The notes beneath the pieces are model-generated. The model was not told where the DNA came from. It worked only from the letters and a program-made list of their open reading frames with translations, and did no database searches. The position numbers and the translations under genes were made by a program. 64,000 nucleotides of DNA from Acaryochloris sp. CCMEE 5410 (lineage in GTDB: Bacteria > Cyanobacteriota > Cyanobacteriia > Thermosynechococcales > Thermosynechococcaceae), in assembly GCF_000238775.2 (NCBI RefSeq), contig NZ_AFEJ02000001.1, positions 496,001 through 560,000 of the forward strand. The letters run 5' to 3'. Shown here piece by piece: positions 1-64,000 of this stretch (its first letter is position 1; each line of letters opens with the position of its first letter).

Positions 1-391
1 ATGTTTTTTGATTGGATTGCAAGGTATCTGTTAAGTTACCGGGAATATTCTGACTAAGATCGTTTACTTGTTTTTCGAGTTGCTCAACCTGGCTGAAAAT
101 AGCCGAATCAACACTATCGGTCTTCCGCTGCTCTTCTTTTTCTAAAGTTTGCAAACTAATTGCTAGCCAGACAAATCCGCCAGTCATTAGTAAAATAAGT
201 CCTACTACCAACCCCACAAGGGTGGTAGTACGACCTCGCAGTTGCTGAATGTCAGAATTGAGCCTAGTATTATCAACTCTAATGTCCTGAATCGTCCGAC
301 TCAATTCCGCGTTAGTAGCAGGATTTGATGATTCTAGGGACGGCTCGTTAAAACTAGGATCAGAACTAGAAGGATACGGCAAATTGCTCAT
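1..391 (-). CDS. membrane-anchored coiled-coil protein, partial
   Basis: The reading frame opens at an ATG at 391 and runs without a stop off the left edge of the window, so only the first 130 residues are visible. It has a polar Ser/Pro/Asn-rich N-terminus, a short heptad-like stretch (residues about 30-50), one strongly hydrophobic segment at about 57-80 (TLVGLVVGLILLMTGGFVWL) and then a second coiled-coil-like region rich in Gln, Glu and Lys. That arrangement suggests a cytoplasmic N-terminus, one membrane anchor and an extracytoplasmic coil. No family was recognised. The complete gene lies outside the window and its C-terminal domain, which would decide function, cannot be seen. Confidence 0.6.
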   Translation of the reverse strand, partial: MSNLPYPSSSDPSFNEPSLESSNPATNAELSRTIQDIRVDNTRLNSDIQQLRGRTTTLVGLVVGLILLMTGGFVWLAISLQTLEKEEQRKTDSVDSAIFSQVEQLEKQVNDLSQNIPGNLTDTLQSNQKT

Positions 392-494
392 TGCTAGGAC
401 CTCTTCACTTATTTCTTAATTGAATGTAAGATGCATCACCAGCGGCATCGGAAAAAATCAATTGATCATTAATCTTCGATGGAATCATAGATAG

Positions 495-983
495 TCATCC
501 CATCGCTATAGTGCTGGGTAAGGGAGGTTTCACTGCATTTCCCTTGATAGCTCGATAAAGTTCGCCTACTCGCTCGACATGGTACAGGAGATTATTGCTG
601 ATTTGCTTGAATAGCTCAGTGGTCTGTGGATCGGTCAATCGAAGGTCGAGTCCGTGGGCATCCACAGCTCCTGTTTGCAGATCCCCTAGGGTCCTTCGTA
701 TCAGTGATTCATTGTCACTAGATTGAAGCCAGCTTTGCAGAGAGGCAAGCGGCTCACCACCCATTGTCTGCCAGGTAATGGCTTCACCAAAATTCCTTAA
801 TCGATTTTCCAGTAACTCGATGTGGCGGTGCTTCGTAGCGATTGCTTCTTGCAAAAGTGTTCTAAATTCAGCATTCGTTGCTTGTTCTTTGTACTTCTGG
901 AATGCAGCTAAGGTATAGCGTTCTCCTACAATAGCTGTGTTCAGCGCATTCAAAATGTCTTGCTTGCTAGAGCCTTGCCACAA
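495..983 (-). CDS. DUF2383-type ferritin-like four-helix protein
   Basis: A 162-residue all-helical protein resembling the DUF2383/PA2169 ferritin-like family. Residues about 8-70 show the paired-helix pattern (ILNALNTAIVGERYTLAAF, then an EAIATKHRHIELLE helix) with Glu and His in positions typical of ferritin-like metal sites. Function in this family is not firmly known; roles in oxidative or general stress are proposed. The start appears to be TTG at 983, because the in-frame codons just upstream are the tail and stop of the neighbouring DJ-1-like gene; AGGTG precedes it at about 3-7 nt. Only 12 bp separate it from that gene's stop, so the two probably form one transcript. Family call moderate, metal binding inferred. 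Confidence 0.72.
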   Translation of the reverse strand: MWQGSSKQDILNALNTAIVGERYTLAAFQKYKEQATNAEFRTLLQEAIATKHRHIELLENRLRNFGEAITWQTMGGEPLASLQSWLQSSDNESLIRRTLGDLQTGAVDAHGLDLRLTDPQTTELFKQISNNLLYHVERVGELYRAIKGNAVKPPLPSTIAMG

Positions 984-995
984 CGCACCTAGTTC

Positions 996-1583
996 TCACC
1001 AGGGATAAGTGCGATCTGTGATAACTGGCAATGGCTTGTCTGGAATGGCTAGTCCCATCGCCTGCAATAACATCGTAGTAAACATCGGCAGGTCGCTTGG
1101 ACAACGTGCTGTGATCAAATTGCCGTCTATCACTACTGGTTCGTCGAAATAGTGTCCCCCCGCGTTGATGAGATCTTTGCGAATGGCTTGGTAGCCCGTG
1201 AGCCGCCTATTCTGAATCAAGTCTGCTTCTATTAGAATTTGAGGACCATGGCAGACTGCAGCTACTATTTTTCCTGAATTTACTGCATCAGCAACGAAGC
1301 GAATGGTTTGGGGATTGGTGCGAATCTTGTCTGGAGCGCCGCCACCTGGAATAACAATAGCCTCAAAATCACCTGCCCTCATTTCTGCAGTTGTAGCATC
1401 TGGCTTTTTCGAGATGTCACCTTTCGCGCCTCGGTACTCGTCATTCATCCGTGTTCCTAGAACAGTCACATCGGCTCTAGCTTGCAGCAAAGCAGTGTAG
1501 GGGACTTGGAACTCTAAATCTTCGAATTGGTCTTCTAGTAAAAAGGCGACCCGAGTGATAGTAGGATCCTGCATTTGAACCAT
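996..1583 (-). CDS. DJ-1/PfpI family protein (type 1 glutamine amidotransferase-like)
   Basis: A 195-residue single-domain protein of the DJ-1/PfpI superfamily. The nucleophile-elbow motif AAVCHGPQ is present with the predicted reactive Cys at residue 111, and the preceding IVIPGGGAPDKIR segment matches the conserved strand-loop of the fold. Family members include deglycase/glyoxalase III-like enzymes, stress chaperones and PfpI proteases; sequence alone does not separate these. The ATG at 1583 is preceded by a strong ribosome site (GGAGGG, about 7 nt upstream). It is followed after 12 bp by the ferritin-like gene, pointing to a two-gene oxidative or carbonyl stress operon. Confidence 0.88.
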   Translation of the reverse strand: MVQMQDPTITRVAFLLEDQFEDLEFQVPYTALLQARADVTVLGTRMNDEYRGAKGDISKKPDATTAEMRAGDFEAIVIPGGGAPDKIRTNPQTIRFVADAVNSGKIVAAVCHGPQILIEADLIQNRRLTGYQAIRKDLINAGGHYFDEPVVIDGNLITARCPSDLPMFTTMLLQAMGLAIPDKPLPVITDRTYPW

Positions 1584-2076
1584 GGCGTTCCCTCCTTCAG
1601 ATTTCTAGGAAATTGACTCTGTTAGACAAACCTTCTGGGAGCTGAAAATCTCAAAAGATCCTAAGCAGTTACCTGATAGATGGTTGATGGCGTTGTGAAA
1701 ATCGACTTAGGGTAGGTGATGGCTGATGTTGTAAAGTCTTGATTCGCCAAATCAAGTGTAAATTTATCGGCCATAGCCTTGACGAATTAAATTTGAAGCT
1801 TCGCTGTAGTTGCACTCTGACATGTGAAGGGGGTTGATAACCCTCACTTATTTAGCGATCGCAACAGCAATACCAGACCCTCGAGAGGCTATTTGAAAAG
1901 TCCTTAAAAAATCTGACCAGGGCTGGTTTTCAATGGCTTTAGCTAAAAGACTAAAACCTATTCCAGGTCAATCTTCCTATATGACTTTCCAAGCAGCCCC
2001 TGACTACAGGCCGTACAGTCAAGTTTTTTCGGCTGAAAATACTATATCCTCTTCAACTTGTACTAAGTTCTTGACA
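1584..2076. other. intergenic, no gene seen
   Basis: About 490 bp between divergent transcription of the DJ-1-like gene and the end of the GlsB-like gene, both on the minus strand. The first part must hold the promoter of the DJ-1/ferritin operon. A 7-bp hairpin (CTTGATT at 1738, AATCAAG ending 1756) is visible but has no T-tract. No convincing coding frame or known element was recognised. Confidence 0.4.
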
Positions 2077-2346
2077 CTAGACGGTACGACGGGTCAGTAG
2101 TCCCCACAGAAATATGGCGATAATTGAACCAATTACAGCGACGATCACGCCTGGGATACTGAGAGAGGCCCCTACCAAACTCAAACTTCCCGTCTGAATG
2201 AGGCTGAAGAGACTCCCGCCAATAAAGGCACCTACGATCCCAAGAAGCATGGTGGCAAGGATGCCGCCACCTTGATGACCTGGATAAATCGCTTTACCAA
2301 TTGCACCTGCAATTAAACCCAATACGATCCAAGCGATAATGTTCAT
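2077..2346 (-). CDS. GlsB/YeaQ/YmgE family stress-associated membrane protein
   Basis: An 89-residue, almost wholly hydrophobic protein of the transglycosylase-associated (GlsB/YeaQ/YmgE) family. It shows the family pattern: a first helix beginning MNIIAWIVLGLIAGAIGKAI, a short polar loop PGHQGGG, a Gly-rich second helix (ATMLLGIVGAFIGG) and a third helix near the C-terminus. Members are small inner-membrane proteins repeatedly linked to general stress responses; biochemical function is unknown. The ATG at 2346 follows a good Shine-Dalgarno (AAAGGAG, about 9 nt). It is monocistronic as far as visible; the ISKra4-type element lies about 150 bp upstream, in its promoter-side region. Confidence 0.88.
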   Translation of the reverse strand: MNIIAWIVLGLIAGAIGKAIYPGHQGGGILATMLLGIVGAFIGGSLFSLIQTGSLSLVGASLSIPGVIVAVIGSIIAIFLWGLLTRRTV

Positions 2347-2484
2347 AACGTAGCTTCTCCTTTTTTATTTTGAAACATCTATTTCGGCGTCCCAATAAAA
2401 TCAAGTTTCAAAAGACATTAGATATTGACTATATCGGGAGTTTCTAATACCCCCTTTTGTTTAGAATAGGCGTCTAGCTAGCCG

Positions 2485-2513
2485 TTCTACATCGGGAGCA
2501 TGTCACCTTTGCA
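2485..2513. repeat. left target duplication and inverted repeat of ISKra4-type element
   Basis: TTCTACATC at 2485-2493 is repeated exactly at 3639-3647 and is the 9-bp target duplication. It is followed directly by the left terminal inverted repeat GGGAGCATGTCACCTTTGCA (2494-2513), which is the exact reverse complement of 3619-3638. Confidence 0.92.
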
Positions 2514-3638
2514 GATTGTTTTGAAATCGTTCAGGATACAAGTGTTGCCCAGAAGTCTTCATCAATGAACTCCGAAAAAGCAGCTCAACTCAAAGTCCAT
2601 CTTGATGCGATAGCCCAATTACTGTACGAAGAAAGCGATCCAGAGAACCTGAAGACGCTAGAAGGTATTGAGATGACGGTGCGTCAGCAAATTCAGACCC
2701 ATGTCAGTCCCGAACTCGGTCATTTTTTATCCGCACAGCTACTGGCACAGCAGCAGGCCGCAACCGACGCCTGAAAAGCACCTTGGGCGTTCTAAGCATT
2801 ACAACTCAACAGGCACAGCATCTAGCCGTTTCCCCTATCGTCAAATCAGTCCTCATTTAGAGAATTGTTGCTTGCGCATCAGTGCCAATGTCTCCTATGC
2901 TCAAACTGCTAAAGATGTGGCTTATTTAACTGGGATTCAGGTACCAGCCAAAACCCAGCAGCGATTGGTGCATCAACAACGGTTTCCTACCCCCCAGGCT
3001 CATGAAGCTTTAACCGAAGTGAGTGTAGATGGTGGCAAAGTGCGCATCCGCACCCCTTTAGGACACCCTTGTCAGTGGAAAGACTATAAAACCCTGGCAA
3101 CGCATGTGGGACTCATCGCGGATTATCACAATAATGCCCGGCTCATTGACTGGACTCACCAGCAACCGTTAGCCTCTCCACTGACTTGTTTAGGGGATGG
3201 TCATGATGGCATTTGGAATATCATTCGTCAGCTGAGCATACCTGAGCAACGGCGAGAGATTCTGGACTGGTACCATCTGGTGGAAAATCTTCATAAGGTC
3301 GGTGGGTCCCTCAAACGTCTGCACCAGGCTGAGCAGCTCTTATGGCAGGGGAAGGTTGATGAAACCTTGGCTCTATTTGAGTCATTGAAGAAAAGCAGGC
3401 CCAAGTCTTTTGCAACTATGTTCGCAAACATCGGCATCGGATCGTCAATTATGACTATTACCAGAGTGAGCAAATCTGCTCTATTGGGTCTGGGGCTGTT
3501 GAATCTGCTATCAAGCAGATTAGTCGCAGAGTCAAAATTTCAGGGGCGCAGTGGAATGAAAGTAATGTCCCGCAAGTGCTGGCACATCGGTGTGCTTACC
3601 TCAATGGCTTAATTGGAATGCAAAGGTGACATGCTCCC
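2494..3638 (+). mobile_element. ISKra4-family insertion sequence, defective copy
   Basis: An 1145-bp element bounded by perfect 20-bp inverted repeats and flanked by a perfect 9-bp direct repeat. The internal gene encodes an ISKra4-type transposase broken by at least three frame changes, so the copy cannot transpose by itself but could be mobilised in trans since both ends are intact. Retention of perfect ends and of the target duplication suggests a fairly recent insertion, or selection-free drift confined to the gene. It sits in the spacer between the GlsB-like gene and a conserved hypothetical and interrupts no recognisable gene. Confidence 0.88.
2565..3629 (+). pseudogene. ISKra4-family transposase, frameshifted
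   Basis: The transposase is spread over three frames. Residues starting MNSEKAAQLKVHLDAIAQLL read from 2565 to about 2755; then a 33-residue piece in another frame (RNRRLKSTLGVLSITTQQAQ, from 2759); then the long central piece from about 2855 to 3420, with the family-typical VSVDGGKVRIRTPLG, LTCLGDGHDGIWN and DWYHLVENLHKVGG segments that surround the DDE-type catalytic core; then a last piece from 3423 to the TGA at 3627-3629 containing IGSGAVESAIKQI and VPQVLAHRCAYLNGLI. Each frame change corresponds to a one-base slip (near 2757, 2850 and 3420). Three independent slips make programmed frameshifting unlikely; this is a dead gene. Confidence 0.87.
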
Positions 3639-3647
3639 TTCTACATC
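3619..3647. repeat. right inverted repeat and target duplication of ISKra4-type element
   Basis: TGCAAAGGTGACATGCTCCC (3619-3638) is the exact reverse complement of the left end and overlaps the last transposase codons. TTCTACATC (3639-3647) is the second copy of the 9-bp target duplication. Confidence 0.92.
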
Positions 3648-3666
3648 CGCTAAAAGGTATAGATTT

Positions 3667-5010
3667 CTAGCCAAAACCAACCTTTTTTTGGGGCTTTCCT
3701 TTACCTTTAGACTTAGAGGATTGTGAGCGGTTGACCTCAAGTAATGCCTCTTGGAACAAATTATGAAGGTGGACTGGAACGCTAGCCGTTTCAGGAAGAT
3801 CAGGCTTCTCGGGATGTCCGAAATTGATGAGAATGGTTGCCAGGTCTTCCTTCAGGCTCAAGCGGGGAAGGTCCAGAGTGTTTTGGAGCATTTTTTCCAA
3901 TGGCGATGGATATTTCTGAGCCAGTTGATGCCAAACGAATGGCTTGATCTCAAGATTTTTTAGACATTGCTGCACCAGTGCATCTGAATCAGGTATTGAA
4001 GTCTGATTGCCTGCCTCTAAAGCGTCAATAAGCGGTTGATAGGTCGCAACCATCACCTGTCCCCACCGAGGATGGGTCAGCACAGTCACTTGGGCTGCAC
4101 TTTTAAGATGCTTTGGCAGTTCTGTGGTGGGTTGCATCATTTTTGAGACACTTTGTTTTGCTAACAGGCGAGAGGTGGTTTTCTCATCCACTCCCATCGC
4201 AGCAGCCGTCTCTACCATTTCTTCTCTCGTTACTCCGGCTTCATCTGCTAGCTCGCCGATTGATTTCTCACCATCTAAATCTAAAGCTGCAAGCTTCTGT
4301 TGAGTCATATGGGCTTGAAAGTCAGCAAGTTCTTTTTCTAGCTGATGCCCAGTCAGGGTAATTTCATGGCTACCAAAGTAATCGACGAATGCTTGATGGT
4401 AGCTTTCTACAGATTGCCAAGCTTCTTCTAAGAGATCGGGAGCATCACCATACAAATAATTCTTATGGTATTTCTTGAAATTGCCAATCGCGACAGCTAA
4501 TTTGGGCTTTCCTAACTTCCCTAAGAAAATGGAGGGGCCTGAGAGCATCCAATTCTTGCCCAAGGGCAAAAGGCGAGTCAGAACAATCTCTCCTGTTTTC
4601 AGACGAGCAATGTTGCGATCCTGAGGTTCTTTAGGGATCAAAACCTTGTATTGCTTCTCCGTCAACCAGTTCATCAATACCAGATGCTCCAGTGCTCTCT
4701 CCCGAACAGCGAAAAGGCCGACAAACCCTTGAGACCATCTCGATACCAAAGCTTGATCTTCCAAAGACAAATTAGGTCGATTCTCTAGGAAATAGTCAAG
4801 GATTGATTGATCGCCAACAGTGCCCTCTGTAGCAAATGAATCAATCACCAATTCAGTTTTCTGATTGCCTTGGTAGGATGAATCAACAAGTTGAGCAAGT
4901 TGGGCAGCACTATATTCTTCCAAGGCTACAGCAATCTCGCCTTCAGCATCGAAGGTAAAGTCCAACAGATCTTGCTTTAGACGTTGTGCTTTTTCTAAAG
5001 TTAGGGTCAC
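3667..5010 (-). CDS. conserved hypothetical protein, 447 aa
   Basis: A long cytoplasmic-looking protein with no signal peptide or membrane segment. The N-terminal half (to about residue 190) is mixed helix and strand; residues about 215-290 are Glu/Lys/Ala-rich and include a helix-turn-helix-like stretch (IGELADEAGVTREEMVETAA); the C-terminus is basic and Ser/Lys/Gly-rich (SKSKGKGKPQKK), typical of a flexible tail. No catalytic motif or named family was recognised. The ATG at 5010 is in a region without a strong Shine-Dalgarno. It stands alone, with the insertion element on its 3' side and Pmp3 divergent on the other. Codon use and the uninterrupted length support a real gene. Confidence 0.75.
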   Translation of the reverse strand: MTLTLEKAQRLKQDLLDFTFDAEGEIAVALEEYSAAQLAQLVDSSYQGNQKTELVIDSFATEGTVGDQSILDYFLENRPNLSLEDQALVSRWSQGFVGLFAVRERALEHLVLMNWLTEKQYKVLIPKEPQDRNIARLKTGEIVLTRLLPLGKNWMLSGPSIFLGKLGKPKLAVAIGNFKKYHKNYLYGDAPDLLEEAWQSVESYHQAFVDYFGSHEITLTGHQLEKELADFQAHMTQQKLAALDLDGEKSIGELADEAGVTREEMVETAAAMGVDEKTTSRLLAKQSVSKMMQPTTELPKHLKSAAQVTVLTHPRWGQVMVATYQPLIDALEAGNQTSIPDSDALVQQCLKNLEIKPFVWHQLAQKYPSPLEKMLQNTLDLPRLSLKEDLATILINFGHPEKPDLPETASVPVHLHNLFQEALLEVNRSQSSKSKGKGKPQKKVGFG

Positions 5011-5332
5011 GATAACACGTTCTACCAGCTACCTCATCCTGGCGTTGCCTGAACCGACGTTTGCCGCATCTCCAAGTCTTCGCCATTCTGCCAGGCTGAG
5101 AATAAAATCGATCCCTAAATTAGATGAGCAAGGATGTAACTTGCATCTGCCCTAAGGATAGTTATCCAGTCGAATGACATCGGCCAAAAGGAATAGCTGC
5201 ACCGCAGGGAACCCATTAAAGGATTACTCCAAGTTGGGAAAGTCAGTCTCCAGATAGATGGACCATTCAGAAGAGTTAAGCACAATGGATTTAGGAAGAA
5301 ATCAGTCCTTAACCCTCAACCTACGCAAAATC
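5011..5332. other. intergenic, divergent promoter region
   Basis: About 320 bp between the divergent hypothetical gene and the Pmp3 gene. It should carry both promoters. No clear operator, repeat or coding frame was recognised. Confidence 0.35.
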
Positions 5333-5509
5333 ATGAGTCCCATACAGCTAGCCTTGGCAATTATTTTGCCCCCTGTCAGTATCTTTTTCGACGAAGGGTT
5401 CAGCGTCACGCTAATTATCAATACCCTACTAACGCTTATAGCCTGGATCCCAGGTTCGATCCATGCAGTTTGGGTTTTATCCAAACGGGCACAGCAAGCT
5501 AGTACCTGA
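5333..5509 (+). CDS. Pmp3/YqaE (UPF0057) small membrane protein
   Basis: A 58-residue proteolipid-like protein with two hydrophobic helices. The family signature is clear: LAIILPPVSIFFDEGF, then a second helix ending in WIPGSIHAVWVL and a short basic tail. Pmp3/YqaE proteins are small plasma-membrane proteins induced by salt, cold or acid, and modulate membrane potential in yeast; the bacterial role is less defined. The frame extends upstream to 5258, but the ATG at 5333 gives the family's normal N-terminus and length, so it is preferred. A paralogue with the same core lies at 58521-58697. Confidence 0.85.
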   Translation: MSPIQLALAIILPPVSIFFDEGFSVTLIINTLLTLIAWIPGSIHAVWVLSKRAQQAST

Positions 5510-5774
5510 CCCCATGTAGTAGTCCCATCAAATGATCAGACCAGTCTCTAAAAATGGATGCTTGGCCTTAAACAAGTTCTAAAAGCTCAAAATGGAATTT
5601 TGGTTGCACTAAAGAGACCTCAGATTTTTGAAAAAAGCCTAGGCTTCAGTGGTTTCTATATACTTTGTAATTCTTCAGTTCACTCGGTTAATTATCTTAC
5701 TCCAGTTCTCTGTATACACAAGCCATTGAGTTTGCAAATTCTCAGAGTTAAAAACTAGTAATGGATGTAGAGAG

Positions 5775-5960
5775 ATGCCTATCCCTACTGACTGTCCGAG
5801 ATGTGGCAATCCCCGTTTAACAGAAAAGAAGCTTTTGTACTACATCAATCTTTTCTGTCAAAAATGTGGCTGGTCAGAAGATTATTCTTACCCAAATGAG
5901 TTAACAGAACAATCGACTATTGAGCATCAATTTGCGAAAACGGCCAATAGACGTTTTTAG
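5775..5960 (+). CDS. small zinc-ribbon-like protein
   Basis: A 61-residue protein with two CxxC knuckles (CPRCG at residues 7-11 and CQKCG near 28-32) spaced 17 residues apart, the geometry of a zinc ribbon. The C-terminus is polar. Such proteins often act as small metal-binding regulators or as components of nucleic-acid or protein complexes, but nothing here specifies a partner. A purine-rich GAGAG lies just before the ATG. A short reading frame upstream (5558-5758) looks non-coding. Zinc binding is inferred from spacing only. Confidence 0.6.
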   Translation: MPIPTDCPRCGNPRLTEKKLLYYINLFCQKCGWSEDYSYPNELTEQSTIEHQFAKTANRRF

Positions 5961-6054
5961 TTCTTTCTTTCGGAAGATGTGATGTCTTTCCAAAGTGATT
6001 AAGGTATGTGGAAGGACATCTACCGTTTCAAAGATATCAGAGGTGAGTGGCACG

Positions 6055-6234
6055 ATGAGTGAATCAACTAAGGCAAATGCTACAGACTTAAACGGTGCTT
6101 CCGCAGGTCATATAGAACCTGTGCCGGAACAGAATAGTATTGATGAAATTGCAGCTAAAGCAGGCGTTGAGGTGCCCGAGGAAGAACCTCTACATATCAA
6201 GGAGACTTTGGAACAGCGCGACCAGCAGCGCTAG
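6055..6234 (+). CDS. small acidic protein, DUF6335-like
   Basis: A 59-residue hydrophilic, acidic protein. The ATG at 6055 is preceded by AGAGGTGAG and fits better than the in-frame upstream start at 5995. The C-terminal half (EIAAKAGVEVPEEEPLHIKE, then a TLEQRDQQR-like end) resembles the tail of cyanobacterial DUF6335 proteins, which carry a similar EPLH...E.RD pattern; this resemblance is from memory and not tested. It is shorter than those proteins. It lies about 100 bp before DUF1206 on the same strand and could be co-transcribed. Probably intrinsically disordered. Confidence 0.5.
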   Translation: MSESTKANATDLNGASAGHIEPVPEQNSIDEIAAKAGVEVPEEEPLHIKETLEQRDQQR

Positions 6235-6335
6235 CAACATGGAGTCAATCTTCGGACAAGGCAGTCAGAGCAACCAAAAAGTTGATTGTCCCCACTCCCA
6301 ATTGAAATTAACTACACAGAAATTCTAGGGTCCTG

Positions 6336-7148
6336 ATGAAGAATAGTGTTGCATCGTGGATTGTCCTCCTGGCTCGTCTGGGCTACGCAGCAAAAGGAAT
6401 CGTTTACGTCACGGTCGGTCTTTTGGCCACGCTAACCGTGTTTAACATGGGTGGTGAAACAACTAGCTCGAGCGGCGCACTGCAAGCGATTGCTCAACAG
6501 CCCTTCGGGCAGATATTACTGGGTATCGTAGTGGTAGGACTGACCGGTTACGTGCTCTGGCGCTTTATCCAAGCCATTAAGGATCCCGAACATAGAAGGA
6601 GCGATGATGCGAAAGGGGTTTTTAGACGGTTAGGCTACGCCATCAATGGCCTGGTCTACGGGGGGATTGCGCTTACAGCCCTACAACTCCTGATGGGCAC
6701 GGGCGGTGATCAAGGCAGCAACGATTCCACACAAGTCTGGACTGCAAAGGTCATGTCTCAACCCTTTGGACCCTGGATGGTAGGCACAGGGGGAGCGTTT
6801 ATGATTGGTCTGGGTTTTTATTATTGCTATCGAGCCTTTGCCACGAAATTTCGTGAAAAGCTGAAGTTATACGAGATGAGTCGCACCGAAGAGCTATGGG
6901 CGACGCGCGTGGGCGTCCTAGGAATTTTAGCTCGGGCGGTCGTTTTTATCATCATTGGCAGCTTCCTGATTCAAGCAGCACACCAGGCGGATCCGAGTAA
7001 GGCCCGCTCTTCTGAAGGGGTGCTCCAGGTGTTGCAACAGAACCAACCCTTTGGCTCTGTCTTGTTAGCGTTCATCGCGATTGGTTTATTCGCTTATGGG
7101 CTTCATATGTTGGTTCAGGCTCGATATCGCCGTATTGAACCTACATAG
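6336..7148 (+). CDS. DUF1206 six-helix membrane protein
   Basis: A 270-residue integral membrane protein with three repeated two-helix units, each starting with an Arg-x-Gly-Tyr-like helix: ARLGYAAKGIVYVTVGLL near residue 13, RRLGYAINGLVYGGIAL near 90, and a third near 185 (ARAVVFIIIGSFLIQAAH). This is the pattern of DUF1206. Loop motifs QPFG recur after each unit. Function is unknown; DUF1206 genes are frequently found beside stress genes in soil and photosynthetic bacteria. A second copy is at 23123-23998. The next gene, a giant sensor kinase, follows after about 100 bp on the same strand. Confidence 0.88.
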   Translation: MKNSVASWIVLLARLGYAAKGIVYVTVGLLATLTVFNMGGETTSSSGALQAIAQQPFGQILLGIVVVGLTGYVLWRFIQAIKDPEHRRSDDAKGVFRRLGYAINGLVYGGIALTALQLLMGTGGDQGSNDSTQVWTAKVMSQPFGPWMVGTGGAFMIGLGFYYCYRAFATKFREKLKLYEMSRTEELWATRVGVLGILARAVVFIIIGSFLIQAAHQADPSKARSSEGVLQVLQQNQPFGSVLLAFIAIGLFAYGLHMLVQARYRRIEPT

Positions 7149-7250
7149 ATCTTGGTTCGATGGGCATGGTTCAACCAGTTACAAATATTTCAGAAGGTAG
7201 ATACCCACCTATCCTCCTTATACCTACAATGAACCTGGTGTCACGCTTAG

Positions 7251-10200
7251 ATGGTGGAGATGTCCAAACTAGCAACAAATTCAGAGCATTTCTTTATTGT
7301 TGGTATTGGTGCCTCTGCTGGAGGAGTGCAAGCTCTCGAAGAGTTCTTCGGCCATCTGCCGGACGATCCTAATGCAGCTTTTATCGTCGTTCAGCACCTT
7401 TCTCCCCATCATCGGAGCATGATGACTGAGATTTTGCAGCGGCAAACAGCGATGCCAGTTCAAGAGGCTGAAAACGGCATGATGGTAAGCCCCAGCCATG
7501 TCTACGTGCTGCCGCCACGGAAGAAACTGAGTTTAGATGGGCAGAAACTTTGTCTGCGAGATCAACCGGAGTCCATTAGTTACCCTATCAATGAGTTTTT
7601 GCGATCGCTAGCCCAAAACTGGGGTGAACGCACCATTGCCATCTTGCTTTCTGGCACAGGAAGCGACGGTACAGAAGGGATTCAGGCCATTAGCCGAGCA
7701 GGCGGTGTGGCTTTGGTTCAGTCCCCGGAAACCGCCCAATTCACAAGTATGCCCACCAGCGCGATTCCGTCAGGATTGGTGGACGAAATTTTGTCCCCCC
7801 AGGATCTGGCACAAACAGTATTTGAATTGATTCGGTTTTCGGATAACTTTCCATCCACCTCACCCGAAGAAGCCAGCCTAATTGACCCCGATCAACTCCA
7901 GCAGATACTTGACATCCTGGCAGAGCGGGAGGAAATCGACTTTTCTCACTACAAAATCAGTACCCTCAGCCGACGCATCCACCATCGCTGTGCGCTGATT
8001 CGGTGCAGTAACCTAGAAAGCTACATTCGGCTCCTTAGTAGTTCGGAAGAGGAGCAAAAACTGCTGCGGCAAGATTTGTTGATTGGTGCAACTCGATTCT
8101 TTCGTGATCCAGATGCCTGGTCTTTCCTAGAAACAGAGGTACTACCCCAGTTAATTGAGGGACTACAGCCCCAACAGCAGTTACGGGTTTGGGTTTCAGC
8201 CTGCGCTACGGGTGAAGAGGCCTACTCCATGGCCATCCTAATTGACGAAGCGATTAGCCGTGCTAATAAGCCTGTACAGGTTAAAATTTTTGCCACTGAC
8301 TTAGATGCTAATGCCCTGGAGGTTGCTGCACGAGGAGCCTATCCCTATAGCATCGCTAGCGATATCTCCCCGGAACGACTGGAGCGTTATTTTTTTCGTG
8401 AGGGAGAGGCCTACCAGGTACGGCGGTCGCTTCGGGAGATGTTGATTATTGCCCCCCATGATCTCACTAAAAATGCTGGATTCTCCAAGATGAATTTGGT
8501 GAGTTGCCGAAATGTTTTGATCTATATGCAGCCCCAACTCCAGCAACAGGTACTGCATCTTCTTCATTTTGCCCTAGCACCTCAAGGCGTCTTATTTTTG
8601 GGTAGCTCAGAAAATTTGAGCGATCTGACAGAGGAGTTTGTCCCCCTCCAACCTAAGTGGAAGCTGTTTCGCAAACGGCGAGACGTACAGCTCTCGTTGA
8701 TGCCGATGACCCGGCAAGTCGTTGTCTCCCCTTTATCATCTACGGGCCGAGCTAAAGCGCGCCAGCAACAGCTGGACCTCATTTTAGAAGATGCCTTCGA
8801 GTGCTGCTTGCCCGACCGTCAGCTCACCTGTTTGCTGGTCAATCGCAGCAACCAACTTCTGCGGATATTCTACAACACAGCTCATTTACTGGACTTCCCT
8901 GTGGGCGAAACGTTATTGGATGTAACCAATATTGTCCCTCCAGGGCTAAAACTACCCCTGAGTACAGCACTGCATCGAGCCAGAAGTGATCGTCAGGCTG
9001 TTCTCTACACGGGGATTAAGCTTGAGCGAGAAGGCCAAGAACAAAATGTCACTTTGCGGGTCAGGCACAATCATAATAATCCTGTGATGGAGGACTATCT
9101 CGTGGTCGTTCTAGAGGTAGAGACTCTAACAGCCGCTACCCCTGTAGCCTTGCGATTTGATGTAGATACTGAAGCCGCTCAGCAAATCACGGAACTGGAA
9201 TATGAGCTCCAGCAGACCCGTGAAAATCTCCAGGTGACAATTGAGGAGCTGGAAACCACGAACGAAGAGCAGCAGGCTACGAACGAAGAACTGCTGGCCT
9301 CCAACGAAGAACTTCAGAGTACCAATGAGGAACTACAATCCGTCAACGAAGAGCTGTACACCGTCAATGCCGAGTATCAATCCAAAATCCAAGAACTGAC
9401 CCAGCTCAATAGTGACATCAATAATCTGCTCCGCAGCACCAATATTGGCGTGGTTTTTCTGGACAGTCGGCTTAATATTCGCAAGTTTACCCCTGCAGCC
9501 ACAGCGGCCATCAATATCAGACCCGCTGATGTAGGACGCCCCCTCGCTGATATCACAAATAACTTAAATTGTGAGGATCTCCTCACCCTATTACGGCAAG
9601 TGATGCAGGAAAGCCAAGACCTGGAGCGTGAAGTTACGCTTAAAACAACTGGCGATCACCTACTGATGCGTGTTAACCCCTACCTCCAAGATGATGGTAG
9701 CAACGATGGGGTGGTCCTTACCTTTGTCAGAATTAGTGAACTCAAGCGGTTCCAAGAGCAACTTCGGCAGACCAACAATATTCTGGAAAAGCTGTATGCC
9801 AATAGTCCAGCTGGTCTTGGCCTCCTCGATCATGAATTTCGGTATTTGCGTCTTAATCAAGCGCTAGCAGACATCAATGGCATTGCGATCGCAGATCATC
9901 TGGGTAAAACTGTCCAAGAAATCTTGCCGAACATGGCCCAACAGATTGAGCCGATCCTGCATCAAGTCCTAGAGACAGGTGAACCCGCCTGTGATGTCGA
10001 GATTAGGGGGCGGACAGCCACAGAGCCTGATCTGGAGCGATGTTGGTGTACCAACTTCTATGCCGTTGATCTAGCCAACGGAACTCAAGGAATCGGAGTC
10101 GTGATTACCGAAATTACTGAGCGCATTCAGGCGGAGGAGGCACTGCGGCAGAGCGAGGCCAAATTGATGGCTGCGCAACAACTAACCCAAGTGGGCAGTT

Positions 10201-11783
10201 GGGAGCTAACAGTGACCAATGACCTGGATTTGGAGGCAGCGCGAGCGGAATGGTCGCCAGAGCTCTTTCATCTATGTGGGTTTGCTCCCGACCAGGAGGT
10301 GCCCAGCTTTGCCAAAATTTTGGATTGCTGTGCTTCAGCAGACCAAGCTCAGCTTCGGCAAGCTCTAGAGATCTTAATTACTAGAGGAACAGACTATAGT
10401 CTTGATCTCCAATTTCAACGTCCAGATGGAGAGCAACGCTTTCTGCACATGCTAGGACGCGCTGTACAGGATTCAGAGGGACAGGTGACTCAAATGTACG
10501 GAGCCATGATGGACGTTACCGACCACAAACAGTATGAAGCCGACCTTATCCGTAAAAATCAAGCCCTAGAGGACGCCATTGCCGTGGCCCAAGCTGCGGA
10601 TTCAGCCAACCAAGCCAAAAATCTGTTTTTGGCAAATATGAGTCACGAGATTCGGACCCCACTCAATTCCGTTTTGGGATTCGGAGAGCTTTTGCTTCAG
10701 ACCCCGTTGAACCCTAAGCAGAAAACACTTCTGCAAACGCTCCGCCGCAACAGTGAAAGACTTCTCATAATTGTCAACGATATTTTGGATCTATCTAAAC
10801 TAGAGGCTAGTGAACTCCGTTTAGAGAGCCGTTTATTTCACCTCCCTGAAACGATAACAGAGTTGACCCATACCTTTACTCCCCTGGCAGAAGCAAAAGG
10901 ATTATCCCTGAAGGTTGAGATGGCTCCCGAGGTTCCCCAACATCTGATGGGAGATGACTTCCGACTCCAGCAAATTCTGAGCAATCTGATTAGCAATGCC
11001 ATTAAGTTTACGGTAGAAGGACAGGTAACCCTGACCATTACTCAGATTTCCGCTGAGCCAACGACACCAGAACAGAGGACAACTACTCTTCACTTTGTGG
11101 TGCAAGATACCGGGATTGGCATTGCTGAGCAGGTGCAGGATCAGCTGTTTCAACCCTTTACCCAAGGAGATCTGTCCACTGTGCGACAATATGGCGGCAC
11201 AGGACTAGGATTAACGATTTGCCGCCGCATTGTGCAGTTGATGGGAGGAGAGATCGGGTTCGAAAGTGCGCTAGGTCAAGGATCGACGTTCTGGGTAAGG
11301 GTTAGTTTTGAGCAGGCAGAGGCAGCGCCGACGCTTGAGCTGAGCCAAGCGAGTCCTCCTAAATCCAGGTCTAGTTCGGTATCCAATCGATCCGTAAAGC
11401 TACTCGTTGTAGAAGACAATATCGACAACCGCGACCTGCTGATTATGATGCTAGAGGGATTAGGCTATTCCTCACCCGATTGGGCAGCCAACGGTCAGCA
11501 GGCCCTCGAACGGCTGGCTGAACAGGATTACGATCTGGTTTTTATGGATTGTCAAATGCCAGTGATGGATGGTTATCAAGCCACTCAACAAATTCGCCAG
11601 CAGGAAGCCAACACGTCGAGGCAAACGCTAATAGTAGGGTTGACAGCCAGCGCTATGATGAGCGATCGCAACCAATGTTTATCCGTCGGTATGGATGACT
11701 ACCTCAGTAAGCCTCTACTCCTCAACGACTTGGCCCAAATGTTGGAGCAATGGTTGCCAAAGGCTGGTTCTCCAGAACCGTAA
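7251..11783 (+). CDS. CheB-CheR-PAS-histidine kinase-receiver hybrid protein
   Basis: A 1510-residue multidomain sensor. Order: CheB methylesterase (about 12-195) with the complete catalytic triad Ser22 (GIGASAGG), His49 (QHLSP) and Asp139 (GTGSDGTEG); CheR methyltransferase (about 215-480) with the SAM-binding [14 protein letters not shown]; a coiled coil (about 640-720) of ELxxTNEEL repeats; PAS domains (about 725-830, 845-960, 970-1090); HisKA with [11 protein letters not shown] (phosphoacceptor His1132); HATPase with [15 protein letters not shown] and GGTGLGL; and a C-terminal receiver with acidic residues E1388 D1389, phosphoacceptor Asp1433 and SKP. All catalytic residues are present. 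CheB-CheR-PAS-kinase fusions usually act outside flagellar chemotaxis. The ATG at 7260 is an alternative start. It lies 190 bp before a KaiC-like operon, suggesting a shared pathway. Confidence 0.93.
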
Positions 11784-11975
11784 CTTTGGCAGCATCGAAT
11801 TCTCTCTCAAGAGGCTCATATGGTTGCAATCATGATGGCTACCATGAACCGCTAAAAAGTTGGTTATTGTTCCTAATCCTTTGTCTAAATGGCCACCCAG
11901 TAAGGTCTTCGGAGACTTAATCAAACCATGCTATTCTTTGACTGATTAGTGGCCTGGTTCAATTGCGGAAGTACA

Positions 11976-13430
11976 ATGCCTACAAGAATTTCGACGTGTG
12001 TTAGAGGCTTAGATGATATCCTGCAAAATGGGTTCATCTCCGGGCAAGCCTATCTACTGAGGGGTGGGACAGGGACGGGCAAGACTACACTAGGGATGCA
12101 TTATCTGAGGGCAGGTGTTGCCCAACATGAGCCAACGCTACTGATTACTCTGGGAGAGCCAGAACAACGGCTGCGCCGCAATGCAGCCAACATAGGCATC
12201 GACCTAGAAGGTATCTCGGTCCTTGATCTCACTCCTTCGAAGGAATACTTTGCCGAGAACCTTACCTACGACATCTTTTCGCCAGCAGACGTGGAACGTG
12301 AACCGACAACTCAGCGAATTATGGAAGAGGTCCATCGCATCCAACCTCAGCGCGTCTTTATTGACTCGATGACTCAGTTTCGCTATCTAGCGACTGATAA
12401 ATTTCAGTTTCATAAGCAAGTGCTTTCATTTATTCGCTTCTTGACCGACCAAGGTTGTACCGTCCTACTAACGTCAGAGAGTACTGCCAGCGATGCAGAT
12501 GATGATCTTCAGTTCCTCTGCGATGGCGTGATTGACTTGGCATACAACCGGTCGGATGATACGCGAGCGCTTGAGATCGCTAAGTTTCGTGGCTCAGATT
12601 TTCGGGGTGGGACCCATGCTTTCCGTCTGACGAACAAAGGGATGTCCGTCTTCCCCAGATTGCGACCAGAAAGCTTTGCAAATGAGTTTGTATCCGAATC
12701 GATTTCCTCTGGAGTCCCAGAAATCGATGAGCTGCTGCACGGCGGCATTGAGCGCGGCACCATCACTGTAGTGAGTGGTTCTTCAGGCGTCGGCAAGACC
12801 ACCTTTGGTCTCCAGTTTATGAAAGAAGCAGCCGGTCGTGGAGAACGTTCTGTAGTCTATTCTTTTGAAGAGAATATAGAAACAATGCTGCATCGGTGTG
12901 AGGGGGTCAATATCCCAGTAGCAGCGATGCTAAAGCAAGGTACCCTATCAGCAGTTCAAGTAGAGGCGCTGTTACTCAGTCCTGATGAATTTGCCCAACA
13001 GGTGCGCCAGGAAGTCGAACAGCACCAAGCTCGAATTGTCATGCTTGACAGTATCTCTGGCTATCAGCTTTCGATTCGAGGGGGCGAGCTGATTAAACGA
13101 ATACATGCGCTGTGCCGCTATTTGCAGAATATGGGTGTGACGGTCATCCTCATCAATGAAACAGAATCGATTACGGGCGAATTTAAAGCGACTGGCATGG
13201 GAATCAGCTACCTAGCTGATAATATAATCTTTCTGAGACATCTAGAAGTGCGCGGTGAATTACATAAAGCGATTGGCGTTCTGAAAAAGCGCTTATCAGG
13301 GTATGAAAACACGCTGCGAGAATTTGAAATCACTCGCTACGGATTAAAGGTCGGCCCACCTCTAACCAAATTGCGTCGGATTCTCAGCGGTATACCGGAC
13401 TGGGTTAATGAGCCACCGCAGGAATGCTAG
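11976..13430 (+). CDS. KaiC-like double-RecA ATPase
   Basis: A 484-residue protein with two RecA/KaiC domains, each with a Walker A: GGTGTGKTT (about 30-38) and GSSGVGKTT (about 268-276), and Walker B-like VFIDS and IVMLDS. The second domain keeps the EE pair (SFEEN); in the first, the equivalent reads LGEPE, so one acidic residue appears replaced. By eye the KaiC autophosphorylation pair Ser431-Thr432 aligns to Ser411-Tyr412 in GMGISYLADN, followed by the conserved HLEVRGELHKAI. It is therefore KaiC-like rather than the clock KaiC, and no kaiA or kaiB is nearby. ATG 11976 is preferred (GCGGAAG upstream) over 11949. It overlaps or abuts the next gene, forming a KaiC-receiver-kinase operon. 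Confidence 0.88.
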   Translation: MPTRISTCVRGLDDILQNGFISGQAYLLRGGTGTGKTTLGMHYLRAGVAQHEPTLLITLGEPEQRLRRNAANIGIDLEGISVLDLTPSKEYFAENLTYDIFSPADVEREPTTQRIMEEVHRIQPQRVFIDSMTQFRYLATDKFQFHKQVLSFIRFLTDQGCTVLLTSESTASDADDDLQFLCDGVIDLAYNRSDDTRALEIAKFRGSDFRGGTHAFRLTNKGMSVFPRLRPESFANEFVSESISSGVPEIDELLHGGIERGTITVVSGSSGVGKTTFGLQFMKEAAGRGERSVVYSFEENIETMLHRCEGVNIPVAAMLKQGTLSAVQVEALLLSPDEFAQQVRQEVEQHQARIVMLDSISGYQLSIRGGELIKRIHALCRYLQNMGVTVILINETESITGEFKATGMGISYLADNIIFLRHLEVRGELHKAIGVLKKRLSGYENTLREFEITRYGLKVGPPLTKLRRILSGIPDWVNEPPQEC

Positions 13431-13432
13431 AG

Positions 13433-13795
13433 ATGGCTGATACTCTCTTGCTCTTAAATCATAATGCTTGTAATCAAATATTATTGACTCAATTCTTAGA
13501 AGGGCACGGATATCATACCGTGGGTGCGACCTCCTATGAAGGGTTAGAGGACGCACTTGCAAGTCCCCACTTCCTCCGCCTGGCGCTGATTGATATTTCT
13601 GGATTTGACCCTCAGATTTGGACCCACTGCCGACGCCTTCGACAGCGCCAAATCCCATTTATCATTCTTTCGGCTCGACGAAGTACCGGCTTGGAGAATG
13701 AAAGTTTTGCCCATGGTGCCCATGGCGTCCTGATTAAACCCCTGGTCCAAGAGGTTCTACTCAACCTACTACATAGCTTTTTAGAAGAGCCATGA
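13433..13795 (+). CDS. pseudo-receiver (degenerate response regulator) protein
   Basis: A 120-residue single domain with the length and alternating pattern of a receiver domain. The acidic pair normally after strand 1 is replaced (LLLLNHNACNQ), but a central Asp remains in ALIDISGFD, as do a Ser-Ala turn (ILSARR) and a C-terminal Ile-Lys-Pro. Loss of the Mg-binding acidic residues suggests it does not undergo normal phosphorylation and acts as a protein-binding pseudo-receiver. The ATG at 13433 comes two bases after the stop of the KaiC-like gene; an in-frame ATG at 13424 would overlap it. Its stop overlaps the next start by four bases (ATGA), so translation is coupled. Confidence 0.75.
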   Translation: MADTLLLLNHNACNQILLTQFLEGHGYHTVGATSYEGLEDALASPHFLRLALIDISGFDPQIWTHCRRLRQRQIPFIILSARRSTGLENESFAHGAHGVLIKPLVQEVLLNLLHSFLEEP

Positions 13796-14877
13796 GCCAA
13801 ATTCTTCTGCTCTTTGACCAACAAGAGAACGGTCGCCTCTTAGCCCAATGGCTGAGTCAATTTTATTTAGTATTGTCTCCCCCCTGCGAACAACAGGTTC
13901 AGGCCCTAGCAGAGGAACCGTTTGACCTAGCTGTTTTCGACGGCACAGCCCTGCTGCGCCTCTTAGAACCATTACAAGTGCGACGTCAGGTGGCTGAGCC
14001 CATTTTTTTGCCCTGCCTTTTAGTGACGCCGCAACCTGATCCTGAGCGAGAAAATTTATCTCCTAGTCTTTGGAAAAATATGGATGAGGAAATAACGATC
14101 CCCTGCTCTCAGGCTATTCTGCAGCGACGTATTGAGATGCTGCTGCGAGCAAGACGACTCTCAGTGGAACTCAATGAGGCCAATATTCAGCTCCAAAAGG
14201 CCAATAAGCTTCAATCCCAATTTGTTAACCTCGTCTCTCACGAATTTCGTAACTCGCTTCACGCTATCTCTGGGTTCGTTCAGATGCTTGAACTGCAATA
14301 TACTCAATCTTCTGAAACAGTTCAAAAGATTTTTAAGCGTCTGTATAATGCCATTCAAAAATCAGATAAATTGACTGCTGACTTATTAATTTTGGGACGA
14401 ACCGGAGCGAATCGCTTAGAATTCAAGCCTGAACAACTTAATCTGGAACTCCTATGTCGGTCAATTACTGAGACCGCTCAAGCTAACGATTCATTCCAGC
14501 GCCAGGTTGACCTTGCCATCAACGGTGACTGCTCAGCCGTTGTCATGGACGGCGCATTAATAGAGCATGCGTTGACCAATCTGGTTTCCAATGCTCTCAA
14601 GTACTCCCTCCCTGACGGAGTCGTTCGGGTTACCTTAAAGATTCAAAATCAGAGGGTTGTCATTAATGTTCAAGATACGGGGATTGGAATTCCTGCCGAA
14701 GACCAGGCACAACTGTTTCAATCATTCCATCGCGCCAGCAATGTAGGGCAGATTCCAGGGACAGGATTGGGTTTAGCGATTGTTCAGCAATGTGTCAGCT
14801 TGCACCGAGGTCAGATATTTGTTGATAGCCAAGTTGGTAGAGGAACGACTTTTACAGTTCAACTACCGCTTACATAA
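13792..14877 (+). CDS. histidine kinase with N-terminal degenerate receiver
   Basis: A 361-residue cytoplasmic kinase. Residues 1-115 look like a second degenerate receiver (ILLLFDQQENGR at strand 1, FDLAVFDGTA with a central Asp), followed by a helical linker, HisKA with VSHEFRNSLHAISGF (His150), and HATPase with NLVSNALKYS, DTGIGIP and GTGLGLA. There is no membrane segment, so it senses through protein partners. It overlaps the pseudo-receiver gene by ATGA and ends the trio. The natural hypothesis is that the KaiC-like ATPase signals through the pseudo-receiver to this kinase, analogous in logic to KaiC-SasA; that is inference from gene order. Confidence 0.88.
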   Translation: MSQILLLFDQQENGRLLAQWLSQFYLVLSPPCEQQVQALAEEPFDLAVFDGTALLRLLEPLQVRRQVAEPIFLPCLLVTPQPDPERENLSPSLWKNMDEEITIPCSQAILQRRIEMLLRARRLSVELNEANIQLQKANKLQSQFVNLVSHEFRNSLHAISGFVQMLELQYTQSSETVQKIFKRLYNAIQKSDKLTADLLILGRTGANRLEFKPEQLNLELLCRSITETAQANDSFQRQVDLAINGDCSAVVMDGALIEHALTNLVSNALKYSLPDGVVRVTLKIQNQRVVINVQDTGIGIPAEDQAQLFQSFHRASNVGQIPGTGLGLAIVQQCVSLHRGQIFVDSQVGRGTTFTVQLPLT

Positions 14878-14943
14878 GCTATAGAAAATTTGAACACCAT
14901 GTTTATTGGCATGGACGACCTGAGAACCACTGTTATAGGCTTT

Positions 14944-16167
14944 TTAGCTTTCAATCTCGCGATGATACCATCGCATTAACGGTGTCGTACTTACCCCATG
15001 CAAGACAATGGAGACAACCACGACGGTATTGACCATCCAGGTTAGGCGTTCAGCTAGTGGTCCTTCTATCCCCTGGTTGAGGGCATAGGTGAGGTAATAT
15101 AGCGAGCCCACCCCTCGAATGCCGAACCAGCCAAAGAGCCAACGGGTTGGGATGGGCAAGCGGCTCCCTATCAAGCTAATCCAAGCTCCGAGGGGACGAA
15201 TCACGATCAACAAGAATCCAGCTAAAATTCCTATCTGGCCCATGTATTGCACCATTGGCTCGATTCTCAGGAGTGAGCCCAAGAGCAAAATGGTGATAAT
15301 TTCAAGCAGCTTCTCGATCTGCTCGACCAGCGTCATTTGTGCCAGACGTTTTTCCGGTTCATGGTGGTAGTGACTGCGCAGTGTCAGCCCTGCGACAAAG
15401 ACGGCCAAGAAGCCATAGCCATTTACAATTTCGGTGAGGGTATAAGTCAACAGAATGGTACTTAAGGCCACCAAATCTTCCATCAGGTCATCTGCAGGCT
15501 GGTGACGTTGTAGTCGTCGATCGACCCAATGAATCCCTTGAGCCACTACGATCCCCATAAGAGTACCAGCAGCGATGGCCCATAACAGATCGACGACCAC
15601 CCACTGCTGGAACCAGCTCTCCAAATCGCCTTTTTGCAACCAGTGGAGTCCGAAATAGACAAAGGGGAAAGCCAGGGAATCGTTCAGGCCGCCCTCTGAA
15701 GTCAGACCAAACCGCAGTTCATCGTGATCATCAAGGTGGCCCATTTGTACCTCTGAAGCCAGAACAGGATCCGTCGGAGCTAATATGGCCCCGAGCAGGA
15801 TGGCCGGCCCCCATTCCAGATCAAGTAACCCATGGCTGACAAATGCGATCGCACCAATAGACACAGGCATCAAAATACCAATCAGCCTACCCGTAATTTG
15901 CCAACTGGCCAGATTCAGAGGCCGATTCATTTTCAGCCCGCAGCCAAAGACCGACACAATCACCACAAATTCGGTGAGTCGCTCGATTAGGACTGAACTG
16001 GGTTCCCCTTGCACAATACCGATACCATAGGGTCCGAGCAATATCCCTACTATCAGATAAATCAGAGCGTAGGAGACTGGTAAGCGCGAGATCCAGCCCG
16101 ACCCCAGCGTTACCGCTAAGATCAATAAACCAATAATCAGGAGAAAAGACAGGTAGGTATCAATCAA
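14944..16167 (-). CDS. cation:proton antiporter (CPA family)
   Basis: A 407-residue polytopic membrane protein with about 11-12 hydrophobic segments. The diagnostic motifs of sodium/proton antiporters are present: LAPTDPVLASEVQ with its Asp, and TSEGGLNDSLAFPFV with the Gly-Gly-x-Asn-Asp of the ion-binding site. It should exchange Na+ or K+ for H+ across the cytoplasmic or thylakoid membrane, relevant to salt and pH stress. The start appears to be TTG at 16167, since a stop (TAA) lies three codons upstream in frame and no ATG occurs until far into the protein. The gene converges on the kinase operon. It lacks the C-terminal cytoplasmic regulatory domain of some homologues. Confidence 0.9.
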   Translation of the reverse strand: MIDTYLSFLLIIGLLILAVTLGSGWISRLPVSYALIYLIVGILLGPYGIGIVQGEPSSVLIERLTEFVVIVSVFGCGLKMNRPLNLASWQITGRLIGILMPVSIGAIAFVSHGLLDLEWGPAILLGAILAPTDPVLASEVQMGHLDDHDELRFGLTSEGGLNDSLAFPFVYFGLHWLQKGDLESWFQQWVVVDLLWAIAAGTLMGIVVAQGIHWVDRRLQRHQPADDLMEDLVALSTILLTYTLTEIVNGYGFLAVFVAGLTLRSHYHHEPEKRLAQMTLVEQIEKLLEIITILLLGSLLRIEPMVQYMGQIGILAGFLLIVIRPLGAWISLIGSRLPIPTRWLFGWFGIRGVGSLYYLTYALNQGIEGPLAERLTWMVNTVVVVSIVLHGVSTTPLMRWYHREIES

Positions 16168-16355
16168 AAAGCTTTACTCTTTAGCGGTTGGTATTACAAC
16201 GTTCTAAATTTAAATTCCATCGACAAGTGTCTTCTGGAGCGACATGGGATGGTCCTACATCTACTCCCATTCCACGAAAGAGCCAGGGTCAATCGTGCTA
16301 CTGCACTCTTTAAACCTGGCTCCATAGATAACTCCGCCTAAACTAGGGAAATGGA

Positions 16356-16568
16356 TCACTCTTCCGAGTATTGCTCCTCGCCTTGTGTGGGTCCGTCATT
16401 GGCTACAACGAAACCAGAACCAGGCTGAGATTCAGGCTTGGCAGTTGATCTACCATCCCCAGACATTTTGTCCATGTTTTTACGAGCAGCCGGCTCTATC
16501 GGCGTGTCTGCTCCTCCAGTATTTGGAGTGTCGGGGGCTTGTTTTTTTGTATAGGATTCGTCTGGCAT
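16356..16568 (-). CDS. small hydrophilic hypothetical protein
   Basis: A 70-residue, Pro/Gly/Asp/Glu-rich protein with no hydrophobic core, predicted to be disordered, ending in an acidic tail (GEEQYSEE). The ATG is preceded by AGAGG at about 7 nt. No family was recognised. It lies between the antiporter and a dehydrogenase on the same strand, each well separated, so it is probably monocistronic. Small disordered acidic proteins of this kind accompany stress genes elsewhere in this window (6055-6234). Confidence 0.55.
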   Translation of the reverse strand: MPDESYTKKQAPDTPNTGGADTPIEPAARKNMDKMSGDGRSTAKPESQPGSGFVVANDGPTQGEEQYSEE

Positions 16569-17005
16569 GCTAGTACCTCTTTGATCTTTAAAAACTACAG
16601 AAAAAGGGAGTAGAAGACCGGGCTTTAATAAAGAAATTTATGGATTGATTTTCAAAAATCTATAAATTCAGCCTCAAGCTTATTTCTGATTCAAAAAAAC
16701 AAATTTACAGTCATTGTTTTTGCTTGAAAACAAGCAAGTCTCCTACAATGCAAATCTTAGAATTTGCTCTCTTTAATAAAGATAAAATATTAGCAATTGT
16801 TCGAAATCTACCTAAAGATGCAATCTCATCTTCCTGAAGGCTAAACCTTTTTTATGGGATCAAGATCTTTAAAAAGCAACCCTTAATTAACTATAGGGTT
16901 GGTCGATTTCTTTACAGAAAGCCCCTTTGAATTGATGATATTACCATCAGCTCAAAGGGTGTAAACAAGATGATGTAGCTGGACGCTACAGCGGTTGGCT
17001 ATGGT
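16569..17005. other. AT-rich intergenic region
   Basis: About 435 bp, markedly A/T-rich compared with the flanking genes. Its first part is the upstream region of the small hydrophilic gene; its last part contains the hairpin at 16923-16959 just beyond the dehydrogenase stop. No coding frame recognised. Confidence 0.4.
16923..16959 (-). terminator. hairpin downstream of SDR gene
   Basis: CCCTTTGA (16923-16930) pairs with TCAAAGGG (16952-16959), and an inner GATG/CATC pair extends the structure across the small loop. It lies about 45 bp beyond the stop of the minus-strand dehydrogenase, where a terminator is expected, and is followed in that direction by a short run including TTTCTTTAC. The T-tract is weak, so termination is probable but not certain. 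Confidence 0.5.
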
Positions 17006-17803
17006 TCAGATGGTGGCGACGGACCCACCATCTACTCTGTAATTTGCCCCCACGACAAAGCTAGAAAGTTCAGAACAAAGAAAGGCAATAACAGCAGCAA
17101 CTTCCTGGGGCTTTCCACGCCGTTTCAGCTCTAAATGAGGGCGTTTCTCCTTCAGAAATGAAGCAATGGCTTCGTCAAAGTTGACGTCTAGTTTTTCGGC
17201 TCGTTGCTCCATCATGGCATCGGTCATGGGGGTAGCTATAAATGCGGGAGAAACCGAATTGACCAAAATACCGTCCTGGGCATAGGCTTTCGACAGATTT
17301 TTGGCAAAGTTGAGTACTGCTGCCTTGCAAGCACAGTAGGGCATTTCATCCGTATAGGGCTGAATGGCATCTTCAGAGGTAACCAAAACAATGCGTCCCC
17401 ATTGCTCTGCCTGCATCACAGGAATAAAGGCTCGACAAACACGCACTGTGGCCATCAAATCCACTGCAATCGTTTTTTCCCAATCCTCATCGCAAATGTC
17501 TAGAAAATCACCTGTAGCTCCTGTAATACCAGCCGCATGCATCAAGATGTGAACCTTGCCATAGTGCTGAAGAACTTGCTGCTTAGCTGACTCAACTTCC
17601 GCCAGGTGAGTTAAATCGGCCTGGGTTCCAAAGACATCCCCCAGGGATTTGAGGTGTTTTACAGTCTTCTCTAGCTCCTCCTGGGTTTTGTCAATCAAGG
17701 CCACCTTGGCTCCTTCTTTAAGCAAGCGTTCGGCTGTGGCCTTGCCCATGCCGGAATCTCCACCTGTGATGACAGCGACTTTATTCTTGAGACCTAAATC
17801 CAC
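17006..17803 (-). CDS. short-chain dehydrogenase/reductase (SDR)
   Basis: A 265-residue classical SDR. The cofactor motif TGGDSGMGKA is at residues about 13-22, the NxAG-like position reads HAAGITG, the catalytic Ser is in VLVTSEDA and the Tyr-x-x-x-Lys pair in MPYCACKAAV; the C-terminal VDGGS is typical. It would reduce or oxidise a carbonyl or alcohol substrate using NAD(P)H; the substrate cannot be named. The start is GTG at 17803, preceded by AGGAG at about 9 nt. It stands alone, upstream of a tandem repeat tract. An acidic residue after the second strand (LIDKT) hints at NAD(H) preference. Confidence 0.88.
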   Translation of the reverse strand: MDLGLKNKVAVITGGDSGMGKATAERLLKEGAKVALIDKTQEELEKTVKHLKSLGDVFGTQADLTHLAEVESAKQQVLQHYGKVHILMHAAGITGATGDFLDICDEDWEKTIAVDLMATVRVCRAFIPVMQAEQWGRIVLVTSEDAIQPYTDEMPYCACKAAVLNFAKNLSKAYAQDGILVNSVSPAFIATPMTDAMMEQRAEKLDVNFDEAIASFLKEKRPHLELKRRGKPQEVAAVIAFLCSELSSFVVGANYRVDGGSVATI

Positions 17804-17942
17804 TCGTTCTATCTCCTAAAATGACTAAAATATGAATCTAAAAATGGGGTTTACCGCTGCCAACCTTTGTCTTCCCGATACAAGAACAGTGGGCTAGTCC
17901 GGGATAGACAGACAACGGCTGGAAAACCAGCTTTTCTCAAAG

Positions 17943-18022
17943 GCTGTGCTCCTTATTGGTCAGCTGTGCTCCTTATTGGTCAGCTGTGCTCCTTATTGGT
18001 CAGCTGTGCTCCTTATTGGTCA
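17943..18022. repeat. four perfect tandem copies of a 20-bp unit
   Basis: The unit GCTGTGCTCCTTATTGGTCA occurs four times head to tail with no mismatch (17943-17962, 17963-17982, 17983-18002, 18003-18022). It is in the spacer between the SDR start and the end of the MreB-like gene. Twenty is not a multiple of three, so it is not a coding repeat. Perfect identity implies recent expansion by replication slippage and probable copy-number variation among strains. Confidence 0.95.
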
Positions 18023-18075
18023 ATTGATAGGGCCATTCAGCAAAGGGTCCCTGTGTTCCAAGAAAAAGGCATTTC

Positions 18076-19179
18076 TCAACTTGCCCAGCGGATCTCTTGC
18101 TGGGGATGACGGTCTTGAAATATTTTCCCCATACCTAACGCGACGCTCTTTAGAGGAGTCTTAGCCACGTGAACTGGCAAACTGGCACGGTCACGAATCA
18201 AAGTATCCAACCCTGGCAGTAAAGCGCCTCCCCCTGTGAGCATCATTCCCCGTTCCGCAATATCAGTCATGAGTTCGGTGGGGATTGTCTCTAAGAAATG
18301 GGATAAGGCGTCCGTAATTTTATCCATTGATATAGACAACGCCTCGCGCAACTCTCCATAAGCAATAGAGATTCGTTGAGGCAGGCCCGATCCGGCGTTG
18401 ACCCCTACAATTTCGACGAGGGTATGATCGCGATCGTCGTTAGAGGCCATTGAGCCATACCGTATCTTGAGGTTTTCAGCCGTCAACTCCCCCAGATGTA
18501 ACTGATGGATTTGTCTAAAATAGTCACAAATATTTCGATCAAACCGATTCCCAGCTACTGCGATCGCATGGCTAAATACCGCTTCTGAGGCGCAAACGAC
18601 TGCCATTTCAGTCGTACCACCGCCAATATCAACAATAAGATTCCCGTGGGGTTTTTCAGCCGGAAGACCCGCTCCCAGGGCTGCGGCAACAGGTTCATCG
18701 ATCAAGGCTACCTCCCGCGCCCCTGCTTCAAAGGCAGCCTCAATTAAAGCGGATCGTTCTACCTCCGTAGCCCCACAAGAGCAGCCAACGAGTAGGCGCG
18801 GACGCAAAAGACGAGTTCCCCATTGGGCTTTCCGAATGAAGTATTGAAGCATAAGCTGAGTCAAGTCGAGATCGGCAACTACCCCATTTCGCACTGGGCG
18901 GCACACCCTTATATTGGGAGATGTTCGTCCTAAGAGTTGGCCCGCCACTGCCCCCACAGCAATTGGCGATTGGGTGGAGGTGTTGATGGCAATCGTAGAA
19001 GATTCTTGGAGAAGAATGCCTTGATAGGGGCTATAAATTAACGTGTTGGAAGTTCCTAGATCAATCCCTAGGTCAAAAGGGAGATGACTGAACCGTCTAA
19101 TGGATTTCCACCAGGAAAATTGGGGCTTTTTAGGACTGGATGAGGATCGACGGCCTAAGGGAGGGAGTGAATAAGTCAT
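18076..19179 (-). CDS. MreB-like bacterial actin
   Basis: A 367-residue actin-fold ATPase of the MreB family. An N-terminal extension of about 35 basic, Ser/Pro-rich residues precedes phosphate-1 (GIDLGTSNTLIY); phosphate-2 (LIVDIGGGTTEMAVV) and the adenosine motif (GMMLTGGGALLPGLD) are intact, and IDEPVAAALGAGLP is the connect motif. MreB forms membrane-bound filaments that organise elongation of the cell wall. No mreC or mreD follows, so this is an orphan, probably a paralogue of the housekeeping mreB. The extension could replace the amphipathic membrane-binding helix. The frame and length appear normal. Cell-shape role inferred. Confidence 0.85.
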   Translation of the reverse strand: MTYSLPPLGRRSSSSPKKPQFSWWKSIRRFSHLPFDLGIDLGTSNTLIYSPYQGILLQESSTIAINTSTQSPIAVGAVAGQLLGRTSPNIRVCRPVRNGVVADLDLTQLMLQYFIRKAQWGTRLLRPRLLVGCSCGATEVERSALIEAAFEAGAREVALIDEPVAAALGAGLPAEKPHGNLIVDIGGGTTEMAVVCASEAVFSHAIAVAGNRFDRNICDYFRQIHQLHLGELTAENLKIRYGSMASNDDRDHTLVEIVGVNAGSGLPQRISIAYGELREALSISMDKITDALSHFLETIPTELMTDIAERGMMLTGGGALLPGLDTLIRDRASLPVHVAKTPLKSVALGMGKIFQDRHPQQEIRWAS

Positions 19180-19642
19180 GGGTCATACTTGAAGTTAAGT
19201 CGTAAAGGGCTAGCAACGACGCTTTTGCAGCCAACAAACGCAAAGGATAAATAAAGGAAAAAGTAGGAAAATCGAAGTGGTACAAAACGCTATTTAGTCG
19301 CGCTTGCTTTATGCTACCCACCCTAAGAATGGGGCTGCAGCGCTACCTACGCTATTTAGAGAAGGTTCTGGAAACCTGACGATTAGAACAGATGGGAAAA
19401 ACCTACGATTGACTAACATGTTTCTCTATTGAAACAAGTTAATTGGAATCTGCTCTCTACATTGAGGAGGACAGAAAGCATCTGCTTCTCTTCCTTAAGG
19501 ATGAACTTTGCCTCGTCCTCGATTAGATCTTCCAGGCTTCTCTAAGATGAAAGCAGGAGACCTGCAGATCAATCCCTAGTAGAGATTGATAACGATAGTT
19601 CCAAATCGACTTGCGTTAATTCTTTATCGGAGCATTTTCTTT
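19180..19642. other. intergenic, divergent promoter region
   Basis: About 460 bp between the MreB-like gene (minus) and a small hypothetical gene (plus). It should hold both promoters. No repeat, known RNA or coding frame was recognised. Confidence 0.35.
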
Positions 19643-20041
19643 ATGGCCCCCCTCACCCTTCAGCAAGAACAAACCCTCACTGCTTTTATAACTGCCCTAA
19701 GTCAGCAGACTGAATCCTTACCTACTGCCCTGCAAGCCCAGCTCCAATCCATTGGTCATAATTTAGAAAATCGGGTAATGGAGCTGAGGGTCATCGCCGC
19801 TAGCCTACCCAGCCTTGATCAAGCCTATAGAAAGGCTCTGGCTGAGCAACCCCAAACCGGAGATGAACCAAGGGCTACTCTTGTGTCTTCTCTGGCCCAA
19901 GACGACAGCGCTGAATACCTCGATTACGCTGTCCACATCCTCACTGGCTCAGATCCAGTCCAGGCAGCCCAGCAAGACTCGTCTAATCTGTCTGGTCAAA
20001 TTGCCTCAAACCCCCTGAAACGCTTCTTTCGCAGGGGCTAA
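19643..20041 (+). CDS. hypothetical helical protein, 132 aa
   Basis: A predicted all-helical cytoplasmic protein. The ATG at 19643 (MAPLTLQQEQTLTAFITAL) is preferred over the in-frame start at 19586 because GGAG lies about 10 nt upstream and the upstream residues look non-coding. Residues 1-60 are rich in Leu, Gln and Ala with heptad spacing, and the C-terminus ends in a short basic stretch (PLKRFFRRG). No family recognised. It converges on a broken gene on the other strand. Confidence 0.6.
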   Translation: MAPLTLQQEQTLTAFITALSQQTESLPTALQAQLQSIGHNLENRVMELRVIAASLPSLDQAYRKALAEQPQTGDEPRATLVSSLAQDDSAEYLDYAVHILTGSDPVQAAQQDSSNLSGQIASNPLKRFFRRG

Positions 20042-20129
20042 GTATCTTTACCCCCCGCTGTTCGATGAGATAGCGTGCAGGACTCTGATTTGTCATTGCC
20101 CTGCCGCTACCGCAGTTGAGAAGACTGCT

Positions 20130-20718
20130 TTACCAAAGGCCGCGTACAGGTTCGACTTCGGCTTGTGTTTCAACTTCGCTAGTTTCTACTTCCCCTGAAG
20201 TGGAAGCAGAAGGGGAGCTGGAAACGTCTGGATTCGAGGAGGTTGAAGTGGACGAAGCAGTAGTCTGGGCATCCAAAACAGTAATGTCTGCGACCGAGAG
20301 TTGCCATTCCGATGCTTTACCCAAAACGCGGTTAGGGGTGACCACCACTTTATCGCCTAAATCGTAGTCGCGGCCAGTCTCTGAAACAGGATAGGTAATC
20401 CGCTTCTGGTCTTCAAAGTCAACGTCAATGTTGGTCTGAGTGACGGAGGCAACGGTCCCTACCATAACGTTGTCATGATTCAGCTCAATAACTGAACCGG
20501 GCTAAAGACTCAGAGATTGAACAGTTTCTGGCAGAATAGTGAAGGTTTGCATCGCATCGCCTCCCTTCATCTTGACGGTCAGCTGTCCATCTGTAATAGA
20601 CTGTACTTCCCAATCGGGTCTAGTGTCTGTCGTAGATTCTGCCATGACGACTACGCATCGGGTGATAGGAAAAGGATTCGCTTTGAGAACGTGAGCAATC
20701 CTGTTTTTGAATAGTCAT
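20130..20718 (-). pseudogene. hypothetical gene interrupted by in-frame amber and probable slip
   Basis: One continuous reading frame runs from an ATG at 20645 (MAESTTDTRPDWEV) to the TAA at 20130-20132 but is cut by a TAG at 20502-20504; the flanks read SLSL-stop-PGSVIELNHDN, so a CAG to TAG change of a Gln codon is likely. Further upstream the same frame continues as RIAHVLKANPFPITRC, and joins a well-placed start (ATG 20718, GGAG 7 nt upstream) if one A is removed from the AAAAA run at 20704-20708. The intact product would be about 195 residues: a beta-rich domain (VGTVASVTQTNIDVDFE, GDKVVVTP) and a Ser/Thr/Glu-rich tail. The 111-residue part after the amber could restart at ATG 20465. No family recognised. 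Confidence 0.7.
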
Positions 20719-21111
20719 ATCAGACTCCATTAAGTGCAAAGTACGTCCTCCCCCAGCATTCAAACTGGATACGTCCATTCAGGCTCTTCAAAAGAATTTA
20801 AGTCCAAAGGGTCAGCCATCAAGGATTTGGTATCAGCTAGAGGGTAGAATTCTTCTCTCCACTCCTAAAGCTTAAGAAGGATGCATGAGTCCGCAGTTTT
20901 CTCTGCTCAACTGCAGACTTAAAAACCAATTTAGTCAGTTTAGTGACCCACAACCTCTATCTAAGGGACTAGTGGCAGAAATTTCATTCTGAAAATAAAA
21001 TTCATTTTCTCGGCAGCATTGTGGTCAAGTCTATCTCTGGGTAGGGGACTTTCCTCAACTAAGTTTTTTACGGTGGAGCTATACATTTCAGACAAGGATT
21101 ACAGATTAACC
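20719..21111. other. intergenic, upstream of csbD-like gene
   Basis: About 390 bp between divergent transcription units. A partly paired sequence around 20888-20920 (GCAGTT and AACTGC arms) could form a hairpin. It should contain the promoter of the CsbD-like gene; no clear box was assigned. Confidence 0.35.
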
Positions 21112-21294
21112 ATGAGTAACAAAGACAGAGCGAAAGCTACAGCCAAGAATATTGAAGGCAAGGCGCAAGAAGCACTAGGAAACGTAACGGGTGACTCTGA
21201 AGATCAGGCTGCTGGTAAAGCGAAGCAGGCCGAAGCAGAAGCTCGCCATACCGCTGAAGATGCCAAAGACAAGGTCAAAGATGCCATCGACTAA
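21112..21294 (+). CDS. CsbD family stress protein
   Basis: A 60-residue, highly charged helical protein. It shows the CsbD pattern: KDRAKATAKNIEGKAQEALG followed by NVTGDSEDQAAGKAKQAEAE and a Lys/Asp-rich end. CsbD-family proteins are among the most abundant general-stress products (sigma-B regulon in Bacillus, acid and osmotic stress elsewhere), but their molecular role is unknown. The ATG at 21112 gives the normal family length; the longer frame from 21019 is unlikely. A purine-rich AAGGA lies about 12 nt upstream. It is followed by a hairpin at 21328-21366, suggesting a one-gene transcript. Confidence 0.88.
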   Translation: MSNKDRAKATAKNIEGKAQEALGNVTGDSEDQAAGKAKQAEAEARHTAEDAKDKVKDAID

Positions 21295-21327
21295 TCGTTC
21301 TTTGAGTTAGTCCTTGAGTCTCAAATA

Positions 21328-21366
21328 TTGAGGTCCGGTCTACCCTAATTAGTTTCTGGACCTCAA
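21328..21366 (+). terminator. hairpin after csbD-like gene
   Basis: TTGAGGTCC (21328-21336) pairs perfectly with GGACCTCAA (21358-21366) across a 21-nt loop, about 30 bp after the CsbD stop. No clear T-tract follows, so it could equally be a 3' stabilising structure. Confidence 0.4.
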
Positions 21367-21415
21367 GAGAATTGGCGATTATTTTCCAAGTATTTTTTGA
21401 AGGTTTTAAATCATC

Positions 21416-21838
21416 ATGGCTATATTTGAACGAATGCGGCGGTTGATCTTGCCCTGCCTCTTGGCCTTAGTTTTGCTGGTAACCCCCGCCTGCAGTAGCG
21501 CACCACCAACAGCACAAGCTCCAGCGTTGACGGGGCGCTATTCCCAAATTGAGCAAGGCAATACCCCTGCGGGTCAAGACTTTGGCGCCTGGGTAACCCA
21601 GACAGGTCAAGGGTTGATTAAGGATGCCTATGTTCGTGATAACGACAAGCTAGGGGTAGTGATTACGTCAGAAGTGCGCCCGGAAGAGGTTCGCTCACTA
21701 ACTAAGTCTTTGGTTCAGGGGTTTCATAAGAATTTCCCCAATAAAGACCTAACCGTTTTGATGTATGCACCAGATAAGCAGCTGATTTTAACGGCCCAGT
21801 TTGACAATCAAAGTCAGCAAATTAAGTACCAATCTTAG
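21416..21838 (+). CDS. predicted lipoprotein or secreted protein, 140 aa
   Basis: Begins with a basic start, a hydrophobic core (LILPCLLALVLLVTPACSS) and a Cys at about residue 26 in the context TPAC, a non-ideal lipobox. The mature part (about 110 residues) is mixed alpha/beta with no Cys. It may be a small periplasmic lipoprotein; no family was recognised. The next gene starts 10 bp after its stop with its own strong ribosome site, so the two are likely co-transcribed. An envelope-stress role would fit the neighbours (CsbD, DUF421) but is not shown. Confidence 0.65.
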   Translation: MAIFERMRRLILPCLLALVLLVTPACSSAPPTAQAPALTGRYSQIEQGNTPAGQDFGAWVTQTGQGLIKDAYVRDNDKLGVVITSEVRPEEVRSLTKSLVQGFHKNFPNKDLTVLMYAPDKQLILTAQFDNQSQQIKYQS

Positions 21839-21848
21839 GAGAACGCTC

Positions 21849-22367
21849 ATGTCTAGTAGTGATAAGTACAAACGCCAAGTGATGAATGATTTGGCGGGAG
21901 GGGATACAGAATCTTTGAATGATGAAAGGGCTGATATTTCTCAAAAGTATCGAAGTTTTGATGATTTCGCCCAGCGGTCTTCTCGGGAGGAGCGACGGGG
22001 ATTATTTGGACGCTCATTGCACCATGACAAGATCCCACCCACTCAGATGGAACCCGAACTGAAAAAGGCGATCGCACAAATTAAACCGAATGAGCGCGAT
22101 GATGTGGCTCGTGAATTTTTCAAGCATCTTAAAGAACGAGGACTGAGCGATCGCAATCTCGAATCCCAACTAGGGCTATCCACTCACAATCCCAATCGCA
22201 TGAAAGCCGACGATGTTGGGAAATTAGCAAGCTTTGCCTATCATAACCACCCAGATATTTTCCAAGAGGTTATGGCAGATCAACCGGCACTGCTCAAGTT
22301 TATGAGCAATCCCCTGATTGGAGCAATTATGGGAGTGGTTGCATCCAAATGGTTGGGCAATAAGTAG
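21849..22367 (+). CDS. hypothetical protein, 172 aa
   Basis: A charged protein starting at ATG 21849 (MSSSDKYKRQVMNDLAGGD) with AGGAG about 7 nt upstream, overlapping nothing. The N-terminal half is polar and Arg/Asp/Ser-rich; residues about 75-150 are helical (KKAIAQIKPNERDDVAREFF), and the last 25 residues are moderately hydrophobic with Gly/Ala (NPLIGAIMGVVASKWLG), perhaps a membrane-associating helix. No family recognised. It probably shares a transcript with the upstream lipoprotein gene. Confidence 0.65.
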   Translation: MSSSDKYKRQVMNDLAGGDTESLNDERADISQKYRSFDDFAQRSSREERRGLFGRSLHHDKIPPTQMEPELKKAIAQIKPNERDDVAREFFKHLKERGLSDRNLESQLGLSTHNPNRMKADDVGKLASFAYHNHPDIFQEVMADQPALLKFMSNPLIGAIMGVVASKWLGNK

Positions 22368-22526
22368 GAAAGCTATAACTGACGCTTTCTGACTGATCTG
22401 GCGGCAATTAGCACTTTGTTGTTGGTGATTCTCCAGTAATTATTCAACACCTCGATCATGTCGATTCCGCCTGCCTTTCCCGTATCAAAATCTGATAATC
22501 AAGGACTGAAAATATTTTAGAGGCCA

Positions 22527-23063
22527 ATGATGAACTTGTTATCTGCTTTATTTGATGGCTGGGAAGGGATTATCAAAATCTGCATGGCTGCCCCCATCAT
22601 GTATTTGTTTGTCGTCTTAGCCATACGCGTTACCGGCAAAAGATCAACGTCGCAAATGAATAACTTTGATTGGATCGTTACTGTTGCGATCGGTTCACTC
22701 ACTGCTTCCGGTATTGTTCTCGATAGCGTGACTGTTTCCGAGGCCCTGACAGCCATTACCCTGCTGTTGGGTGCCCAGTATCTACTAACGAAGGGAGTTC
22801 TTTGTTCCAACAAACTTGCAAAGCTCGTTAAGGCGAGCCCCACTTTACTGGTTCACGATGGTCAGCTTCTTCGTGGAGCAATGCGGAAGGAGCGCGTGAT
22901 GAAATCTGAAATAATGGCGGCTCTCAGAGAAAATGGCCTACTTTGTCTTGAGGATGCCCAGTGGGTAATCCTCGAAACGGACGCTACTTTTAGCGTTATT
23001 CCCAAAGGAGACCATGATCTTTCTAAGGCACAATTTGAGAATGTCTCTGGCTTTCCGACTTAA
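22527..23063 (+). CDS. DUF421 (YetF-type) membrane protein
   Basis: A 178-residue protein of the YetF/DUF421 family. Three N-terminal hydrophobic segments include the family-defining VTGKRSTSQMNNFDWIVTVA motif with conserved Gly-Lys-Arg and Asn-Asn-Phe-Asp, followed by a soluble domain (ASPTLLVHDGQLLRGAMRKE, then LRENGLLCLEDAQWVILE). YetF-like proteins are associated with spore or stress membranes; the biochemical role is unclear. Length is typical for single-domain members. It precedes the second DUF1206 gene by 60 bp on the same strand, suggesting joint transcription. Start could be the first or second Met. Confidence 0.87.
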   Translation: MMNLLSALFDGWEGIIKICMAAPIMYLFVVLAIRVTGKRSTSQMNNFDWIVTVAIGSLTASGIVLDSVTVSEALTAITLLLGAQYLLTKGVLCSNKLAKLVKASPTLLVHDGQLLRGAMRKERVMKSEIMAALRENGLLCLEDAQWVILETDATFSVIPKGDHDLSKAQFENVSGFPT

Positions 23064-23122
23064 GCGCAAGATTAGTCTTCAGCAAAAATTAGACCAGCTT
23101 TATCTCCATTTTAAAGGCCCCC

Positions 23123-23998
23123 ATGGGTTGCGATTTAGGAACCCTGCTTCTCTCTATGCGTAAAGTTCGACAAGCCCTACAACAGGTTGTAAAGCAGCCT
23201 TGGATGAAGACGTTTATGCGTTTAGGGTATGCTGCCAAAGGGATTCTATACTTATTCATTGGTCTACTAGCGGGTCGTGCTGCCTTGCTTCCCCATGCAG
23301 AGGCAGGTGGGTCCGAATCAGTATTGCTGGCGTTGGTTGATCAACCCTTTGGTTGGCTCTTCTTAAGCTTCTTTGCTGCCAGCTTACTGGGATATGTTGT
23401 GCGTCGATTGTTACAGACAATCTTGAGTTCTGGACATCGTCTTACCGTTCAGACGGCGTTGAAGCGGTTTGGCTATTTCTTAAGCGGTAGTAGCTACCTG
23501 GGAATATCCTACTCAGCCTTTCTAGTGGCGGTGGGAGCGGGCAAATCTGACGATACCTTAGAAGACCTAACGGCAGAACTATTCGACCAACCATTGGGGA
23601 ATTGGCTAGTTGGGGTGATTGGTTTGGGGGTGATAGGACTGGGCTTGTCCTATATTTACGGAGCGATCACAAGCTCGTATGTCACTGAACTTAGATCGTC
23701 AAAGCTAGATGATCGCGTTGGTCAATGGATCATGCGTCTAGGCCAGGTGGGGACTGCTGCCCGGGGCACCGCCTTTGTACTAATCGGTTTTTTCTTTACG
23801 GAAGCCGCTGTGCTATTTCGTGCTGAACCAGCTGGAGGATTAAGAAATGCCCTACAGCGGCTGGCAGCCCAGCCATATGGTCCACTATGGCTAGGTGTCA
23901 TCGGGTTGGGGCTGATCGCCTACGCATTGTATATGGTTATGTCCGCCTGGTACCGTCCTTTGGTCTTTGCTAGGGCAAACGACTTTAAAAATCTCTAA
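23123..23998 (+). CDS. DUF1206 membrane protein, second copy
   Basis: Like the gene at 6336-7148, it carries three repeated two-helix units: MRLGYAAKGILYLFIGLL near residue 33, KRFGYFLSGSSYLGISY near 113 and a third near 205 (GTAARGTAFVLIGFFF). The loops again hold QPFG/QPYG motifs. The two proteins differ widely outside the helices, so the duplication is old or they came separately. Start could be ATG 23123 or the internal ATG at 23156; the latter gives an N-terminus closer to the paralogue. Followed 70 bp later by the AI-2E-type transporter on the same strand. Confidence 0.86.
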   Translation: MGCDLGTLLLSMRKVRQALQQVVKQPWMKTFMRLGYAAKGILYLFIGLLAGRAALLPHAEAGGSESVLLALVDQPFGWLFLSFFAASLLGYVVRRLLQTILSSGHRLTVQTALKRFGYFLSGSSYLGISYSAFLVAVGAGKSDDTLEDLTAELFDQPLGNWLVGVIGLGVIGLGLSYIYGAITSSYVTELRSSKLDDRVGQWIMRLGQVGTAARGTAFVLIGFFFTEAAVLFRAEPAGGLRNALQRLAAQPYGPLWLGVIGLGLIAYALYMVMSAWYRPLVFARANDFKNL

Positions 23999-24071
23999 CC
24001 TTTTCTTCTAGGGTCTTTGCGGTCAGGCCCTTCCCCCTGACTTGTTCCCATCTCTGTCCGTTCATATTCTT

Positions 24072-25127
24072 ATGAGTAAGCTACCTGCCCTCGACTTTTG
24101 GAACAGACTGCAAACCTCTCAACTCGTGCGTTGGCTGCTGCTTATCGCCCTGGGGTGGGCAATTACCCAAGTTTTAGCCTACTTTGAAGCAGTGCTCGTC
24201 ATTTTTATCTTTGCTGCTATTTTTGCCTTCCTGCTGAACTATCCGGTTCAATGGGTTGCTCGATTTGTCCCCAGGGGACTAGCAGTGATTGTGGTATTTT
24301 TGCTCAGCCTGCTGTTATTAGGGGGACTGGTGGTTACTTTGGGATCCGTTATTGTTTATCAGGTCCAGCAACTTTTGACTAACTCGCCTCAGCTAATTGA
24401 GACCTTGATTGGTCTTTTTGAGCGTTTGCAAATACTCCTAGCGCGCTGGAATCTGGAGGTCGATTTTAGCGGTTGGGAGGAGCAGATTCGCGGCTGGGGA
24501 CTAGAGATCTTGGAGATAAATTTTACGTTCCTCCAAGACCTGCTGTTCAACCTTATTGATGGGATTCTAATTGCCGTTATCACCTTTTTTATGCTCTTGG
24601 ATGGACGCCGACTTTGGCGGTTGATACTTCGGGTATTTCCTCCCTCTAAACGCACGAAGATTACAGCAGCGATCCAAAGTAATTTCCTGGGTTTTTTCTG
24701 GGGACGGCTGTTGCTTTCTGTATTTTTCGGAATTTCGACATTTATTGTTTTCGTTATTTTAGGAGTGCCGTTTGCAATCACGTTGGCCGCTATTGCGGCT
24801 ATGTTTGATCTTATTCCAGGTATTGGGGCCACCATAGGGGTCAGCCTCGTCTCCATTGTCCTTTTACCCCAAGGACTGTGGTTGAGTTTGAAAGCATTGA
24901 TCATCTGTATTATTCTCCAGCAAATCGAGGAGAACCTTCTAATGCCTCGAATTATGCAGGGATCCATTGATATGAATCCGGTGGTGATGTTTTTGGCATT
25001 ACTCATCGGCGCAAGGGTCGCTGGACTGGCGGGTATTTTTTTATCTATCCCAATTGCAGGGGTTCTGATTAATCTATTTGAACTTCAGGAATGTAAGGGG
25101 GAGCGGACTCAGCCGAGGTCAGCCTGA
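24072..25127 (+). CDS. AI-2E family transporter (PF01594)
   Basis: A 351-residue polytopic protein with the AI-2E architecture: two N-terminal helix pairs (WLLLIALGWAITQVLAYFEA; VIVVFLLSLLLLGGLVVTL), a central soluble loop (about 120-165) and further helices ending in a conserved Gly/Pro region (LIPGIGATIGVSLVSIVLLP; LLIGARVAGLAGIFLSIP). Family members include the AI-2 exporter TqsA and sodium/proton or other exporters; no autoinducer-2 synthesis gene is seen here, so the substrate is open. The ATG at 24072 is preferred to the frame's start at 24042. Same strand as DUF1206 and the EcsC-like gene. Confidence 0.87.
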   Translation: MSKLPALDFWNRLQTSQLVRWLLLIALGWAITQVLAYFEAVLVIFIFAAIFAFLLNYPVQWVARFVPRGLAVIVVFLLSLLLLGGLVVTLGSVIVYQVQQLLTNSPQLIETLIGLFERLQILLARWNLEVDFSGWEEQIRGWGLEILEINFTFLQDLLFNLIDGILIAVITFFMLLDGRRLWRLILRVFPPSKRTKITAAIQSNFLGFFWGRLLLSVFFGISTFIVFVILGVPFAITLAAIAAMFDLIPGIGATIGVSLVSIVLLPQGLWLSLKALIICIILQQIEENLLMPRIMQGSIDMNPVVMFLALLIGARVAGLAGIFLSIPIAGVLINLFELQECKGERTQPRSA

Positions 25128-25253
25128 ATGAGTGAGCTGATCAATCGCGGCAAACAATGCAACAACGATGAATCCAACTCCCCCCTCGGGTAGACGACAG
25201 AGTTTTGAAGATTTGCCATCCTTAATAGATAAGTCGTAAAAGAAGTATTGCCC

Positions 25254-25943
25254 ATGTCCGACGTTTATCGCTCCCTTCCCCAATCTCCACAACAGTTGGT
25301 GGAAACAGTTGCCGAGCTTAGTGACACAATTGGGCAACTGGGTCAACGGTGGATTGAGACAACAACGCACCAAACGGGTAAAACGCTAGATGCTTTAGCA
25401 CATAATTCTTTCATTCAATGGATCTCTCGCCTCCCAGGGGCAAACCAACTCCTCGCTTTTTTAGGACAGGTAGATGTCGCCCAAATGCAGAGAGAGGTTA
25501 TGGTGCTGCAACAGGCACATCCGTTGGAGTCGCCTAGACAAATTGCTGATCGCGTGATTCAGCAAGGGGCAATTCAGGCGGGCACGGTCGGCTTTGTCAC
25601 CAATCTGGTGCCACCGCTAGCCTTATCTTTATTAGCAGTCGATTTGGCTGCCATGACGCGATTGCAGGCCGAGATGGTATATCGCATTGCGGCAGCCTAT
25701 GGCTTTCCTTTGGCCGATCCAGCCCGTCGGGGCGAAGTCTTGGGGATCTTCGCTCTATCCATGGTAGGGGGAGGTGTTTTAAAGGCGGGGGCCAGTCTTG
25801 CTGAGATCCTTCCCCTCATCGGAACGGTATCGGGTGCTGCTGTGAATGCAACACTAATGTTTGCTTTGGGGCAAACAGCCTGTGAGTTCTATGAAACGAA
25901 GCAGCCCGTTGCGGGAACCGTCGTTACCCATGAGCTTCCTTAA
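25254..25943 (+). CDS. EcsC-like protein
   Basis: A 229-residue protein resembling the EcsC family (PF12787). The N-terminal 70 residues are polar and helical; residues about 115-165 hold a hydrophobic pair (GFVTNLVPPLALSLLAVDLA and an adjoining MTRLQAEMVYRIAAAYG helix), and residues 175-215 a Gly/Ala-rich segment. EcsC proteins are poorly characterised and are encoded with transporters or stress genes. The true start is the ATG at 25254; the frame also allows a TTG six bases upstream. It lies between the AI-2E-type transporter and topoisomerase IB, all on the plus strand. Confidence 0.7.
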   Translation: MSDVYRSLPQSPQQLVETVAELSDTIGQLGQRWIETTTHQTGKTLDALAHNSFIQWISRLPGANQLLAFLGQVDVAQMQREVMVLQQAHPLESPRQIADRVIQQGAIQAGTVGFVTNLVPPLALSLLAVDLAAMTRLQAEMVYRIAAAYGFPLADPARRGEVLGIFALSMVGGGVLKAGASLAEILPLIGTVSGAAVNATLMFALGQTACEFYETKQPVAGTVVTHELP

Positions 25944-25981
25944 GGGGAAGTCGTTGAACTATCAACCCTCTTTGATTCGTT

Positions 25982-27034
25982 TTGAATTCCGTGTCGGACA
26001 CCCTTGTTGATCCTGTTCAATCTGCTAAAGCTGCGGGTCTACGGTATACCAACGATAACCAACCTGGCATTAGACGTCAGCGAGTTGGTAAAGGGTTTAG
26101 CTATTTCGATGTAGAGGGAAGCCGCATACCATCGTCGCCAGAGCGCGATCGCATCAAAGCTCTGGCAATTCCCCCAGCATGGACTGACGTATGGATTTGC
26201 CCATACCCCCAAGGTCATCTGCAGGCGACAGGACGGGATGCGAAAGGACGGAAGCAATACCGCTACCATCCGGAATGGCGGCGGCTGCGTAACCAAGTTA
26301 AATTTGATCGGCTGTTACCTTTTGGCCATGCGTTACCGACTTTAAGGCAACAAACTGCCGCCCATTTGCAGTTATCAGGCATGCCACGGGAAAAAGTGCT
26401 GGCAACCGTTGTCCAATTATTAGAAAAAACGCTTATTCGAGTGGGCAATGATGAATATGCCCGCCGCAATCAGTCTTTTGGGCTGACAACGCTGCGGGAT
26501 CGCCATGTTGACGTGGACCATTCCCAAATCACTTTTGAGTTTCGGGGTAAAAGCGGCGTTGAACATGCTATTTCCATAGAAGATCAGCGATTAGCCAATA
26601 TCATTCGGAAATGCCAGGATATTCCAGGGTACGAGTTATTCCAATATATTGACGCAGATCAACAGCGACAGACCATTGACTCAGGGGATGTCAATGACTA
26701 CCTCCAATGGATGACAGGGGCCGATTTTACAGCCAAGGATTTTCGGACCTGGAAAGGCACCGTCTTGGCAGCCAGCAACCTCATTGAGGTTCACGACTTT
26801 ACCAGTCAAAAGCAAGCTGAACAATATGTGAGAGAGATGATCAAGGCTGTGGCTCAGCAACTTGGCAATCGTCCTGCCACCTGCCGAAAGTATTACATCC
26901 ACCCTGGCATTATTGACACCTATATCGAAGAAAAACTGGCGACATTGATGCAACAGAAGTTATCTGACTTATCTCACCTTTCAGCAGCAGAGAAAGGTGT
27001 TTTGTCTGTACTTCAGCACATTGCATCGGTTTAA
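25982..27034 (+). CDS. DNA topoisomerase IB (poxvirus/bacterial type)
   Basis: A 350-residue bacterial type IB topoisomerase. The catalytic set is visible: Arg in FGLTTLRDRHV, Lys in FRGKSG, the second Arg in AKDFRTWKGT and the nucleophilic Tyr in CRKYYIHP near the C-terminus, with the N-terminal beta-rich clamp domain (IPPAWTDVWICPYPQGHLQA). Such enzymes relax supercoils through a 3'-phosphotyrosine; in bacteria they are sporadic, dispensable and often sit beside stress genes. The start is TTG at 25982 or GTG at 25991; neither has a strong ribosome site. It ends before a convergent secreted-protein gene, with a hairpin between them. Confidence 0.93.
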   Translation: MNSVSDTLVDPVQSAKAAGLRYTNDNQPGIRRQRVGKGFSYFDVEGSRIPSSPERDRIKALAIPPAWTDVWICPYPQGHLQATGRDAKGRKQYRYHPEWRRLRNQVKFDRLLPFGHALPTLRQQTAAHLQLSGMPREKVLATVVQLLEKTLIRVGNDEYARRNQSFGLTTLRDRHVDVDHSQITFEFRGKSGVEHAISIEDQRLANIIRKCQDIPGYELFQYIDADQQRQTIDSGDVNDYLQWMTGADFTAKDFRTWKGTVLAASNLIEVHDFTSQKQAEQYVREMIKAVAQQLGNRPATCRKYYIHPGIIDTYIEEKLATLMQQKLSDLSHLSAAEKGVLSVLQHIASV

Positions 27035-27078
27035 AAGGCCATTGCTTGCATTGATCTCAAAGGATGTTTGGAAGGAAA

Positions 27079-27111
27079 CAGCGGTGCAGGTCTCAAACCA
27101 TTGCACCGCTG
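27079..27111. terminator. 10-bp perfect hairpin between convergent genes
   Basis: CAGCGGTGCA (27079-27088) pairs with TGCACCGCTG (27102-27111) around a 13-nt loop. It lies between the stops of topoisomerase IB (27034) and the minus-strand secreted protein (27150). No long T-tract on either side, so it may be a bidirectional terminator of modest strength. Confidence 0.5.
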
Positions 27112-27149
27112 CGGTAGTGTCCTATGGAGTTAATAAACTCAGTTCACAT

Positions 27150-27635
27150 TTATTTTCGACTGAGCTCTTCCTTAGCCTGCTGTTTGGCTTTAATGGTAGA
27201 GCGGTCAGAAAGGTTGCGAGTATCGCCGACAGTTCTTTGAACGTTGTTGACTGCGGCAGCGCTCATGTTTTTTGACTCTTCTTCATCAAGTTGGGTTGAT
27301 CTTTTGTTAGTTGCCCCAGAAGAGCGTTGATTGCTTGCTCCTCCTCCATAGGAACCTTTAGCATTGTCTTGCGTATCTTTAAGACTTAGCAGCCTAGCTT
27401 CTTCTTCAAAACCAAATTCGATGCCGTCGGGATTGTTTTGGGAATCTAAGGCCCGATTCTGTTTGGACTCCATCCGATCCTGGGTCTGGACAGCAGCGAG
27501 GGTTGTCTGGGGAGCTGCGATCGCATTATCCATTAATGGTATTCCCAGAGACGCTAACGTGAACATTGCCACTACCAACACTTTTGTCACAAGACGAGGT
27601 AGGACAAACTTTATGCCACGGTTATCTATTTTCAT
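27150..27635 (-). CDS. secreted low-complexity protein
   Basis: A 161-residue protein with a signal peptide (basic start, hydrophobic core VTKVLVVAMFTLASLGIPL, Ala-rich cleavage region ending AIAAPQ near residue 41). The mature region is polar and disordered-looking, rich in Asn, Gln, Ser, Lys and Glu (SKQNRALDSQNNPDG; GASNQRSSGATNKRS). No family recognised. The ATG at 27635 is preferred to the TTG at 27647. A similarly built secreted protein is at 40532-40993, though sequence similarity is slight. Possible periplasmic stress or desiccation role is speculative. Confidence 0.6.
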   Translation of the reverse strand: MKIDNRGIKFVLPRLVTKVLVVAMFTLASLGIPLMDNAIAAPQTTLAAVQTQDRMESKQNRALDSQNNPDGIEFGFEEEARLLSLKDTQDNAKGSYGGGASNQRSSGATNKRSTQLDEEESKNMSAAAVNNVQRTVGDTRNLSDRSTIKAKQQAKEELSRK

Positions 27636-28058
27636 TATGTTCACCAAAATAATTTGAGACTTGCATTAACAATTCATCTCAATCATTGGTAGAAACTAGC
27701 AACTAAAGTACGTCACTGAACCTTGAGATAAATTGTTAAATTGCACTTTCTAGTACATACCTTAAATTCTTGTGCAATCTAATCTTCCTACTGGAATAAC
27801 TCTATTTTTATCGATGTAGCTGTAATCCAACTTTTGGTGGATGTAAAAGCTAGGAATTTCAACATGTCTAGTGCTCTAACTTGAATTCTAGATATTCCAG
27901 CGTCCTGATTGATTTATATGCCGTTTAAGTTAAGTCTCGCGGTTTAAGATTGCCGCTAATGTAGTCTGAATAAATTGACAAGAAAATCTGAAAGCGTCCT
28001 GATTCTTTACGCTTCACCACTGCTTGAGAAATAACGTTTGACAACGCTATCGATCGAT
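27636..28058. other. AT-rich intergenic region
   Basis: About 420 bp, A/T-rich, between the promoter side of the secreted-protein gene and the 3' end of the phosphatase gene. No coding frame, repeat or known RNA recognised. Confidence 0.35.
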
Positions 28059-29594
28059 TCAAGTAGCAACCTGGATGCTAACATCAAGTTCTAGCGCTCT
28101 AGCTAATACACCACAATCCTCCTGAGCAGCCCAAAGTTCTAACTCCAAGCTGCCAGTTCCGGAGATCATAATTTCGAGAGTTTGGTCAAAAACCTGGCAT
28201 GATAACGTTTCTACCAGTTGATTCTTAGTTCGATCGAGACCAACGGCAACTCTGAGCAAACCCGCTAAAATCCAGATGACTTGCTGATCAGCTTCAGAAA
28301 GTCGCTTGAATTTCTTATGTTTGGTTTGGGGATAAGCTTTGCGATGATAGCGAATGACATGACCAATTAACAGTATTTCTTCGTCGGTAAATCCGCGAGG
28401 ATCAGCATGTCCCAGAATATAGCGTGAGTTTTTGTGATAGCCCCGGAAGGATAGATATTGACCAATATCATGGAGTAGAGCGGCGTATTCCAATACGTCT
28501 CGTTCTAAGTCACCGTAGTGATGGAGCTGCTGAGTCTGTTCAAATAACGTCAGGGCCAGATGTGCAATATGGCAATTACTGTCCCAATTGGCGTCATATT
28601 TGTGGACCAGTTGAGCTGCATTTCGATGCCGAAGATCAACCTGAATCGGGAAATCAGCCACATCTTGGGACCGTTGTTCCAGGTAATCTAATATCATTCC
28701 TTCTCTCAGTGATGCATCACTGAGAGTGAGTTCTTTGACCTCAGCCATCTGCAGTAATTGCACTAGCAAAATCCCGCCAAGATGAATCGCATCAGTGCGC
28801 TTGTCGCTAATGCCGCTGATTTCTGCCCGTTTGCCTGGCTTAAGATCGACTAAACGATCAGTTAAGACTTGTAGATCCTTAACCTGGACCACTTCTGCAT
28901 TCACCGATCGCAGTGACTGTTGATGCTTAAGAGTGTATGCCGCTTCCCCCAGGGTGCGAATGGTGCCTGAAGTGCCAATGACTTGGCTGAAACCAATCTG
29001 CTTAGCCCGTTGCAGGGGTTGTTTGGCGAGGAAGCGAATATGAGCCTCTAGAACCCCTCGGGCTTCCTCCCCGATGGAGCCTTGATCTTCGAACATATCG
29101 AGTAATCGCTGCACGCCTAACTTCATGCTGGTGCCAAACAAGATTGCTTCACGATGACCAACCACAGCTTCAGTGCTACCCCCGCCAATATCGAAAACAA
29201 GGGCATTCCGGTCTTCTAATGCGATCGCATTTCGTACAGCCAGAAAAATCAGACGGGCTTCCTCTTTCCCCGAAATCATTCGAGGTGTGATCCTGGTTCG
29301 GCGGACAACTTCATTAAGAAAGGCTTCTCCATTTTGGGCTTCTCGAATAGCACTGGTGGCAGCGGTGATAATATCATCCACTCCGAGCTTGTCCGCCAAT
29401 TGGACACAACGATGAATGGTTTCTAGGCCCGTATTAAAGGCGCGATCACTCAAGCGATTGCTAGAAAATACCCCGGCCCCCAATTTAACCATCTCTTTCT
29501 CGCGATCAATAATTTCAAAGGTACGCCTTTGCAACACTTTGACCACAATCATATGGATAGAGTTGGTGCCAATATCAATCGCAGCGAGTTTCAT
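28059..29594 (-). CDS. ppx: Ppx/GppA exopolyphosphatase with C-terminal HD-like domain
   Basis: A 511-residue member of the Ppx/GppA family. The N-terminal actin-like ATPase fold has phosphate-1 (AAIDIGTNSIHMIVV) and phosphate-2 (LVFDIGGGSTEAVVG), with the linking ISGKEEARLIFLA; the C-terminal region (about 320-500) contains an HD-type motif (AALLHDIGQYLSF, GHVIRYHRK). Such enzymes hydrolyse polyphosphate from the end and/or pppGpp to ppGpp, linking phosphate reserves and the stringent response. Length is that of full-length enzymes. AGAG precedes the ATG. It is monocistronic here, divergent from a small membrane gene. Confidence 0.92.
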   Translation of the reverse strand: MKLAAIDIGTNSIHMIVVKVLQRRTFEIIDREKEMVKLGAGVFSSNRLSDRAFNTGLETIHRCVQLADKLGVDDIITAATSAIREAQNGEAFLNEVVRRTRITPRMISGKEEARLIFLAVRNAIALEDRNALVFDIGGGSTEAVVGHREAILFGTSMKLGVQRLLDMFEDQGSIGEEARGVLEAHIRFLAKQPLQRAKQIGFSQVIGTSGTIRTLGEAAYTLKHQQSLRSVNAEVVQVKDLQVLTDRLVDLKPGKRAEISGISDKRTDAIHLGGILLVQLLQMAEVKELTLSDASLREGMILDYLEQRSQDVADFPIQVDLRHRNAAQLVHKYDANWDSNCHIAHLALTLFEQTQQLHHYGDLERDVLEYAALLHDIGQYLSFRGYHKNSRYILGHADPRGFTDEEILLIGHVIRYHRKAYPQTKHKKFKRLSEADQQVIWILAGLLRVAVGLDRTKNQLVETLSCQVFDQTLEIMISGTGSLELELWAAQEDCGVLARALELDVSIQVAT

Positions 29595-29837
29595 ATTGCT
29601 CTCTTATTGAGTCAATCTTTCATATCTGTGAATAGTAGTAGCCACTTTGAGAATATCAGGATGTTGGGGTACAGACCGACGTGCCCACTCAGGTCAACGT
29701 AAAATACATCTACTCTCTTTTAGATAAAAGAAATATATCTTTGTCCAAAGTCGCCATTTTGAGGAATGGATTTGCAGATTCCAAGAATCTCGATTCAATC
29801 AGCCTCAGTCATCCTACTCACAAATGGACAAAGGCAT

Positions 29838-30008
29838 ATGCCTATTACAACACCATTGAGCTTTATTGTTGGCTATGGTTTCACCCTATATGCAATAAAT
29901 GAAAATTTTAGCTGGGCTGATTATTTGGTAAACCCTATACTGGGAGAACTGTCAATCGCTATTTCAAGTTTGATGATTATTATTTTGATTGGGTATTTAA
30001 TTGACTAG
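29838..30008 (+). CDS. possible small membrane protein, 56 aa
   Basis: A short frame starting at ATG 29838 (MPITTPLSFIVGYGFTLYAI) preceded by AAAGG about 4 nt upstream, with two hydrophobic segments, the second being LSIAISSLMIIILIGYLI. The longer upstream extension to 29766 looks non-coding. The hydrophobic pattern and ribosome site argue for a real gene; nothing else does. It ends 60 bp before the IS4-type element. No family recognised. Confidence 0.4.
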   Translation: MPITTPLSFIVGYGFTLYAINENFSWADYLVNPILGELSIAISSLMIIILIGYLID

Positions 30009-30061
30009 CTTGTCGGTAATCAGGCGTTCAGATTCTGCAGAAGGCATCTCAAAGATGAGAA

Positions 30062-30086
30062 GTGTTTGATCTGACTGCCTGACAGA
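30062..30086. repeat. left target duplication and inverted repeat of IS4-type element
   Basis: GTGTTTGAT (30062-30070) is repeated exactly at 31383-31391 and is the 9-bp target duplication; it is followed directly by the 16-bp terminal repeat CTGACTGCCTGACAGA (30071-30086), the exact reverse complement of 31367-31382. Confidence 0.93.
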
Positions 30087-31382
30087 TCTTTGTATTCCAT
30101 AGCTCATAAAGCTTTGCACTGTAGAGAGCGGATACGAGAGAACCAGATTTTGTTGTAGTGTTTCTTTTGAGCTTTTTTAGAGGCAAAACACGGTTGCGGA
30201 TCCTTGGTGAATAAGGGGACTGGCATCAACAACTCCCGTCCTTTATGGACCACCCCCTTGAGCCACCGCAATCCAATCTTGAGATAGCTAATGCCTCTGT
30301 GCCAATGGGGATCAACCTGTTGGCGTAGCCCTTTAATATGAACAGCCATCCCCTGAGCCGTGCTGTATAGCAGTGCCACAGCAGCAATCAGGTACAGCCT
30401 CTCCAGAGCATCAGCACAGCGAATTTTCGACTCTTCAAGCTCAAACACACCAGATTTACTATCGAGGAATAATTCTTCCACCCGAAACCTCAAGGCGTAT
30501 TGCCACAAGGTTTGTAACGAGGGTGATTCATCTGTAATCACTGCCCATGGTTCTTTTACGCCTCGGATATTCGCCAGTACCAAATTGCACCGATAGAGGC
30601 CATCATCCCAAAGCCCGACATTACGGTAGAGGAGAGCTTCTCCTTTGGATGGCCATAACCTACGGACTTCTCTTGGACATTGACGGGGGCCATGGAGAAG
30701 GACATCACATGGGATACGCAGACAGTAATGCCAACGGCTCTGCTGTAACCAGCTCATCAGTTGATGGTTCGCGAACCCACGATCTGCTAACAACATGACA
30801 TCTGGATGCTGCCGTAATAACCAACGGGCCTGACGCAATAGCGGTTGATATTCCTCAAAAGCAACCGCCGCACTCTTGTGCTCTAATACTTTCCATAACA
30901 ACGGTACTGCTCTGCCACAGCAGACAACGGATACATGAATCATGCAGTATTCATTCCATAAAACCGTGGTATCCATCGCTAGGTAAAGGCGATGGGTTCG
31001 CCAGTTCTTAAGCGCTAGAAGGACCAAAGGGACATACAGTTTGTGGACATCAATGAGCGGATTGCACAGAAAGCGTTGCCAGCGACGCTCGACACTTTGG
31101 GCTTTTTTTGCTCGGCAGGGGACATAGGATTCCCAAGCAGATAAGCATAATCGTTCACTGCAGATTAAGGCGCTCACCATCCATCCCAGGGTCATGAGAT
31201 GACGCAAATCTCGATAATGGCTGTGTTGACGTAAAAAGGAGAACAGTTGACGATAAATTTGGGTGGAGCCTGACATTTGAGTAACGCTGATTTGTGCTTA
31301 AATCTAGCTTCACATGTCGCTCCACTCTTTTCTCAAAGACTATGAAAATAAAGGCTTTGAGATACTTCTGTCAGGCAGTCAG
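30071..31382 (-). mobile_element. IS4-family insertion sequence, apparently intact
   Basis: A 1312-bp element with 16-bp perfect inverted repeats, a perfect 9-bp target duplication and one uninterrupted transposase gene on the minus strand. All parts needed for transposition appear present, so it is probably recent and possibly active. It inserted about 60 bp upstream of the minimal mscS gene, between that gene and a small membrane ORF, and may have displaced or supplied regulatory sequence. Exact IS name cannot be given without a database. Confidence 0.92.
30104..31276 (-). CDS. IS4-family DDE transposase
   Basis: A 390-residue transposase. The DDE residues can be placed: first Asp in LYLAMDTTVLWN, second Asp in VMLLADRGFANHQL, and Glu in the IS4 signature Y-R-E-K region, LRFRVEELFLDSKSG, where the Arg-3-Glu-6-Lys spacing holds. 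The N-terminal 80 residues are Arg/Trp-rich and would bind the ends. The C-terminus is basic. The frame is uninterrupted, consistent with an active enzyme. It fills nearly the entire element, leaving 33 bp before one end and 106 bp before the other. Confidence 0.92.
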   Translation of the reverse strand: MSGSTQIYRQLFSFLRQHSHYRDLRHLMTLGWMVSALICSERLCLSAWESYVPCRAKKAQSVERRWQRFLCNPLIDVHKLYVPLVLLALKNWRTHRLYLAMDTTVLWNEYCMIHVSVVCCGRAVPLLWKVLEHKSAAVAFEEYQPLLRQARWLLRQHPDVMLLADRGFANHQLMSWLQQSRWHYCLRIPCDVLLHGPRQCPREVRRLWPSKGEALLYRNVGLWDDGLYRCNLVLANIRGVKEPWAVITDESPSLQTLWQYALRFRVEELFLDSKSGVFELEESKIRCADALERLYLIAAVALLYSTAQGMAVHIKGLRQQVDPHWHRGISYLKIGLRWLKGVVHKGRELLMPVPLFTKDPQPCFASKKAQKKHYNKIWFSRIRSLQCKAL

Positions 31383-31391
31383 GTGTTTGAT
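31367..31391. repeat. right inverted repeat and target duplication of IS4-type element
   Basis: TCTGTCAGGCAGTCAG (31367-31382) mirrors the left end; GTGTTTGAT (31383-31391) is the second copy of the 9-bp target duplication. Confidence 0.93.
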
Positions 31392-31442
31392 TGTTGCTTG
31401 AGGATCAAAATCGATGTTGAACGATATCGATAGGGGAGAGGA

Positions 31443-31949
31443 ATGATGAATAACAGTATTTCATCCCTTATTCAAAGTCTTATTCATTTTGTCCCAAAGG
31501 CAGTCTCTAGCCTGCTTATCTTATTGGGGTTTTGGCTGATCAGTCTAGTCATCCAAAAGATTATCCGTCGTCTAGGAAAGCGAAGCCATCTTGATCAAGA
31601 CATTGTGAATCTGATTCGTCAGGTTGCCACGGCGGTCATCATCATATTTGGTATTACCGTTGCACTCGGTACGATGGGAGTCGATGTATCGGCAATTGTC
31701 GCAGGTCTTGGCTTGACAGGCTTTGCCCTGGGCTTTGCGCTCAAAGATGTTCTCTCTAACTTGTTATCCGGCATTTTGGTTTTAACGTACCGCCCTTTTG
31801 TTCGTGGGGATTGGATATCAGTATCTGGCTTAGAAGGAACAGTTCACGAGATCGATTTGCGTTACACGACCTTAGAAACACCAGACGAAAGGATTTTGAT
31901 CCCAAACTCAACACTTTTCACAAATCCAATTACTGTGAAGAAAGCATGA
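31443..31949 (+). CDS. minimal MscS-type mechanosensitive channel
   Basis: A 168-residue MscS-family protein. It has two transmembrane segments, the pore-lining third helix with its Gly/Ala pattern (AGLGLTGFALGFALKDVLSNLLSG) and the start of the beta domain (GDWISVSGLEGTVHEIDLRY, then ILIPNSTLFTNPI), but stops just where the C-terminal alpha/beta domain of MscS should begin. Compare the full-length paralogue at 44878-45846. Short MscS forms exist in bacteria, so this may be natural rather than truncated. Ribosome site GGGGAGAGGA directly precedes ATG ATG. The IS4-type element is 60 bp upstream. Expected role: pressure release at hypo-osmotic shock. Confidence 0.85.
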   Translation: MMNNSISSLIQSLIHFVPKAVSSLLILLGFWLISLVIQKIIRRLGKRSHLDQDIVNLIRQVATAVIIIFGITVALGTMGVDVSAIVAGLGLTGFALGFALKDVLSNLLSGILVLTYRPFVRGDWISVSGLEGTVHEIDLRYTTLETPDERILIPNSTLFTNPITVKKA

Positions 31950-32107
31950 CCATTTACTTTGAGTCAAACTTATTTCTTATAGTTTTTATTTTGCGGCTTT
32001 GGATGATCTTTTACTTATCCATAACTGGTGAATCAAAGTGTCGAAGAGTCTTATTGAGTAAAGTCGTGACTATGGCATGTTGCTCTATATGTCAGCTCAA
32101 TCCATAA

Positions 32108-32141
32108 AAAAGGCCCCCAACTTATAAGTTGGGGGCCTTTT
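32108..32141. terminator. perfect 34-bp palindrome, bidirectional terminator
   Basis: The sequence from AAAAGGCCCCCAACTT to its mirror image is fully self-complementary (17 bp each side), G/C-rich in the arms and bordered by A6 on one side and T4 on the other. It is a textbook intrinsic terminator and can act in both directions: for transcripts from the minimal mscS side and for the minus-strand hsp20 remnant. Confidence 0.9.
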
Positions 32142-32190
32142 GCTAGTCACAGAAATCTATCTAACAAATTTCTGATCTTGATAATCCAGT

Positions 32191-32495
32191 TTAACTGTAA
32201 CTAAACTCGGATACGTATCGATTGTTGTTTTCTTGAGGATCTTCGTAACGCCGCTCCCCTCGAATGACAACAACATCGCGAGTTGAGCTAATGTCCAAAT
32301 CTTCCCGGTCGATGCCAGGAACTTCAACTTTTAGCATGAATTTATCACTGTGGTCTGACAATTCATCTAAAGGTTGAAAATGTGAGCTTGGCGATGGATT
32401 TAAGTCTGACAGTTCCCAAATAACCTATCGATTTGACGACGCATTCTTTCTATTTCTGAGAGCACTTGCCAATGAACAATTGCTATATATTGCAA
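32191..32495 (-). pseudogene. hsp20 (small heat-shock protein) remnant
   Basis: Reading leftward, the frame gives HWQVLSEIERMRRQIDRLFG, the usual N-terminus of cyanobacterial Hsp20, then shifts one base near 32415 and continues ELSDLNPSPSSHFQPLDELS, followed by the alpha-crystallin start KFMLKVEVPGIDREDLDIS and VVVIRGERRYEDPQENN. It ends with SEFSYS and a TAA at 32191-32193, where a normal protein would go on for about 50 residues through the conserved LPVEV and I-x-I/V region. No ATG is present at the expected start; TTG at 32495 is the nearest candidate. A one-base frame change plus loss of the C-terminal half makes a functional chaperone impossible. Confidence 0.82.
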
Positions 32496-32881
32496 TTTCT
32501 CAATTTACAAATTTATTACATTCTTATACCAGCAAATTCAGTACAAGAAATCAAGATTTTTTTGAAATTTATCACTTTTTTAATAGGTCAAAAGCATGAG
32601 TTTCATGGAGATGCGAACTAAATGCAATCGCCTATATTTAAAGAGATATTGCACAGAAGCTATTTAACAAAACTAACGTTGTTTTTTATCCAAAAGAATT
32701 GGTGAGTCATATAACAACACCTAGAAAAAATAAGATTAACTTTAGCCAAGAAGATTGACTATTGGGATACCTCACTCAAACTAAATGAAATATATCTCTT
32801 AGATCTATGAGACAGAAAATCTTTATGACTTGAACTATAAGAACAATCAATTTTTTCATCTTAATTCAATTTGGCTGCATC
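32496..32881. other. AT-rich intergenic region
   Basis: About 385 bp with long A/T runs between the hsp20 remnant (its former promoter side) and the 3' end of the phosphatase gene. No gene, repeat or known regulatory element recognised; the hsp20 control region may be fossilised here. Confidence 0.35.
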
Positions 32882-33523
32882 CTAAGTACCAAGCCGCTGT
32901 TGCAACACCTCAGACATATAGGAACGGTCTCCAAGACACTGTAATAGAGGACCATGTTCGTCAAATTTGACGATGCTGATTGAGCCTGCCAAACAGTCAA
33001 TGCGATCGCGGTAGCGTCCCAAATCAATCCCCAATAGCTGGCAAAGGATGATCCGAATCGTAGTTTTGTGAGATACCACCAGTACAGGTCCTTCTATACA
33101 GGTGTCTTCAATCTCCGCAATTACCGGCATGGCGCGATTGGCTACCTCAACCGCTGTTTCACCTCCGCCGGTTGGAGCATTCCAGGCGGGTTCCGTCATC
33201 CAACGGATGTAGTCTTCTAAATATTGTGATTTTACGTCATCTCTGGCCTGTTCTTCCCAGTCACCGAAACTCATCTCCCTTAAACCTTCTCGAAAGTGCG
33301 GCTTCATCCCTGACTTCTCACAAAGGGGGGTGACTGTGGCGACGGTGCGTTTCATGGGGCTGGTAAAAATAGCCTGCCAGGGTACGTGAGCATAAGCTTG
33401 GGCAAACTCAGAAGCCATGACTTTGCCTTGCTCAGTTAACTCTAAATCTAGTTCACCACAGAAACCACCACTTAAACTGAACGAGGTCTCTCCATGTCGT
33501 AAAAAATAAACTTGTAGCCCCAT
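32882..33523 (-). CDS. histidine phosphatase family protein
   Basis: A 213-residue protein of the phosphoglycerate mutase-like (histidine phosphatase) superfamily. The phosphohistidine motif VYFLRHGETSF is near residue 8, a second conserved region is FTSPMKRTVATVTPL, REMSFGDWEE carries the acid, and the second His is in VVSHKTTIRII. It may act as a phosphoglycerate mutase-like phosphatase, or on sugar phosphates or other small phosphoesters. The ATG at 33523 gives the normal N-terminus; the GTG at 33535 is less likely. Monocistronic. Confidence 0.88.
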   Translation of the reverse strand: MGLQVYFLRHGETSFSLSGGFCGELDLELTEQGKVMASEFAQAYAHVPWQAIFTSPMKRTVATVTPLCEKSGMKPHFREGLREMSFGDWEEQARDDVKSQYLEDYIRWMTEPAWNAPTGGGETAVEVANRAMPVIAEIEDTCIEGPVLVVSHKTTIRIILCQLLGIDLGRYRDRIDCLAGSISIVKFDEHGPLLQCLGDRSYMSEVLQQRLGT

Positions 33524-33622
33524 CTTTAAAATCACTCTCTACAATACATTGAGTTTTCTCAGGCGTAATTGATCAAAAGGGCTACTGATTTATAGCCCAT
33601 TATCAGGCAAGCTGTTGTGAAT

Positions 33623-34660
33623 TTAATTCTCCATAGATTCTTGCAGTTGATTCACCTCTTGCAGGGTAGCGACAGAATCTCGTTGGCTGGAGCGTTGAAT
33701 ATAATTGAGTTTGAGTTCCTCTAGTAAATCTGAGAGGAGATGCTGTAATTCTTGTTGGGTTGCAGATTGACTCAGTTCTTGCCGCAGCACTTGTTTGAAA
33801 GACTGGGCTAACTGTTCAAACAGTTGACGATTGGTGGGATCTTGATAAGAGGTGGTTAAGACTTCATAGGTGGATTGAGCTAATATGTCCGCTAACTGAT
33901 CGGTGAGATCCATGGGCAATACTGAAATCCCTGGGACTTGCTCAATGGTTTTGTAGATATCGGAGCGCTTGATCGTACCTGCAAGACTTTGATGGAGCAG
34001 CATCTCCAGCTCCGGTTGCAGTTGGGGCATGACCTGCCCAAAGGTCAGTTGAATGAGACGATCCGCGATCGCATCCAAGGTATCACTGCCCCCCACATGA
34101 ATGTAGTTATCGCTTTGCAGCAAGAGTCGAGCAGCTTCCCCTTGCTTGACGGCGTCCTGGGTTTGGTTCACCAGTCGCACCAGCATAAACATGGACACCC
34201 GATCCGCCAGATAGGCAATGGGTTCATGGGTAATATGGGTAATGGCCGCTTCAACATTGGCTAAGCCTGAACGATGAATATAGACCGCCGCAGGGATCAT
34301 ACGAAGCCATCGCCAGAAGGGGAACAGCAGTAACAGATTGTACCAGCGGCGCAGCATCGCTTGGGGCCAAGTGAGGGTCGATCGCTGGCGACTCAACAGC
34401 CAAGTTTCGCGCAGGTATTCTAGACCAAAAAATGCAGTGAAATATCGGTCGATAGGCCACAATCCCCCTTGGTATATGGGGTCGTATCGATACACCATTT
34501 TGGGAAACCATTGGACAAGCTGCAATCGCACTGATCCATAGGAGAGGTGAAACAGCACCAATCCCAAATTGACTAAGACCACTACAGTCACAACGAGCCG
34601 CCACCAGCCTGTGAACTGGTGGCGAGATTGCTGTTGATTCGAGGCGTGTGTTATGCCCAT
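33623..34660 (-). CDS. conserved membrane protein, 345 aa
   Basis: One clear hydrophobic segment at about residues 20-41 (WWRLVVTVVVLVNLGLVLFHL) and a second, weaker one near 105-125 (LLLLFPFWRWLRMIPAAVYI); the rest is a long helical, Leu/Gln-rich cytoplasmic region with heptad-like spacing toward the C-terminus. No family name was recognised, although the composition resembles conserved cyanobacterial membrane proteins of unknown function. Its ATG starts two bases after the stop of the HdeD-like gene, so it is translationally coupled to it. The pair implies a joint membrane or acid-stress role. Confidence 0.72.
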   Translation of the reverse strand: MGITHASNQQQSRHQFTGWWRLVVTVVVLVNLGLVLFHLSYGSVRLQLVQWFPKMVYRYDPIYQGGLWPIDRYFTAFFGLEYLRETWLLSRQRSTLTWPQAMLRRWYNLLLLFPFWRWLRMIPAAVYIHRSGLANVEAAITHITHEPIAYLADRVSMFMLVRLVNQTQDAVKQGEAARLLLQSDNYIHVGGSDTLDAIADRLIQLTFGQVMPQLQPELEMLLHQSLAGTIKRSDIYKTIEQVPGISVLPMDLTDQLADILAQSTYEVLTTSYQDPTNRQLFEQLAQSFKQVLRQELSQSATQQELQHLLSDLLEELKLNYIQRSSQRDSVATLQEVNQLQESMEN

Positions 34661-34662
34661 TC

Positions 34663-35244
34663 CTAGCTAGCTTGAGGCTGTTGAGGACCTGGACCAAATA
34701 GATCCGTACCTGCTAAGCCGGATATAACCATTGGCCATCCGTCAGAGATTAGGTTTAAGCCTACCAATAGACCTAATATCCAGGCAGAGTCAGCAGGCCA
34801 GCCTAACATAATGGAAAGACCGAACACAACGGCAAACACACCGCTCCCTAGGGTCCAATACCAGCCAGATTCTTCCTCTCGCATCCATATCGCCATAATG
34901 GCTTGCAGAATTCCTTCCATAAGAACGAACGCGCCGACTGCGAGGGTTAGGCTCAGAACACCCTGTAAGGGATAAAACAGTAGCAACAGACTGGCACCAA
35001 TATAGCCTGACCCTAACAAGAGCTTAAAGGCTAAGCTTTTGATGCTAGCGCGAGGCCGATACGCATAAATCAGTTGAATAATCCCGCTGCTAAAAAAGAC
35101 GCCTGCAATCACCAGTTCGGTGGCCAAAGTGCTAACAAAGGGCATAGCAATAGCCACGAATCCTAAGACGACGAGGAGTGCTCCGAGAGCGATAGACCAT
35201 TTCTCCAAAAAGGGGTCATTATTTTGTATATCTTGATTACTCAT
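34663..35244 (-). CDS. HdeD/DUF308 family membrane protein
   Basis: A 193-residue protein with six hydrophobic segments in three pairs, each with the DUF308 rhythm (ALGALLVVLGFVAIAMPFV; VIAGVFFSSGIIQLIYA; LGSGVFAVVFGLSIMLGWP). HdeD in Escherichia coli is an acid-resistance membrane protein; many homologues are uncharacterised. AAGGA precedes the ATG. It is the first gene of a tight pair with the downstream 345-residue membrane protein (2 bp gap). A second HdeD-type gene is at 49966-50577. The C-terminus is Pro/Gln-rich. Confidence 0.87.
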   Translation of the reverse strand: MSNQDIQNNDPFLEKWSIALGALLVVLGFVAIAMPFVSTLATELVIAGVFFSSGIIQLIYAYRPRASIKSLAFKLLLGSGYIGASLLLLFYPLQGVLSLTLAVGAFVLMEGILQAIMAIWMREEESGWYWTLGSGVFAVVFGLSIMLGWPADSAWILGLLVGLNLISDGWPMVISGLAGTDLFGPGPQQPQAS

Positions 35245-35386
35245 GTAATAAATCCTTTTGTATTGCGAGACTTTAGACTCTTAAGTTCGCTTAACAAGCT
35301 ATCTTTATCCTCGCTGAAAGGGCTGGGTTACGGATCTACCCCAAGAGGGAAAGGTAATGGGCCCAGAGTCTAACCTGGGATGTACC

Positions 35387-36268
35387 CTAAGCTTTAGCAA
35401 ATAACTGCCGAGGTTGCTTAGCCATCGCCTGTAAGCGTTGAATCCGTTCTTCGGTGGATGGATGGGTTCGAAAGAGATTTTGCAATCCTTCTCGACTCAG
35501 GGGATTAATAATCAGCAAGGGAGACATGGCCGGGTTGCCATTGATGGGAATTTGACGACCTACGGTTTCTAGTTTGTTAAGGGCATTCGCCAAGGCAGTT
35601 GGGTTCCCCGTAATTTGGGCTGCCCCTTCATCAGCAGCAAATTCGCGGGTACGTGAAATTGCTAATTGAATAAGGGTGGCAGAGAGGGGAGCCAACACCA
35701 AGAGAAACAGCAACACAATTGGATTATTGCCACGGCGATCATCCCGATTGGCAGGGTAATAGAGGCCGCCAAAGCTAAGCATGCGCCCCACAAAAGTGAC
35801 TGCACCCCCTAAGGTGCCAGCCACAGCCTGAGTAAGGGTATCGCGGTTGCGAATATGAGTGAGTTCGTGGGCAATCACCCCTTCCAGTTCTTTAGTCGAG
35901 AGTAGGTCGATAATGCCTTCGGTGACAGCGACAGCAGCATGTTGTGGGTCGCGGCCCGTGGCAAAAGCATTTGGAGATTTTGTGGGAATGATAAACAGTT
36001 TGGGCATAGGTAGCTGAGCGCGATCACACAAGCGAGCCACTGTATCGTAAAGTTTGGGGGCATCAGATCGCTGCAGGGGTTGGGCCTGATAAGCAGCCAA
36101 TGCCGCCTGATCAGAGAAGTACCAGGACCCCAAGGTTGTGACCGCAGAAATCCCCAGGCCTAGATAGAGGCCCTGTTCATTGCCCACGAGGATATAGCTG
36201 ACTAGAACAATTAGGCCACTCATCAAACCCAGAAGAGCAGCCGTTTTTAGTTGATTAAATGGAAACAT
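35387..36268 (-). CDS. htpX: HtpX-type M48 zinc metalloprotease
   Basis: A 293-residue membrane protease. It has two N-terminal hydrophobic segments, the zinc motif HELTH (His134, Glu135, His138) and a distal Glu in EFAADEGAAQ as third ligand, with further hydrophobic segments around residues 145-200. HtpX cleaves misfolded inner-membrane proteins and is induced by heat and other membrane stress. The catalytic set is complete. It is separated by about 140 bp from the HdeD-like pair on the same strand and could be linked to it. The C-terminus FRTHPSTEERIQRL is typical of the family. Confidence 0.93.
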   Translation of the reverse strand: MFPFNQLKTAALLGLMSGLIVLVSYILVGNEQGLYLGLGISAVTTLGSWYFSDQAALAAYQAQPLQRSDAPKLYDTVARLCDRAQLPMPKLFIIPTKSPNAFATGRDPQHAAVAVTEGIIDLLSTKELEGVIAHELTHIRNRDTLTQAVAGTLGGAVTFVGRMLSFGGLYYPANRDDRRGNNPIVLLFLLVLAPLSATLIQLAISRTREFAADEGAAQITGNPTALANALNKLETVGRQIPINGNPAMSPLLIINPLSREGLQNLFRTHPSTEERIQRLQAMAKQPRQLFAKA

Positions 36269-36348
36269 GGAGTTTGGATCGAATCAGTTTAAAAGTATTC
36301 TTATTTTTTCAAACTCTTGGATGGCAGCACTCTATCCTGGGAGAGAAT

Positions 36349-36837
36349 TTAGCATTTTGAGGCTTGAGGCGATTGGGGGCTGGTCAGTTGGGAGATCAGG
36401 CGAGACTGGGATGATTTGAGCGATCGCAGACTCAATGCTTTACAAGGAATTCGATCTGCAATCAGGGTAGTCACAGGTCCAGAAATGACTTCTAATTCTG
36501 CGGTAGATAAGGTTTGAAAGGTGGCACATTGGCCTGGAAGAACGACTTTCTCCCAATGCAGATTGGGGAGATTGCTAATCCTAATGATTTGGGGATGCAA
36601 GGTGTCATTCCGATACAAACATTCAATGGGATGACTTTTGGGTTTAGTATTTAGTCGAATCGGTTGGCGAGGAGAGTGATGATACCGCGGGGGTTGGGAC
36701 GGTTGCATAGAGGGAGAGCTAAAACGATGGATGAATGTAGGGGGAAAGAATTCACGGCAGCGATCGCAATACCAATACGGATGATTCCCACAAATATGCA
36801 ATAAAAGATCGCTTGAGCATAAAAGACAGGACGCCAT
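36349..36837 (-). CDS. zinc-ribbon plus DUF1830 cyanobacterial protein
   Basis: Residues 5-28 form a treble-clef or zinc-ribbon-like knuckle (CLLCSSDLLLHICG, then CDRC), joined by a Pro/His/Ser-rich linker to a DUF1830-like domain (IECLYRNDTLHPQIIRISN; EKVVLPGQCATFQTLSTAEL). DUF1830 is found in cyanobacteria, function unknown. Fusion to a zinc knuckle suggests nucleic-acid or protein binding. No strong Shine-Dalgarno precedes the ATG. The following small DUF2949-like gene is 30 bp upstream in the transcription direction, so they may be one operon. Confidence 0.7.
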   Translation of the reverse strand: MASCLLCSSDLLLHICGNHPYWYCDRCREFFPPTFIHRFSSPSMQPSQPPRYHHSPRQPIRLNTKPKSHPIECLYRNDTLHPQIIRISNLPNLHWEKVVLPGQCATFQTLSTAELEVISGPVTTLIADRIPCKALSLRSLKSSQSRLISQLTSPQSPQASKC

Positions 36838-36869
36838 GATTAGGAAGAGAACATCAATAAGCCGATTTT

Positions 36870-37088
36870 TTAGCCTAGAAAATCATTGCAAGATACATGA
36901 TGAGTTTCCAACCATGCAAACATTTCATTTAACTGGTTGAGTGAAACAAGTCCGTACTGCCATAGAGCAATAGATAATCTACAAGGGAAAGCCCCAACCT
37001 TTTTGAGCGCGAGTTGAACTGACTCTGGCGGGATATCTAACTCATTTTGTAAATAAGCAATAAACTGATCGATCTTGAGTGATTTCAT
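36870..37088 (-). CDS. DUF2949 small cyanobacterial protein
   Basis: A 72-residue helical protein with the DUF2949 pattern: FIAYLQNELDIPPESVQLAL, then ALWQYGLVSLNQLNEMFAWL. DUF2949 is a cyanobacterial family of unknown function, often in several copies per genome. No strong ribosome site was seen. It lies just upstream of the zinc-ribbon/DUF1830 gene on the same strand and may be co-transcribed. Confidence 0.75.
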   Translation of the reverse strand: MKSLKIDQFIAYLQNELDIPPESVQLALKKVGAFPCRLSIALWQYGLVSLNQLNEMFAWLETHHVSCNDFLG

Positions 37089-37416
37089 AATCTAGAAAAA
37101 ACAAATAGGCTATAAAATCTACCTATTATTCAATAAGAGTTTATTTGGGAAATCATCTATCGCTAGGCAGAGAATTTAATTATTGCTTAATATCTCTTCA
37201 ATAGATATTTTATTGCTTGCCAATATTAAATTTATCTATTTGAGATAAGCAGAATTTTCATTACATAACTACCTAAAACTGGCTACCTATCTAAAGAAGG
37301 ATTATCAGATTTCTTGCCTCATCCTTTTGATAGTTTATAATTCGCTAATTTAAGCTTAGATTTGAGTTTAATCGTTCAGTATTTATTAGTTGCAAGTATA
37401 TTAAGGAGGAAACCTT
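37089..37416. other. AT-rich divergent promoter region of psbT-like gene
   Basis: About 330 bp of A/T-rich sequence between the divergent DUF2949 and PsbT-like genes. It should contain both promoters. The ribosome site AAGGAGGA at its right end serves the psbT-like gene. No repeat or operator was identified with confidence. Confidence 0.4.
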
Positions 37417-37557
37417 ATGGACGTAATTGCCTATGTATTTATTCTGGCTTGCCTGATTGGTTTATTTTTCTTTGCCGTCTTCTTTAGAGAAAAGCCTACT
37501 GTGGATAAAATCCAAAGCCGAAGCTTTCGAGAGTCTTCTCAGGCAACTAGAAAATAG
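37417..37557 (+). CDS. psbT: PsbT-like photosystem II protein with C-terminal extension
   Basis: A 46-residue single-helix protein, too short for most gene callers. Residues 1-29 match cyanobacterial PsbT closely: MDVIAYVFILACLIGLFFFA, then VFFREKP, where canonical PsbT has FFREPP. PsbT sits at the photosystem II monomer-monomer interface and stabilises dimers and the acceptor side. Here about 15 extra residues follow (KIQSRSFRESSQATR), making it longer than the usual 30-35. There is no psbB next to it, where psbT normally lies, so it is probably a paralogue. It has an excellent ribosome site (AAGGAGGA, 5-6 nt) and is followed immediately by a strong terminator, so it is a one-gene transcript. 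Substitution of one conserved Pro and the extension may alter dimer contacts. Confidence 0.82.
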   Translation: MDVIAYVFILACLIGLFFFAVFFREKPTVDKIQSRSFRESSQATRK

Positions 37558-37564
37558 AATCGTA

Positions 37565-37603
37565 AAAACCAATGCACCGATATATTGTCGGTGCATTGGT
37601 TTT
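37565..37603 (+). terminator. intrinsic terminator of psbT-like gene
   Basis: AAAACCAATGCACCGA (37565-37580) pairs with TCGGTGCATTGGTTTT (37588-37603) around a 7-nt loop, 7 bp after the stop codon. A 16-bp stem ending in T4 is a strong intrinsic terminator. Confidence 0.92.
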
Positions 37604-37616
37604 ATTAATATGTGTT

Positions 37617-37681
37617 TATAATGACTTCTCAAATACCCTTGGGTACTAAGGCGCCAATTCGGTCAGGGAAGTCGTTTTTTT
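37617..37681 (+). promoter_or_regulatory. possible small promoter/RNA element between two terminators
   Basis: A consensus -10 box TATAAT (37617-37622) is followed by nested inverted repeats: GACTTC (37623-37628) with GAAGTC (37668-37673), an inner TACCC-GGGTA pair (37634-37645) and a GGCGCC palindrome (37651-37656), then a run of seven T (37675-37681). This could be a very short terminated RNA or a second terminator. If TATAAT is used, the start would fall inside the first arm, so the interpretation is not settled. Confidence 0.3.
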
Positions 37682-37695
37682 CGATAACTGAGCAT

Positions 37696-37735
37696 TAATT
37701 AAGAATGTCCAGTCTCACCTGGACATTCTTAATTA
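37696..37735 (-). terminator. 17-bp perfect hairpin after DUF2294 gene
   Basis: TAATTAAGAATGTCCAG (37696-37712) pairs perfectly with CTGGACATTCTTAATTA (37719-37735) around TCTCAC. It abuts the stop codon of the minus-strand DUF2294 gene and ends in an A/T-rich arm, the form of an intrinsic terminator. Confidence 0.75.
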
Positions 37736-37736
37736 T

Positions 37737-38120
37737 TTAGGAAGCTCTCCTGGATGCCTCCATATTGGGACTGTGACTTAATACAGCAACTACAGCGGTA
37801 CTACCTGTCTTTTCCATCTTAATGCTCCCAATATCCAATACATTAACATCAAGGCACTCTTGAATAATGGTCTTTAACTCAGGCAAGAATGCCTCTTCAA
37901 GATCCGAGCGGACATGGGCAGCTACAAGATTTTCATTGTTTCTTAGCAAAAATCTCTCTAGTTTAGTTGCCGATTCTTCTATGATGATTGTGAGTTGAGT
38001 ATCCGTAATCTTGCATGATATTTTCTTGGGATTATGCCCTAGGGTTGCGCGATAGTGCTTGCGAATACGCTGACCTAGAAAACGTTCGAATTGGCCGATT
38101 GTGAGTGAATGATCTGACAT
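37737..38120 (-). CDS. DUF2294 family protein
   Basis: A 127-residue alpha/beta protein with the DUF2294 pattern: a helical start (FERFLGQRIRKHYRATLGHN), strands around ISCKITDTQLTIIIEES, a helical middle with Leu-Glu-Arg and a C-terminal strand VVAVLSHSP. DUF2294 proteins occur in cyanobacteria and other bacteria; their function is unknown. The ATG at 38120 gives the family's normal start; the longer frame to 38162 is less likely. A second member, differing substantially, is at 39741-40214. A strong hairpin follows the stop. Confidence 0.72.
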   Translation of the reverse strand: MSDHSLTIGQFERFLGQRIRKHYRATLGHNPKKISCKITDTQLTIIIEESATKLERFLLRNNENLVAAHVRSDLEEAFLPELKTIIQECLDVNVLDIGSIKMEKTGSTAVVAVLSHSPNMEASRRAS

Positions 38121-38814
38121 GGTTCTCCGTTGGGTAAGACCGCTACCAACAAGCCGAACCAATCTATGAATTCGAGTTGAATCTAGTTGTGACGTATGCT
38201 AATTCGCACCGAGACAACCAAAACAGCTCAAAGACAGTACGAATTTGCGAGTTGCTGGTAACGGTGCTTAAATTGATTCCCATAAAAAGATAATAGGCAA
38301 AAAAGAACTATTTTAGCAGTTAGGAATTTTCCGTAGCTTAGTGGGGAGCGGTAAACCCCAGTATCCGTTCTAACGGGAAAGGTTGAACGTTTGCTGCGGA
38401 TTTCTCCGTCAAGGAAATCAATCAAGCTTTTTATAACTACACCATTTAGAATAATATTTAGCCTCTTTCAGGCGTAACTACCTATCGAATGAGTCAAACC
38501 AACAGAATACTCCTCCTGTAGATAGAGTAGTAAAATCTTCAAAAGAAAATCGACCGCGTGATGGTGCATTATATCTCGTGACGACAGTCCCATCTTTCCG
38601 AAAGCATGGTGCGCTCAAATTAAAGAATATTTTGTAGCACTTGTGTGCGTGCAAGCGAACTTTGCCACAATCTATATCTGGAGAATGAGGTGAAATCAGT
38701 GTGTGGTTCTTAAAGTGGAAGACCAGCAGCAAATAAGTAACTCTTCCTATATTCGATAGATTGAATCTTTAATGCTGCTTTGTGATCTTTAAGTGTTGGA
38801 AGCATTTTGCCATA
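38121..38814. other. intergenic, no supported gene
   Basis: About 690 bp between divergent genes. Short minus-strand frames at 38228-38425 and 38478-38732 were considered and not accepted. A stretch around 38330-38410 has tRNA-like wording (TAGCTTAGTGG) but no complete cloverleaf was found. Probably holds promoters of the flanking genes and possibly decayed sequence. Confidence 0.35.
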
Positions 38815-39387
38815 ATGACCCCTCAATTTTTCGCACCAAAACCTTTAAGCGAGCTGATACATAAATTACCTAAAACTGATCAAGATGATCTAGAGCAGGG
38901 ACAGGTGGTTATCTCGGGTTCTGCGGGAGAGTATGTTGCCAGAACCGTGCTACAAGCTTCACCACAGGCGGCCTGGGAAGTACTGACGGACTACGACAAC
39001 TTTTCCAGCTTTTTACCTAATGTGACTGACACCCAGGTGTTGGACCAAACAGGACCCAAGACAGTCGTGGAGCAAACCAACACTTGTCAGATTTTGCTAG
39101 CTAACATTGAATCAACGGTTCTGACCGAAAATGTGGCAACAGATGCTGGCAGGATAAAATTTCGCTTATTAGATGGCGATTTGGATCAGTTAGACGGATA
39201 TTGGCAGATCTTTCCCTTGTCGAATCCCGCCGATCATATTCTGCTTGTACAAGTTGTCACTGCTGAAGCGAACATTGGCATCCTAAACGGAGGATTCTAT
39301 GACATTTTTGAAGGAACCCTGCGAAACAATCTGGAGGCCATTCATTCCGAAATTAATCGAAGAGTATCGACCGATCAGATTGCCTAG
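38815..39387 (+). CDS. SRPBCC/START-fold (cyclase/dehydrase-like) protein
   Basis: A 190-residue protein of the SRPBCC/polyketide cyclase-like type. The core reads VARTVLQASPQAAWEVLTDY, then DNFSSFLPNVTDTQVL, the typical start of the domain with its Trp-Glu-Val-Leu-Thr-Asp-Tyr signature, continuing through ILLVQVVTAEAN and a long C-terminal helix. These domains bind hydrophobic ligands such as lipids, quinones or polyketides (Coq10-like); the ligand here is unknown. The start is ATG 38815 or the in-frame GTG at 38782. Its stop overlaps by three bases the stop of the convergent gene (CTAG). Confidence 0.8.
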   Translation: MTPQFFAPKPLSELIHKLPKTDQDDLEQGQVVISGSAGEYVARTVLQASPQAAWEVLTDYDNFSSFLPNVTDTQVLDQTGPKTVVEQTNTCQILLANIESTVLTENVATDAGRIKFRLLDGDLDQLDGYWQIFPLSNPADHILLVQVVTAEANIGILNGGFYDIFEGTLRNNLEAIHSEINRRVSTDQIA

Positions 39388-39605
39388 GAATTAGATTGCT
39401 CGAAGCGATAGTCAGCATTAAGCCAGCACTGGGGCAAGGATTCTCCAGAGGGAAAACTCAGTTTAGCTTTGTCAAAATTAGTGGGAGGCTGTTCTTCCTC
39501 TCCTGCCTGAAGTCGCCCCTTGACTTGGCTGCGAACAGGGTTTGCCAAATCCTCCACCTGAGTAATTTTAACCAATGCCCCTGTTTGCAAATCCTTCAAA
39601 AACAT
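39384..39605 (-). CDS. small conserved hypothetical protein, 73 aa
   Basis: A polar 73-residue protein starting at ATG 39605 (MFLKDLQTGALVKITQVEDL) with GGAGAGG about 7 nt upstream, so the start is well supported. The N-terminal half is strand-rich (GALVKITQVEDLANPVRSQV), the C-terminal half contains PSGESLPQCWLNADYRF. A short OB- or SH3-like barrel is possible, but no family was recognised. Its TAG shares bases with the TAG of the convergent SRPBCC gene (CTAG at 39384-39387). Confidence 0.65.
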   Translation of the reverse strand: MFLKDLQTGALVKITQVEDLANPVRSQVKGRLQAGEEEQPPTNFDKAKLSFPSGESLPQCWLNADYRFEQSNS

Positions 39606-39740
39606 AAATTTCCTCTCCATAAACTGCATAAATACATCCTACGGAGAGACCGACTCACTCAGGATCTAACTTTGGGATGAACGTTGATCTCACCCCTTCG
39701 ATAGATTTAATTTGGGTTCTGCTGGTTACTGTCTAGCGTT

Positions 39741-40214
39741 TCAATCGCCCAGAATAGGCTTACGCTTGGATGTGGATTTGGGAATAGACTCTGGGTTGCG
39801 GACTGCTGGTGACTGCGCTAAGACAGCAACTACCCCCGTACATTTTTCCGCCAACGTCGTATCGCAAAACAACACCAGAACCTTCGTTCCTAGAATTTTT
39901 TCTAGAAGTACAGATAATTGGGGCCGTAAAAACTTGTGAATTGCTTGCCGAGCCATCTGTGCGGTCGCTGCTTTGTCCCTTGTGACTAAGAACTGCTCTG
40001 GTAAAGTCACTGAGTCCTCAATGACGATAGCCACACTGTTGCTGAACAGCTGGCACGTGATGCGTTGCGGTCGATGGGACAGGTGCCGAAACCAGAAGGA
40101 CTGGATCCCTTGGACGATAGCCCGCTCCTGTTCTCCACAGGTTAGCAAATGGGAATCAGCAGAGTTATTGGACTGACGAGTTTCCTCTATCAAAGGGGAT
40201 GCAGGCTTAGCCAT
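39741..40214 (-). CDS. DUF2294-like protein, second copy
   Basis: A 157-residue relative of the gene at 37737-38120. The shared pattern is visible: FWFRHLSHRPQRITCQLFSN, VAIVIEDSVTLPEQFLV, a helix with LRPQLSVLLEKILGTKVLVL and VVAVLAQSP near the end. The N-terminal 30 and C-terminal 20 residues are polar extensions absent from the other copy. Function unknown. No strong ribosome site precedes the ATG. Two members of the family within 2.5 kb, on the same strand, suggest a duplication. Confidence 0.68.
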   Translation of the reverse strand: MAKPASPLIEETRQSNNSADSHLLTCGEQERAIVQGIQSFWFRHLSHRPQRITCQLFSNSVAIVIEDSVTLPEQFLVTRDKAATAQMARQAIHKFLRPQLSVLLEKILGTKVLVLFCDTTLAEKCTGVVAVLAQSPAVRNPESIPKSTSKRKPILGD

Positions 40215-40531
40215 ACTATTTTTTAAGTTTGGGATGTTATTAAAGGTTGGTAACGATGAGAGGCAATTATTCGTAGATGGTTAATAGTTAATTCTGCTAA
40301 CTAAATTTTATCTTTTCGTTAAATAACGTGACAATTATTCAGACGCCATGTTCCTACATAGAAAAATCCCTCAAACTTATGACAAGAAGGGATTTCGTGT
40401 CCTTAATAAGAATAATCTGCTCGTAAATTCTTCAGCTTTTTTTTAATTTTTTAGCGCATCAATGCATCATGAGCATCGCTCCCCTGATCTCTGATCCAGA
40501 CCATCAAGGGAGCTTACTTAGAATCTGCCCA
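40215..40531. other. intergenic, no gene seen
   Basis: About 315 bp, partly A/T-rich, between the promoter side of the DUF2294-like gene and the 3' end of the secreted coiled-coil gene. A loose inverted pair AAATCCC (40364-40370) / GGGATTT (40389-40395) could form a weak hairpin. Nothing else recognised. Confidence 0.35.
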
Positions 40532-40993
40532 CTAGAGATCGTCTAAAACATTTTCGGCTTTTTCCTGCAAAGTCTCACCCAATTCCTCGGCGGAATCTTG
40601 GACTTGGCCGATATCTTTCTGGGCGCGCTTTTTGGTTCTCAAGGCAGCCTCTTCAAACTTTTGGGTATCGGTACTTGCTTTGCGCTTGGCAGTCTTAACC
40701 ACCCCTGACGTGGCATCCTGGATGTCCGTCGTTACATTAGTCACGGTACGGGTGAGCTGCTTATCTAGTTGTCCTTTAGTTTTGGCAAAATCTCCAGCTT
40801 TATTCTGAGTGGCTGCCATACTCTGGCGGCTCACTGTAGCCAAGGAAGGGCGTAGGGCAGGAGCAGTTTGGAGCTGGAAGTCTGCTAGAACAGGTGCGCT
40901 CAGCATTCCTAGCTCGGCTATGATGAGGGTCAAAACTAACAGTAGATTGGCGAGTAGTTTGGCCAGTTTGATTTGAATACGAGAGCGATTCAT
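40532..40993 (-). CDS. secreted helical (apolipoprotein-like) protein
   Basis: A 153-residue protein with a signal peptide (hydrophobic core LANLLLVLTLIIAELGMLSA, cleavage near PVLADFQ). The mature part is long amphipathic helix with repeats of Lys, Thr, Asp and Glu (KTKGQLDKQLTRTVTN; VKTAKRKASTDTQKFEEAAL; QDSAEELGETLQEKAE), reminiscent of LEA-like or apolipoprotein-like proteins. It may protect envelope or membrane under drying or salt. The ATG at 40993 follows GGAGAAG and is preferred to the one at 41008. It is just downstream of the CAAD gene on the same strand. Confidence 0.65.
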   Translation of the reverse strand: MNRSRIQIKLAKLLANLLLVLTLIIAELGMLSAPVLADFQLQTAPALRPSLATVSRQSMAATQNKAGDFAKTKGQLDKQLTRTVTNVTTDIQDATSGVVKTAKRKASTDTQKFEEAALRTKKRAQKDIGQVQDSAEELGETLQEKAENVLDDL

Positions 40994-41058
40994 AATGTTC
41001 TTCTCCATGTTAGGGGTGGAATTGATGGGATTGGTAGCGGGGAAAGGCGAGCTAAACG

Positions 41059-41508
41059 TTACTCTGCCTCGAGATGCACCGTTGCATCACCAATCACGCG
41101 TCTTTTCAGACGACGATACGCTTGAATTAATTCTTGGCGAGTTTCGGCATATCTTAGGTATCGCCAGGCAAACCATCCAGCGTATCCCAAGCCAGTTATT
41201 TCCAGTAAAGGTTTAACGAGAGGGATAGCATTAAGGACATTGAGGATACCGTTTGCGATCGCAAGTCCCAGCAACCCCGCCAAAGCCATTCCTAGCGCTA
41301 TTAAAGGTTTTTGGTAAATCTCAAACACCTCCTGGGCTTGCCTCGACACCTGATCTATGTAGTAGTGAAGCTTAACGCCAAAGCCTTGCACTCCTTCAGT
41401 TACTGAGGGATCTGCTGAGGGCAGTCGCCGGGACAAGGAATCCGTGGTCACTTCTTCAGCAGATTCTACTTCTGCAACGGTGGCAGTGGTTTCTAGTTCG
41501 GTACTCAT
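41059..41508 (-). CDS. CAAD/CURT1-like thylakoid membrane protein
   Basis: A 149-residue cyanobacterial CAAD-domain protein, related to plant CURT1, which curves thylakoid membranes. An acidic, Thr/Ser/Glu-rich N-terminal 45 residues precede an amphipathic helix (YYIDQVSRQAQEVFEIY), two transmembrane segments (LIALGMALAGLLGLAIANGI; LLEITGLGYAGWFAWRYL) and a basic C-terminal helix (RQELIQAYRRLKRRVIG). The ATG at 41508 has an ideal ribosome site (AGGAGG, about 8 nt). In cyanobacteria such proteins are linked to thylakoid biogenesis and stress tolerance. Located between a DUF2382 gene and a secreted helical protein on one strand. Confidence 0.85.
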   Translation of the reverse strand: MSTELETTATVAEVESAEEVTTDSLSRRLPSADPSVTEGVQGFGVKLHYYIDQVSRQAQEVFEIYQKPLIALGMALAGLLGLAIANGILNVLNAIPLVKPLLEITGLGYAGWFAWRYLRYAETRQELIQAYRRLKRRVIGDATVHLEAE

Positions 41509-41631
41509 TGCACTGTTCCTCCTAATAAAAACTCGATCATTGCTGTGGTAAAGCTGGAATAGGGATACCCTGCCCCTAGAGACAGGGAAACTCACTTAAG
41601 ATATAGGAGCCCCAGAGGGCTAATTAGAGCG

Positions 41632-42462
41632 TTAGCGATTATTCAATTCCTTCGAATCATTGATGTCTAGCTCTTCCCGTCGAACCGTTTCTTTCGCATC
41701 AACGGTGCTTCGATCGACTTCTTTCCGCACACTGACTTTTTCACGCACAAAGGCTTGCTTCTCAATGTCTGCCGTTTCCTCATGGACTGCAATTCGAGCC
41801 ACTTCTCCTTCTTGAAACGTTGCTTCGCCAGGTGCGACCGCTTGAGGGTTAGTGGCGGGTGTTCGTTCAATCACGACCCGTTCTTTCTCAACAGGAACAG
41901 AGACCTCTGCCGTATCAGTGGTGACCCGCTTGCCCACGGTAACCTCGTCCGTTTGATGTCGTTCTTTGCGAGCAATCAACCTTTCCTCATAGAGTTTAAT
42001 CTGCTGGTGGTCAGACTCTGAGGGGTTGTAAAGGTCGGGATCATGTTCTCCATAGCGATAGGAATGCTGATCGTATGTCTTAGCTGGCCCTATGATGCCT
42101 GCAGGCCGATAAGCTTTACGAACTCGTTCTTCGTAGTCGAAGTCGACGGTCATATCATCTTCATAGTCAGGCATATTTTCCAACTGCTCTTTGCTAGTCA
42201 AGCCAATGGCATGGATGCGTTCCAGGCTTGGACCAAATCGACATCGCCCAAACGGGACCAACACTTTTTTGCCAAAAATCCAAAAACCAGTATCAACGAC
42301 GAGGTAGCGCATGCGGCCAGTTTCGTCAATTAAAACATCATGGACAGACCCTACTTTGTCCTCTGTCGCTCCTGCATAGACATCTAAACCTTTAATATCT
42401 TTTCCTCCAAAAGCACTATTTCGATAGTCTGGATCAAAATCGTAAAGTTTATAAAGTGCCAT
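41632..42462 (-). CDS. PRC-barrel plus DUF2382 (YsnF/AvaK-type) protein
   Basis: A 276-residue cytoplasmic stress protein. The first 80 residues form a PRC-barrel (DIKGLDVYAGATEDKVGSVHD; MRYLVVDTGFWIFGKKVLVP), followed by a polar linker and the DUF2382 domain (IKLYEERLIARKERHQTDEV; VSVPVEKERVVIERTP; VREKVSVRKEVDRSTVDAKE, with VRREELDI at the end). DUF2382 proteins such as YsnF and AvaK are general-stress proteins; PRC-barrels bind RNA or quinone-type partners in other systems. GGAGG precedes the ATG. A divergent paralogue lies just upstream on the same strand. Confidence 0.92.
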   Translation of the reverse strand: MALYKLYDFDPDYRNSAFGGKDIKGLDVYAGATEDKVGSVHDVLIDETGRMRYLVVDTGFWIFGKKVLVPFGRCRFGPSLERIHAIGLTSKEQLENMPDYEDDMTVDFDYEERVRKAYRPAGIIGPAKTYDQHSYRYGEHDPDLYNPSESDHQQIKLYEERLIARKERHQTDEVTVGKRVTTDTAEVSVPVEKERVVIERTPATNPQAVAPGEATFQEGEVARIAVHEETADIEKQAFVREKVSVRKEVDRSTVDAKETVRREELDINDSKELNNR

Positions 42463-42717
42463 AAATTTAATCCTCCAAGCTCTGAAAAATACGTCACTTT
42501 AAAACATATTTTTTTTTAATATTTTTATCGTCCTTCTTAGGGAAGATCTTTCTTCTAGGAAGGATAGAAATTGAATCAATAAAGATGGTGTTGCATTCAA
42601 TAAGAGGAATCAATTGATGCGACCCACCCATGCGAGTCATCACCAAAGAAACCGCACCCAGGCACTGATATCGATTTTTGCAGATATGGCTATCTTTCTT
42701 GCCCAAGGGAAGAGGAA

Positions 42718-43602
42718 CTAAGCGCTTGAGTTTTTATGGGTTTGAATATCAAGCGTTTCGCGACGGACCGTATCTTGAAAATGAACGACACTCTGTTCAA
42801 CTTCCTTTCTGATATTGATGTCCTGATGCACTGATGCTTGCGTATCTCCAACGGCTACTTCCTGATAAATATCCAGCCGAGCAACTTCTCCATCTTGAAG
42901 TGGTGTTTCACTGACGATGAGACGAGTGGATGCATTGCTTAAAGTGGTGATTTCAATGACGATTTTCTCCTTTGCCACCGGAACGGATACATCATCAATA
43001 TCTGAAATGATTTTCTTTTGAATTGATATTTCGCCTGATTTTATCCGATGTTTTTCCCCAACTAACTTTTCTGTATAAAGTTGTAGCGAAACATAGTCAT
43101 CAGAAGATTGCTCAGACAAAACATCTACATCTGTAAATTCAGATGAACATCTGGCTGTAGAAGGGGGAAGTTTGGGTAGCACAGAGGAGTCAGAGGAATT
43201 ATCTTCTGACTCCTCTACTGTTGCAATGGACTCTCGCAGCAAAGCTCTGTAGGCGGCAATCACTTTCTTCTCGTAGTAGGGATCGACTATAGCACTGTTG
43301 TCATAAGTCGGGATGGAGTTTATTTGCTCTTTTTCTTCAAAGATCGAGGTGCTCACATAATGCTCGTCGAAATTGATTCGACAATAAGCAATGGGGAGCA
43401 ATATTCTTTTTTTAGGAAACCAAAAGCCACTATCAATCACTAGATAGTGGATGGTTCTCGTTTCATCTAAGAGGAGAGAATGAACCCAACCAATTTTTTC
43501 GCCAGTTTGCCCAATACAAACATCGATTCCTTTTATATCTCTACCACCAAACAGTGCCTCTCGATAGTGAGGCACTAATACTTCTAGCTTATACAGAGCC
43601 AC
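42718..43602 (-). CDS. PRC-barrel plus DUF2382 protein, divergent second copy
   Basis: A 294-residue paralogue of the downstream gene (similar barrel: DIKGIDVCIGQTGEKIGWVH; IHYLVIDSGFWFPKKRILLP; similar tail: VRRETLDIQ). The linker between barrel and DUF2382 differs, being longer and rich in Ser/Glu (SEDNSSDSSVL). Alignment with the paralogue, which begins MALYKL, places the start at the GTG of 43602 (VALYKL), with GGAG about 9 nt upstream; the longer frame begins at a TTG. It has more hydrophilic residues in strand positions, suggesting looser constraint. The gap to the paralogue is about 250 bp, so a tandem duplication with separate promoters is likely. Confidence 0.85.
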   Translation of the reverse strand: MALYKLEVLVPHYREALFGGRDIKGIDVCIGQTGEKIGWVHSLLLDETRTIHYLVIDSGFWFPKKRILLPIAYCRINFDEHYVSTSIFEEKEQINSIPTYDNSAIVDPYYEKKVIAAYRALLRESIATVEESEDNSSDSSVLPKLPPSTARCSSEFTDVDVLSEQSSDDYVSLQLYTEKLVGEKHRIKSGEISIQKKIISDIDDVSVPVAKEKIVIEITTLSNASTRLIVSETPLQDGEVARLDIYQEVAVGDTQASVHQDINIRKEVEQSVVHFQDTVRRETLDIQTHKNSSA

Positions 43603-43815
43603 CGCCCTAATCTCCAATTTCTAACTCAGAACGTGTTTCACTGAAGTTCTTCGCTGAGGGTTGAACTTAAACAATATAATCCTGAGCTATTTTAGGTAGA
43701 CTCATTGGGCAGTTCGACACAACGGTCGAGACTGACAACTGGGTTCAAACCAGCAACATTGAGATCTTATTGTTTGGGCACAACTGCATTGAGACACAAC
43801 CCACAACCCCTACCC

Positions 43816-44718
43816 TTACTTTATGAAGGCCTGGCCCTGACGAATATAGGTTTGAACGTTGCGAATCGCTTGTGATGCATAGGAATCTCCAGGACGCTCA
43901 TTGAGGGCCTTCTGGAATCGGCGCAACGCCTGCTGGTAAGCCCCTCTCTCCGTCGCATCATAACCAAGGCGCATATAGCGGTCGTAGGCTGATTCAGCAG
44001 CAGCGGTTTCCTGTTCTCGCTTCCCTCCCTTAAGAACATCTACTGCATTCCAGTAAGCGAGGGTGGCTTGTCTGTCGTTGGGGCGAAAGTTGAGCGCACT
44101 CCTAAAGTGATCGGCGGCAGTTCGGTGGTCTTGGCGCTGAGCTGCTGCGTAACCAAGGCGCATATATCGATCGTAGGGAAGTTCTCCCGGATAAAAATTT
44201 GGAATTGTGACTTGTGCTGCTGGCGCTTTCCCTTGACCTCGCTGAATATAGGTTTTAACGTTGCGGGCTGCTTGGGTGGCAAAGTAGTCATTGGGACGCT
44301 CAGCTAAAGCCCGTTCAAAATTAATCAGTGCCGTTTGGTAGTCTCCTGACTCCGTGGCATCGTAGCCAATTTCCATATAGCGATCGTAGGCACTTTCGGG
44401 TTGAGCGGTATTGTTTCCCTCTGCCCGCTTAGTAATGGCATCGCGACTGTTCCAATAGGCAATGGTGGCATCGCGATCGCGCGGCTTCTCAAACAGGGCA
44501 TTGCGAAAATAGAACGCGGCTGTTTGGTAATCATCTCGTTGGGCAGCCGCGTACCCTATGCGCATGTAGTAGTCATAGGTTGATTCACCGGAGCGCAGCG
44601 TTTCGGTGGTGGATAGGGGAACAGGGGTCGGAGCCTGGGCTTGAGCAGGGGATGCGATGGGCATCAAGGTCAGGGCAAATAGGGTAGGAATAGCAGAGAT
44701 AAGGGTCGTTACTTTCAT
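43816..44718 (-). CDS. secreted four-unit TPR protein
   Basis: A 300-residue protein with a signal peptide (hydrophobic LISAIPTLFALTLMP, cleavage near SPAQAQAP) and four tetratricopeptide-like units of about 65 residues, each opening with Y-D-x-Y-M-R/E-x-G-Y-x-A: STYDYYMRIGYAAAQRDDYQ, SAYDRYMEIGYDATESGDYQ, LPYDRYMRLGYAAAQRQDH and SAYDRYMRLGYDATERGAYQ. Units 1 and 3 resemble each other, as do 2 and 4, so a two-unit module was duplicated. TPRs mediate protein-protein contacts; the partner is unknown. The ATG at 44718 follows GAGGTG. Divergent from the MscS gene at 44878. Confidence 0.88.
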   Translation of the reverse strand: MKVTTLISAIPTLFALTLMPIASPAQAQAPTPVPLSTTETLRSGESTYDYYMRIGYAAAQRDDYQTAAFYFRNALFEKPRDRDATIAYWNSRDAITKRAEGNNTAQPESAYDRYMEIGYDATESGDYQTALINFERALAERPNDYFATQAARNVKTYIQRGQGKAPAAQVTIPNFYPGELPYDRYMRLGYAAAQRQDHRTAADHFRSALNFRPNDRQATLAYWNAVDVLKGGKREQETAAAESAYDRYMRLGYDATERGAYQQALRRFQKALNERPGDSYASQAIRNVQTYIRQGQAFIK

Positions 44719-44877
44719 AAACACCTCACTAATGTTGGGCCAGTGAAGATTTTTCTTCACCCCCAATATCTCAGAGGTTTAGGCTTGAAACCTCTATCCT
44801 ACGTTTGGTCTTGGGTGGTGCTCTGGTCTGTCTGAAGGAAGATTCTCTCTCAAGAGAGAGGTTATATCCGCGTTGTT

Positions 44878-45846
44878 ATGACTAAGTTGAATGGATATCG
44901 CTCTCAACTCAACCGTTGCAATAAGCCGTTTATGAATACAAATCTGTCGATTGCTTGGTCGAAGGTTCAGGTGATGCTGAACCGCTTTATTGCCCTGCTC
45001 CCTAACATTGCTTTGGCTTTGTTTGTATTTGCTGGCTTTCTGGTGGTCAGTCGGATCGTGAAGGATTTGCTGCAGTATGTGGTTCGCGATCGCATCCATA
45101 CCCAAAACCTCAAGGTCGTCCTGGGACGCTTGGTTCAGGGTGCGGTTATTCTGGTTGGGGCATTTATAGCCTTGTCCATTGTCATGCCGTCCCTCAAGGC
45201 AGATGATCTCGTGCAGCTCTTTGGAGTAAGCGGAGTTGCCATTGGCTTTGCCTTCCGGGATATTTTGCAAAACTTTTTGTCAGGGGTGCTGATTCTGCTG
45301 ACGCAGCCGTTTCAAATTGATGACCAAATCGTATATCAGGACTACGAAGGGACGGTTGAAGAGATTCAAACGCGAGCGACAACGATTCGGACCTATGACA
45401 ATCGCCGTATTGTGATTCCCAACTCAGAACTTTTTACAAATTCCGTCCTGGTGAATACCGCCTTTGAAAAGCGCCGCCTCCAGTACGATATCGGGATTCA
45501 CTATGATGCAGATATCGACCAAGCCAGTCAACTGATTTTGGCGGCAATGCAGGAAACAGAAGGAGTGCTTGCAGATCCAGCCCCGGAAGTACTGGTGGTG
45601 GACTTAGCCCCTAGCACTGTTAATCTACGGGCACGGTGGTGGATGGACCCGCCCCGTCGTGCAGACGTTCTAGAGATGACGAGTCAAATCCTCAAAGCGA
45701 TCAAGAATAAACTGATGGCCCAGGGGATTGATTTACCTTATCCCACCCAGCAAATTCTAATGCAGGATCAGGCTAACCTCACCCATGACGGTCATGACAT
45801 GACCAGCAGCCCTAGCAACTCCAAAATTATTCAAACCCCTACCTAA
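44878..45846 (+). CDS. MscS-type mechanosensitive channel, full length
   Basis: A 322-residue MscS channel. The pore helix is clear (VQLFGVSGVAIGFAFRDILQ, followed by NFLSGVLILL), then the beta domain (DDQIVYQDYEGTVEEIQTRA; RRIVIPNSELFTNSV) and the C-terminal alpha/beta domain (YDIGIHYDADIDQASQLIL; VNLRARWWMDPPRRADV). Role: release of solutes on hypo-osmotic shock. Either ATG 44878 or ATG 44932 may be the start. It is divergent from the TPR gene and the first of three MscS-family genes on the plus strand. Confidence 0.92.
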   Translation: MTKLNGYRSQLNRCNKPFMNTNLSIAWSKVQVMLNRFIALLPNIALALFVFAGFLVVSRIVKDLLQYVVRDRIHTQNLKVVLGRLVQGAVILVGAFIALSIVMPSLKADDLVQLFGVSGVAIGFAFRDILQNFLSGVLILLTQPFQIDDQIVYQDYEGTVEEIQTRATTIRTYDNRRIVIPNSELFTNSVLVNTAFEKRRLQYDIGIHYDADIDQASQLILAAMQETEGVLADPAPEVLVVDLAPSTVNLRARWWMDPPRRADVLEMTSQILKAIKNKLMAQGIDLPYPTQQILMQDQANLTHDGHDMTSSPSNSKIIQTPT

Positions 45847-46052
45847 GACCGGACGCTCTGGCTCTCTAGGAACGCCATCGTCTCCATTCATGTTCAGCAG
45901 CCATTGCATTCGACCGACGCCTGGAGTTAAGACCCGTCGCTGAGCACCGATCTTCGAACCATCCCTTAGACTGGCAGTGAGACCCTGAAGCGCGCTGGGA
46001 TCTTAGCGCTGAACGTAGTACGAACTGAATTGGACTGGGAGTAACTCGATTG

Positions 46053-47219
46053 ATGGCACAGTGGCTAAGGGTAATGGGAGGTGAGATTGCACAGACGGCT
46101 CCCCGTAAGTTTGTCCGCGTTATTGGCGTCCCACAAACCCTAGAGGCAGGGCCGATGGTGTTTCTCAGTATTCTCACGGCAGTTACAATCCTATTGATCA
46201 TTGGCATGTCCTATCTGAAGTTGCCGCAAGTGACTCGCTTGATCGTCCAGCGGTTCTCTTCGACGGAAGCCCAAAGTGTCTATCAAAACGTAATTGCCCC
46301 CCAGAAAAATTGGCTGCTGTGGACGGTTCTGTTAACCTTCGCCGATGGAATTATTCTAGTAATGACCCGGGCTTATGGACTTCAGGTTCTTGAATTTCCC
46401 CTGGGATTGCTAGTCGCCCTTAACATTATTTTTCTCGGTTTTACGCTATTTAATGAATTGTTTGACCGATATCTTCTAGAAATTGCCCTAAAGGACCAGG
46501 CCAAAATTAATACCGAGCTACTCACTTTGGCCAAGTTTGTCTCCAATGCAGCCATTGTTCTGGTGATTGTTTTTATCTTCGCTACGGCGCATCAAATAAA
46601 CATCTTTGGATTAACAGCCAGTTTGGGGGTGGGTAGTATTGCGATCGCATTTGCCTCCCAAAAAGTGTTGGAGCAAATTCTATGGAGTATTGCCCTCTAT
46701 ATCGATCGGCCTTTTGTGGTGGATGACTATGTTCACTTGCCCGATCGGACCCTGGGACGGGTAGAATCCATCGGCTGGCGCTCCACCAAAATCAGGCTGT
46801 CCGGTAAAAATACCTTGGTGATTATTCCCAACAGCAATCTTGCCCAAACCAGTATTGAAAATTTAACCCGAGCGAGGCGCGTGATTTCTATCGTAGAACT
46901 CACCTTCTTCCGCAACATCCCGGATGAAGAACAAGCGTTGGTGGAACAGCTAGTCCTTGACAGCACCCGAGATATCCTGGGCATCGATCATCGTCTCACC
47001 CAGGTCACCTTTGAAGATATCACCCAAACCCTGAGGGAAGGGGTCGTCCAGGCCCAAATCATCTTTTTTATCTTGGGGGCGGCAGAGAACTCCATGGAGC
47101 TGCGGCGGAATCTACTAGAGATTGCTCAGGATAACATTGTGGATCGTCTCCAAGAGTACGGGATTGCCTTCAACTTAGAAGAAAAAACCCTCGATATTTC
47201 TCAACCCATGAATCTTTAA
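46053..47219 (+). CDS. MscS-family mechanosensitive channel
   Basis: A 388-residue MscS-family protein with an extended N-terminal membrane region (extra helices such as MVFLSILTAVTILLIIGMSY and VALNIIFLGFTLFNELF) before the pore helix (LTASLGVGSIAIAFASQKVL) and beta domain (DDYVHLPDRTLGRVESIGWR; KNTLVIIPNSNLAQTSIEN). The C-terminal domain is present (VEQLVLDSTRDILG). Such larger MscS types often have specialised regulation. The start is ATG 46053 (or nearby ATGs). It ends 3 bp before the next MscS gene, so the two are clearly one operon. Confidence 0.9.
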   Translation: MAQWLRVMGGEIAQTAPRKFVRVIGVPQTLEAGPMVFLSILTAVTILLIIGMSYLKLPQVTRLIVQRFSSTEAQSVYQNVIAPQKNWLLWTVLLTFADGIILVMTRAYGLQVLEFPLGLLVALNIIFLGFTLFNELFDRYLLEIALKDQAKINTELLTLAKFVSNAAIVLVIVFIFATAHQINIFGLTASLGVGSIAIAFASQKVLEQILWSIALYIDRPFVVDDYVHLPDRTLGRVESIGWRSTKIRLSGKNTLVIIPNSNLAQTSIENLTRARRVISIVELTFFRNIPDEEQALVEQLVLDSTRDILGIDHRLTQVTFEDITQTLREGVVQAQIIFFILGAAENSMELRRNLLEIAQDNIVDRLQEYGIAFNLEEKTLDISQPMNL

Positions 47220-47222
47220 CCT

Positions 47223-48368
47223 ATGGCAGACCTTACCCGCATCCTCCTAGAAGCCTTTGAAGTGGACGGTAGCCTACGGGAATTTTTAATAGAACTGGGG
47301 CTTAGAGTAGGGTTATTTGCCGTTGGTGTTGTCCTTTCCCCCCTTGTAGGTCGCATATTGCCCTTCTTGATTTGGTGGCTACTGAGACTGATCAATCGCT
47401 TTATTCCCTTAGGCATTTCGAAAACCTATGGAGAATTTATTCGGCCCGTTCGCAACTCTCTGATTACCACGGGAACCTTTGGTTTTATTGCTTTATGCGC
47501 TAACTTGCTACGGCGGTATGAAGGGTTTTATAAGTTTTTGGGATTGTTTATTTATCTGGCTTTAGCCATCAGTATGGCCTGGTTAGCCTCTCGATTGGCC
47601 CAGCGAGTGATTCGCTTGTACGTGGTGAATTTGGTACAGCGCCTGGGAGTTGAAGTGAATGAGCTGGTGTTGATTATTGAAACCTTAGTCAATATCCTGA
47701 TTGTGTTGTTCTCAGTGGTGATTTTTGCTCAGGGATTGGAGCTAAACTTGTTGGCTCTATCCGCCAGCATTGGACTAGGAGGGGTAGGGGTGGCGTTTGC
47801 TGCCAAGGAAGCCCTAGAACAACTGGTCGGTACGATTGAGCTGTACTTGGACCGCCCTTATCTGCCGGGGGAGTATATCCGCGTTAACTTCAATCCCCAC
47901 AATGAAGATGTCTATGGTCGGATTGAATCCATTGGCCTCCGTTCCACCAAAATTCGCACAGTTGCTCGGAATACGGTCTATGTTGTACCAAACGCGATTA
48001 TGGCCAATAAAGAAATTGAAAATATTACTCGGGGTAAAAAGGTGATGGCCATGCTGTTTCTCAACTTTCCTCAGGTTTTGAAAACCAGTGAGGAGGCTTT
48101 GGTCAAGCGCATTGTTGTGGAAAGTATCGATAATTTTGGTGGTGTGGACAAGTCCAGTACGAGAGTTCGGTTCTCCCAGACTGAGGAAAAGAATACTCGG
48201 GCGCGAGTGAATTTTTTTATTATGGGGTCTAGCGAAGATTCTCTACGACTCAGAAAGCTGTTAATCGAGTTGGCCAACGAAACGATCAGCACAGAACTGC
48301 TAGCGTATGGACTGCGCTTTACGATGCCGGAACCAATGGTTTATATTGATTCACCGATGACTATCTAA
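47223..48368 (+). CDS. MscS-family mechanosensitive channel
   Basis: A 381-residue MscS-family protein with several N-terminal hydrophobic segments (LGLRVGLFAVGVVLSPLVG; FKFLGLFIYLALAISMA-like region), the pore helix ALSASIGLGGVGVAFAAKEA and the beta domain (PGEYIRVNFNPHNEDVYGRI; VYVVPNAIMANKEIENITRG), then the cytoplasmic C-terminal domain. It starts 3 bp after the preceding MscS gene and shares overall layout with it, so the pair is a duplication and an operon. They may form mixed or separate channels; no evidence here decides. Confidence 0.9.
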   Translation: MADLTRILLEAFEVDGSLREFLIELGLRVGLFAVGVVLSPLVGRILPFLIWWLLRLINRFIPLGISKTYGEFIRPVRNSLITTGTFGFIALCANLLRRYEGFYKFLGLFIYLALAISMAWLASRLAQRVIRLYVVNLVQRLGVEVNELVLIIETLVNILIVLFSVVIFAQGLELNLLALSASIGLGGVGVAFAAKEALEQLVGTIELYLDRPYLPGEYIRVNFNPHNEDVYGRIESIGLRSTKIRTVARNTVYVVPNAIMANKEIENITRGKKVMAMLFLNFPQVLKTSEEALVKRIVVESIDNFGGVDKSSTRVRFSQTEEKNTRARVNFFIMGSSEDSLRLRKLLIELANETISTELLAYGLRFTMPEPMVYIDSPMTI

Positions 48369-48382
48369 CGCTTCAATCTAAC

Positions 48383-49129
48383 TCAATGCGAGCTTGAAAT
48401 CGAGGGATTTTGGAGACGGCGGGTGACCAGGGTGTAGGAGTAGCGCTGCTTGTTATCCCGGCGTGTTTTCACCAATCGAAAATCATTATCGATGTAAAGA
48501 TGCTCAAATTTAGGTTGGGCTTGAAAAGCTGTTTGCAGCTTTTTTGTAGTGCTTTTGTCGATGGACCGATCAATAGTTTGCGTTTCTGGTTGATGGGATA
48601 ACCTCGCCACAACCTCTGTAAACCAGTCATCGGCACGTTGAGGGGTCAGCATCTGGGTCCGACATCGCAGGGTTTGCTTGATGGCAATATTTTGGATATC
48701 CCATTGATGGTTGCGTACAGCGAACTTCTGGATAACCATCAAGTCAAGGGCAACTAGCAGGTTGGAAATCCGCTGCCAAAGCTTGGAGTGGCCGGGGGCA
48801 TAGCGGGCAATGTTGGCATAGAATCCGTCGTCATGAAAGATTTGGTAAGACTGATTTTTAATTCGACCAGGCAAAGTATCTTGGTAGGGAATGGTGGTCC
48901 AGATCGGCGTCCAAGTGCCCAGCATGACGGGCACTTGATCTTCAGGTTGAAGGAGAGGATTCCGTAATCTGAGTTCTTGAAAGATGGTCGTTAACGCATG
49001 ATCTGTCGAGTCGACCCTTTGCTTGAGGGAGTAACCCGCTTGAGCGGTAAGGATCTCTTGCAGGTGACACTTGAGTGCTTCGGTACTATGTTGTTTGAGA
49101 TTGGTACTCAAGATAGTTGGGGATGACAT
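48383..49129 (-). CDS. PAP/fibrillin-like hypothetical protein
   Basis: A 248-residue soluble protein. The segment LGTWTPIWTTIPYQDTLPGR, the Phe-His-Asp-Asp-Gly-Phe-Tyr turn and the C-terminal DFRLVKTRRDNKQRYSYTLV resemble the lipocalin-like plastid lipid-associated protein (PAP/fibrillin) domain, which binds hydrophobic molecules around thylakoids. The resemblance is suggestive only. An N-terminal helical region (about 1-75) precedes it. No clear ribosome site. It converges on the MscS operon (14 bp between stops). Confidence 0.5.
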   Translation of the reverse strand: MSSPTILSTNLKQHSTEALKCHLQEILTAQAGYSLKQRVDSTDHALTTIFQELRLRNPLLQPEDQVPVMLGTWTPIWTTIPYQDTLPGRIKNQSYQIFHDDGFYANIARYAPGHSKLWQRISNLLVALDLMVIQKFAVRNHQWDIQNIAIKQTLRCRTQMLTPQRADDWFTEVVARLSHQPETQTIDRSIDKSTTKKLQTAFQAQPKFEHLYIDNDFRLVKTRRDNKQRYSYTLVTRRLQNPSISSSH

Positions 49130-49179
49130 GGTTAGGAAAGCCCCTGTGGGCCTTATGCGGAACCACAGGGAAAGATCAA

Positions 49180-49872
49180 TTATTGGATGGGACCGTTGTA
49201 GTTGACGGTGACAGTGTTATTCCGAGTCACAGTAATGATGGATTGCACCGCAGGGGTTGAAGCATCAGGAGGGCTGCCAGTAAAGGTAAAGGTGACACTA
49301 CCATCGGCATTCTTTGCATAGGGGGTGTTCTCAGTCCGACCAAACATAGAAGACTCGGGACGGTAGTCCTCTAAGCCCCCATTGAGTTCGACCGCAGTCT
49401 GACGTGCAAGATTCTGAGCCCGGATCAAAAACGTGTCTCCACCAATCCCAGATTCAGGAGATTTTTGCGGAACTGGCTCACCGATGTTGGCTGCTCGAAT
49501 GGGACCGTTATAGTCCACTACTACGGAATTATTGGGAGCAACTGTGACCACCGTTTCTTGGGTGGGAACCGCATACCCCACAGCGCCACCCTGAATAATA
49601 AAAGTGATAGTGCCATTGTCATTTTGAATATGGGGTGACTCAATGGCAGGACCAAATGCAGCAGAGGCTGGACGATAGTTGGATAACCCACCATTCACTT
49701 TGATGGCTGCTTGGCGTGCTAAATTTTGCGCCCGCCCTAGAAAGAGTGGATCTATAATTTCATAGTTGGGTTTGATGGTCGCTGCCACTGGGGGTTGGGC
49801 ACGGGCAACTACTGGAAGCAGGGGGAGGGTCGCTAAAGTTGTTACCGTTAGAAGTTTGGAAAGTTTTTTCAT
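49180..49872 (-). CDS. secreted protein with two tandem repeats
   Basis: A 230-residue secreted protein. A signal peptide (KKLSKLLTVTTLATLPLLP, cleavage near ARAQPP) is followed by two internal repeats of about 85 residues: the first begins FLGRAQNLARQAAIKVNGGL and ends NNSVVVDYNGPI; the second begins FLIRAQNLARQTAVELNGGL and ends NNTVTVNYNGPI, each with a strand-rich middle. The domain is unnamed to me. GGAGG lies about 8 nt before the ATG at 49872. Two repeats at this identity suggest an intragenic duplication. Periplasmic role unknown. Confidence 0.8.
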   Translation of the reverse strand: MKKLSKLLTVTTLATLPLLPVVARAQPPVAATIKPNYEIIDPLFLGRAQNLARQAAIKVNGGLSNYRPASAAFGPAIESPHIQNDNGTITFIIQGGAVGYAVPTQETVVTVAPNNSVVVDYNGPIRAANIGEPVPQKSPESGIGGDTFLIRAQNLARQTAVELNGGLEDYRPESSMFGRTENTPYAKNADGSVTFTFTGSPPDASTPAVQSIITVTRNNTVTVNYNGPIQ

Positions 49873-49965
49873 CAATAACCTCCGATTTGTATCAGTAAAA
49901 ATTTGCATGGCAAACTGAGCCAGTCTCAGTGGGGTGAGGCTGCAGTTTGATGTTTAGATTTTGGG

Positions 49966-50577
49966 TTAAAACTCTTGATCTAGACTGCGTTCGATTTGGA
50001 GTTTAAGTTTTTGTCTACGCCACCGCTTTAGTCGGAAGGCTAAAACGATTAGCAGTATGCCTAATGCGATCGCATAGGCACCCACCAACCACAACATCGC
50101 AGTTGCGCCGGCCACAGGACGAAGCGCCAATAACAAGCCAAATAGGGCCGATGCAATTCCTACTGACAGAAGTAACCACTCATTATCAATGTCTCGGCGC
50201 AGTCGCAGGGCAACTCCGATTTGAAAAATTCCAGTTAAAATGGCCCAAACTGCCACCAGTAGTAGCAGAAAGAGCCCTGTTGTCTCAGGACGAAAGAGGG
50301 TTAATAGCCCTAAACCAACTCCTAGAAAGCCTTCCAAAATAATCATCCAGTTACCTTCCACCATTCGCCCCTGGAGGGCAATCAGTAAGAGTAGGCAACC
50401 GCTAAACAGAGAAAAAATACCAAATAGGGTTAGGAGAATTGCCAAGGAAATACCGGGCCAAATCATGATGGCTAGACCAAAGAGAATGGCAAGCAAGCCC
50501 CGCAGAGCCGTCATCCACCATCTGTCGGCGAGAAATAGGCTAATCGTGATAGTTTTATTGCTGTAAAACGGGGCCAT
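49966..50577 (-). CDS. HdeD/DUF308 family membrane protein, second copy
   Basis: A 203-residue membrane protein with six hydrophobic segments and DUF308 rhythm (ALRGLLAILFGLAIMIWPGI; ILEGFLGVGLGLLTLFRPET; LSVGIASALFGLLLALRPV), each repeating Gly-x-x-x-Leu-Phe/Leu and Pro. The C-terminal tail is basic (RLKRWRRQKLKLQIE). It is a paralogue of 34663-35244 with different loops. HdeD-type proteins protect against acid in enteric bacteria; the role here is unproven. Its neighbours on the same strand are a lipoprotein and an HMA-like protein. Confidence 0.88.
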   Translation of the reverse strand: MAPFYSNKTITISLFLADRWWMTALRGLLAILFGLAIMIWPGISLAILLTLFGIFSLFSGCLLLLIALQGRMVEGNWMIILEGFLGVGLGLLTLFRPETTGLFLLLLVAVWAILTGIFQIGVALRLRRDIDNEWLLLSVGIASALFGLLLALRPVAGATAMLWLVGAYAIALGILLIVLAFRLKRWRRQKLKLQIERSLDQEF

Positions 50578-50628
50578 TACCTTAAATTCCTATTCAGAGC
50601 TGTTCTTGAAATGAGATGAGGGAGCAAT

Positions 50629-51231
50629 CTAGCCCGCTTGTTCCCCATACAGAACACGGCCTGAATCGAGCTGAGACGCAATTTGAGTACGGTCACTGAT
50701 GAACGTATATTGCTCGTTAAAAACCTTGGTCGGACGTTCCCCCACGATGTAATGGCGAACAGGCATGTCCGGGGCATTGAGCACCACTCGGTCCGAGACA
50801 CGAACAGATTTTTTTGGCGCATTGGGGTCTGTCTCATTTAACTCAGACACAACCCAGAGCTGATCATTGACAACTGCAACATTGCGAATATCTAAGGTAT
50901 ATCCCCCAGATGGAACTTCAACTTCCGTCGTGATCGTTCGCTCTTCTCGATCGGTACCAGGGACATCAACATCAATATAGGGAACTTTTACAGTCTCTTC
51001 TTCTTGAATGACGACTACTTTAGGAACGGTAACCGTCCGCTCTGTGACCCCAATATTAACGTCTGGACCTTTGATATCATATTCAGGAAGTTGGCCTGGA
51101 TCGACATCGACATCGACATCTGGAAGCTGTGCGGCTTGCTCTTTCTCAATTTGGCAAGAAGAGAGTGGAATGAGCAGTAGTAAAAGTGCCAGCGGCATCA
51201 ATTTTTTTCGGTTTTTTTGTGGGAATTTCAT
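50629..51231 (-). CDS. lipoprotein, hypothetical
   Basis: A 200-residue predicted lipoprotein with a good lipobox: basic start, hydrophobic LMPLALLLLLIPLSSC, Cys at about residue 26. The mature part begins with an acidic, Asp/Val/Pro-rich stretch (DVDVDVDPGQLPEYDIKGPD) and a strand-rich region with repeated VTVPKVVVIQEE; the C-terminal half is mixed. GGAG precedes the ATG. No family recognised; probably anchored to the inner face of the outer membrane or the cell membrane. Likely monocistronic. Confidence 0.72.
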   Translation of the reverse strand: MKFPQKNRKKLMPLALLLLLIPLSSCQIEKEQAAQLPDVDVDVDPGQLPEYDIKGPDVNIGVTERTVTVPKVVVIQEEETVKVPYIDVDVPGTDREERTITTEVEVPSGGYTLDIRNVAVVNDQLWVVSELNETDPNAPKKSVRVSDRVVLNAPDMPVRHYIVGERPTKVFNEQYTFISDRTQIASQLDSGRVLYGEQAG

Positions 51232-51290
51232 TGTGGAAGATCTCCAATATCGAATTAGCTTTTCTATAGAAACTTAGTTACTGGAATCTG

Positions 51291-51479
51291 TTATTGGGTT
51301 TGATGACCAGTCGCAGTAATTATCTGCTGGAAGGTTTCTTTAGAAGCCTCAGAGTGAATGACGACCAATTGTTGATCGACATCAATATTGATCGTGGCTG
51401 CAGGCTCTGCAGCTAATAATGTTTGTTTGAGGGCTTGGGCCTCAACAGACCGTTTGAGGGTGGGAACGTAAAATTCCAT
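51291..51479 (-). CDS. HMA-like small protein lacking CxxC
   Basis: A 62-residue protein with the beta-alpha-beta-beta-alpha-beta layout of heavy-metal-associated domains: MEFYVPTLKRSVEAQALKQT, then AAEPAATINIDVDQQLVVIH and a final helix TFQQIITATGH. The metal-binding CxxC is absent (the loop reads VPTLKRSVEA), so it is unlikely to bind copper in the usual way and may be a protein-interaction version of the fold. A strong ribosome site (AAAGGAGG) precedes the ATG. Located between the lipoprotein and SYLF genes on the same strand. Confidence 0.65.
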   Translation of the reverse strand: MEFYVPTLKRSVEAQALKQTLLAAEPAATINIDVDQQLVVIHSEASKETFQQIITATGHQTQ

Positions 51480-51590
51480 AGGAATTTTGCCTCCTTTATT
51501 TGGAAGTCAATGGGAAATAGAACTGTAAATCAGCAGGGGGAGTGGAACTTAACCCCTCAGCCCGTAAGCATCCGTCAGTAGTGAAACTCC

Positions 51591-52283
51591 TTACTGTTGG
51601 GCCTTGAACAAACTATCCTTGAGAGGATAAATAGCTTGGGGCGTTGGCAACCTGGAACTCGTAAAAATCTCGCTAGCACTGATGGGGCGGCCATACAATT
51701 CGCGATTGAGGCCATCGTTAAATCCGAGTTCTGCCCCTTCAAATGCAGCGCCACCAAACAGTCCCCGACTACGGGAATAGACGTAAATAGGGTCACTGCC
51801 ATCTTCATCCTGGAGTACTTCAGCCGCAGTACCTTCTTCTTCAATCGCTGTTCCAGTTACGTTGCCGCCAAGTTCAATTGAGCCGTCACTTAAGACATCA
51901 TCTACTGATTCTTGATTAGGGAAAACCAGCACTAAATCACTGGATTTGGCACCAAATTGCAAGCCGAAGCTCCCACCTGTGACGTTAATAAAGGCGGGAT
52001 TACCCCATGTTCCATTTGCGTTGCGGGTCAGCATCACACCAGTTCCTCGGCGGGCACCGACGATAAAACCGGCTTGAGTAATATCAGGGATAATCGCGAC
52101 AGCTCGGCTACGGCGCAGAACCTCTGGAGCAATCTGCGTTTCTGAACTAATCATCATCTCCTGAAAAATCTTGGTGGATTCTTGGATGATTTCAGTCGTT
52201 TCAGAGGCTGCGATAGCTGGGTGTTGCACTGAGACGACTGCTGCTGCCGCAATGGGTAAGGCGATTAAGGGTTTCCAATTCAT
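51591..52283 (-). CDS. secreted SYLF (Ysc84-type) lipid-binding protein
   Basis: A 230-residue protein with a signal peptide (ALPIAAAAVVSVQHPAIAAS) and a SYLF/DUF500 domain: AVAIIPDITQAGFIVGARRG, then GVMLTRNANGTWGNPAFINV and GLQFGAKSSDLVLVF. SYLF proteins bind phosphoinositides and other lipids in eukaryotes; bacterial secreted forms are uncharacterised and frequently stress-linked. The C-terminal third is more variable (IYVYSRSRGLFGGAAFEGAE). GGAGG lies about 7 nt before the ATG. Monocistronic. Confidence 0.88.
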   Translation of the reverse strand: MNWKPLIALPIAAAAVVSVQHPAIAASETTEIIQESTKIFQEMMISSETQIAPEVLRRSRAVAIIPDITQAGFIVGARRGTGVMLTRNANGTWGNPAFINVTGGSFGLQFGAKSSDLVLVFPNQESVDDVLSDGSIELGGNVTGTAIEEEGTAAEVLQDEDGSDPIYVYSRSRGLFGGAAFEGAELGFNDGLNRELYGRPISASEIFTSSRLPTPQAIYPLKDSLFKAQQ

Positions 52284-52748
52284 AAGTTACCTCCAATTTA
52301 GTAATGCAAGAATAAAATTGCAATGTGTTTAAGTACGGGTTAGTCAAAGATTTTGAAAGTGTTGACTTATAGCTTCTGAAGAATTGAGAGCCCCTTATTG
52401 TGGAGTTAGGGCACTTCTTACTCCCCTTGGCTATCACATTCTCAAACTATCAGAAACCCCTAATTTCGTTCCTCTATCAAAGGGTCAGTCGTGAATATGT
52501 CTAAAGACTGAAAAATTAGATGTACATGTGAACATGTTTATTTAGTTATGGTCGAAATTCTTATGACCCAACGTTGTTAGGTATTTAGAAATAGCTATCA
52601 TCTGCCATTCTGTGTCAGAAAGTCTGCATGCAAATCTATCTTTTGGTAGTTGCGAACAAGGGTAGAAATCTAAAGGATTAGAACAAGTCAAACTACTTAA
52701 AACAACTGTTTTTATACAATCAATCTTTCTTGCTGCTTCGTAGGCGTT
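52284..52748. other. intergenic, divergent promoter region
   Basis: About 465 bp between the SYLF gene (minus) and the sodium/calcium exchanger (plus), with A/T-rich patches. No repeat, RNA or coding frame was recognised. Confidence 0.35.
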
Positions 52749-53744
52749 ATGAATCTAATTCTTTGGACCTTAGTACTTCTAGCCTCTGTCTGGGCTGCCC
52801 ATTGGGGCGCTGATCAACTGGCTAACCCTTTACAAAAACTGAGAAAACAGTGGGGGCTGAATGAAGCAGCAGGTGCAGCCTTAGTTGCATTGGCCACGGC
52901 CAGTCCTGAAATTGGTACTAATACAGCTAGCGCCCTACAGGGTTTATCAGACATTGGCTTAGGCAATCTACTAGGTAGCAATATTATCTCGGTGCCTGTC
53001 ATTGTCGGGGTGGCTTACATCGCTTCTCAAGGAAAGACCTCGTCCTTCATGAAAAACTGGTCCAATCGAAAAGTTTTACAACTTAAATCCGAGGCCTTAT
53101 CTGTCCAGGCAATCCCCTACGTTGTTATCTGTCTCCTGGCAGCAATACTGCTGTTACCGGAACCTTGGCAAGGTCTACAGCCGATCGATGGCTGGATTAT
53201 GCTGCTGGTGTATGGAATTTATGTAGGACAAGCCATTCTCAGAAAACGGCAAAAACGCCAGTCGGTGCGTTGGCAACGCCAAGAATTAATAGTTTCTATT
53301 TTGGGAGTCGTCGTTTTAGCAGGGGGAGCCTATCTAACCGTGACAGCTACAGAGAAGATCGTTGAGATTTTGCAGATTTCTCAAATCCTTGGGGGGCTTT
53401 TTATCACTTCGACCTTGAGTATTGCTCCGGAGGTATTTGCCACCTGGAGTGTTGCTAAGAGTGGGCAGGTAACAGCAGCAACAACTAGCGTGATAGCTGA
53501 TAATACGGTAACCATGACTCTGGCACTGTTTCCCCTAGCTATGGTGTCCTTACCTATCAAAGATATCCAGTTATTTTCAGTCAACTTAGCCTTCGTTATC
53601 ATTCTAGGATGCTTCTATGCAGGCTTTGTACAATGGGGGACCCCCAACTACAGCTTTAGCCTGCGAGAAGTTGCCGTCTTGATTTTGATTTATGGTATCT
53701 ATCTGGCGGTGATGCTGTTTGGCGTTTTCCGAGTTCTTGGCTAG
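52749..53744 (+). CDS. sodium/calcium exchanger family protein
   Basis: A 331-residue member of the CaCA superfamily with about 10 hydrophobic segments and the two alpha repeats: ALATASPEIGTNTASALQGL with GNLLGSNI in the first half, and SIAPEVFATWSVAKSGQVTA with IADNTV in the second, carrying the ion-binding Glu residues. It probably exchanges Ca2+ or another cation for Na+ or H+. The start at 52749 is an ATG. Downstream is a phospholipase D gene after 86 bp on the same strand. Helps calcium or salt homeostasis; direction unknown. Confidence 0.9.
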   Translation: MNLILWTLVLLASVWAAHWGADQLANPLQKLRKQWGLNEAAGAALVALATASPEIGTNTASALQGLSDIGLGNLLGSNIISVPVIVGVAYIASQGKTSSFMKNWSNRKVLQLKSEALSVQAIPYVVICLLAAILLLPEPWQGLQPIDGWIMLLVYGIYVGQAILRKRQKRQSVRWQRQELIVSILGVVVLAGGAYLTVTATEKIVEILQISQILGGLFITSTLSIAPEVFATWSVAKSGQVTAATTSVIADNTVTMTLALFPLAMVSLPIKDIQLFSVNLAFVIILGCFYAGFVQWGTPNYSFSLREVAVLILIYGIYLAVMLFGVFRVLG

Positions 53745-53830
53745 CTTTTGCCCAAAATAGTTATCAGCTAATGTTTAATGATGCTTTGTAAATCGTAGAG
53801 ACTGATGCATTGGCTATCAGTGGTGTCAAT

Positions 53831-55123
53831 ATGTCGACGCTAATTTTGGTTTTGCGATCGCTGTTATGGGTCCTCCTCGGATGTACCGGGGTGATATTCG
53901 TTAGCCTGTATATTCGAGGGGCCTTTCGCGCACCTGTTAAGTATCGAGTCAAAGATGGCCCTAGCCCAGCAGAACCGAGATTTTCGACGGTGCTTGCCAG
54001 TCTTTCTACCTCCTTGATGACCTCTGGAACCATCACCCAGTTCTGGTCCCAACCCGATCAGATCCAAGCTGCTCGGTTAGCAGCCATCAGTGCTGCTCAG
54101 CGCACCATTCACTTTGAAACCTTTTTTATGACACCGGGACGCCGGGCCAATGATTTTGCAGCCGCCCTGGCCGAACGCGCCAGCGCGGGGGTTAAAGTGC
54201 AACTTGTGATTGATGCCTACGGTGCCAACACGTTACCCAAACGTTACTGGCAGCGACTACGAGCGGCAGGGGTTGGGGTCGTGTTCTTTAATCGGTTTGA
54301 CTGGCGAGCCCCTTCTAATTTTGCAGGTCGCACCCACCGTAAACTGCTCCTTATTGACGGTCAGGTTGCCCTGATCGGTGGCGCTGGCATTTCTGATCAT
54401 TGGGATGGGGATGATCAAACGTCCCCCTGGCTAGATATTGAGGTGCGCATAGAAGGTGAAATCGTTCCCGTTTTAGAAGGGATGTTTATTCAGCATTGGA
54501 CATACAGTGGGGGAGAAGCCAATCTTAGGGCCGAGACGTTTCGGGCGGACCCCGTTCAGGATAAAGGATTGATGTTAGTGACGCCTGGCAACAATCCTAC
54601 CTATCGTTTTTCTCCTATTCGGGCCTTGAAAGAAAATACCATTGTGGCTGCCAGACAGCGAATTTGGTTAGCGAGCCCATATCTAATTCCAGATCGTAAT
54701 TCCCGAGAACTCTTGATTGAGGCCAAACAATCGGGCGTGGATGTACGCATCCTGACCTCGACCCTGGGCAATATAGATAAAAAATACGTTTATTATGCCG
54801 CGTATGAGCTATACGGCGATTTGCTAAAAAATGGCATTGAAATATATGAGTATCTTCCCAACATGACCCATGCCAAGATGCTGCTCGTGGACGACCAATG
54901 GGTGAATATTGGCAGTGCAAACTTTGACCCCCGCAGCTTTTTCCACAATGAAGAGCTGGATCTTTCTACGGCGGACCCCATGCTGCAACAATCCGTTGAG
55001 CAAGTATTTGAAACGGCGTTCGCCCAAAGTCAAGGCATGAGCTTGAAAGATTGGCAGCACCGTTCTTGGTGGCGGCATCGATTATTCGGGGGGTTAGTTC
55101 GGTTTATTCAGTGGCAGCTGTAG
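53831..55123 (+). CDS. phospholipase D/cardiolipin synthase-like protein
   Basis: A 430-residue protein with an N-terminal hydrophobic segment (LRSLLWVLLGCTGVIFVSLY) and two HxK motifs of the PLD superfamily: HRKLLLIDGQVALIGG and HAKMLLVDDQWVNIGSANFD. That is the arrangement of bacterial cardiolipin synthases, which join two phosphatidylglycerol molecules or phosphatidylethanolamine and phosphatidylglycerol. Cardiolipin rises under osmotic stress, which fits the neighbours, though cyanobacteria generally lack cardiolipin, so another phospholipid or substrate is possible. The ATG at 53831 is preferred over the TTG at 53810. Confidence 0.87.
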   Translation: MSTLILVLRSLLWVLLGCTGVIFVSLYIRGAFRAPVKYRVKDGPSPAEPRFSTVLASLSTSLMTSGTITQFWSQPDQIQAARLAAISAAQRTIHFETFFMTPGRRANDFAAALAERASAGVKVQLVIDAYGANTLPKRYWQRLRAAGVGVVFFNRFDWRAPSNFAGRTHRKLLLIDGQVALIGGAGISDHWDGDDQTSPWLDIEVRIEGEIVPVLEGMFIQHWTYSGGEANLRAETFRADPVQDKGLMLVTPGNNPTYRFSPIRALKENTIVAARQRIWLASPYLIPDRNSRELLIEAKQSGVDVRILTSTLGNIDKKYVYYAAYELYGDLLKNGIEIYEYLPNMTHAKMLLVDDQWVNIGSANFDPRSFFHNEELDLSTADPMLQQSVEQVFETAFAQSQGMSLKDWQHRSWWRHRLFGGLVRFIQWQL

Positions 55124-55153
55124 GCAAGGCGAGTTCAAGACTGAGCGTTGCAA

Positions 55154-56668
55154 TTATTGGAACGGATGCTGTTCTAGGTCGTGAACTGCAGGGCCACAAA
55201 TGATTTTGCCTGCGGTTGTAAAGCGAGCGCCATGACAGGGGCAATCCCAGCTTTTTTCAGCACTGTTCCAGTTAACAATGCACCCTAGATGGGAACAGGT
55301 GGCCGAGACAATCTCTAATTTACCTTCATGATCTCGATAGACTGCAATTTGCTTGCCATCCACCGTCAGAAGTGCGCCTTCACCTTTTTGTACGTCTGCT
55401 AGGGAGGATTTTTGCAATGCCTTCATGCGATCGCCCAGCCAATGCCGACCCACATCCAAGTTTTCTTCCATAGAGGTCCGGGTCAGAAACGGCGTCGCTC
55501 GGGTAGCGTCGTAAAGTTTAGCCCAGGGATTGGGACGCCCCAAAATCTTATCTGTTAGGACCATCGCGGCCACCATGCTATTGGTCATTCCCCACAAACT
55601 GAATCCTGTCGCCACGTAGATATGGTTACTGAGGGGAGTCAGTTTGCCCACATAGGGCAACTTATCAAAGGACACCACATCCTGACTCGACCAACGATAG
55701 TCAAAGGTATCAATGTTGAACCGCTCGCGACCATAAGCTTCGAGGGCCTGGTAGGCCGACTCCGTATCTGAGCGACTGCCAACTTTATGGCCTTCACCCC
55801 CAATGAGGAGGAGTTGACCGTCTTCGTAAGGAGTTGTGCGAATAGAGCGGTAATCATCCCCCACTCCGATAAACATACCTGCGGGAGCCCGTTCAGAACT
55901 GATCCAAGCCCCGACGATATAGGATCGTTTGGGAAAAGTTTTAGCAAAAAAGAGCCCTTGATCCAAGATGGGAAGATTTGTGGTGATCACGACATCTTGG
56001 GCCTGAATCTTTCCTCTTTCAGTTTTGACGGTGCAGAGCATCCCTTCAGATGCCGTGTGAACTCGGGTTTGCTCAAAGATATAGCTACCCTCGCCCGCAA
56101 CCTGTTGAGCAAGGTGGAGTAAATACTTGCGAACGTGGAATTGGGCTTGACGCTCCAACTTGATCGCCCCGGCGATGGGAAAAGGAAGATGAGTTTGTTG
56201 GACAAAGGTAGCGGCAAGTCCCAGTTTAAGCGCTGCATCCACTTCGTCTTTAATCGCATCCAACTGATCTGCAGATTCAGCAAACGTGTAAGCATCTTGG
56301 AAACTAAAATCACAGTCAATCGACTCAGATTGGATCAGGTGGATGATTTTATCCAGGGCCGCTTGGTTGGATTCTGCATACAGCCGAGCTTTATCCTCGC
56401 CTAATTCTTGAATCAGATCCGCATAAATAAGCTGATGCAACGCCGTCACCTTAGCCGTAGTATGTCCGCTGGCCCCTTGAGCAATCCGCCCAGCTTCCAG
56501 AACGGCCACGCTTTTGCCCGCTTGTTTTAATAGCCAGGCAGTAGTGAGGCCCGCTATCCCACCCCCCACGACCACAACGTCTACCAGAGCAGCTTCGTTT
56601 AGAACAGGGAAAGTGGTCGTGTTTGATGAGTCAAGCCAGTAGGATATGGGTTTGCCGGAGAGATTCAT
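55154..56668 (-). CDS. FAD oxidoreductase with C-terminal Rieske domain
   Basis: A 504-residue protein with a DadA/glycine-oxidase type FAD fold: the dinucleotide motif VVVVGGGIAGLTTAWLLKQA near residues 30-50, then GHTTAKVTALHQL, and a C-terminal Rieske [2Fe-2S] domain (about 415-500) with both ligand pairs, CSHLGC and CPCHG. Electrons could pass from flavin to the iron-sulphur cluster. Fusions of this sort occur in bacteria; the substrate is unknown. The final residues read HDLEQHPFQ. Transcribed toward the phospholipase gene, convergently (30 bp between stops). Confidence 0.88.
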   Translation of the reverse strand: MNLSGKPISYWLDSSNTTTFPVLNEAALVDVVVVGGGIAGLTTAWLLKQAGKSVAVLEAGRIAQGASGHTTAKVTALHQLIYADLIQELGEDKARLYAESNQAALDKIIHLIQSESIDCDFSFQDAYTFAESADQLDAIKDEVDAALKLGLAATFVQQTHLPFPIAGAIKLERQAQFHVRKYLLHLAQQVAGEGSYIFEQTRVHTASEGMLCTVKTERGKIQAQDVVITTNLPILDQGLFFAKTFPKRSYIVGAWISSERAPAGMFIGVGDDYRSIRTTPYEDGQLLLIGGEGHKVGSRSDTESAYQALEAYGRERFNIDTFDYRWSSQDVVSFDKLPYVGKLTPLSNHIYVATGFSLWGMTNSMVAAMVLTDKILGRPNPWAKLYDATRATPFLTRTSMEENLDVGRHWLGDRMKALQKSSLADVQKGEGALLTVDGKQIAVYRDHEGKLEIVSATCSHLGCIVNWNSAEKSWDCPCHGARFTTAGKIICGPAVHDLEQHPFQ

Positions 56669-56785
56669 AGCGCTATAGAAACGAACAGATTGATAAAACT
56701 ATAGGCAGCGGATAAAAGGGCTGCATCTACCCTGAGGTACAGATGTATAGGGTTCAGAACCCGGAGTTTGTCTTGCTTTTTTATC

Positions 56786-56814
56786 AAAAAAAAGAACCCC
56801 TTGCGGAGTTCTTT
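56786..56814 (-). terminator. intrinsic terminator of YihY/BrkB gene
   Basis: On the minus strand AAAGAAC pairs with GTTCTTT around a small G/C-rich loop (56791-56814) and is followed by a run of T (A tract 56786-56790 on the plus strand). It lies 20 bp after the stop at 56834. Clear terminator. Confidence 0.82.
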
Positions 56815-56833
56815 GCTCTCTATCTGTTGGTGA

Positions 56834-57790
56834 TTATCGATAGGGATAATCTGGCTGGTCTGTCTTTGGGCGCCGGTGGGAGTTTCCCATACCTTGCTTT
56901 GCCCTGACCTGATCTGAAACGGGAACAGCATGCTGATCAGGGACAATTTGCGACCCATACTTTCGGGCATAGACCTGAGTAAATTCGGCCCCAAAGAAGA
57001 GGATCTGAGCTGAGTAGTAGACCCACACCAGCAGTACAACCACAGAACCAGCTGCCCCGTAGGTTGACCCTACACTGCCATTGCCGATGTAAACCCCTAG
57101 GGCGAACTTTCCAACTGCAAACAGTAAGGCCGTAATCCCAGCACCCACCCAAACATCTTTCCATGTGATTTTGACGTCGGGTAAAACCTTATAAATCAGG
57201 GCAAATAGGAGCGTGAAAACCCCGAAGGAAATCGCCAGGTTTAGAATTTGACCGATTATGCCTAAACCCGGCACTAGGCGATTGATATAGGCACTAAAGC
57301 CAGCTAGTCCAGCACTCACCACTAGCGAGACCATCAGGATAAAACAAATTCCTAGGATCATGCCAAAGGATAAGAAGCGCTGGCGGAGAAATCCCCAGAT
57401 ACCTTTGCCAGGTTTAGCTTCCACTTCCCATACGGTATTCAAAGCGCCCTGAAGTTGGGTAAACACCCCGGAGGCACCGAACATTAAAGCTACAAGACTA
57501 AAAATCGATGCCACCGTACTCCCACCTTGGGACTGACTGGTATTTTCAATGGCAGTTTGAATCGTTTCAGCCCCCTGGCGGCCGACCAAAGATTGGAATT
57601 GGTCAATCACCACAGTCTTGGATTCATCACCAAAAATAAAACTGGCCACCAAAATCACAATCATCAATAGTGGTGCCAGGGCAAACACAGTGTAGTAGGC
57701 TAGGGCTGCTGCCAGGCGAGAGGATTTATCTTCTTTCCATTCTGTAAAAGTGGCCTTGAGAAGTCGCCAAGTTTGCTTCAAACTAATCAT
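56834..57790 (-). CDS. YihY/BrkB family membrane protein
   Basis: A 318-residue polytopic protein of the YihY/BrkB (formerly ribonuclease BN) family, with six hydrophobic segments: ALAYYTVFALAPLLMIVILV near the start, ASIFSLVALMFGASGVFTQL, and later AGITALLFAVGKFALGVYIG with SVVVLLVWVYYSAQILFFGA. The Ala-Tyr-Tyr start region and the Tyr-Gly-Ala-Ala-Gly motif are typical. The function is debated and not RNase; membrane or envelope roles are likely. The C-terminal 40 residues are polar. It is closely followed upstream by a PF04020 gene on the same strand. Confidence 0.9.
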   Translation of the reverse strand: MISLKQTWRLLKATFTEWKEDKSSRLAAALAYYTVFALAPLLMIVILVASFIFGDESKTVVIDQFQSLVGRQGAETIQTAIENTSQSQGGSTVASIFSLVALMFGASGVFTQLQGALNTVWEVEAKPGKGIWGFLRQRFLSFGMILGICFILMVSLVVSAGLAGFSAYINRLVPGLGIIGQILNLAISFGVFTLLFALIYKVLPDVKITWKDVWVGAGITALLFAVGKFALGVYIGNGSVGSTYGAAGSVVVLLVWVYYSAQILFFGAEFTQVYARKYGSQIVPDQHAVPVSDQVRAKQGMGNSHRRPKTDQPDYPYR

Positions 57791-57828
57791 GAGAAAAATG
57801 TGATACTGAGTCGGTTGGATCAGACGAT

Positions 57829-58230
57829 TTATTGATCTTCAGTCACATAACTCGGAAATTTTTCACTGAAATATTTGCTGAGTAATGTGTTGACGAAGGA
57901 GAGCAGGACCGGAGCCAGAAGGAAGGATAGGAGCCCACTGACCTTAAATCCAGGCACAAATAAAGCGGCTAACCATAGACAAAAGCCATTGACGATTAGC
58001 GAAAAGGCCCCCAAGCTCAAGAATGTTAGGGGTAAAGACAAGAGTGAGATGACGGGCTTAACAACAGCATTCACTACGCCGATAGCGCCTCCACCAATCA
58101 AGGCAGCGGGAAAGGATGAGAGATTAATGCCTGGGAAAATGATGTCCACCACTAATAGGCTGAGGGCGGTGGCTAGGAGCGTTAATGCGGACCCTATCAG
58201 CACATTTTTTGAATCATATCGAGCTAACAT
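57829..58230 (-). CDS. PF04020 (phage-holin-4-like) membrane protein
   Basis: A 133-residue protein with four hydrophobic helices and the family's core: ALTLLATALSLLVVDIIFPG, then IGGGAIGVVNAVVKPVISLL and LTFLSLGAFSLIVNGFCLWL. It belongs to the widespread Mycobacterial-4TMS/phage-holin-like PF04020 family, not to actual holins. The ATG at 58230 follows GAGG. It ends 38 bp before the YihY gene, so a two-gene membrane operon is likely. Function unknown. Confidence 0.85.
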   Translation of the reverse strand: MLARYDSKNVLIGSALTLLATALSLLVVDIIFPGINLSSFPAALIGGGAIGVVNAVVKPVISLLSLPLTFLSLGAFSLIVNGFCLWLAALFVPGFKVSGLLSFLLAPVLLSFVNTLLSKYFSEKFPSYVTEDQ

Positions 58231-58520
58231 AAGCTGTTTCCTCAATGGGTAGTTGATACTGCTGGAATCAGCAGCAATCGCTATATTTAGTTATGAGCTT
58301 ACGAGCATATAAATCTCATAGGAATCTACCTTAAGGACAAAGATAGTCAAGGTTGATCATCCTCAAGGCAGAGTGAATACGGTAGCCAACCAGTGAGTCA
58401 ACGCCCTACATCTTGACTTCTAGTTTGCGAGGTTGATTAGAAGTCAGTCTACAGATAGATGATGTCTGCCAAGCATTGGTAGATGATAAAAATAAATAAA
58501 CTATTTGTAGGATAAAAACG

Positions 58521-58697
58521 ATGAGTTTACTCAATGTCGCTCTTGCAATTTTGTTACCCCCTGTAAGTGTTTTCCTAAATGAAGGAATAGGCATCACCTT
58601 AGTCATCAATATTGCCTTGACTATAGTGGGTTGGATTCCGGGCTCCATCCATGCGGTATGGATATTATCGAAGCGATCTGAAAAAGCCCGTATTTAG
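58521..58697 (+). CDS. Pmp3/YqaE (UPF0057) small membrane protein, second copy
   Basis: A 58-residue protein that is easy to miss because it is short and overlapped by a minus-strand frame. Start ATG 58521; sequence begins MSLLNVALAILLPPVSVFLN and continues EGIGITLVINIALTIVGWIP before the conserved GSIHAVWILSKRSE tail. It matches the copy at 5333-5509 through the whole Pmp3 signature. Likely a salt or membrane-potential stress protein. It ends 20 bp before the following kinase gene, so it may be regulated with it. Confidence 0.88.
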   Translation: MSLLNVALAILLPPVSVFLNEGIGITLVINIALTIVGWIPGSIHAVWILSKRSEKARI

Positions 58698-58717
58698 AGT
58701 AGTGCCTTGTAGATAAT

Positions 58718-61558
58718 ATGACCTCCGACTCTCCACTCATCACCCCTCCTCCCTTATCATCATCTGACTCCGTTAATAATATTCAGAAAGACTTGGAGGT
58801 CATATCTCCAGTGGTTTGGCAAGCAGGTTATCAAGGTAAAGTCAATTGGCTCGGTACTCAATGGCAAGTCCTAACAGGGCGTTTACCTGCTGATAGTTTA
58901 GGGGATGCTTTTTGGGAATCAGTAGCGGAGAGGGAGCGGGAATATAGTCGTCAACAATGGCAAAATGCTTGTGATAAGCAGCAAGCATTTTCGATGTCTA
59001 CCAGTCTATGCTTGAGCAGTGGTAATCTTGGCTCTGCAATAGTTCAGGGTGAGCCTCTTTGGGATGATCAAAAACAATTGGTTGGATGGGTTGGAACGGT
59101 ACAGGTTACTGACACTGCCACTCCATTACAATCTAGACTGGATTATAGTCAGCAATTTTTACAGGCCGTTCTGGATAATCTGTCTGATGGCATCGTTGCC
59201 TGTGATGCTCAAGGAGTATTGACACTCTTCAACCAAGCAACCCAAGCGCTACATGGACTCCCCCTTTGTACAATCCCCGCTGAGCAGTGGGCAGACTACT
59301 ACGATCTGTATGAAGCAGATGGTAAATCTCCCCTGGCTCAGCATGATATTCCCCTTTTCAGGGCGCTGAAAGGAGAATCCGTCCTAGATGCCGAGATAAT
59401 GATTAAGCCGAAACAAGGCATTCCCCGGACGATTCTGGCCAATGGTGATCCAATTTACGCCAAAGATGGTCAAAAACTCGGCGCTGTCGTGGCTATGCAG
59501 GATATCACCCAACGTAAACGCGCTGAGTTGGAGTTGCGTAAAAGCGAAGACCGGTGGCAGCTTGCCATCCAAGGTACAGGAGATGGTCTATTTGATTGGG
59601 ATGTTGTCACTAACGAAGCCTTTATGTCGCCTCAGTTGAAGCAGACGCTGGGTTATGAAGATCATGAGGTAGAAAATAGCTTTGAGGGCTGGCGACAGTT
59701 GGTTCACCCCCATGACCTTGAAGACGTTGCTGCTGCCCTTGAAGCCCACCTACAGAACAATGGCTCTCTCTACCGAGCTGAGTATCGGATGCGATGTAGA
59801 GATGGTAACATCAAGTGGATTTTGGCCCGGGGCCAGACTCAATGGAATGATGATGGGAAGCCCATACGAATGATTGGGTCCCATCAAGATATTACGCGAC
59901 AAAAGCAAGCGGAGCAGCAACTGGCTCAGCTTAACCAAGATTTAGAGTCACGGGTCAAGGCCCGAACTGCTCAGCTAGCAGCAGCTAATCGTCAAAAAGA
60001 ACTGTTACTGACTCAAGAGCAAGCTGCTCGTCAGCAAGCTGAAGATACCAAAGCTGCCATTGAGCTCTACGAACAAATCATTCACAATATCCAACTTGGT
60101 TTTTTGGTTTGGAAGGCCCCCGATTTGATGACAATTGAAGCATTAGAACTGGTGGCAGCTAACCCAGCTGCAGAAAATCTGTTGGAAACAGAGCTACAGA
60201 GTAAAATTGGCCATCGGATGGAAGTAGTTTTTCCTGATTTCGTTGAGCATAATCCCAATGTTCTTGTATCTCTGTTAGAAGTAATTGAGGCTCAGCAATC
60301 CCAAACTTTCGACCATGTGACCTTGACACAACCTAGTGGCGAAATCAGAATTTTTTCGCTAAAAGCTTTTCCTCTCCCGGATCACTGTATTGGAGTAGCT
60401 TTTGAAAATATTACGGAAAGAAAGCGAACTGAAGCTGCTCTAAGCCAGAGTGAACAGCGATATCGTACTGTGATAGACAGTGTCGAAGAAGTGATCTTTC
60501 AAACAGATACCCATGGCTGTTGGACGTTTCTTAACTCAGCTTGGACAGAGATCACGGAATATGAGATCAGCGAAAGCTTAGGAAAGTCCCTTAAAAAGCT
60601 AATCCCTGCTCCAACGGATCAGCTAAAGTGGCAAGCCCTATTCGATGATTTAGTCCATGAAGCAGAAGGCCTTATCAACTTTAAAATTGAAATTTTGACC
60701 AAAGCCCAGGAACGACGATGGTTAGAAATTAGGGCAGTCCCTTTTCTTGATATGGATGGTTGTATTATTGGTACCAAAGGTACCATTCACGATATTACAG
60801 AACTGGAGAAATCAGCGGCGAATCTCAAAGTCCAAGCGAATCAGTTGATCCAATTAAATGCTGACTTGACGGCAACTACTGAGCAACTGGAAAAACGCAA
60901 CCAAGAATTAGACCAGTTTGCCTACGTGACTTCCCATGATCTGAAAGCCCCCCTGAGAGCGATCGCTAATCTTTCTGAGTGGATCGAAGAAGATCTTGAA
61001 GATCATTTCACTGATGAAGCCCGTAACCAAATGACTTTATTGCGCAGTCGTGTGATGCGGATGGAAAATTTGATCAACGGACTATTATCTTATTCTAGAG
61101 CAGGTCGTTTACATCAACCCAGTCAAAAGGTTGACGTGAAACAGTTAGTAAACGAAATCATCAATTCTCTCAATATACCTAACAGTATGGAAGTGCAGAT
61201 TGATCCAGAATTGCCATGCTTGATGACTCAGGAATTACCGTTGCTACAAGTCTTTTCTAACTTAATCAGCAATGCAGTTAAACATCATAATCAAGATCGT
61301 GGCAAGATCAAAATTATGTTTCAAGATCAAGGAAACCATTATCAATTTTCAGTAAAAGATGATGGTCCGGGGATTGATCCTCAATATCATCAGAAAGTGT
61401 TCAATATTTTCCAAACGCTAAAAGCACGGGATAGCTTTGAAAGCACTGGTATTGGCCTGGCTATCGTCAAAAAAATCGTTGAATCACAAGGGGGAACGAT
61501 TACGTTGGTGTCGCAGCTAGGGGCTGGATCGACCTTTCACTTCACATGGCTAAAGTGA
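58718..61558 (+). CDS. multi-PAS sensor histidine kinase
   Basis: A 946-residue cytoplasmic kinase. Several PAS domains can be placed: about 15-140 (ISPVVWQAGYQGKVNWLGTQ), about 145-265 (FLQAVLDNLSDGIVACDAQG), about 275-400 (RWQLAIQGTGDGLFDWDVVT; HPHDLEDVAAAL), then a coiled coil (400-450), about 455-575, and about 580-705 (YRTVIDSVEEVIFQTDTHGC), each followed by a short linker of ITERKR type. HisKA of the phytochrome-like type, VTSHDLKAPLRAIAN (His740), and HATPase with NLISNAVKHH, DDGPGID and GIGLAIVKKIVES follow. No membrane segment is seen, so it senses cytoplasmic signals such as redox or small molecules. It starts 20 bp after the Pmp3 gene and leads a phosphorelay cluster. Confidence 0.93.
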   Translation: MTSDSPLITPPPLSSSDSVNNIQKDLEVISPVVWQAGYQGKVNWLGTQWQVLTGRLPADSLGDAFWESVAEREREYSRQQWQNACDKQQAFSMSTSLCLSSGNLGSAIVQGEPLWDDQKQLVGWVGTVQVTDTATPLQSRLDYSQQFLQAVLDNLSDGIVACDAQGVLTLFNQATQALHGLPLCTIPAEQWADYYDLYEADGKSPLAQHDIPLFRALKGESVLDAEIMIKPKQGIPRTILANGDPIYAKDGQKLGAVVAMQDITQRKRAELELRKSEDRWQLAIQGTGDGLFDWDVVTNEAFMSPQLKQTLGYEDHEVENSFEGWRQLVHPHDLEDVAAALEAHLQNNGSLYRAEYRMRCRDGNIKWILARGQTQWNDDGKPIRMIGSHQDITRQKQAEQQLAQLNQDLESRVKARTAQLAAANRQKELLLTQEQAARQQAEDTKAAIELYEQIIHNIQLGFLVWKAPDLMTIEALELVAANPAAENLLETELQSKIGHRMEVVFPDFVEHNPNVLVSLLEVIEAQQSQTFDHVTLTQPSGEIRIFSLKAFPLPDHCIGVAFENITERKRTEAALSQSEQRYRTVIDSVEEVIFQTDTHGCWTFLNSAWTEITEYEISESLGKSLKKLIPAPTDQLKWQALFDDLVHEAEGLINFKIEILTKAQERRWLEIRAVPFLDMDGCIIGTKGTIHDITELEKSAANLKVQANQLIQLNADLTATTEQLEKRNQELDQFAYVTSHDLKAPLRAIANLSEWIEEDLEDHFTDEARNQMTLLRSRVMRMENLINGLLSYSRAGRLHQPSQKVDVKQLVNEIINSLNIPNSMEVQIDPELPCLMTQELPLLQVFSNLISNAVKHHNQDRGKIKIMFQDQGNHYQFSVKDDGPGIDPQYHQKVFNIFQTLKARDSFESTGIGLAIVKKIVESQGGTITLVSQLGAGSTFHFTWLK

Positions 61559-61730
61559 GTATTTCCCAAGAAACCAATGCCCAATATCAGAAGGCGTTAT
61601 GCAAAACGAGATTTGGAATCTCTTCCTTTTAATAGATGTGAGTAAAAGAAATCATTGTGTAATCTAGAAGAGCCTTAGAAAAATATCTTCTTGAGCACTT
61701 AACTCATGTTGCAAGTTGGATAAAAGGGAG

Positions 61731-62162
61731 ATGAATGATAAAACGCTCAATATTTTATTGGTAGAAGACGATGAAGTAGATGTGATGAACGTCCAGCGAG
61801 CTTTCAAAAAGGCGAGAATTACAAATCCCTTGTATGTTGCTGGTAATGGCTTGGAAGCACTGTCCATGCTTCGGGGACAAGATGGAGAATCCGCCCAAGT
61901 ACCCAAATCTCGACGTTTAATCATGCTTGATCTCAACATGCCCAAAATGAATGGGTTGGAATTTTTAGAAGCGATACGCAACGATCCAGAACTTAAATCG
62001 ACGCCTGTGATAGTGTTGACCACCTCAGACGAGGATCGCGATCGCATCGAAGCTTACAACCATAATGTGGCCGGTTATATTCTCAAACCCGTTACTTTCT
62101 CCAAATTTGCGGATGTGATGGCCACACTCAATAAGTACTGGACCCTTTGTGAAATGCTTTGA
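61731..62162 (+). CDS. Rcp1-type response regulator
   Basis: A 143-residue single receiver with LLVEDDEVDVMNVQRAFKKA at the start (acidic Glu-Asp-Asp), phosphoacceptor Asp in LIMLDLNMPKMNGLEF, TTSDEDRDRIEAYNHNV and the C-terminal ILKP. Length and the Asn-His-Asn-Val-Ala-Gly-Tyr region are those of Rcp1-type regulators, the partners of phytochrome-like kinases such as the one preceding. ATG 61731 with GGGAG immediately upstream; an in-frame TTG at 61716 is possible. It ends 8 bp before the next gene. Confidence 0.92.
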   Translation: MNDKTLNILLVEDDEVDVMNVQRAFKKARITNPLYVAGNGLEALSMLRGQDGESAQVPKSRRLIMLDLNMPKMNGLEFLEAIRNDPELKSTPVIVLTTSDEDRDRIEAYNHNVAGYILKPVTFSKFADVMATLNKYWTLCEML

Positions 62163-62170
62163 TTTGACTG

Positions 62171-63409
62171 ATGGACGAGACTCTAAAAATACTAGTCGTT
62201 GATGATGATGCAGTTGATCGGATGGCAGTCCGTCGGGCTTTGCTGAAAACCGATTTAGTGGTTGATCTTTCAGAAGCTGAAGATAGTGAATCTGCGCAAG
62301 CCACTTTAAAGACTAGTCAGTTTGACTGTATCCTAGTTGATTATTTTTTACCTGATCAGAACGGTTTGGAACTGGTAAAACATATACGTCACCTTGAAAT
62401 TGATACACCATTAGTAGTGCTCACGGGGCAAGGAGATGAGCAGGTTGCTGTAGACGTCATGAAAGCTGGCGCAGCAGACTATTTGTCAAAAGCCCGGATT
62501 GCACCATCTACTCTAGCTAGAAGTGTTCAGGGGGCTATCCGCCTTCACCGAGCAGAACAGGCTGCTCGTATTGCCAGTGAAAGACTATGGAGGACGAATA
62601 ATCAACTACGCCAGCAAAATGAAGAACTTGCTATGCAGCGGGCCCAGATTGAATCTAAGAACCAAGAACTCATTGAAGCCTATCGCCTCAAATCTGAGTT
62701 TATTGCGACCATCTCCCACGAGCTACGAACCCCTATGAATGCAATTATGGGTTTCTCTCAGTTACTCATACGTCAGTACCCCGACCCGCTAAGTGAACAA
62801 CAGTTAGACATGGTTAAGCGGATTTTTGACAATAGCCGTAACCTCTTGAGCATGGTCAATGAAGTGTTGGATTTTTCTAAAATTGAGGCCAACCGTTTAG
62901 AGATTCATCCCAATGACTTCCAGCTTTCTGTGCTTGTTCTGTCTACCATTCAAGAACTTCAACCCCTTGCTTTAGATAAAGACCTTACTTTGGAAGCTAA
63001 TCTTCCAGAATCTCTGCACACCTTACAGATAAACAATGATCCTGAATGTCTGCGTCGAATATTGGTTAATTTAATTTCCAATGCTATAAAATTCACCAAG
63101 ACTGGCGGAATCACCATATCTGTCAGACAACCCAACACAAACCAAGTCGAACTTTCAGTTCAAGATACTGGAATGGGGATTCCTCAAGAGCATTTGGAAG
63201 CTATCTTTGAACCGTTTCGCCAAGTTGATCAATCCTTGACCCGTGGTCATCCTGGTACAGGATTGGGGCTTGCGATTACAGACTCTCTGGTCAAAGCCAT
63301 GCAAGGAAAAATCTCAGTTACAAGCCAACTGGGTGAAGGGACAACATTTGTTGTTCAATTGCCGATTCACGCCAAAGAAGCTCCCAATGGGAGGGTAAAA
63401 CCCCTATGA
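62171..63409 (+). CDS. receiver-histidine kinase hybrid
   Basis: A 412-residue protein with an N-terminal receiver (VVDDDAVDRMAVRRALLKTD; phosphoacceptor Asp in CILVDYFLPDQNGLEL; a Ser-Lys at the end of strand 5), a helical linker (about 125-170), HisKA with ATISHELRTPMNAIMGFSQL (His183) and HATPase with [17 protein letters not shown] and GTGLGLAI. It probably receives phosphate from the upstream kinase or Rcp1 and passes it on. Starts 8 bp after Rcp1; operon. Followed after about 70 bp by another receiver-kinase gene. Confidence 0.92.
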   Translation: MDETLKILVVDDDAVDRMAVRRALLKTDLVVDLSEAEDSESAQATLKTSQFDCILVDYFLPDQNGLELVKHIRHLEIDTPLVVLTGQGDEQVAVDVMKAGAADYLSKARIAPSTLARSVQGAIRLHRAEQAARIASERLWRTNNQLRQQNEELAMQRAQIESKNQELIEAYRLKSEFIATISHELRTPMNAIMGFSQLLIRQYPDPLSEQQLDMVKRIFDNSRNLLSMVNEVLDFSKIEANRLEIHPNDFQLSVLVLSTIQELQPLALDKDLTLEANLPESLHTLQINNDPECLRRILVNLISNAIKFTKTGGITISVRQPNTNQVELSVQDTGMGIPQEHLEAIFEPFRQVDQSLTRGHPGTGLGLAITDSLVKAMQGKISVTSQLGEGTTFVVQLPIHAKEAPNGRVKPL

Positions 63410-63482
63410 TTTGAGCTGAGCCATCTTGCTGGTATCAACATGACTGACCGATCTTTTTGCAAACGTACCATTAGTCAAGCTC

Positions 63483-64000
63483 ATGCCACCTGCTGCCTCA
63501 TCTATACAATTATTGAACCGCTATATTCTGGCCGTTGACGATCTGCCAGATAATTTGATGCTGCTCAAAATGATGTTGGAGAGTGCGGGCTACCGAATAG
63601 AATTGGCGGATAGTGGTCCGGTGGCGCTGGCGCAAATCCAAAAAGCCCAGCCTGATTTAGTGATTTTGGATGTGATGATGCCGGGAATGAGTGGCTATGA
63701 AGTCACCCAAAAGATCCGCAATGACCCTCAGCTACCCTATATTCCTATTCTGCTGATTTCAGCCCATGAGCGCTCAAGCGTGGTCAAGGGACTGGATGCC
63801 GGGGCGGATGATTTTATTCGTAAACCTGTGGAGTTAGAGGAACTGCAGGCGCGGGTGCGATCGCTTCTGCGTCTCAAGCAGTCCATCGATCAGCGAGAGA
63901 ACTTTATCTCTTGCCTCACCCATGATTTACGGACGCCGTTAATTGCTTGCGATCGCATGGTGGATTTGGTTCGCCAAGGGGTATTTGGAGACATCGCCCC
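63483..64000 (+). CDS. receiver-histidine kinase, partial (runs off window)
   Basis: The frame starts at ATG 63483 and continues past the right edge without a stop. Visible parts: a receiver domain (YILAVDDLPDNLMLLKMMLE; phosphoacceptor Asp in LVILDVMMPGMSGYEV; ISAHERSSVVKGLDAGADDF and IRKP), a linker (VRSLLRLKQSIDQREN) and the beginning of HisKA with SCLTHDLRTPLIACDRM, where the phosphoacceptor His lies. The HATPase is off the window. It is the fourth signalling gene in a row on the plus strand, spaced 73 bp from the previous one. Confidence 0.85.
   Translation, partial: MPPAASSIQLLNRYILAVDDLPDNLMLLKMMLESAGYRIELADSGPVALAQIQKAQPDLVILDVMMPGMSGYEVTQKIRNDPQLPYIPILLISAHERSSVVKGLDAGADDFIRKPVELEELQARVRSLLRLKQSIDQRENFISCLTHDLRTPLIACDRMVDLVRQGVFGDIA

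Follow-up and report, generated by a model that had tools for sequence, protein, structure and literature searches.

An extended PsbT paralogue encoded away from psbB in the chlorophyll d cyanobacterium Acaryochloris sp. CCMEE 5410

Here we describe psbT-ext, a 46-codon gene of Acaryochloris sp. CCMEE 5410 that encodes a homologue of the photosystem II (PSII) subunit PsbT and is one of two extended copies that this genome carries beside its psbB-linked psbT. The gene is genuine and under purifying selection, and it encodes a conserved variant of an established PSII subunit, one copy of which has already been deposited as a chain of a published structure. Acaryochloris is a chlorophyll d cyanobacterium, and its PSII is run on that pigment. 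The reading that we favour, with somewhat better than even confidence, is that psbT-ext supplies an extra, long-tailed PsbT that in some PSII centres would take the place of the 30-residue form.

The psbT-ext gene and its family

The window analysed here is a stretch of 64,000 nucleotides (C1:496001-560000); positions below are counted from its first letter. The features around psbT-ext are as follows.

34663 to 35244, minus strand: gene for a DUF308 (HdeD-like) membrane protein (Pfam PF03729, 71.6 bits), which co-occurs with psbT-ext
36870 to 37088, minus strand: DUF2949 gene, divergent from psbT-ext
37314 to 37341, plus strand: promoter-like site TTGCCT-16-TATAAT, weakly evidenced
37404 to 37409, plus strand: Shine-Dalgarno sequence AGGAGG, 7 nt ahead of the psbT-ext ATG
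37417 to 37557, plus strand: psbT-ext, 46-residue PsbT paralogue (residues 1-28, PsbT core; residues 29-46, divergent basic tail)
37565 to 37603, plus strand: intrinsic-terminator-like hairpin with a perfect 16-bp stem and a 7-nt loop
37737 to 38162, minus strand: MpsC-family gene, convergent with psbT-ext; a 67% identical relative lies beside psbT-ext in genome G003

The open reading frame starts with ATG and ends with TAG, and its product is MDVIAYVFILACLIGLFFFAVFFREKPTVDKIQSRSFRESSQATRK. An earlier note on this DNA had described a 46-codon gene with a perfect ribosome site and, behind it, a 16-bp stem; a good ribosome site and the stem are both present. The stem is a perfect inverted repeat (arms 37565-37580 and 37588-37603) with a stable predicted fold: RNA 37555-37620 has a folding energy of -28.5 kcal/mol (z -7.4), equalled by 0 of 200 shuffles. 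A simple terminator scan reported 0 terminators and did not list this hairpin, probably because the run of T lies inside the stem. Two promoter-like sites were found against a shuffle mean of 2.4, which is no excess, and Rfam at the gathering threshold gave no match in window positions 30000-45000, nor in six loci. Overall, the view that psbT-ext has signals of its own is supported.

The identification of the product as PsbT had been made by motif and is confirmed by profile search: the protein matches Pfam PsbT (PF01405) with 40.7 bits (cut-off 22.4; E 2e-10) over model positions 1-27 of 29. Against the NCBIfam PsbT equivalog NF008825 it scores 32.8 bits, below the 55-bit cut-off, and we therefore claim membership of the Pfam family instead. 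That cut-off was missed by all eight proteins scored, including four psbB-linked Acaryochloris PsbTs (30.3-34.5 bits) and three extended ones (32.4-33.3 bits), and a FREPP-bearing relative from another genus misses it by less than the Acaryochloris proteins do (51.4 of 55 bits). The NF008825 cut-off is thus no separator of PsbT isoforms.

As a structural yardstick we used a single N-terminal membrane helix ending in FRE, a criterion of our own drawn from the aligned family. The psbT-ext model places a helix at residues 2-25, and FREKP is present in the sequence. Model confidence is high over residues 1-20 (pLDDT blocks of 90 and 92) and lower in the three final blocks (63, 57 and 56); a second helix (residues 30-42) is predicted in the tail with low confidence. 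Foldseek returned no match to the model in the PDB, as expected for one helix. In two respects psbT-ext departs from the usual PsbT. It does not lie directly behind psbB, a placement that is usual and not defining, and at 46 residues it exceeds the usual length, again by our own yardstick in place of a curated criterion. All non-extended loci read encode 30-38 residues: the psbB-linked PsbTs of Acaryochloris have 30-31, and those of other cyanobacteria, members of the same single-helix PF01405 family, have 31-38 (49 loci).

The earlier note had also pointed to a replaced proline (FREKP) as a mark of the paralogue, and this was not borne out. Lysine occupies position 26 in 10 of 10 Acaryochloris loci read, six psbB-linked and four extended, as against Pro in 47, Thr in 2 and Lys in 0 of 49 loci from other genera (50 loci were fetched from 71 genomes; 49 were read by motif, and L084, a weak family match, was left unread). 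As far as read, Lys26 is thus a trait of the genus and no mark of psbT-ext.

Three psbT genes and a conserved extension

In the genome (8.09 Mb in 23 contigs), three psbT genes score above the Pfam cut-off, with one more match far below it, so that psbT-ext is not its only psbT. A 30-codon psbT lies behind psbB on contig C2; the second extended copy, missed by the earlier note, is a 46-codon gene at C1:1155825-1155962 on the minus strand. The CP47/CP43/Pcb family (PF00421) has 13 matches in the genome, 0 of which fall inside the window, in agreement with the claim that no psbB adjoins psbT-ext, and the C2 psbB alone is CP47-like (837 bits; next 445). The canonical psbB-psbT pair sought elsewhere in the genome is therefore the one on C2, separate from psbT-ext, and the proposal of a PsbT paralogue away from psbB is supported. 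The 30-residue PsbT encoded there is identical to psbT-ext over residues 1-28, K26 included, and lacks the extension; psbT-ext is longer by 16 residues, close to the 15 or so first claimed. Of 78 genomes searched with the PsbT family, 2 (this genome and G002) gave multiple matches above the cut-off and 3 gave none above it; in G003 (82% complete) the sole PsbT found is the extended one.

The extension is narrowly distributed. A 22-residue query spanning it found it in 3 of 388 sampled genomes of the class, at four loci, all in Acaryochloris, a genus that contributes 7 genomes to the sample; the other 385 gave no match at E <= 0.01. Named relatives from one contig scan were Acaryochloris or Acaryochloridaceae at 6 of 6 loci. 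The other three extended PsbTs are 80-91% identical to psbT-ext, the second copy of the same genome being at 91% (42 of 46 residues), and 14 of the 18 positions from 29 to 46 are invariant over the four loci. Relatives of psbT-ext were sought in records of phages and plasmids (E <= 0.01) and in viral contigs, and none was found; a phage origin thus received no support. Four of the seven genus genomes, 87-92% complete, gave the short PsbT form only, an absence of the extension that could stem from incomplete assembly. Among these four, G004 does carry the M50 gene found beside the second copy, preceded by 9.8 kb of sequence, but has neither psbT-ext nor the DUF308 gene there, which argues for a real absence at this site.

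Divergence among the copies is mostly synonymous. Between psbT-ext and the second extended copy, the core (codons 1-28) has 23 synonymous changes and 1 non-synonymous change, and the extension has 6 and 3, respectively. Residues 1-28 of psbT-ext and the psbB-linked copy are identical despite 15 synonymous changes, and the second extended copy differs from the psbB-linked one by 1 amino acid over the same residues, with 17 synonymous changes. This pattern indicates that the extended copies are old, coding and constrained. In the extension itself, amino-acid changes were compared with random expectation for six pairs (P = 0.009, 0.003, 0.07, 0.14, 0.004 and 0.0002); these tests are simple counts on pairs that are not independent, and they give significantly fewer changes in four pairs (P 0.0002-0.009) and not in the two at 0.07 and 0.14. 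Such constraint bears on the possibility that the additional psbT genes are redundant duplicates that add dosage and carry the tail as a tolerated addition. Many photosystem genes of Acaryochloris are duplicated, several copies of psbA, psbD, psbE and psbU being listed in Table 2 of PMC5295598, but the invariance of the extension and its shortage of amino-acid changes make simple redundancy quite unlikely.

A separate observation concerns the psbB-linked genes. Ahead of psbT, 6 of 6 Acaryochloris loci have a long hairpin, GAAGGCTAC...GTAGCCTTC, whose inner stem is CTTCTAA/TTAGAA (L053:6969-7130 and five homologous gaps, L048-L052); its arms lie about 105 to 40 nt upstream, and its outer nine pairs are invariant over the six loci. 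The GGCTAC..GTAGCC hairpin occurs in 0 of 49 loci from other genera (110 nt each, one only 51 nt), although different inverted repeats, 10-14 nt long, lie in this stretch at some of them. The element has no covariation support and no Rfam match, and the idea that the extended and psbB-linked genes share an RNA element was dropped, the alignment of the extended leaders being unconvincing. As to other cyanobacteria, psbT has been reported absent from Halomicronema hongdechloris (PMC6416890); a gene this short (about 30 codons) may have been missed in annotation.

Gene neighbourhoods and expression

The DUF308 gene listed above has a counterpart near each of the extended genes. Its close relatives (E <= 1e-40) occur in the same three of seven genus genomes and at the same four loci as the extension, and are missing in the other four; the three other DUF308 proteins are 86-89% identical to that of the window. 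The gene lies about 370 bp from the extended psbT and divergent from it at two loci, and about 2.2 kb away at the other two. The window locus also holds M48 protease and DUF1830 genes, and the order of M48, DUF1830 and MpsC, the three genes covered by the comparison, is kept in G003. Two MpsC-family genes are present in the window (37737-38162 and 39741-40214), 1.6 kb apart and about 31% identical, and near psbT-ext there is also a gene for a CAAD-domain protein (41059-41595), whose relative in G003 is 77% identical. The second extended copy is flanked on one side by a sensor kinase and a LuxR-type regulator and on the other by DUF308, a universal stress protein, an M50 protease, a CYP38-like isomerase and a PsbU paralogue. 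The last two adjoin (L045:11520-13310, G000:C1), and the isomerase has a PsbQ-like domain; neither a PsbU nor an isomerase relative was seen in the part of the homologous G002 locus that was retrieved.

These neighbourhoods suggest another reading, in which the extended PsbT has left PSII and become a PsbT-derived membrane microprotein that responds, together with its DUF308/HdeD-like partner, to stress in the envelope or the thylakoid. It draws on the co-occurrence of the DUF308 gene in three of seven genus genomes, on the low expression relative to psbB of a gene that is probably the second copy (see below), and on neighbours such as the M48 protease, the universal stress protein and a PRC/DUF2382 protein, which we take to be stress-type genes. 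The part that contacts PSII in PsbT, residues 1-28, is nevertheless kept with 0 or 1 changes relative to the psbB-linked PsbT despite 15 and 17 synonymous ones, and an extended form has been deposited as a PSII chain. We therefore regard a function outside PSII as unlikely.

Expression was considered through the named genes of Acaryochloris marina. In the passages of PMC5295598 available to us, AM1_5050 is the sole gene named PsbT and AM1_5046 is named a PsbU; PMC11633204 gives AM1_5046 as PsbU and AM1_5047 as a peptidyl-prolyl isomerase. Since these tags and functions fit the psbU/isomerase pair beside the second extended copy, that copy is probably AM1_5050. Its values in control, microoxic and hyperoxic conditions are 247, 61 and 97, against 10,087, 2,155 and 6,568 for psbB (PMC5295598): about 1/41 of psbB in the control, with a fall in both genes under both oxygen treatments. 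AM1_5046 tops the induction in low far-red over high white light in both strains (log2 about 5.9), and AM1_5047 also appears in the low far-red induced list of each strain (PMC11633204); a re-analysis of public data puts AM1_5046 at 31.8-fold (PMC13259208). AM1_5050 is absent from all four top-35 tables of light responses in PMC11633204, and the PSII genes named in the text of that paper as raised in strain MU13 do not include psbT.

These data allow a more specific proposal, which we put forward tentatively: that Acaryochloris exchanges low-mass subunits of PSII, the long-tailed PsbTs being condition-specific isoforms with a basic tail capping the QA side. They would perhaps work together with the PsbU and CYP38-like genes close to the second copy, the probable orthologues of which rank among the most strongly induced genes in low far-red light. 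The deposited chain T discussed below would then carry the sequence of a minor isoform, the 30-codon psbT behind psbB having been unannotated.

One further transcript was considered for the window copy. AM1_5793 of strain MBIC11017 is a 141-bp 'hypothetical' gene that, in Table 1 of PMC5295598, is the ninth most abundant transcript and rises in high oxygen. Its length fits psbT-ext, but PsbH appears to be on opposite strands in the two genomes, which would leave the strands mismatched, and the gene spacing agrees poorly; the assignment was dropped and AM1_5793 is kept as a lead.

The deposited chain T and the acceptor side of PSII

The second extended copy is identical over its 46 residues to chain T of PDB entry 7YMI, a PSII-Pcb complex of Acaryochloris marina (PMC12661325), and the chain is also present in 7YMM; an extended PsbT has thus already been deposited. 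The CP47 of the genome is likewise identical to 7YMI chain B over 506 residues. Named 'Photosystem II reaction center protein T', chain T has the length of psbT-ext and shares 42 of its 46 residues, and differs from it in four residues, in locus and in gene context, the window copy lying among M48 protease, DUF2949 and MpsC genes. For the 30-residue psbB-linked PsbT there is no exact match in the PDB; the best hit, to 7YMI chain T, spans residues 1-28 and has one mismatch. The PsbU paralogue beside the second extended gene matches 16 PDB sequences at E <= 0.001, none of them from 7YMI or 7YMM, and the entry therefore lends no support to a joint isoform set.

Taken at face value, the 46-residue chain T in 7YMI and 7YMM would mean that the extended copies provide the main PsbT of Acaryochloris PSII and that the psbB-linked gene is minor. 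The expression of AM1_5050 at about 1/41 of psbB in the control and the presence of the short form alone in four of seven genus genomes (87-92% complete) both speak against this, and the chain itself can be accounted for otherwise: only AM1_5050 is named PsbT in PMC5295598, at one place in the text, and the short gene was perhaps unannotated when the chain was named. We consider this reading very unlikely. The letters of chain T may come from a database sequence only, and with AM1_5050 some 40-fold below psbB, the sequence given for that chain in the published structure may be a minor isoform's. If the short PsbT is the major form, 7YMI chain T is a minor isoform's sequence, which is a point to check and not a finding.

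On the reading that we favour, an additional PsbT used in some PSII centres, the extended protein would insert like other PsbTs, with one helix at the dimer interface and its C terminus on the cytoplasmic side. Residues 30-46 of the tail include five basic and two acidic residues (net charge about +3). Its position behind residue 28 and its basic residues make a seat on the cytoplasmic face plausible, if the protein is in PSII. There, the basic tail would lie over the acceptor side near QA, the DE loops of D1 and D2 and the C terminus of CP43, and from that position it would protect or adjust the quinone-iron site, or else guide assembly and repair. The PsbT C terminus has been reported to cover the QA pocket (PMC5418674), and Synechocystis without PsbT has a perturbed bicarbonate environment and raised photodamage, PsbT contacting the D1 DE loop (PMC11108944). 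The long-tailed PsbT would come into use under conditions in which PsbT is not supplied mainly by the psbB operon.

The passages of the psbT and Acaryochloris literature considered here do not discuss an extended PsbT, and we make no claim that it is absent from print. As at least one A. marina transcriptome paper (PMC5295598) names one psbT only, the expression of the other copies may sit unread in public data. Which PsbT sits in the 7YMI map is a checkable point in a published structure. A conserved natural extension of PsbT at the QA side would offer a handle on acceptor-side tuning or protection in chlorophyll d PSII.
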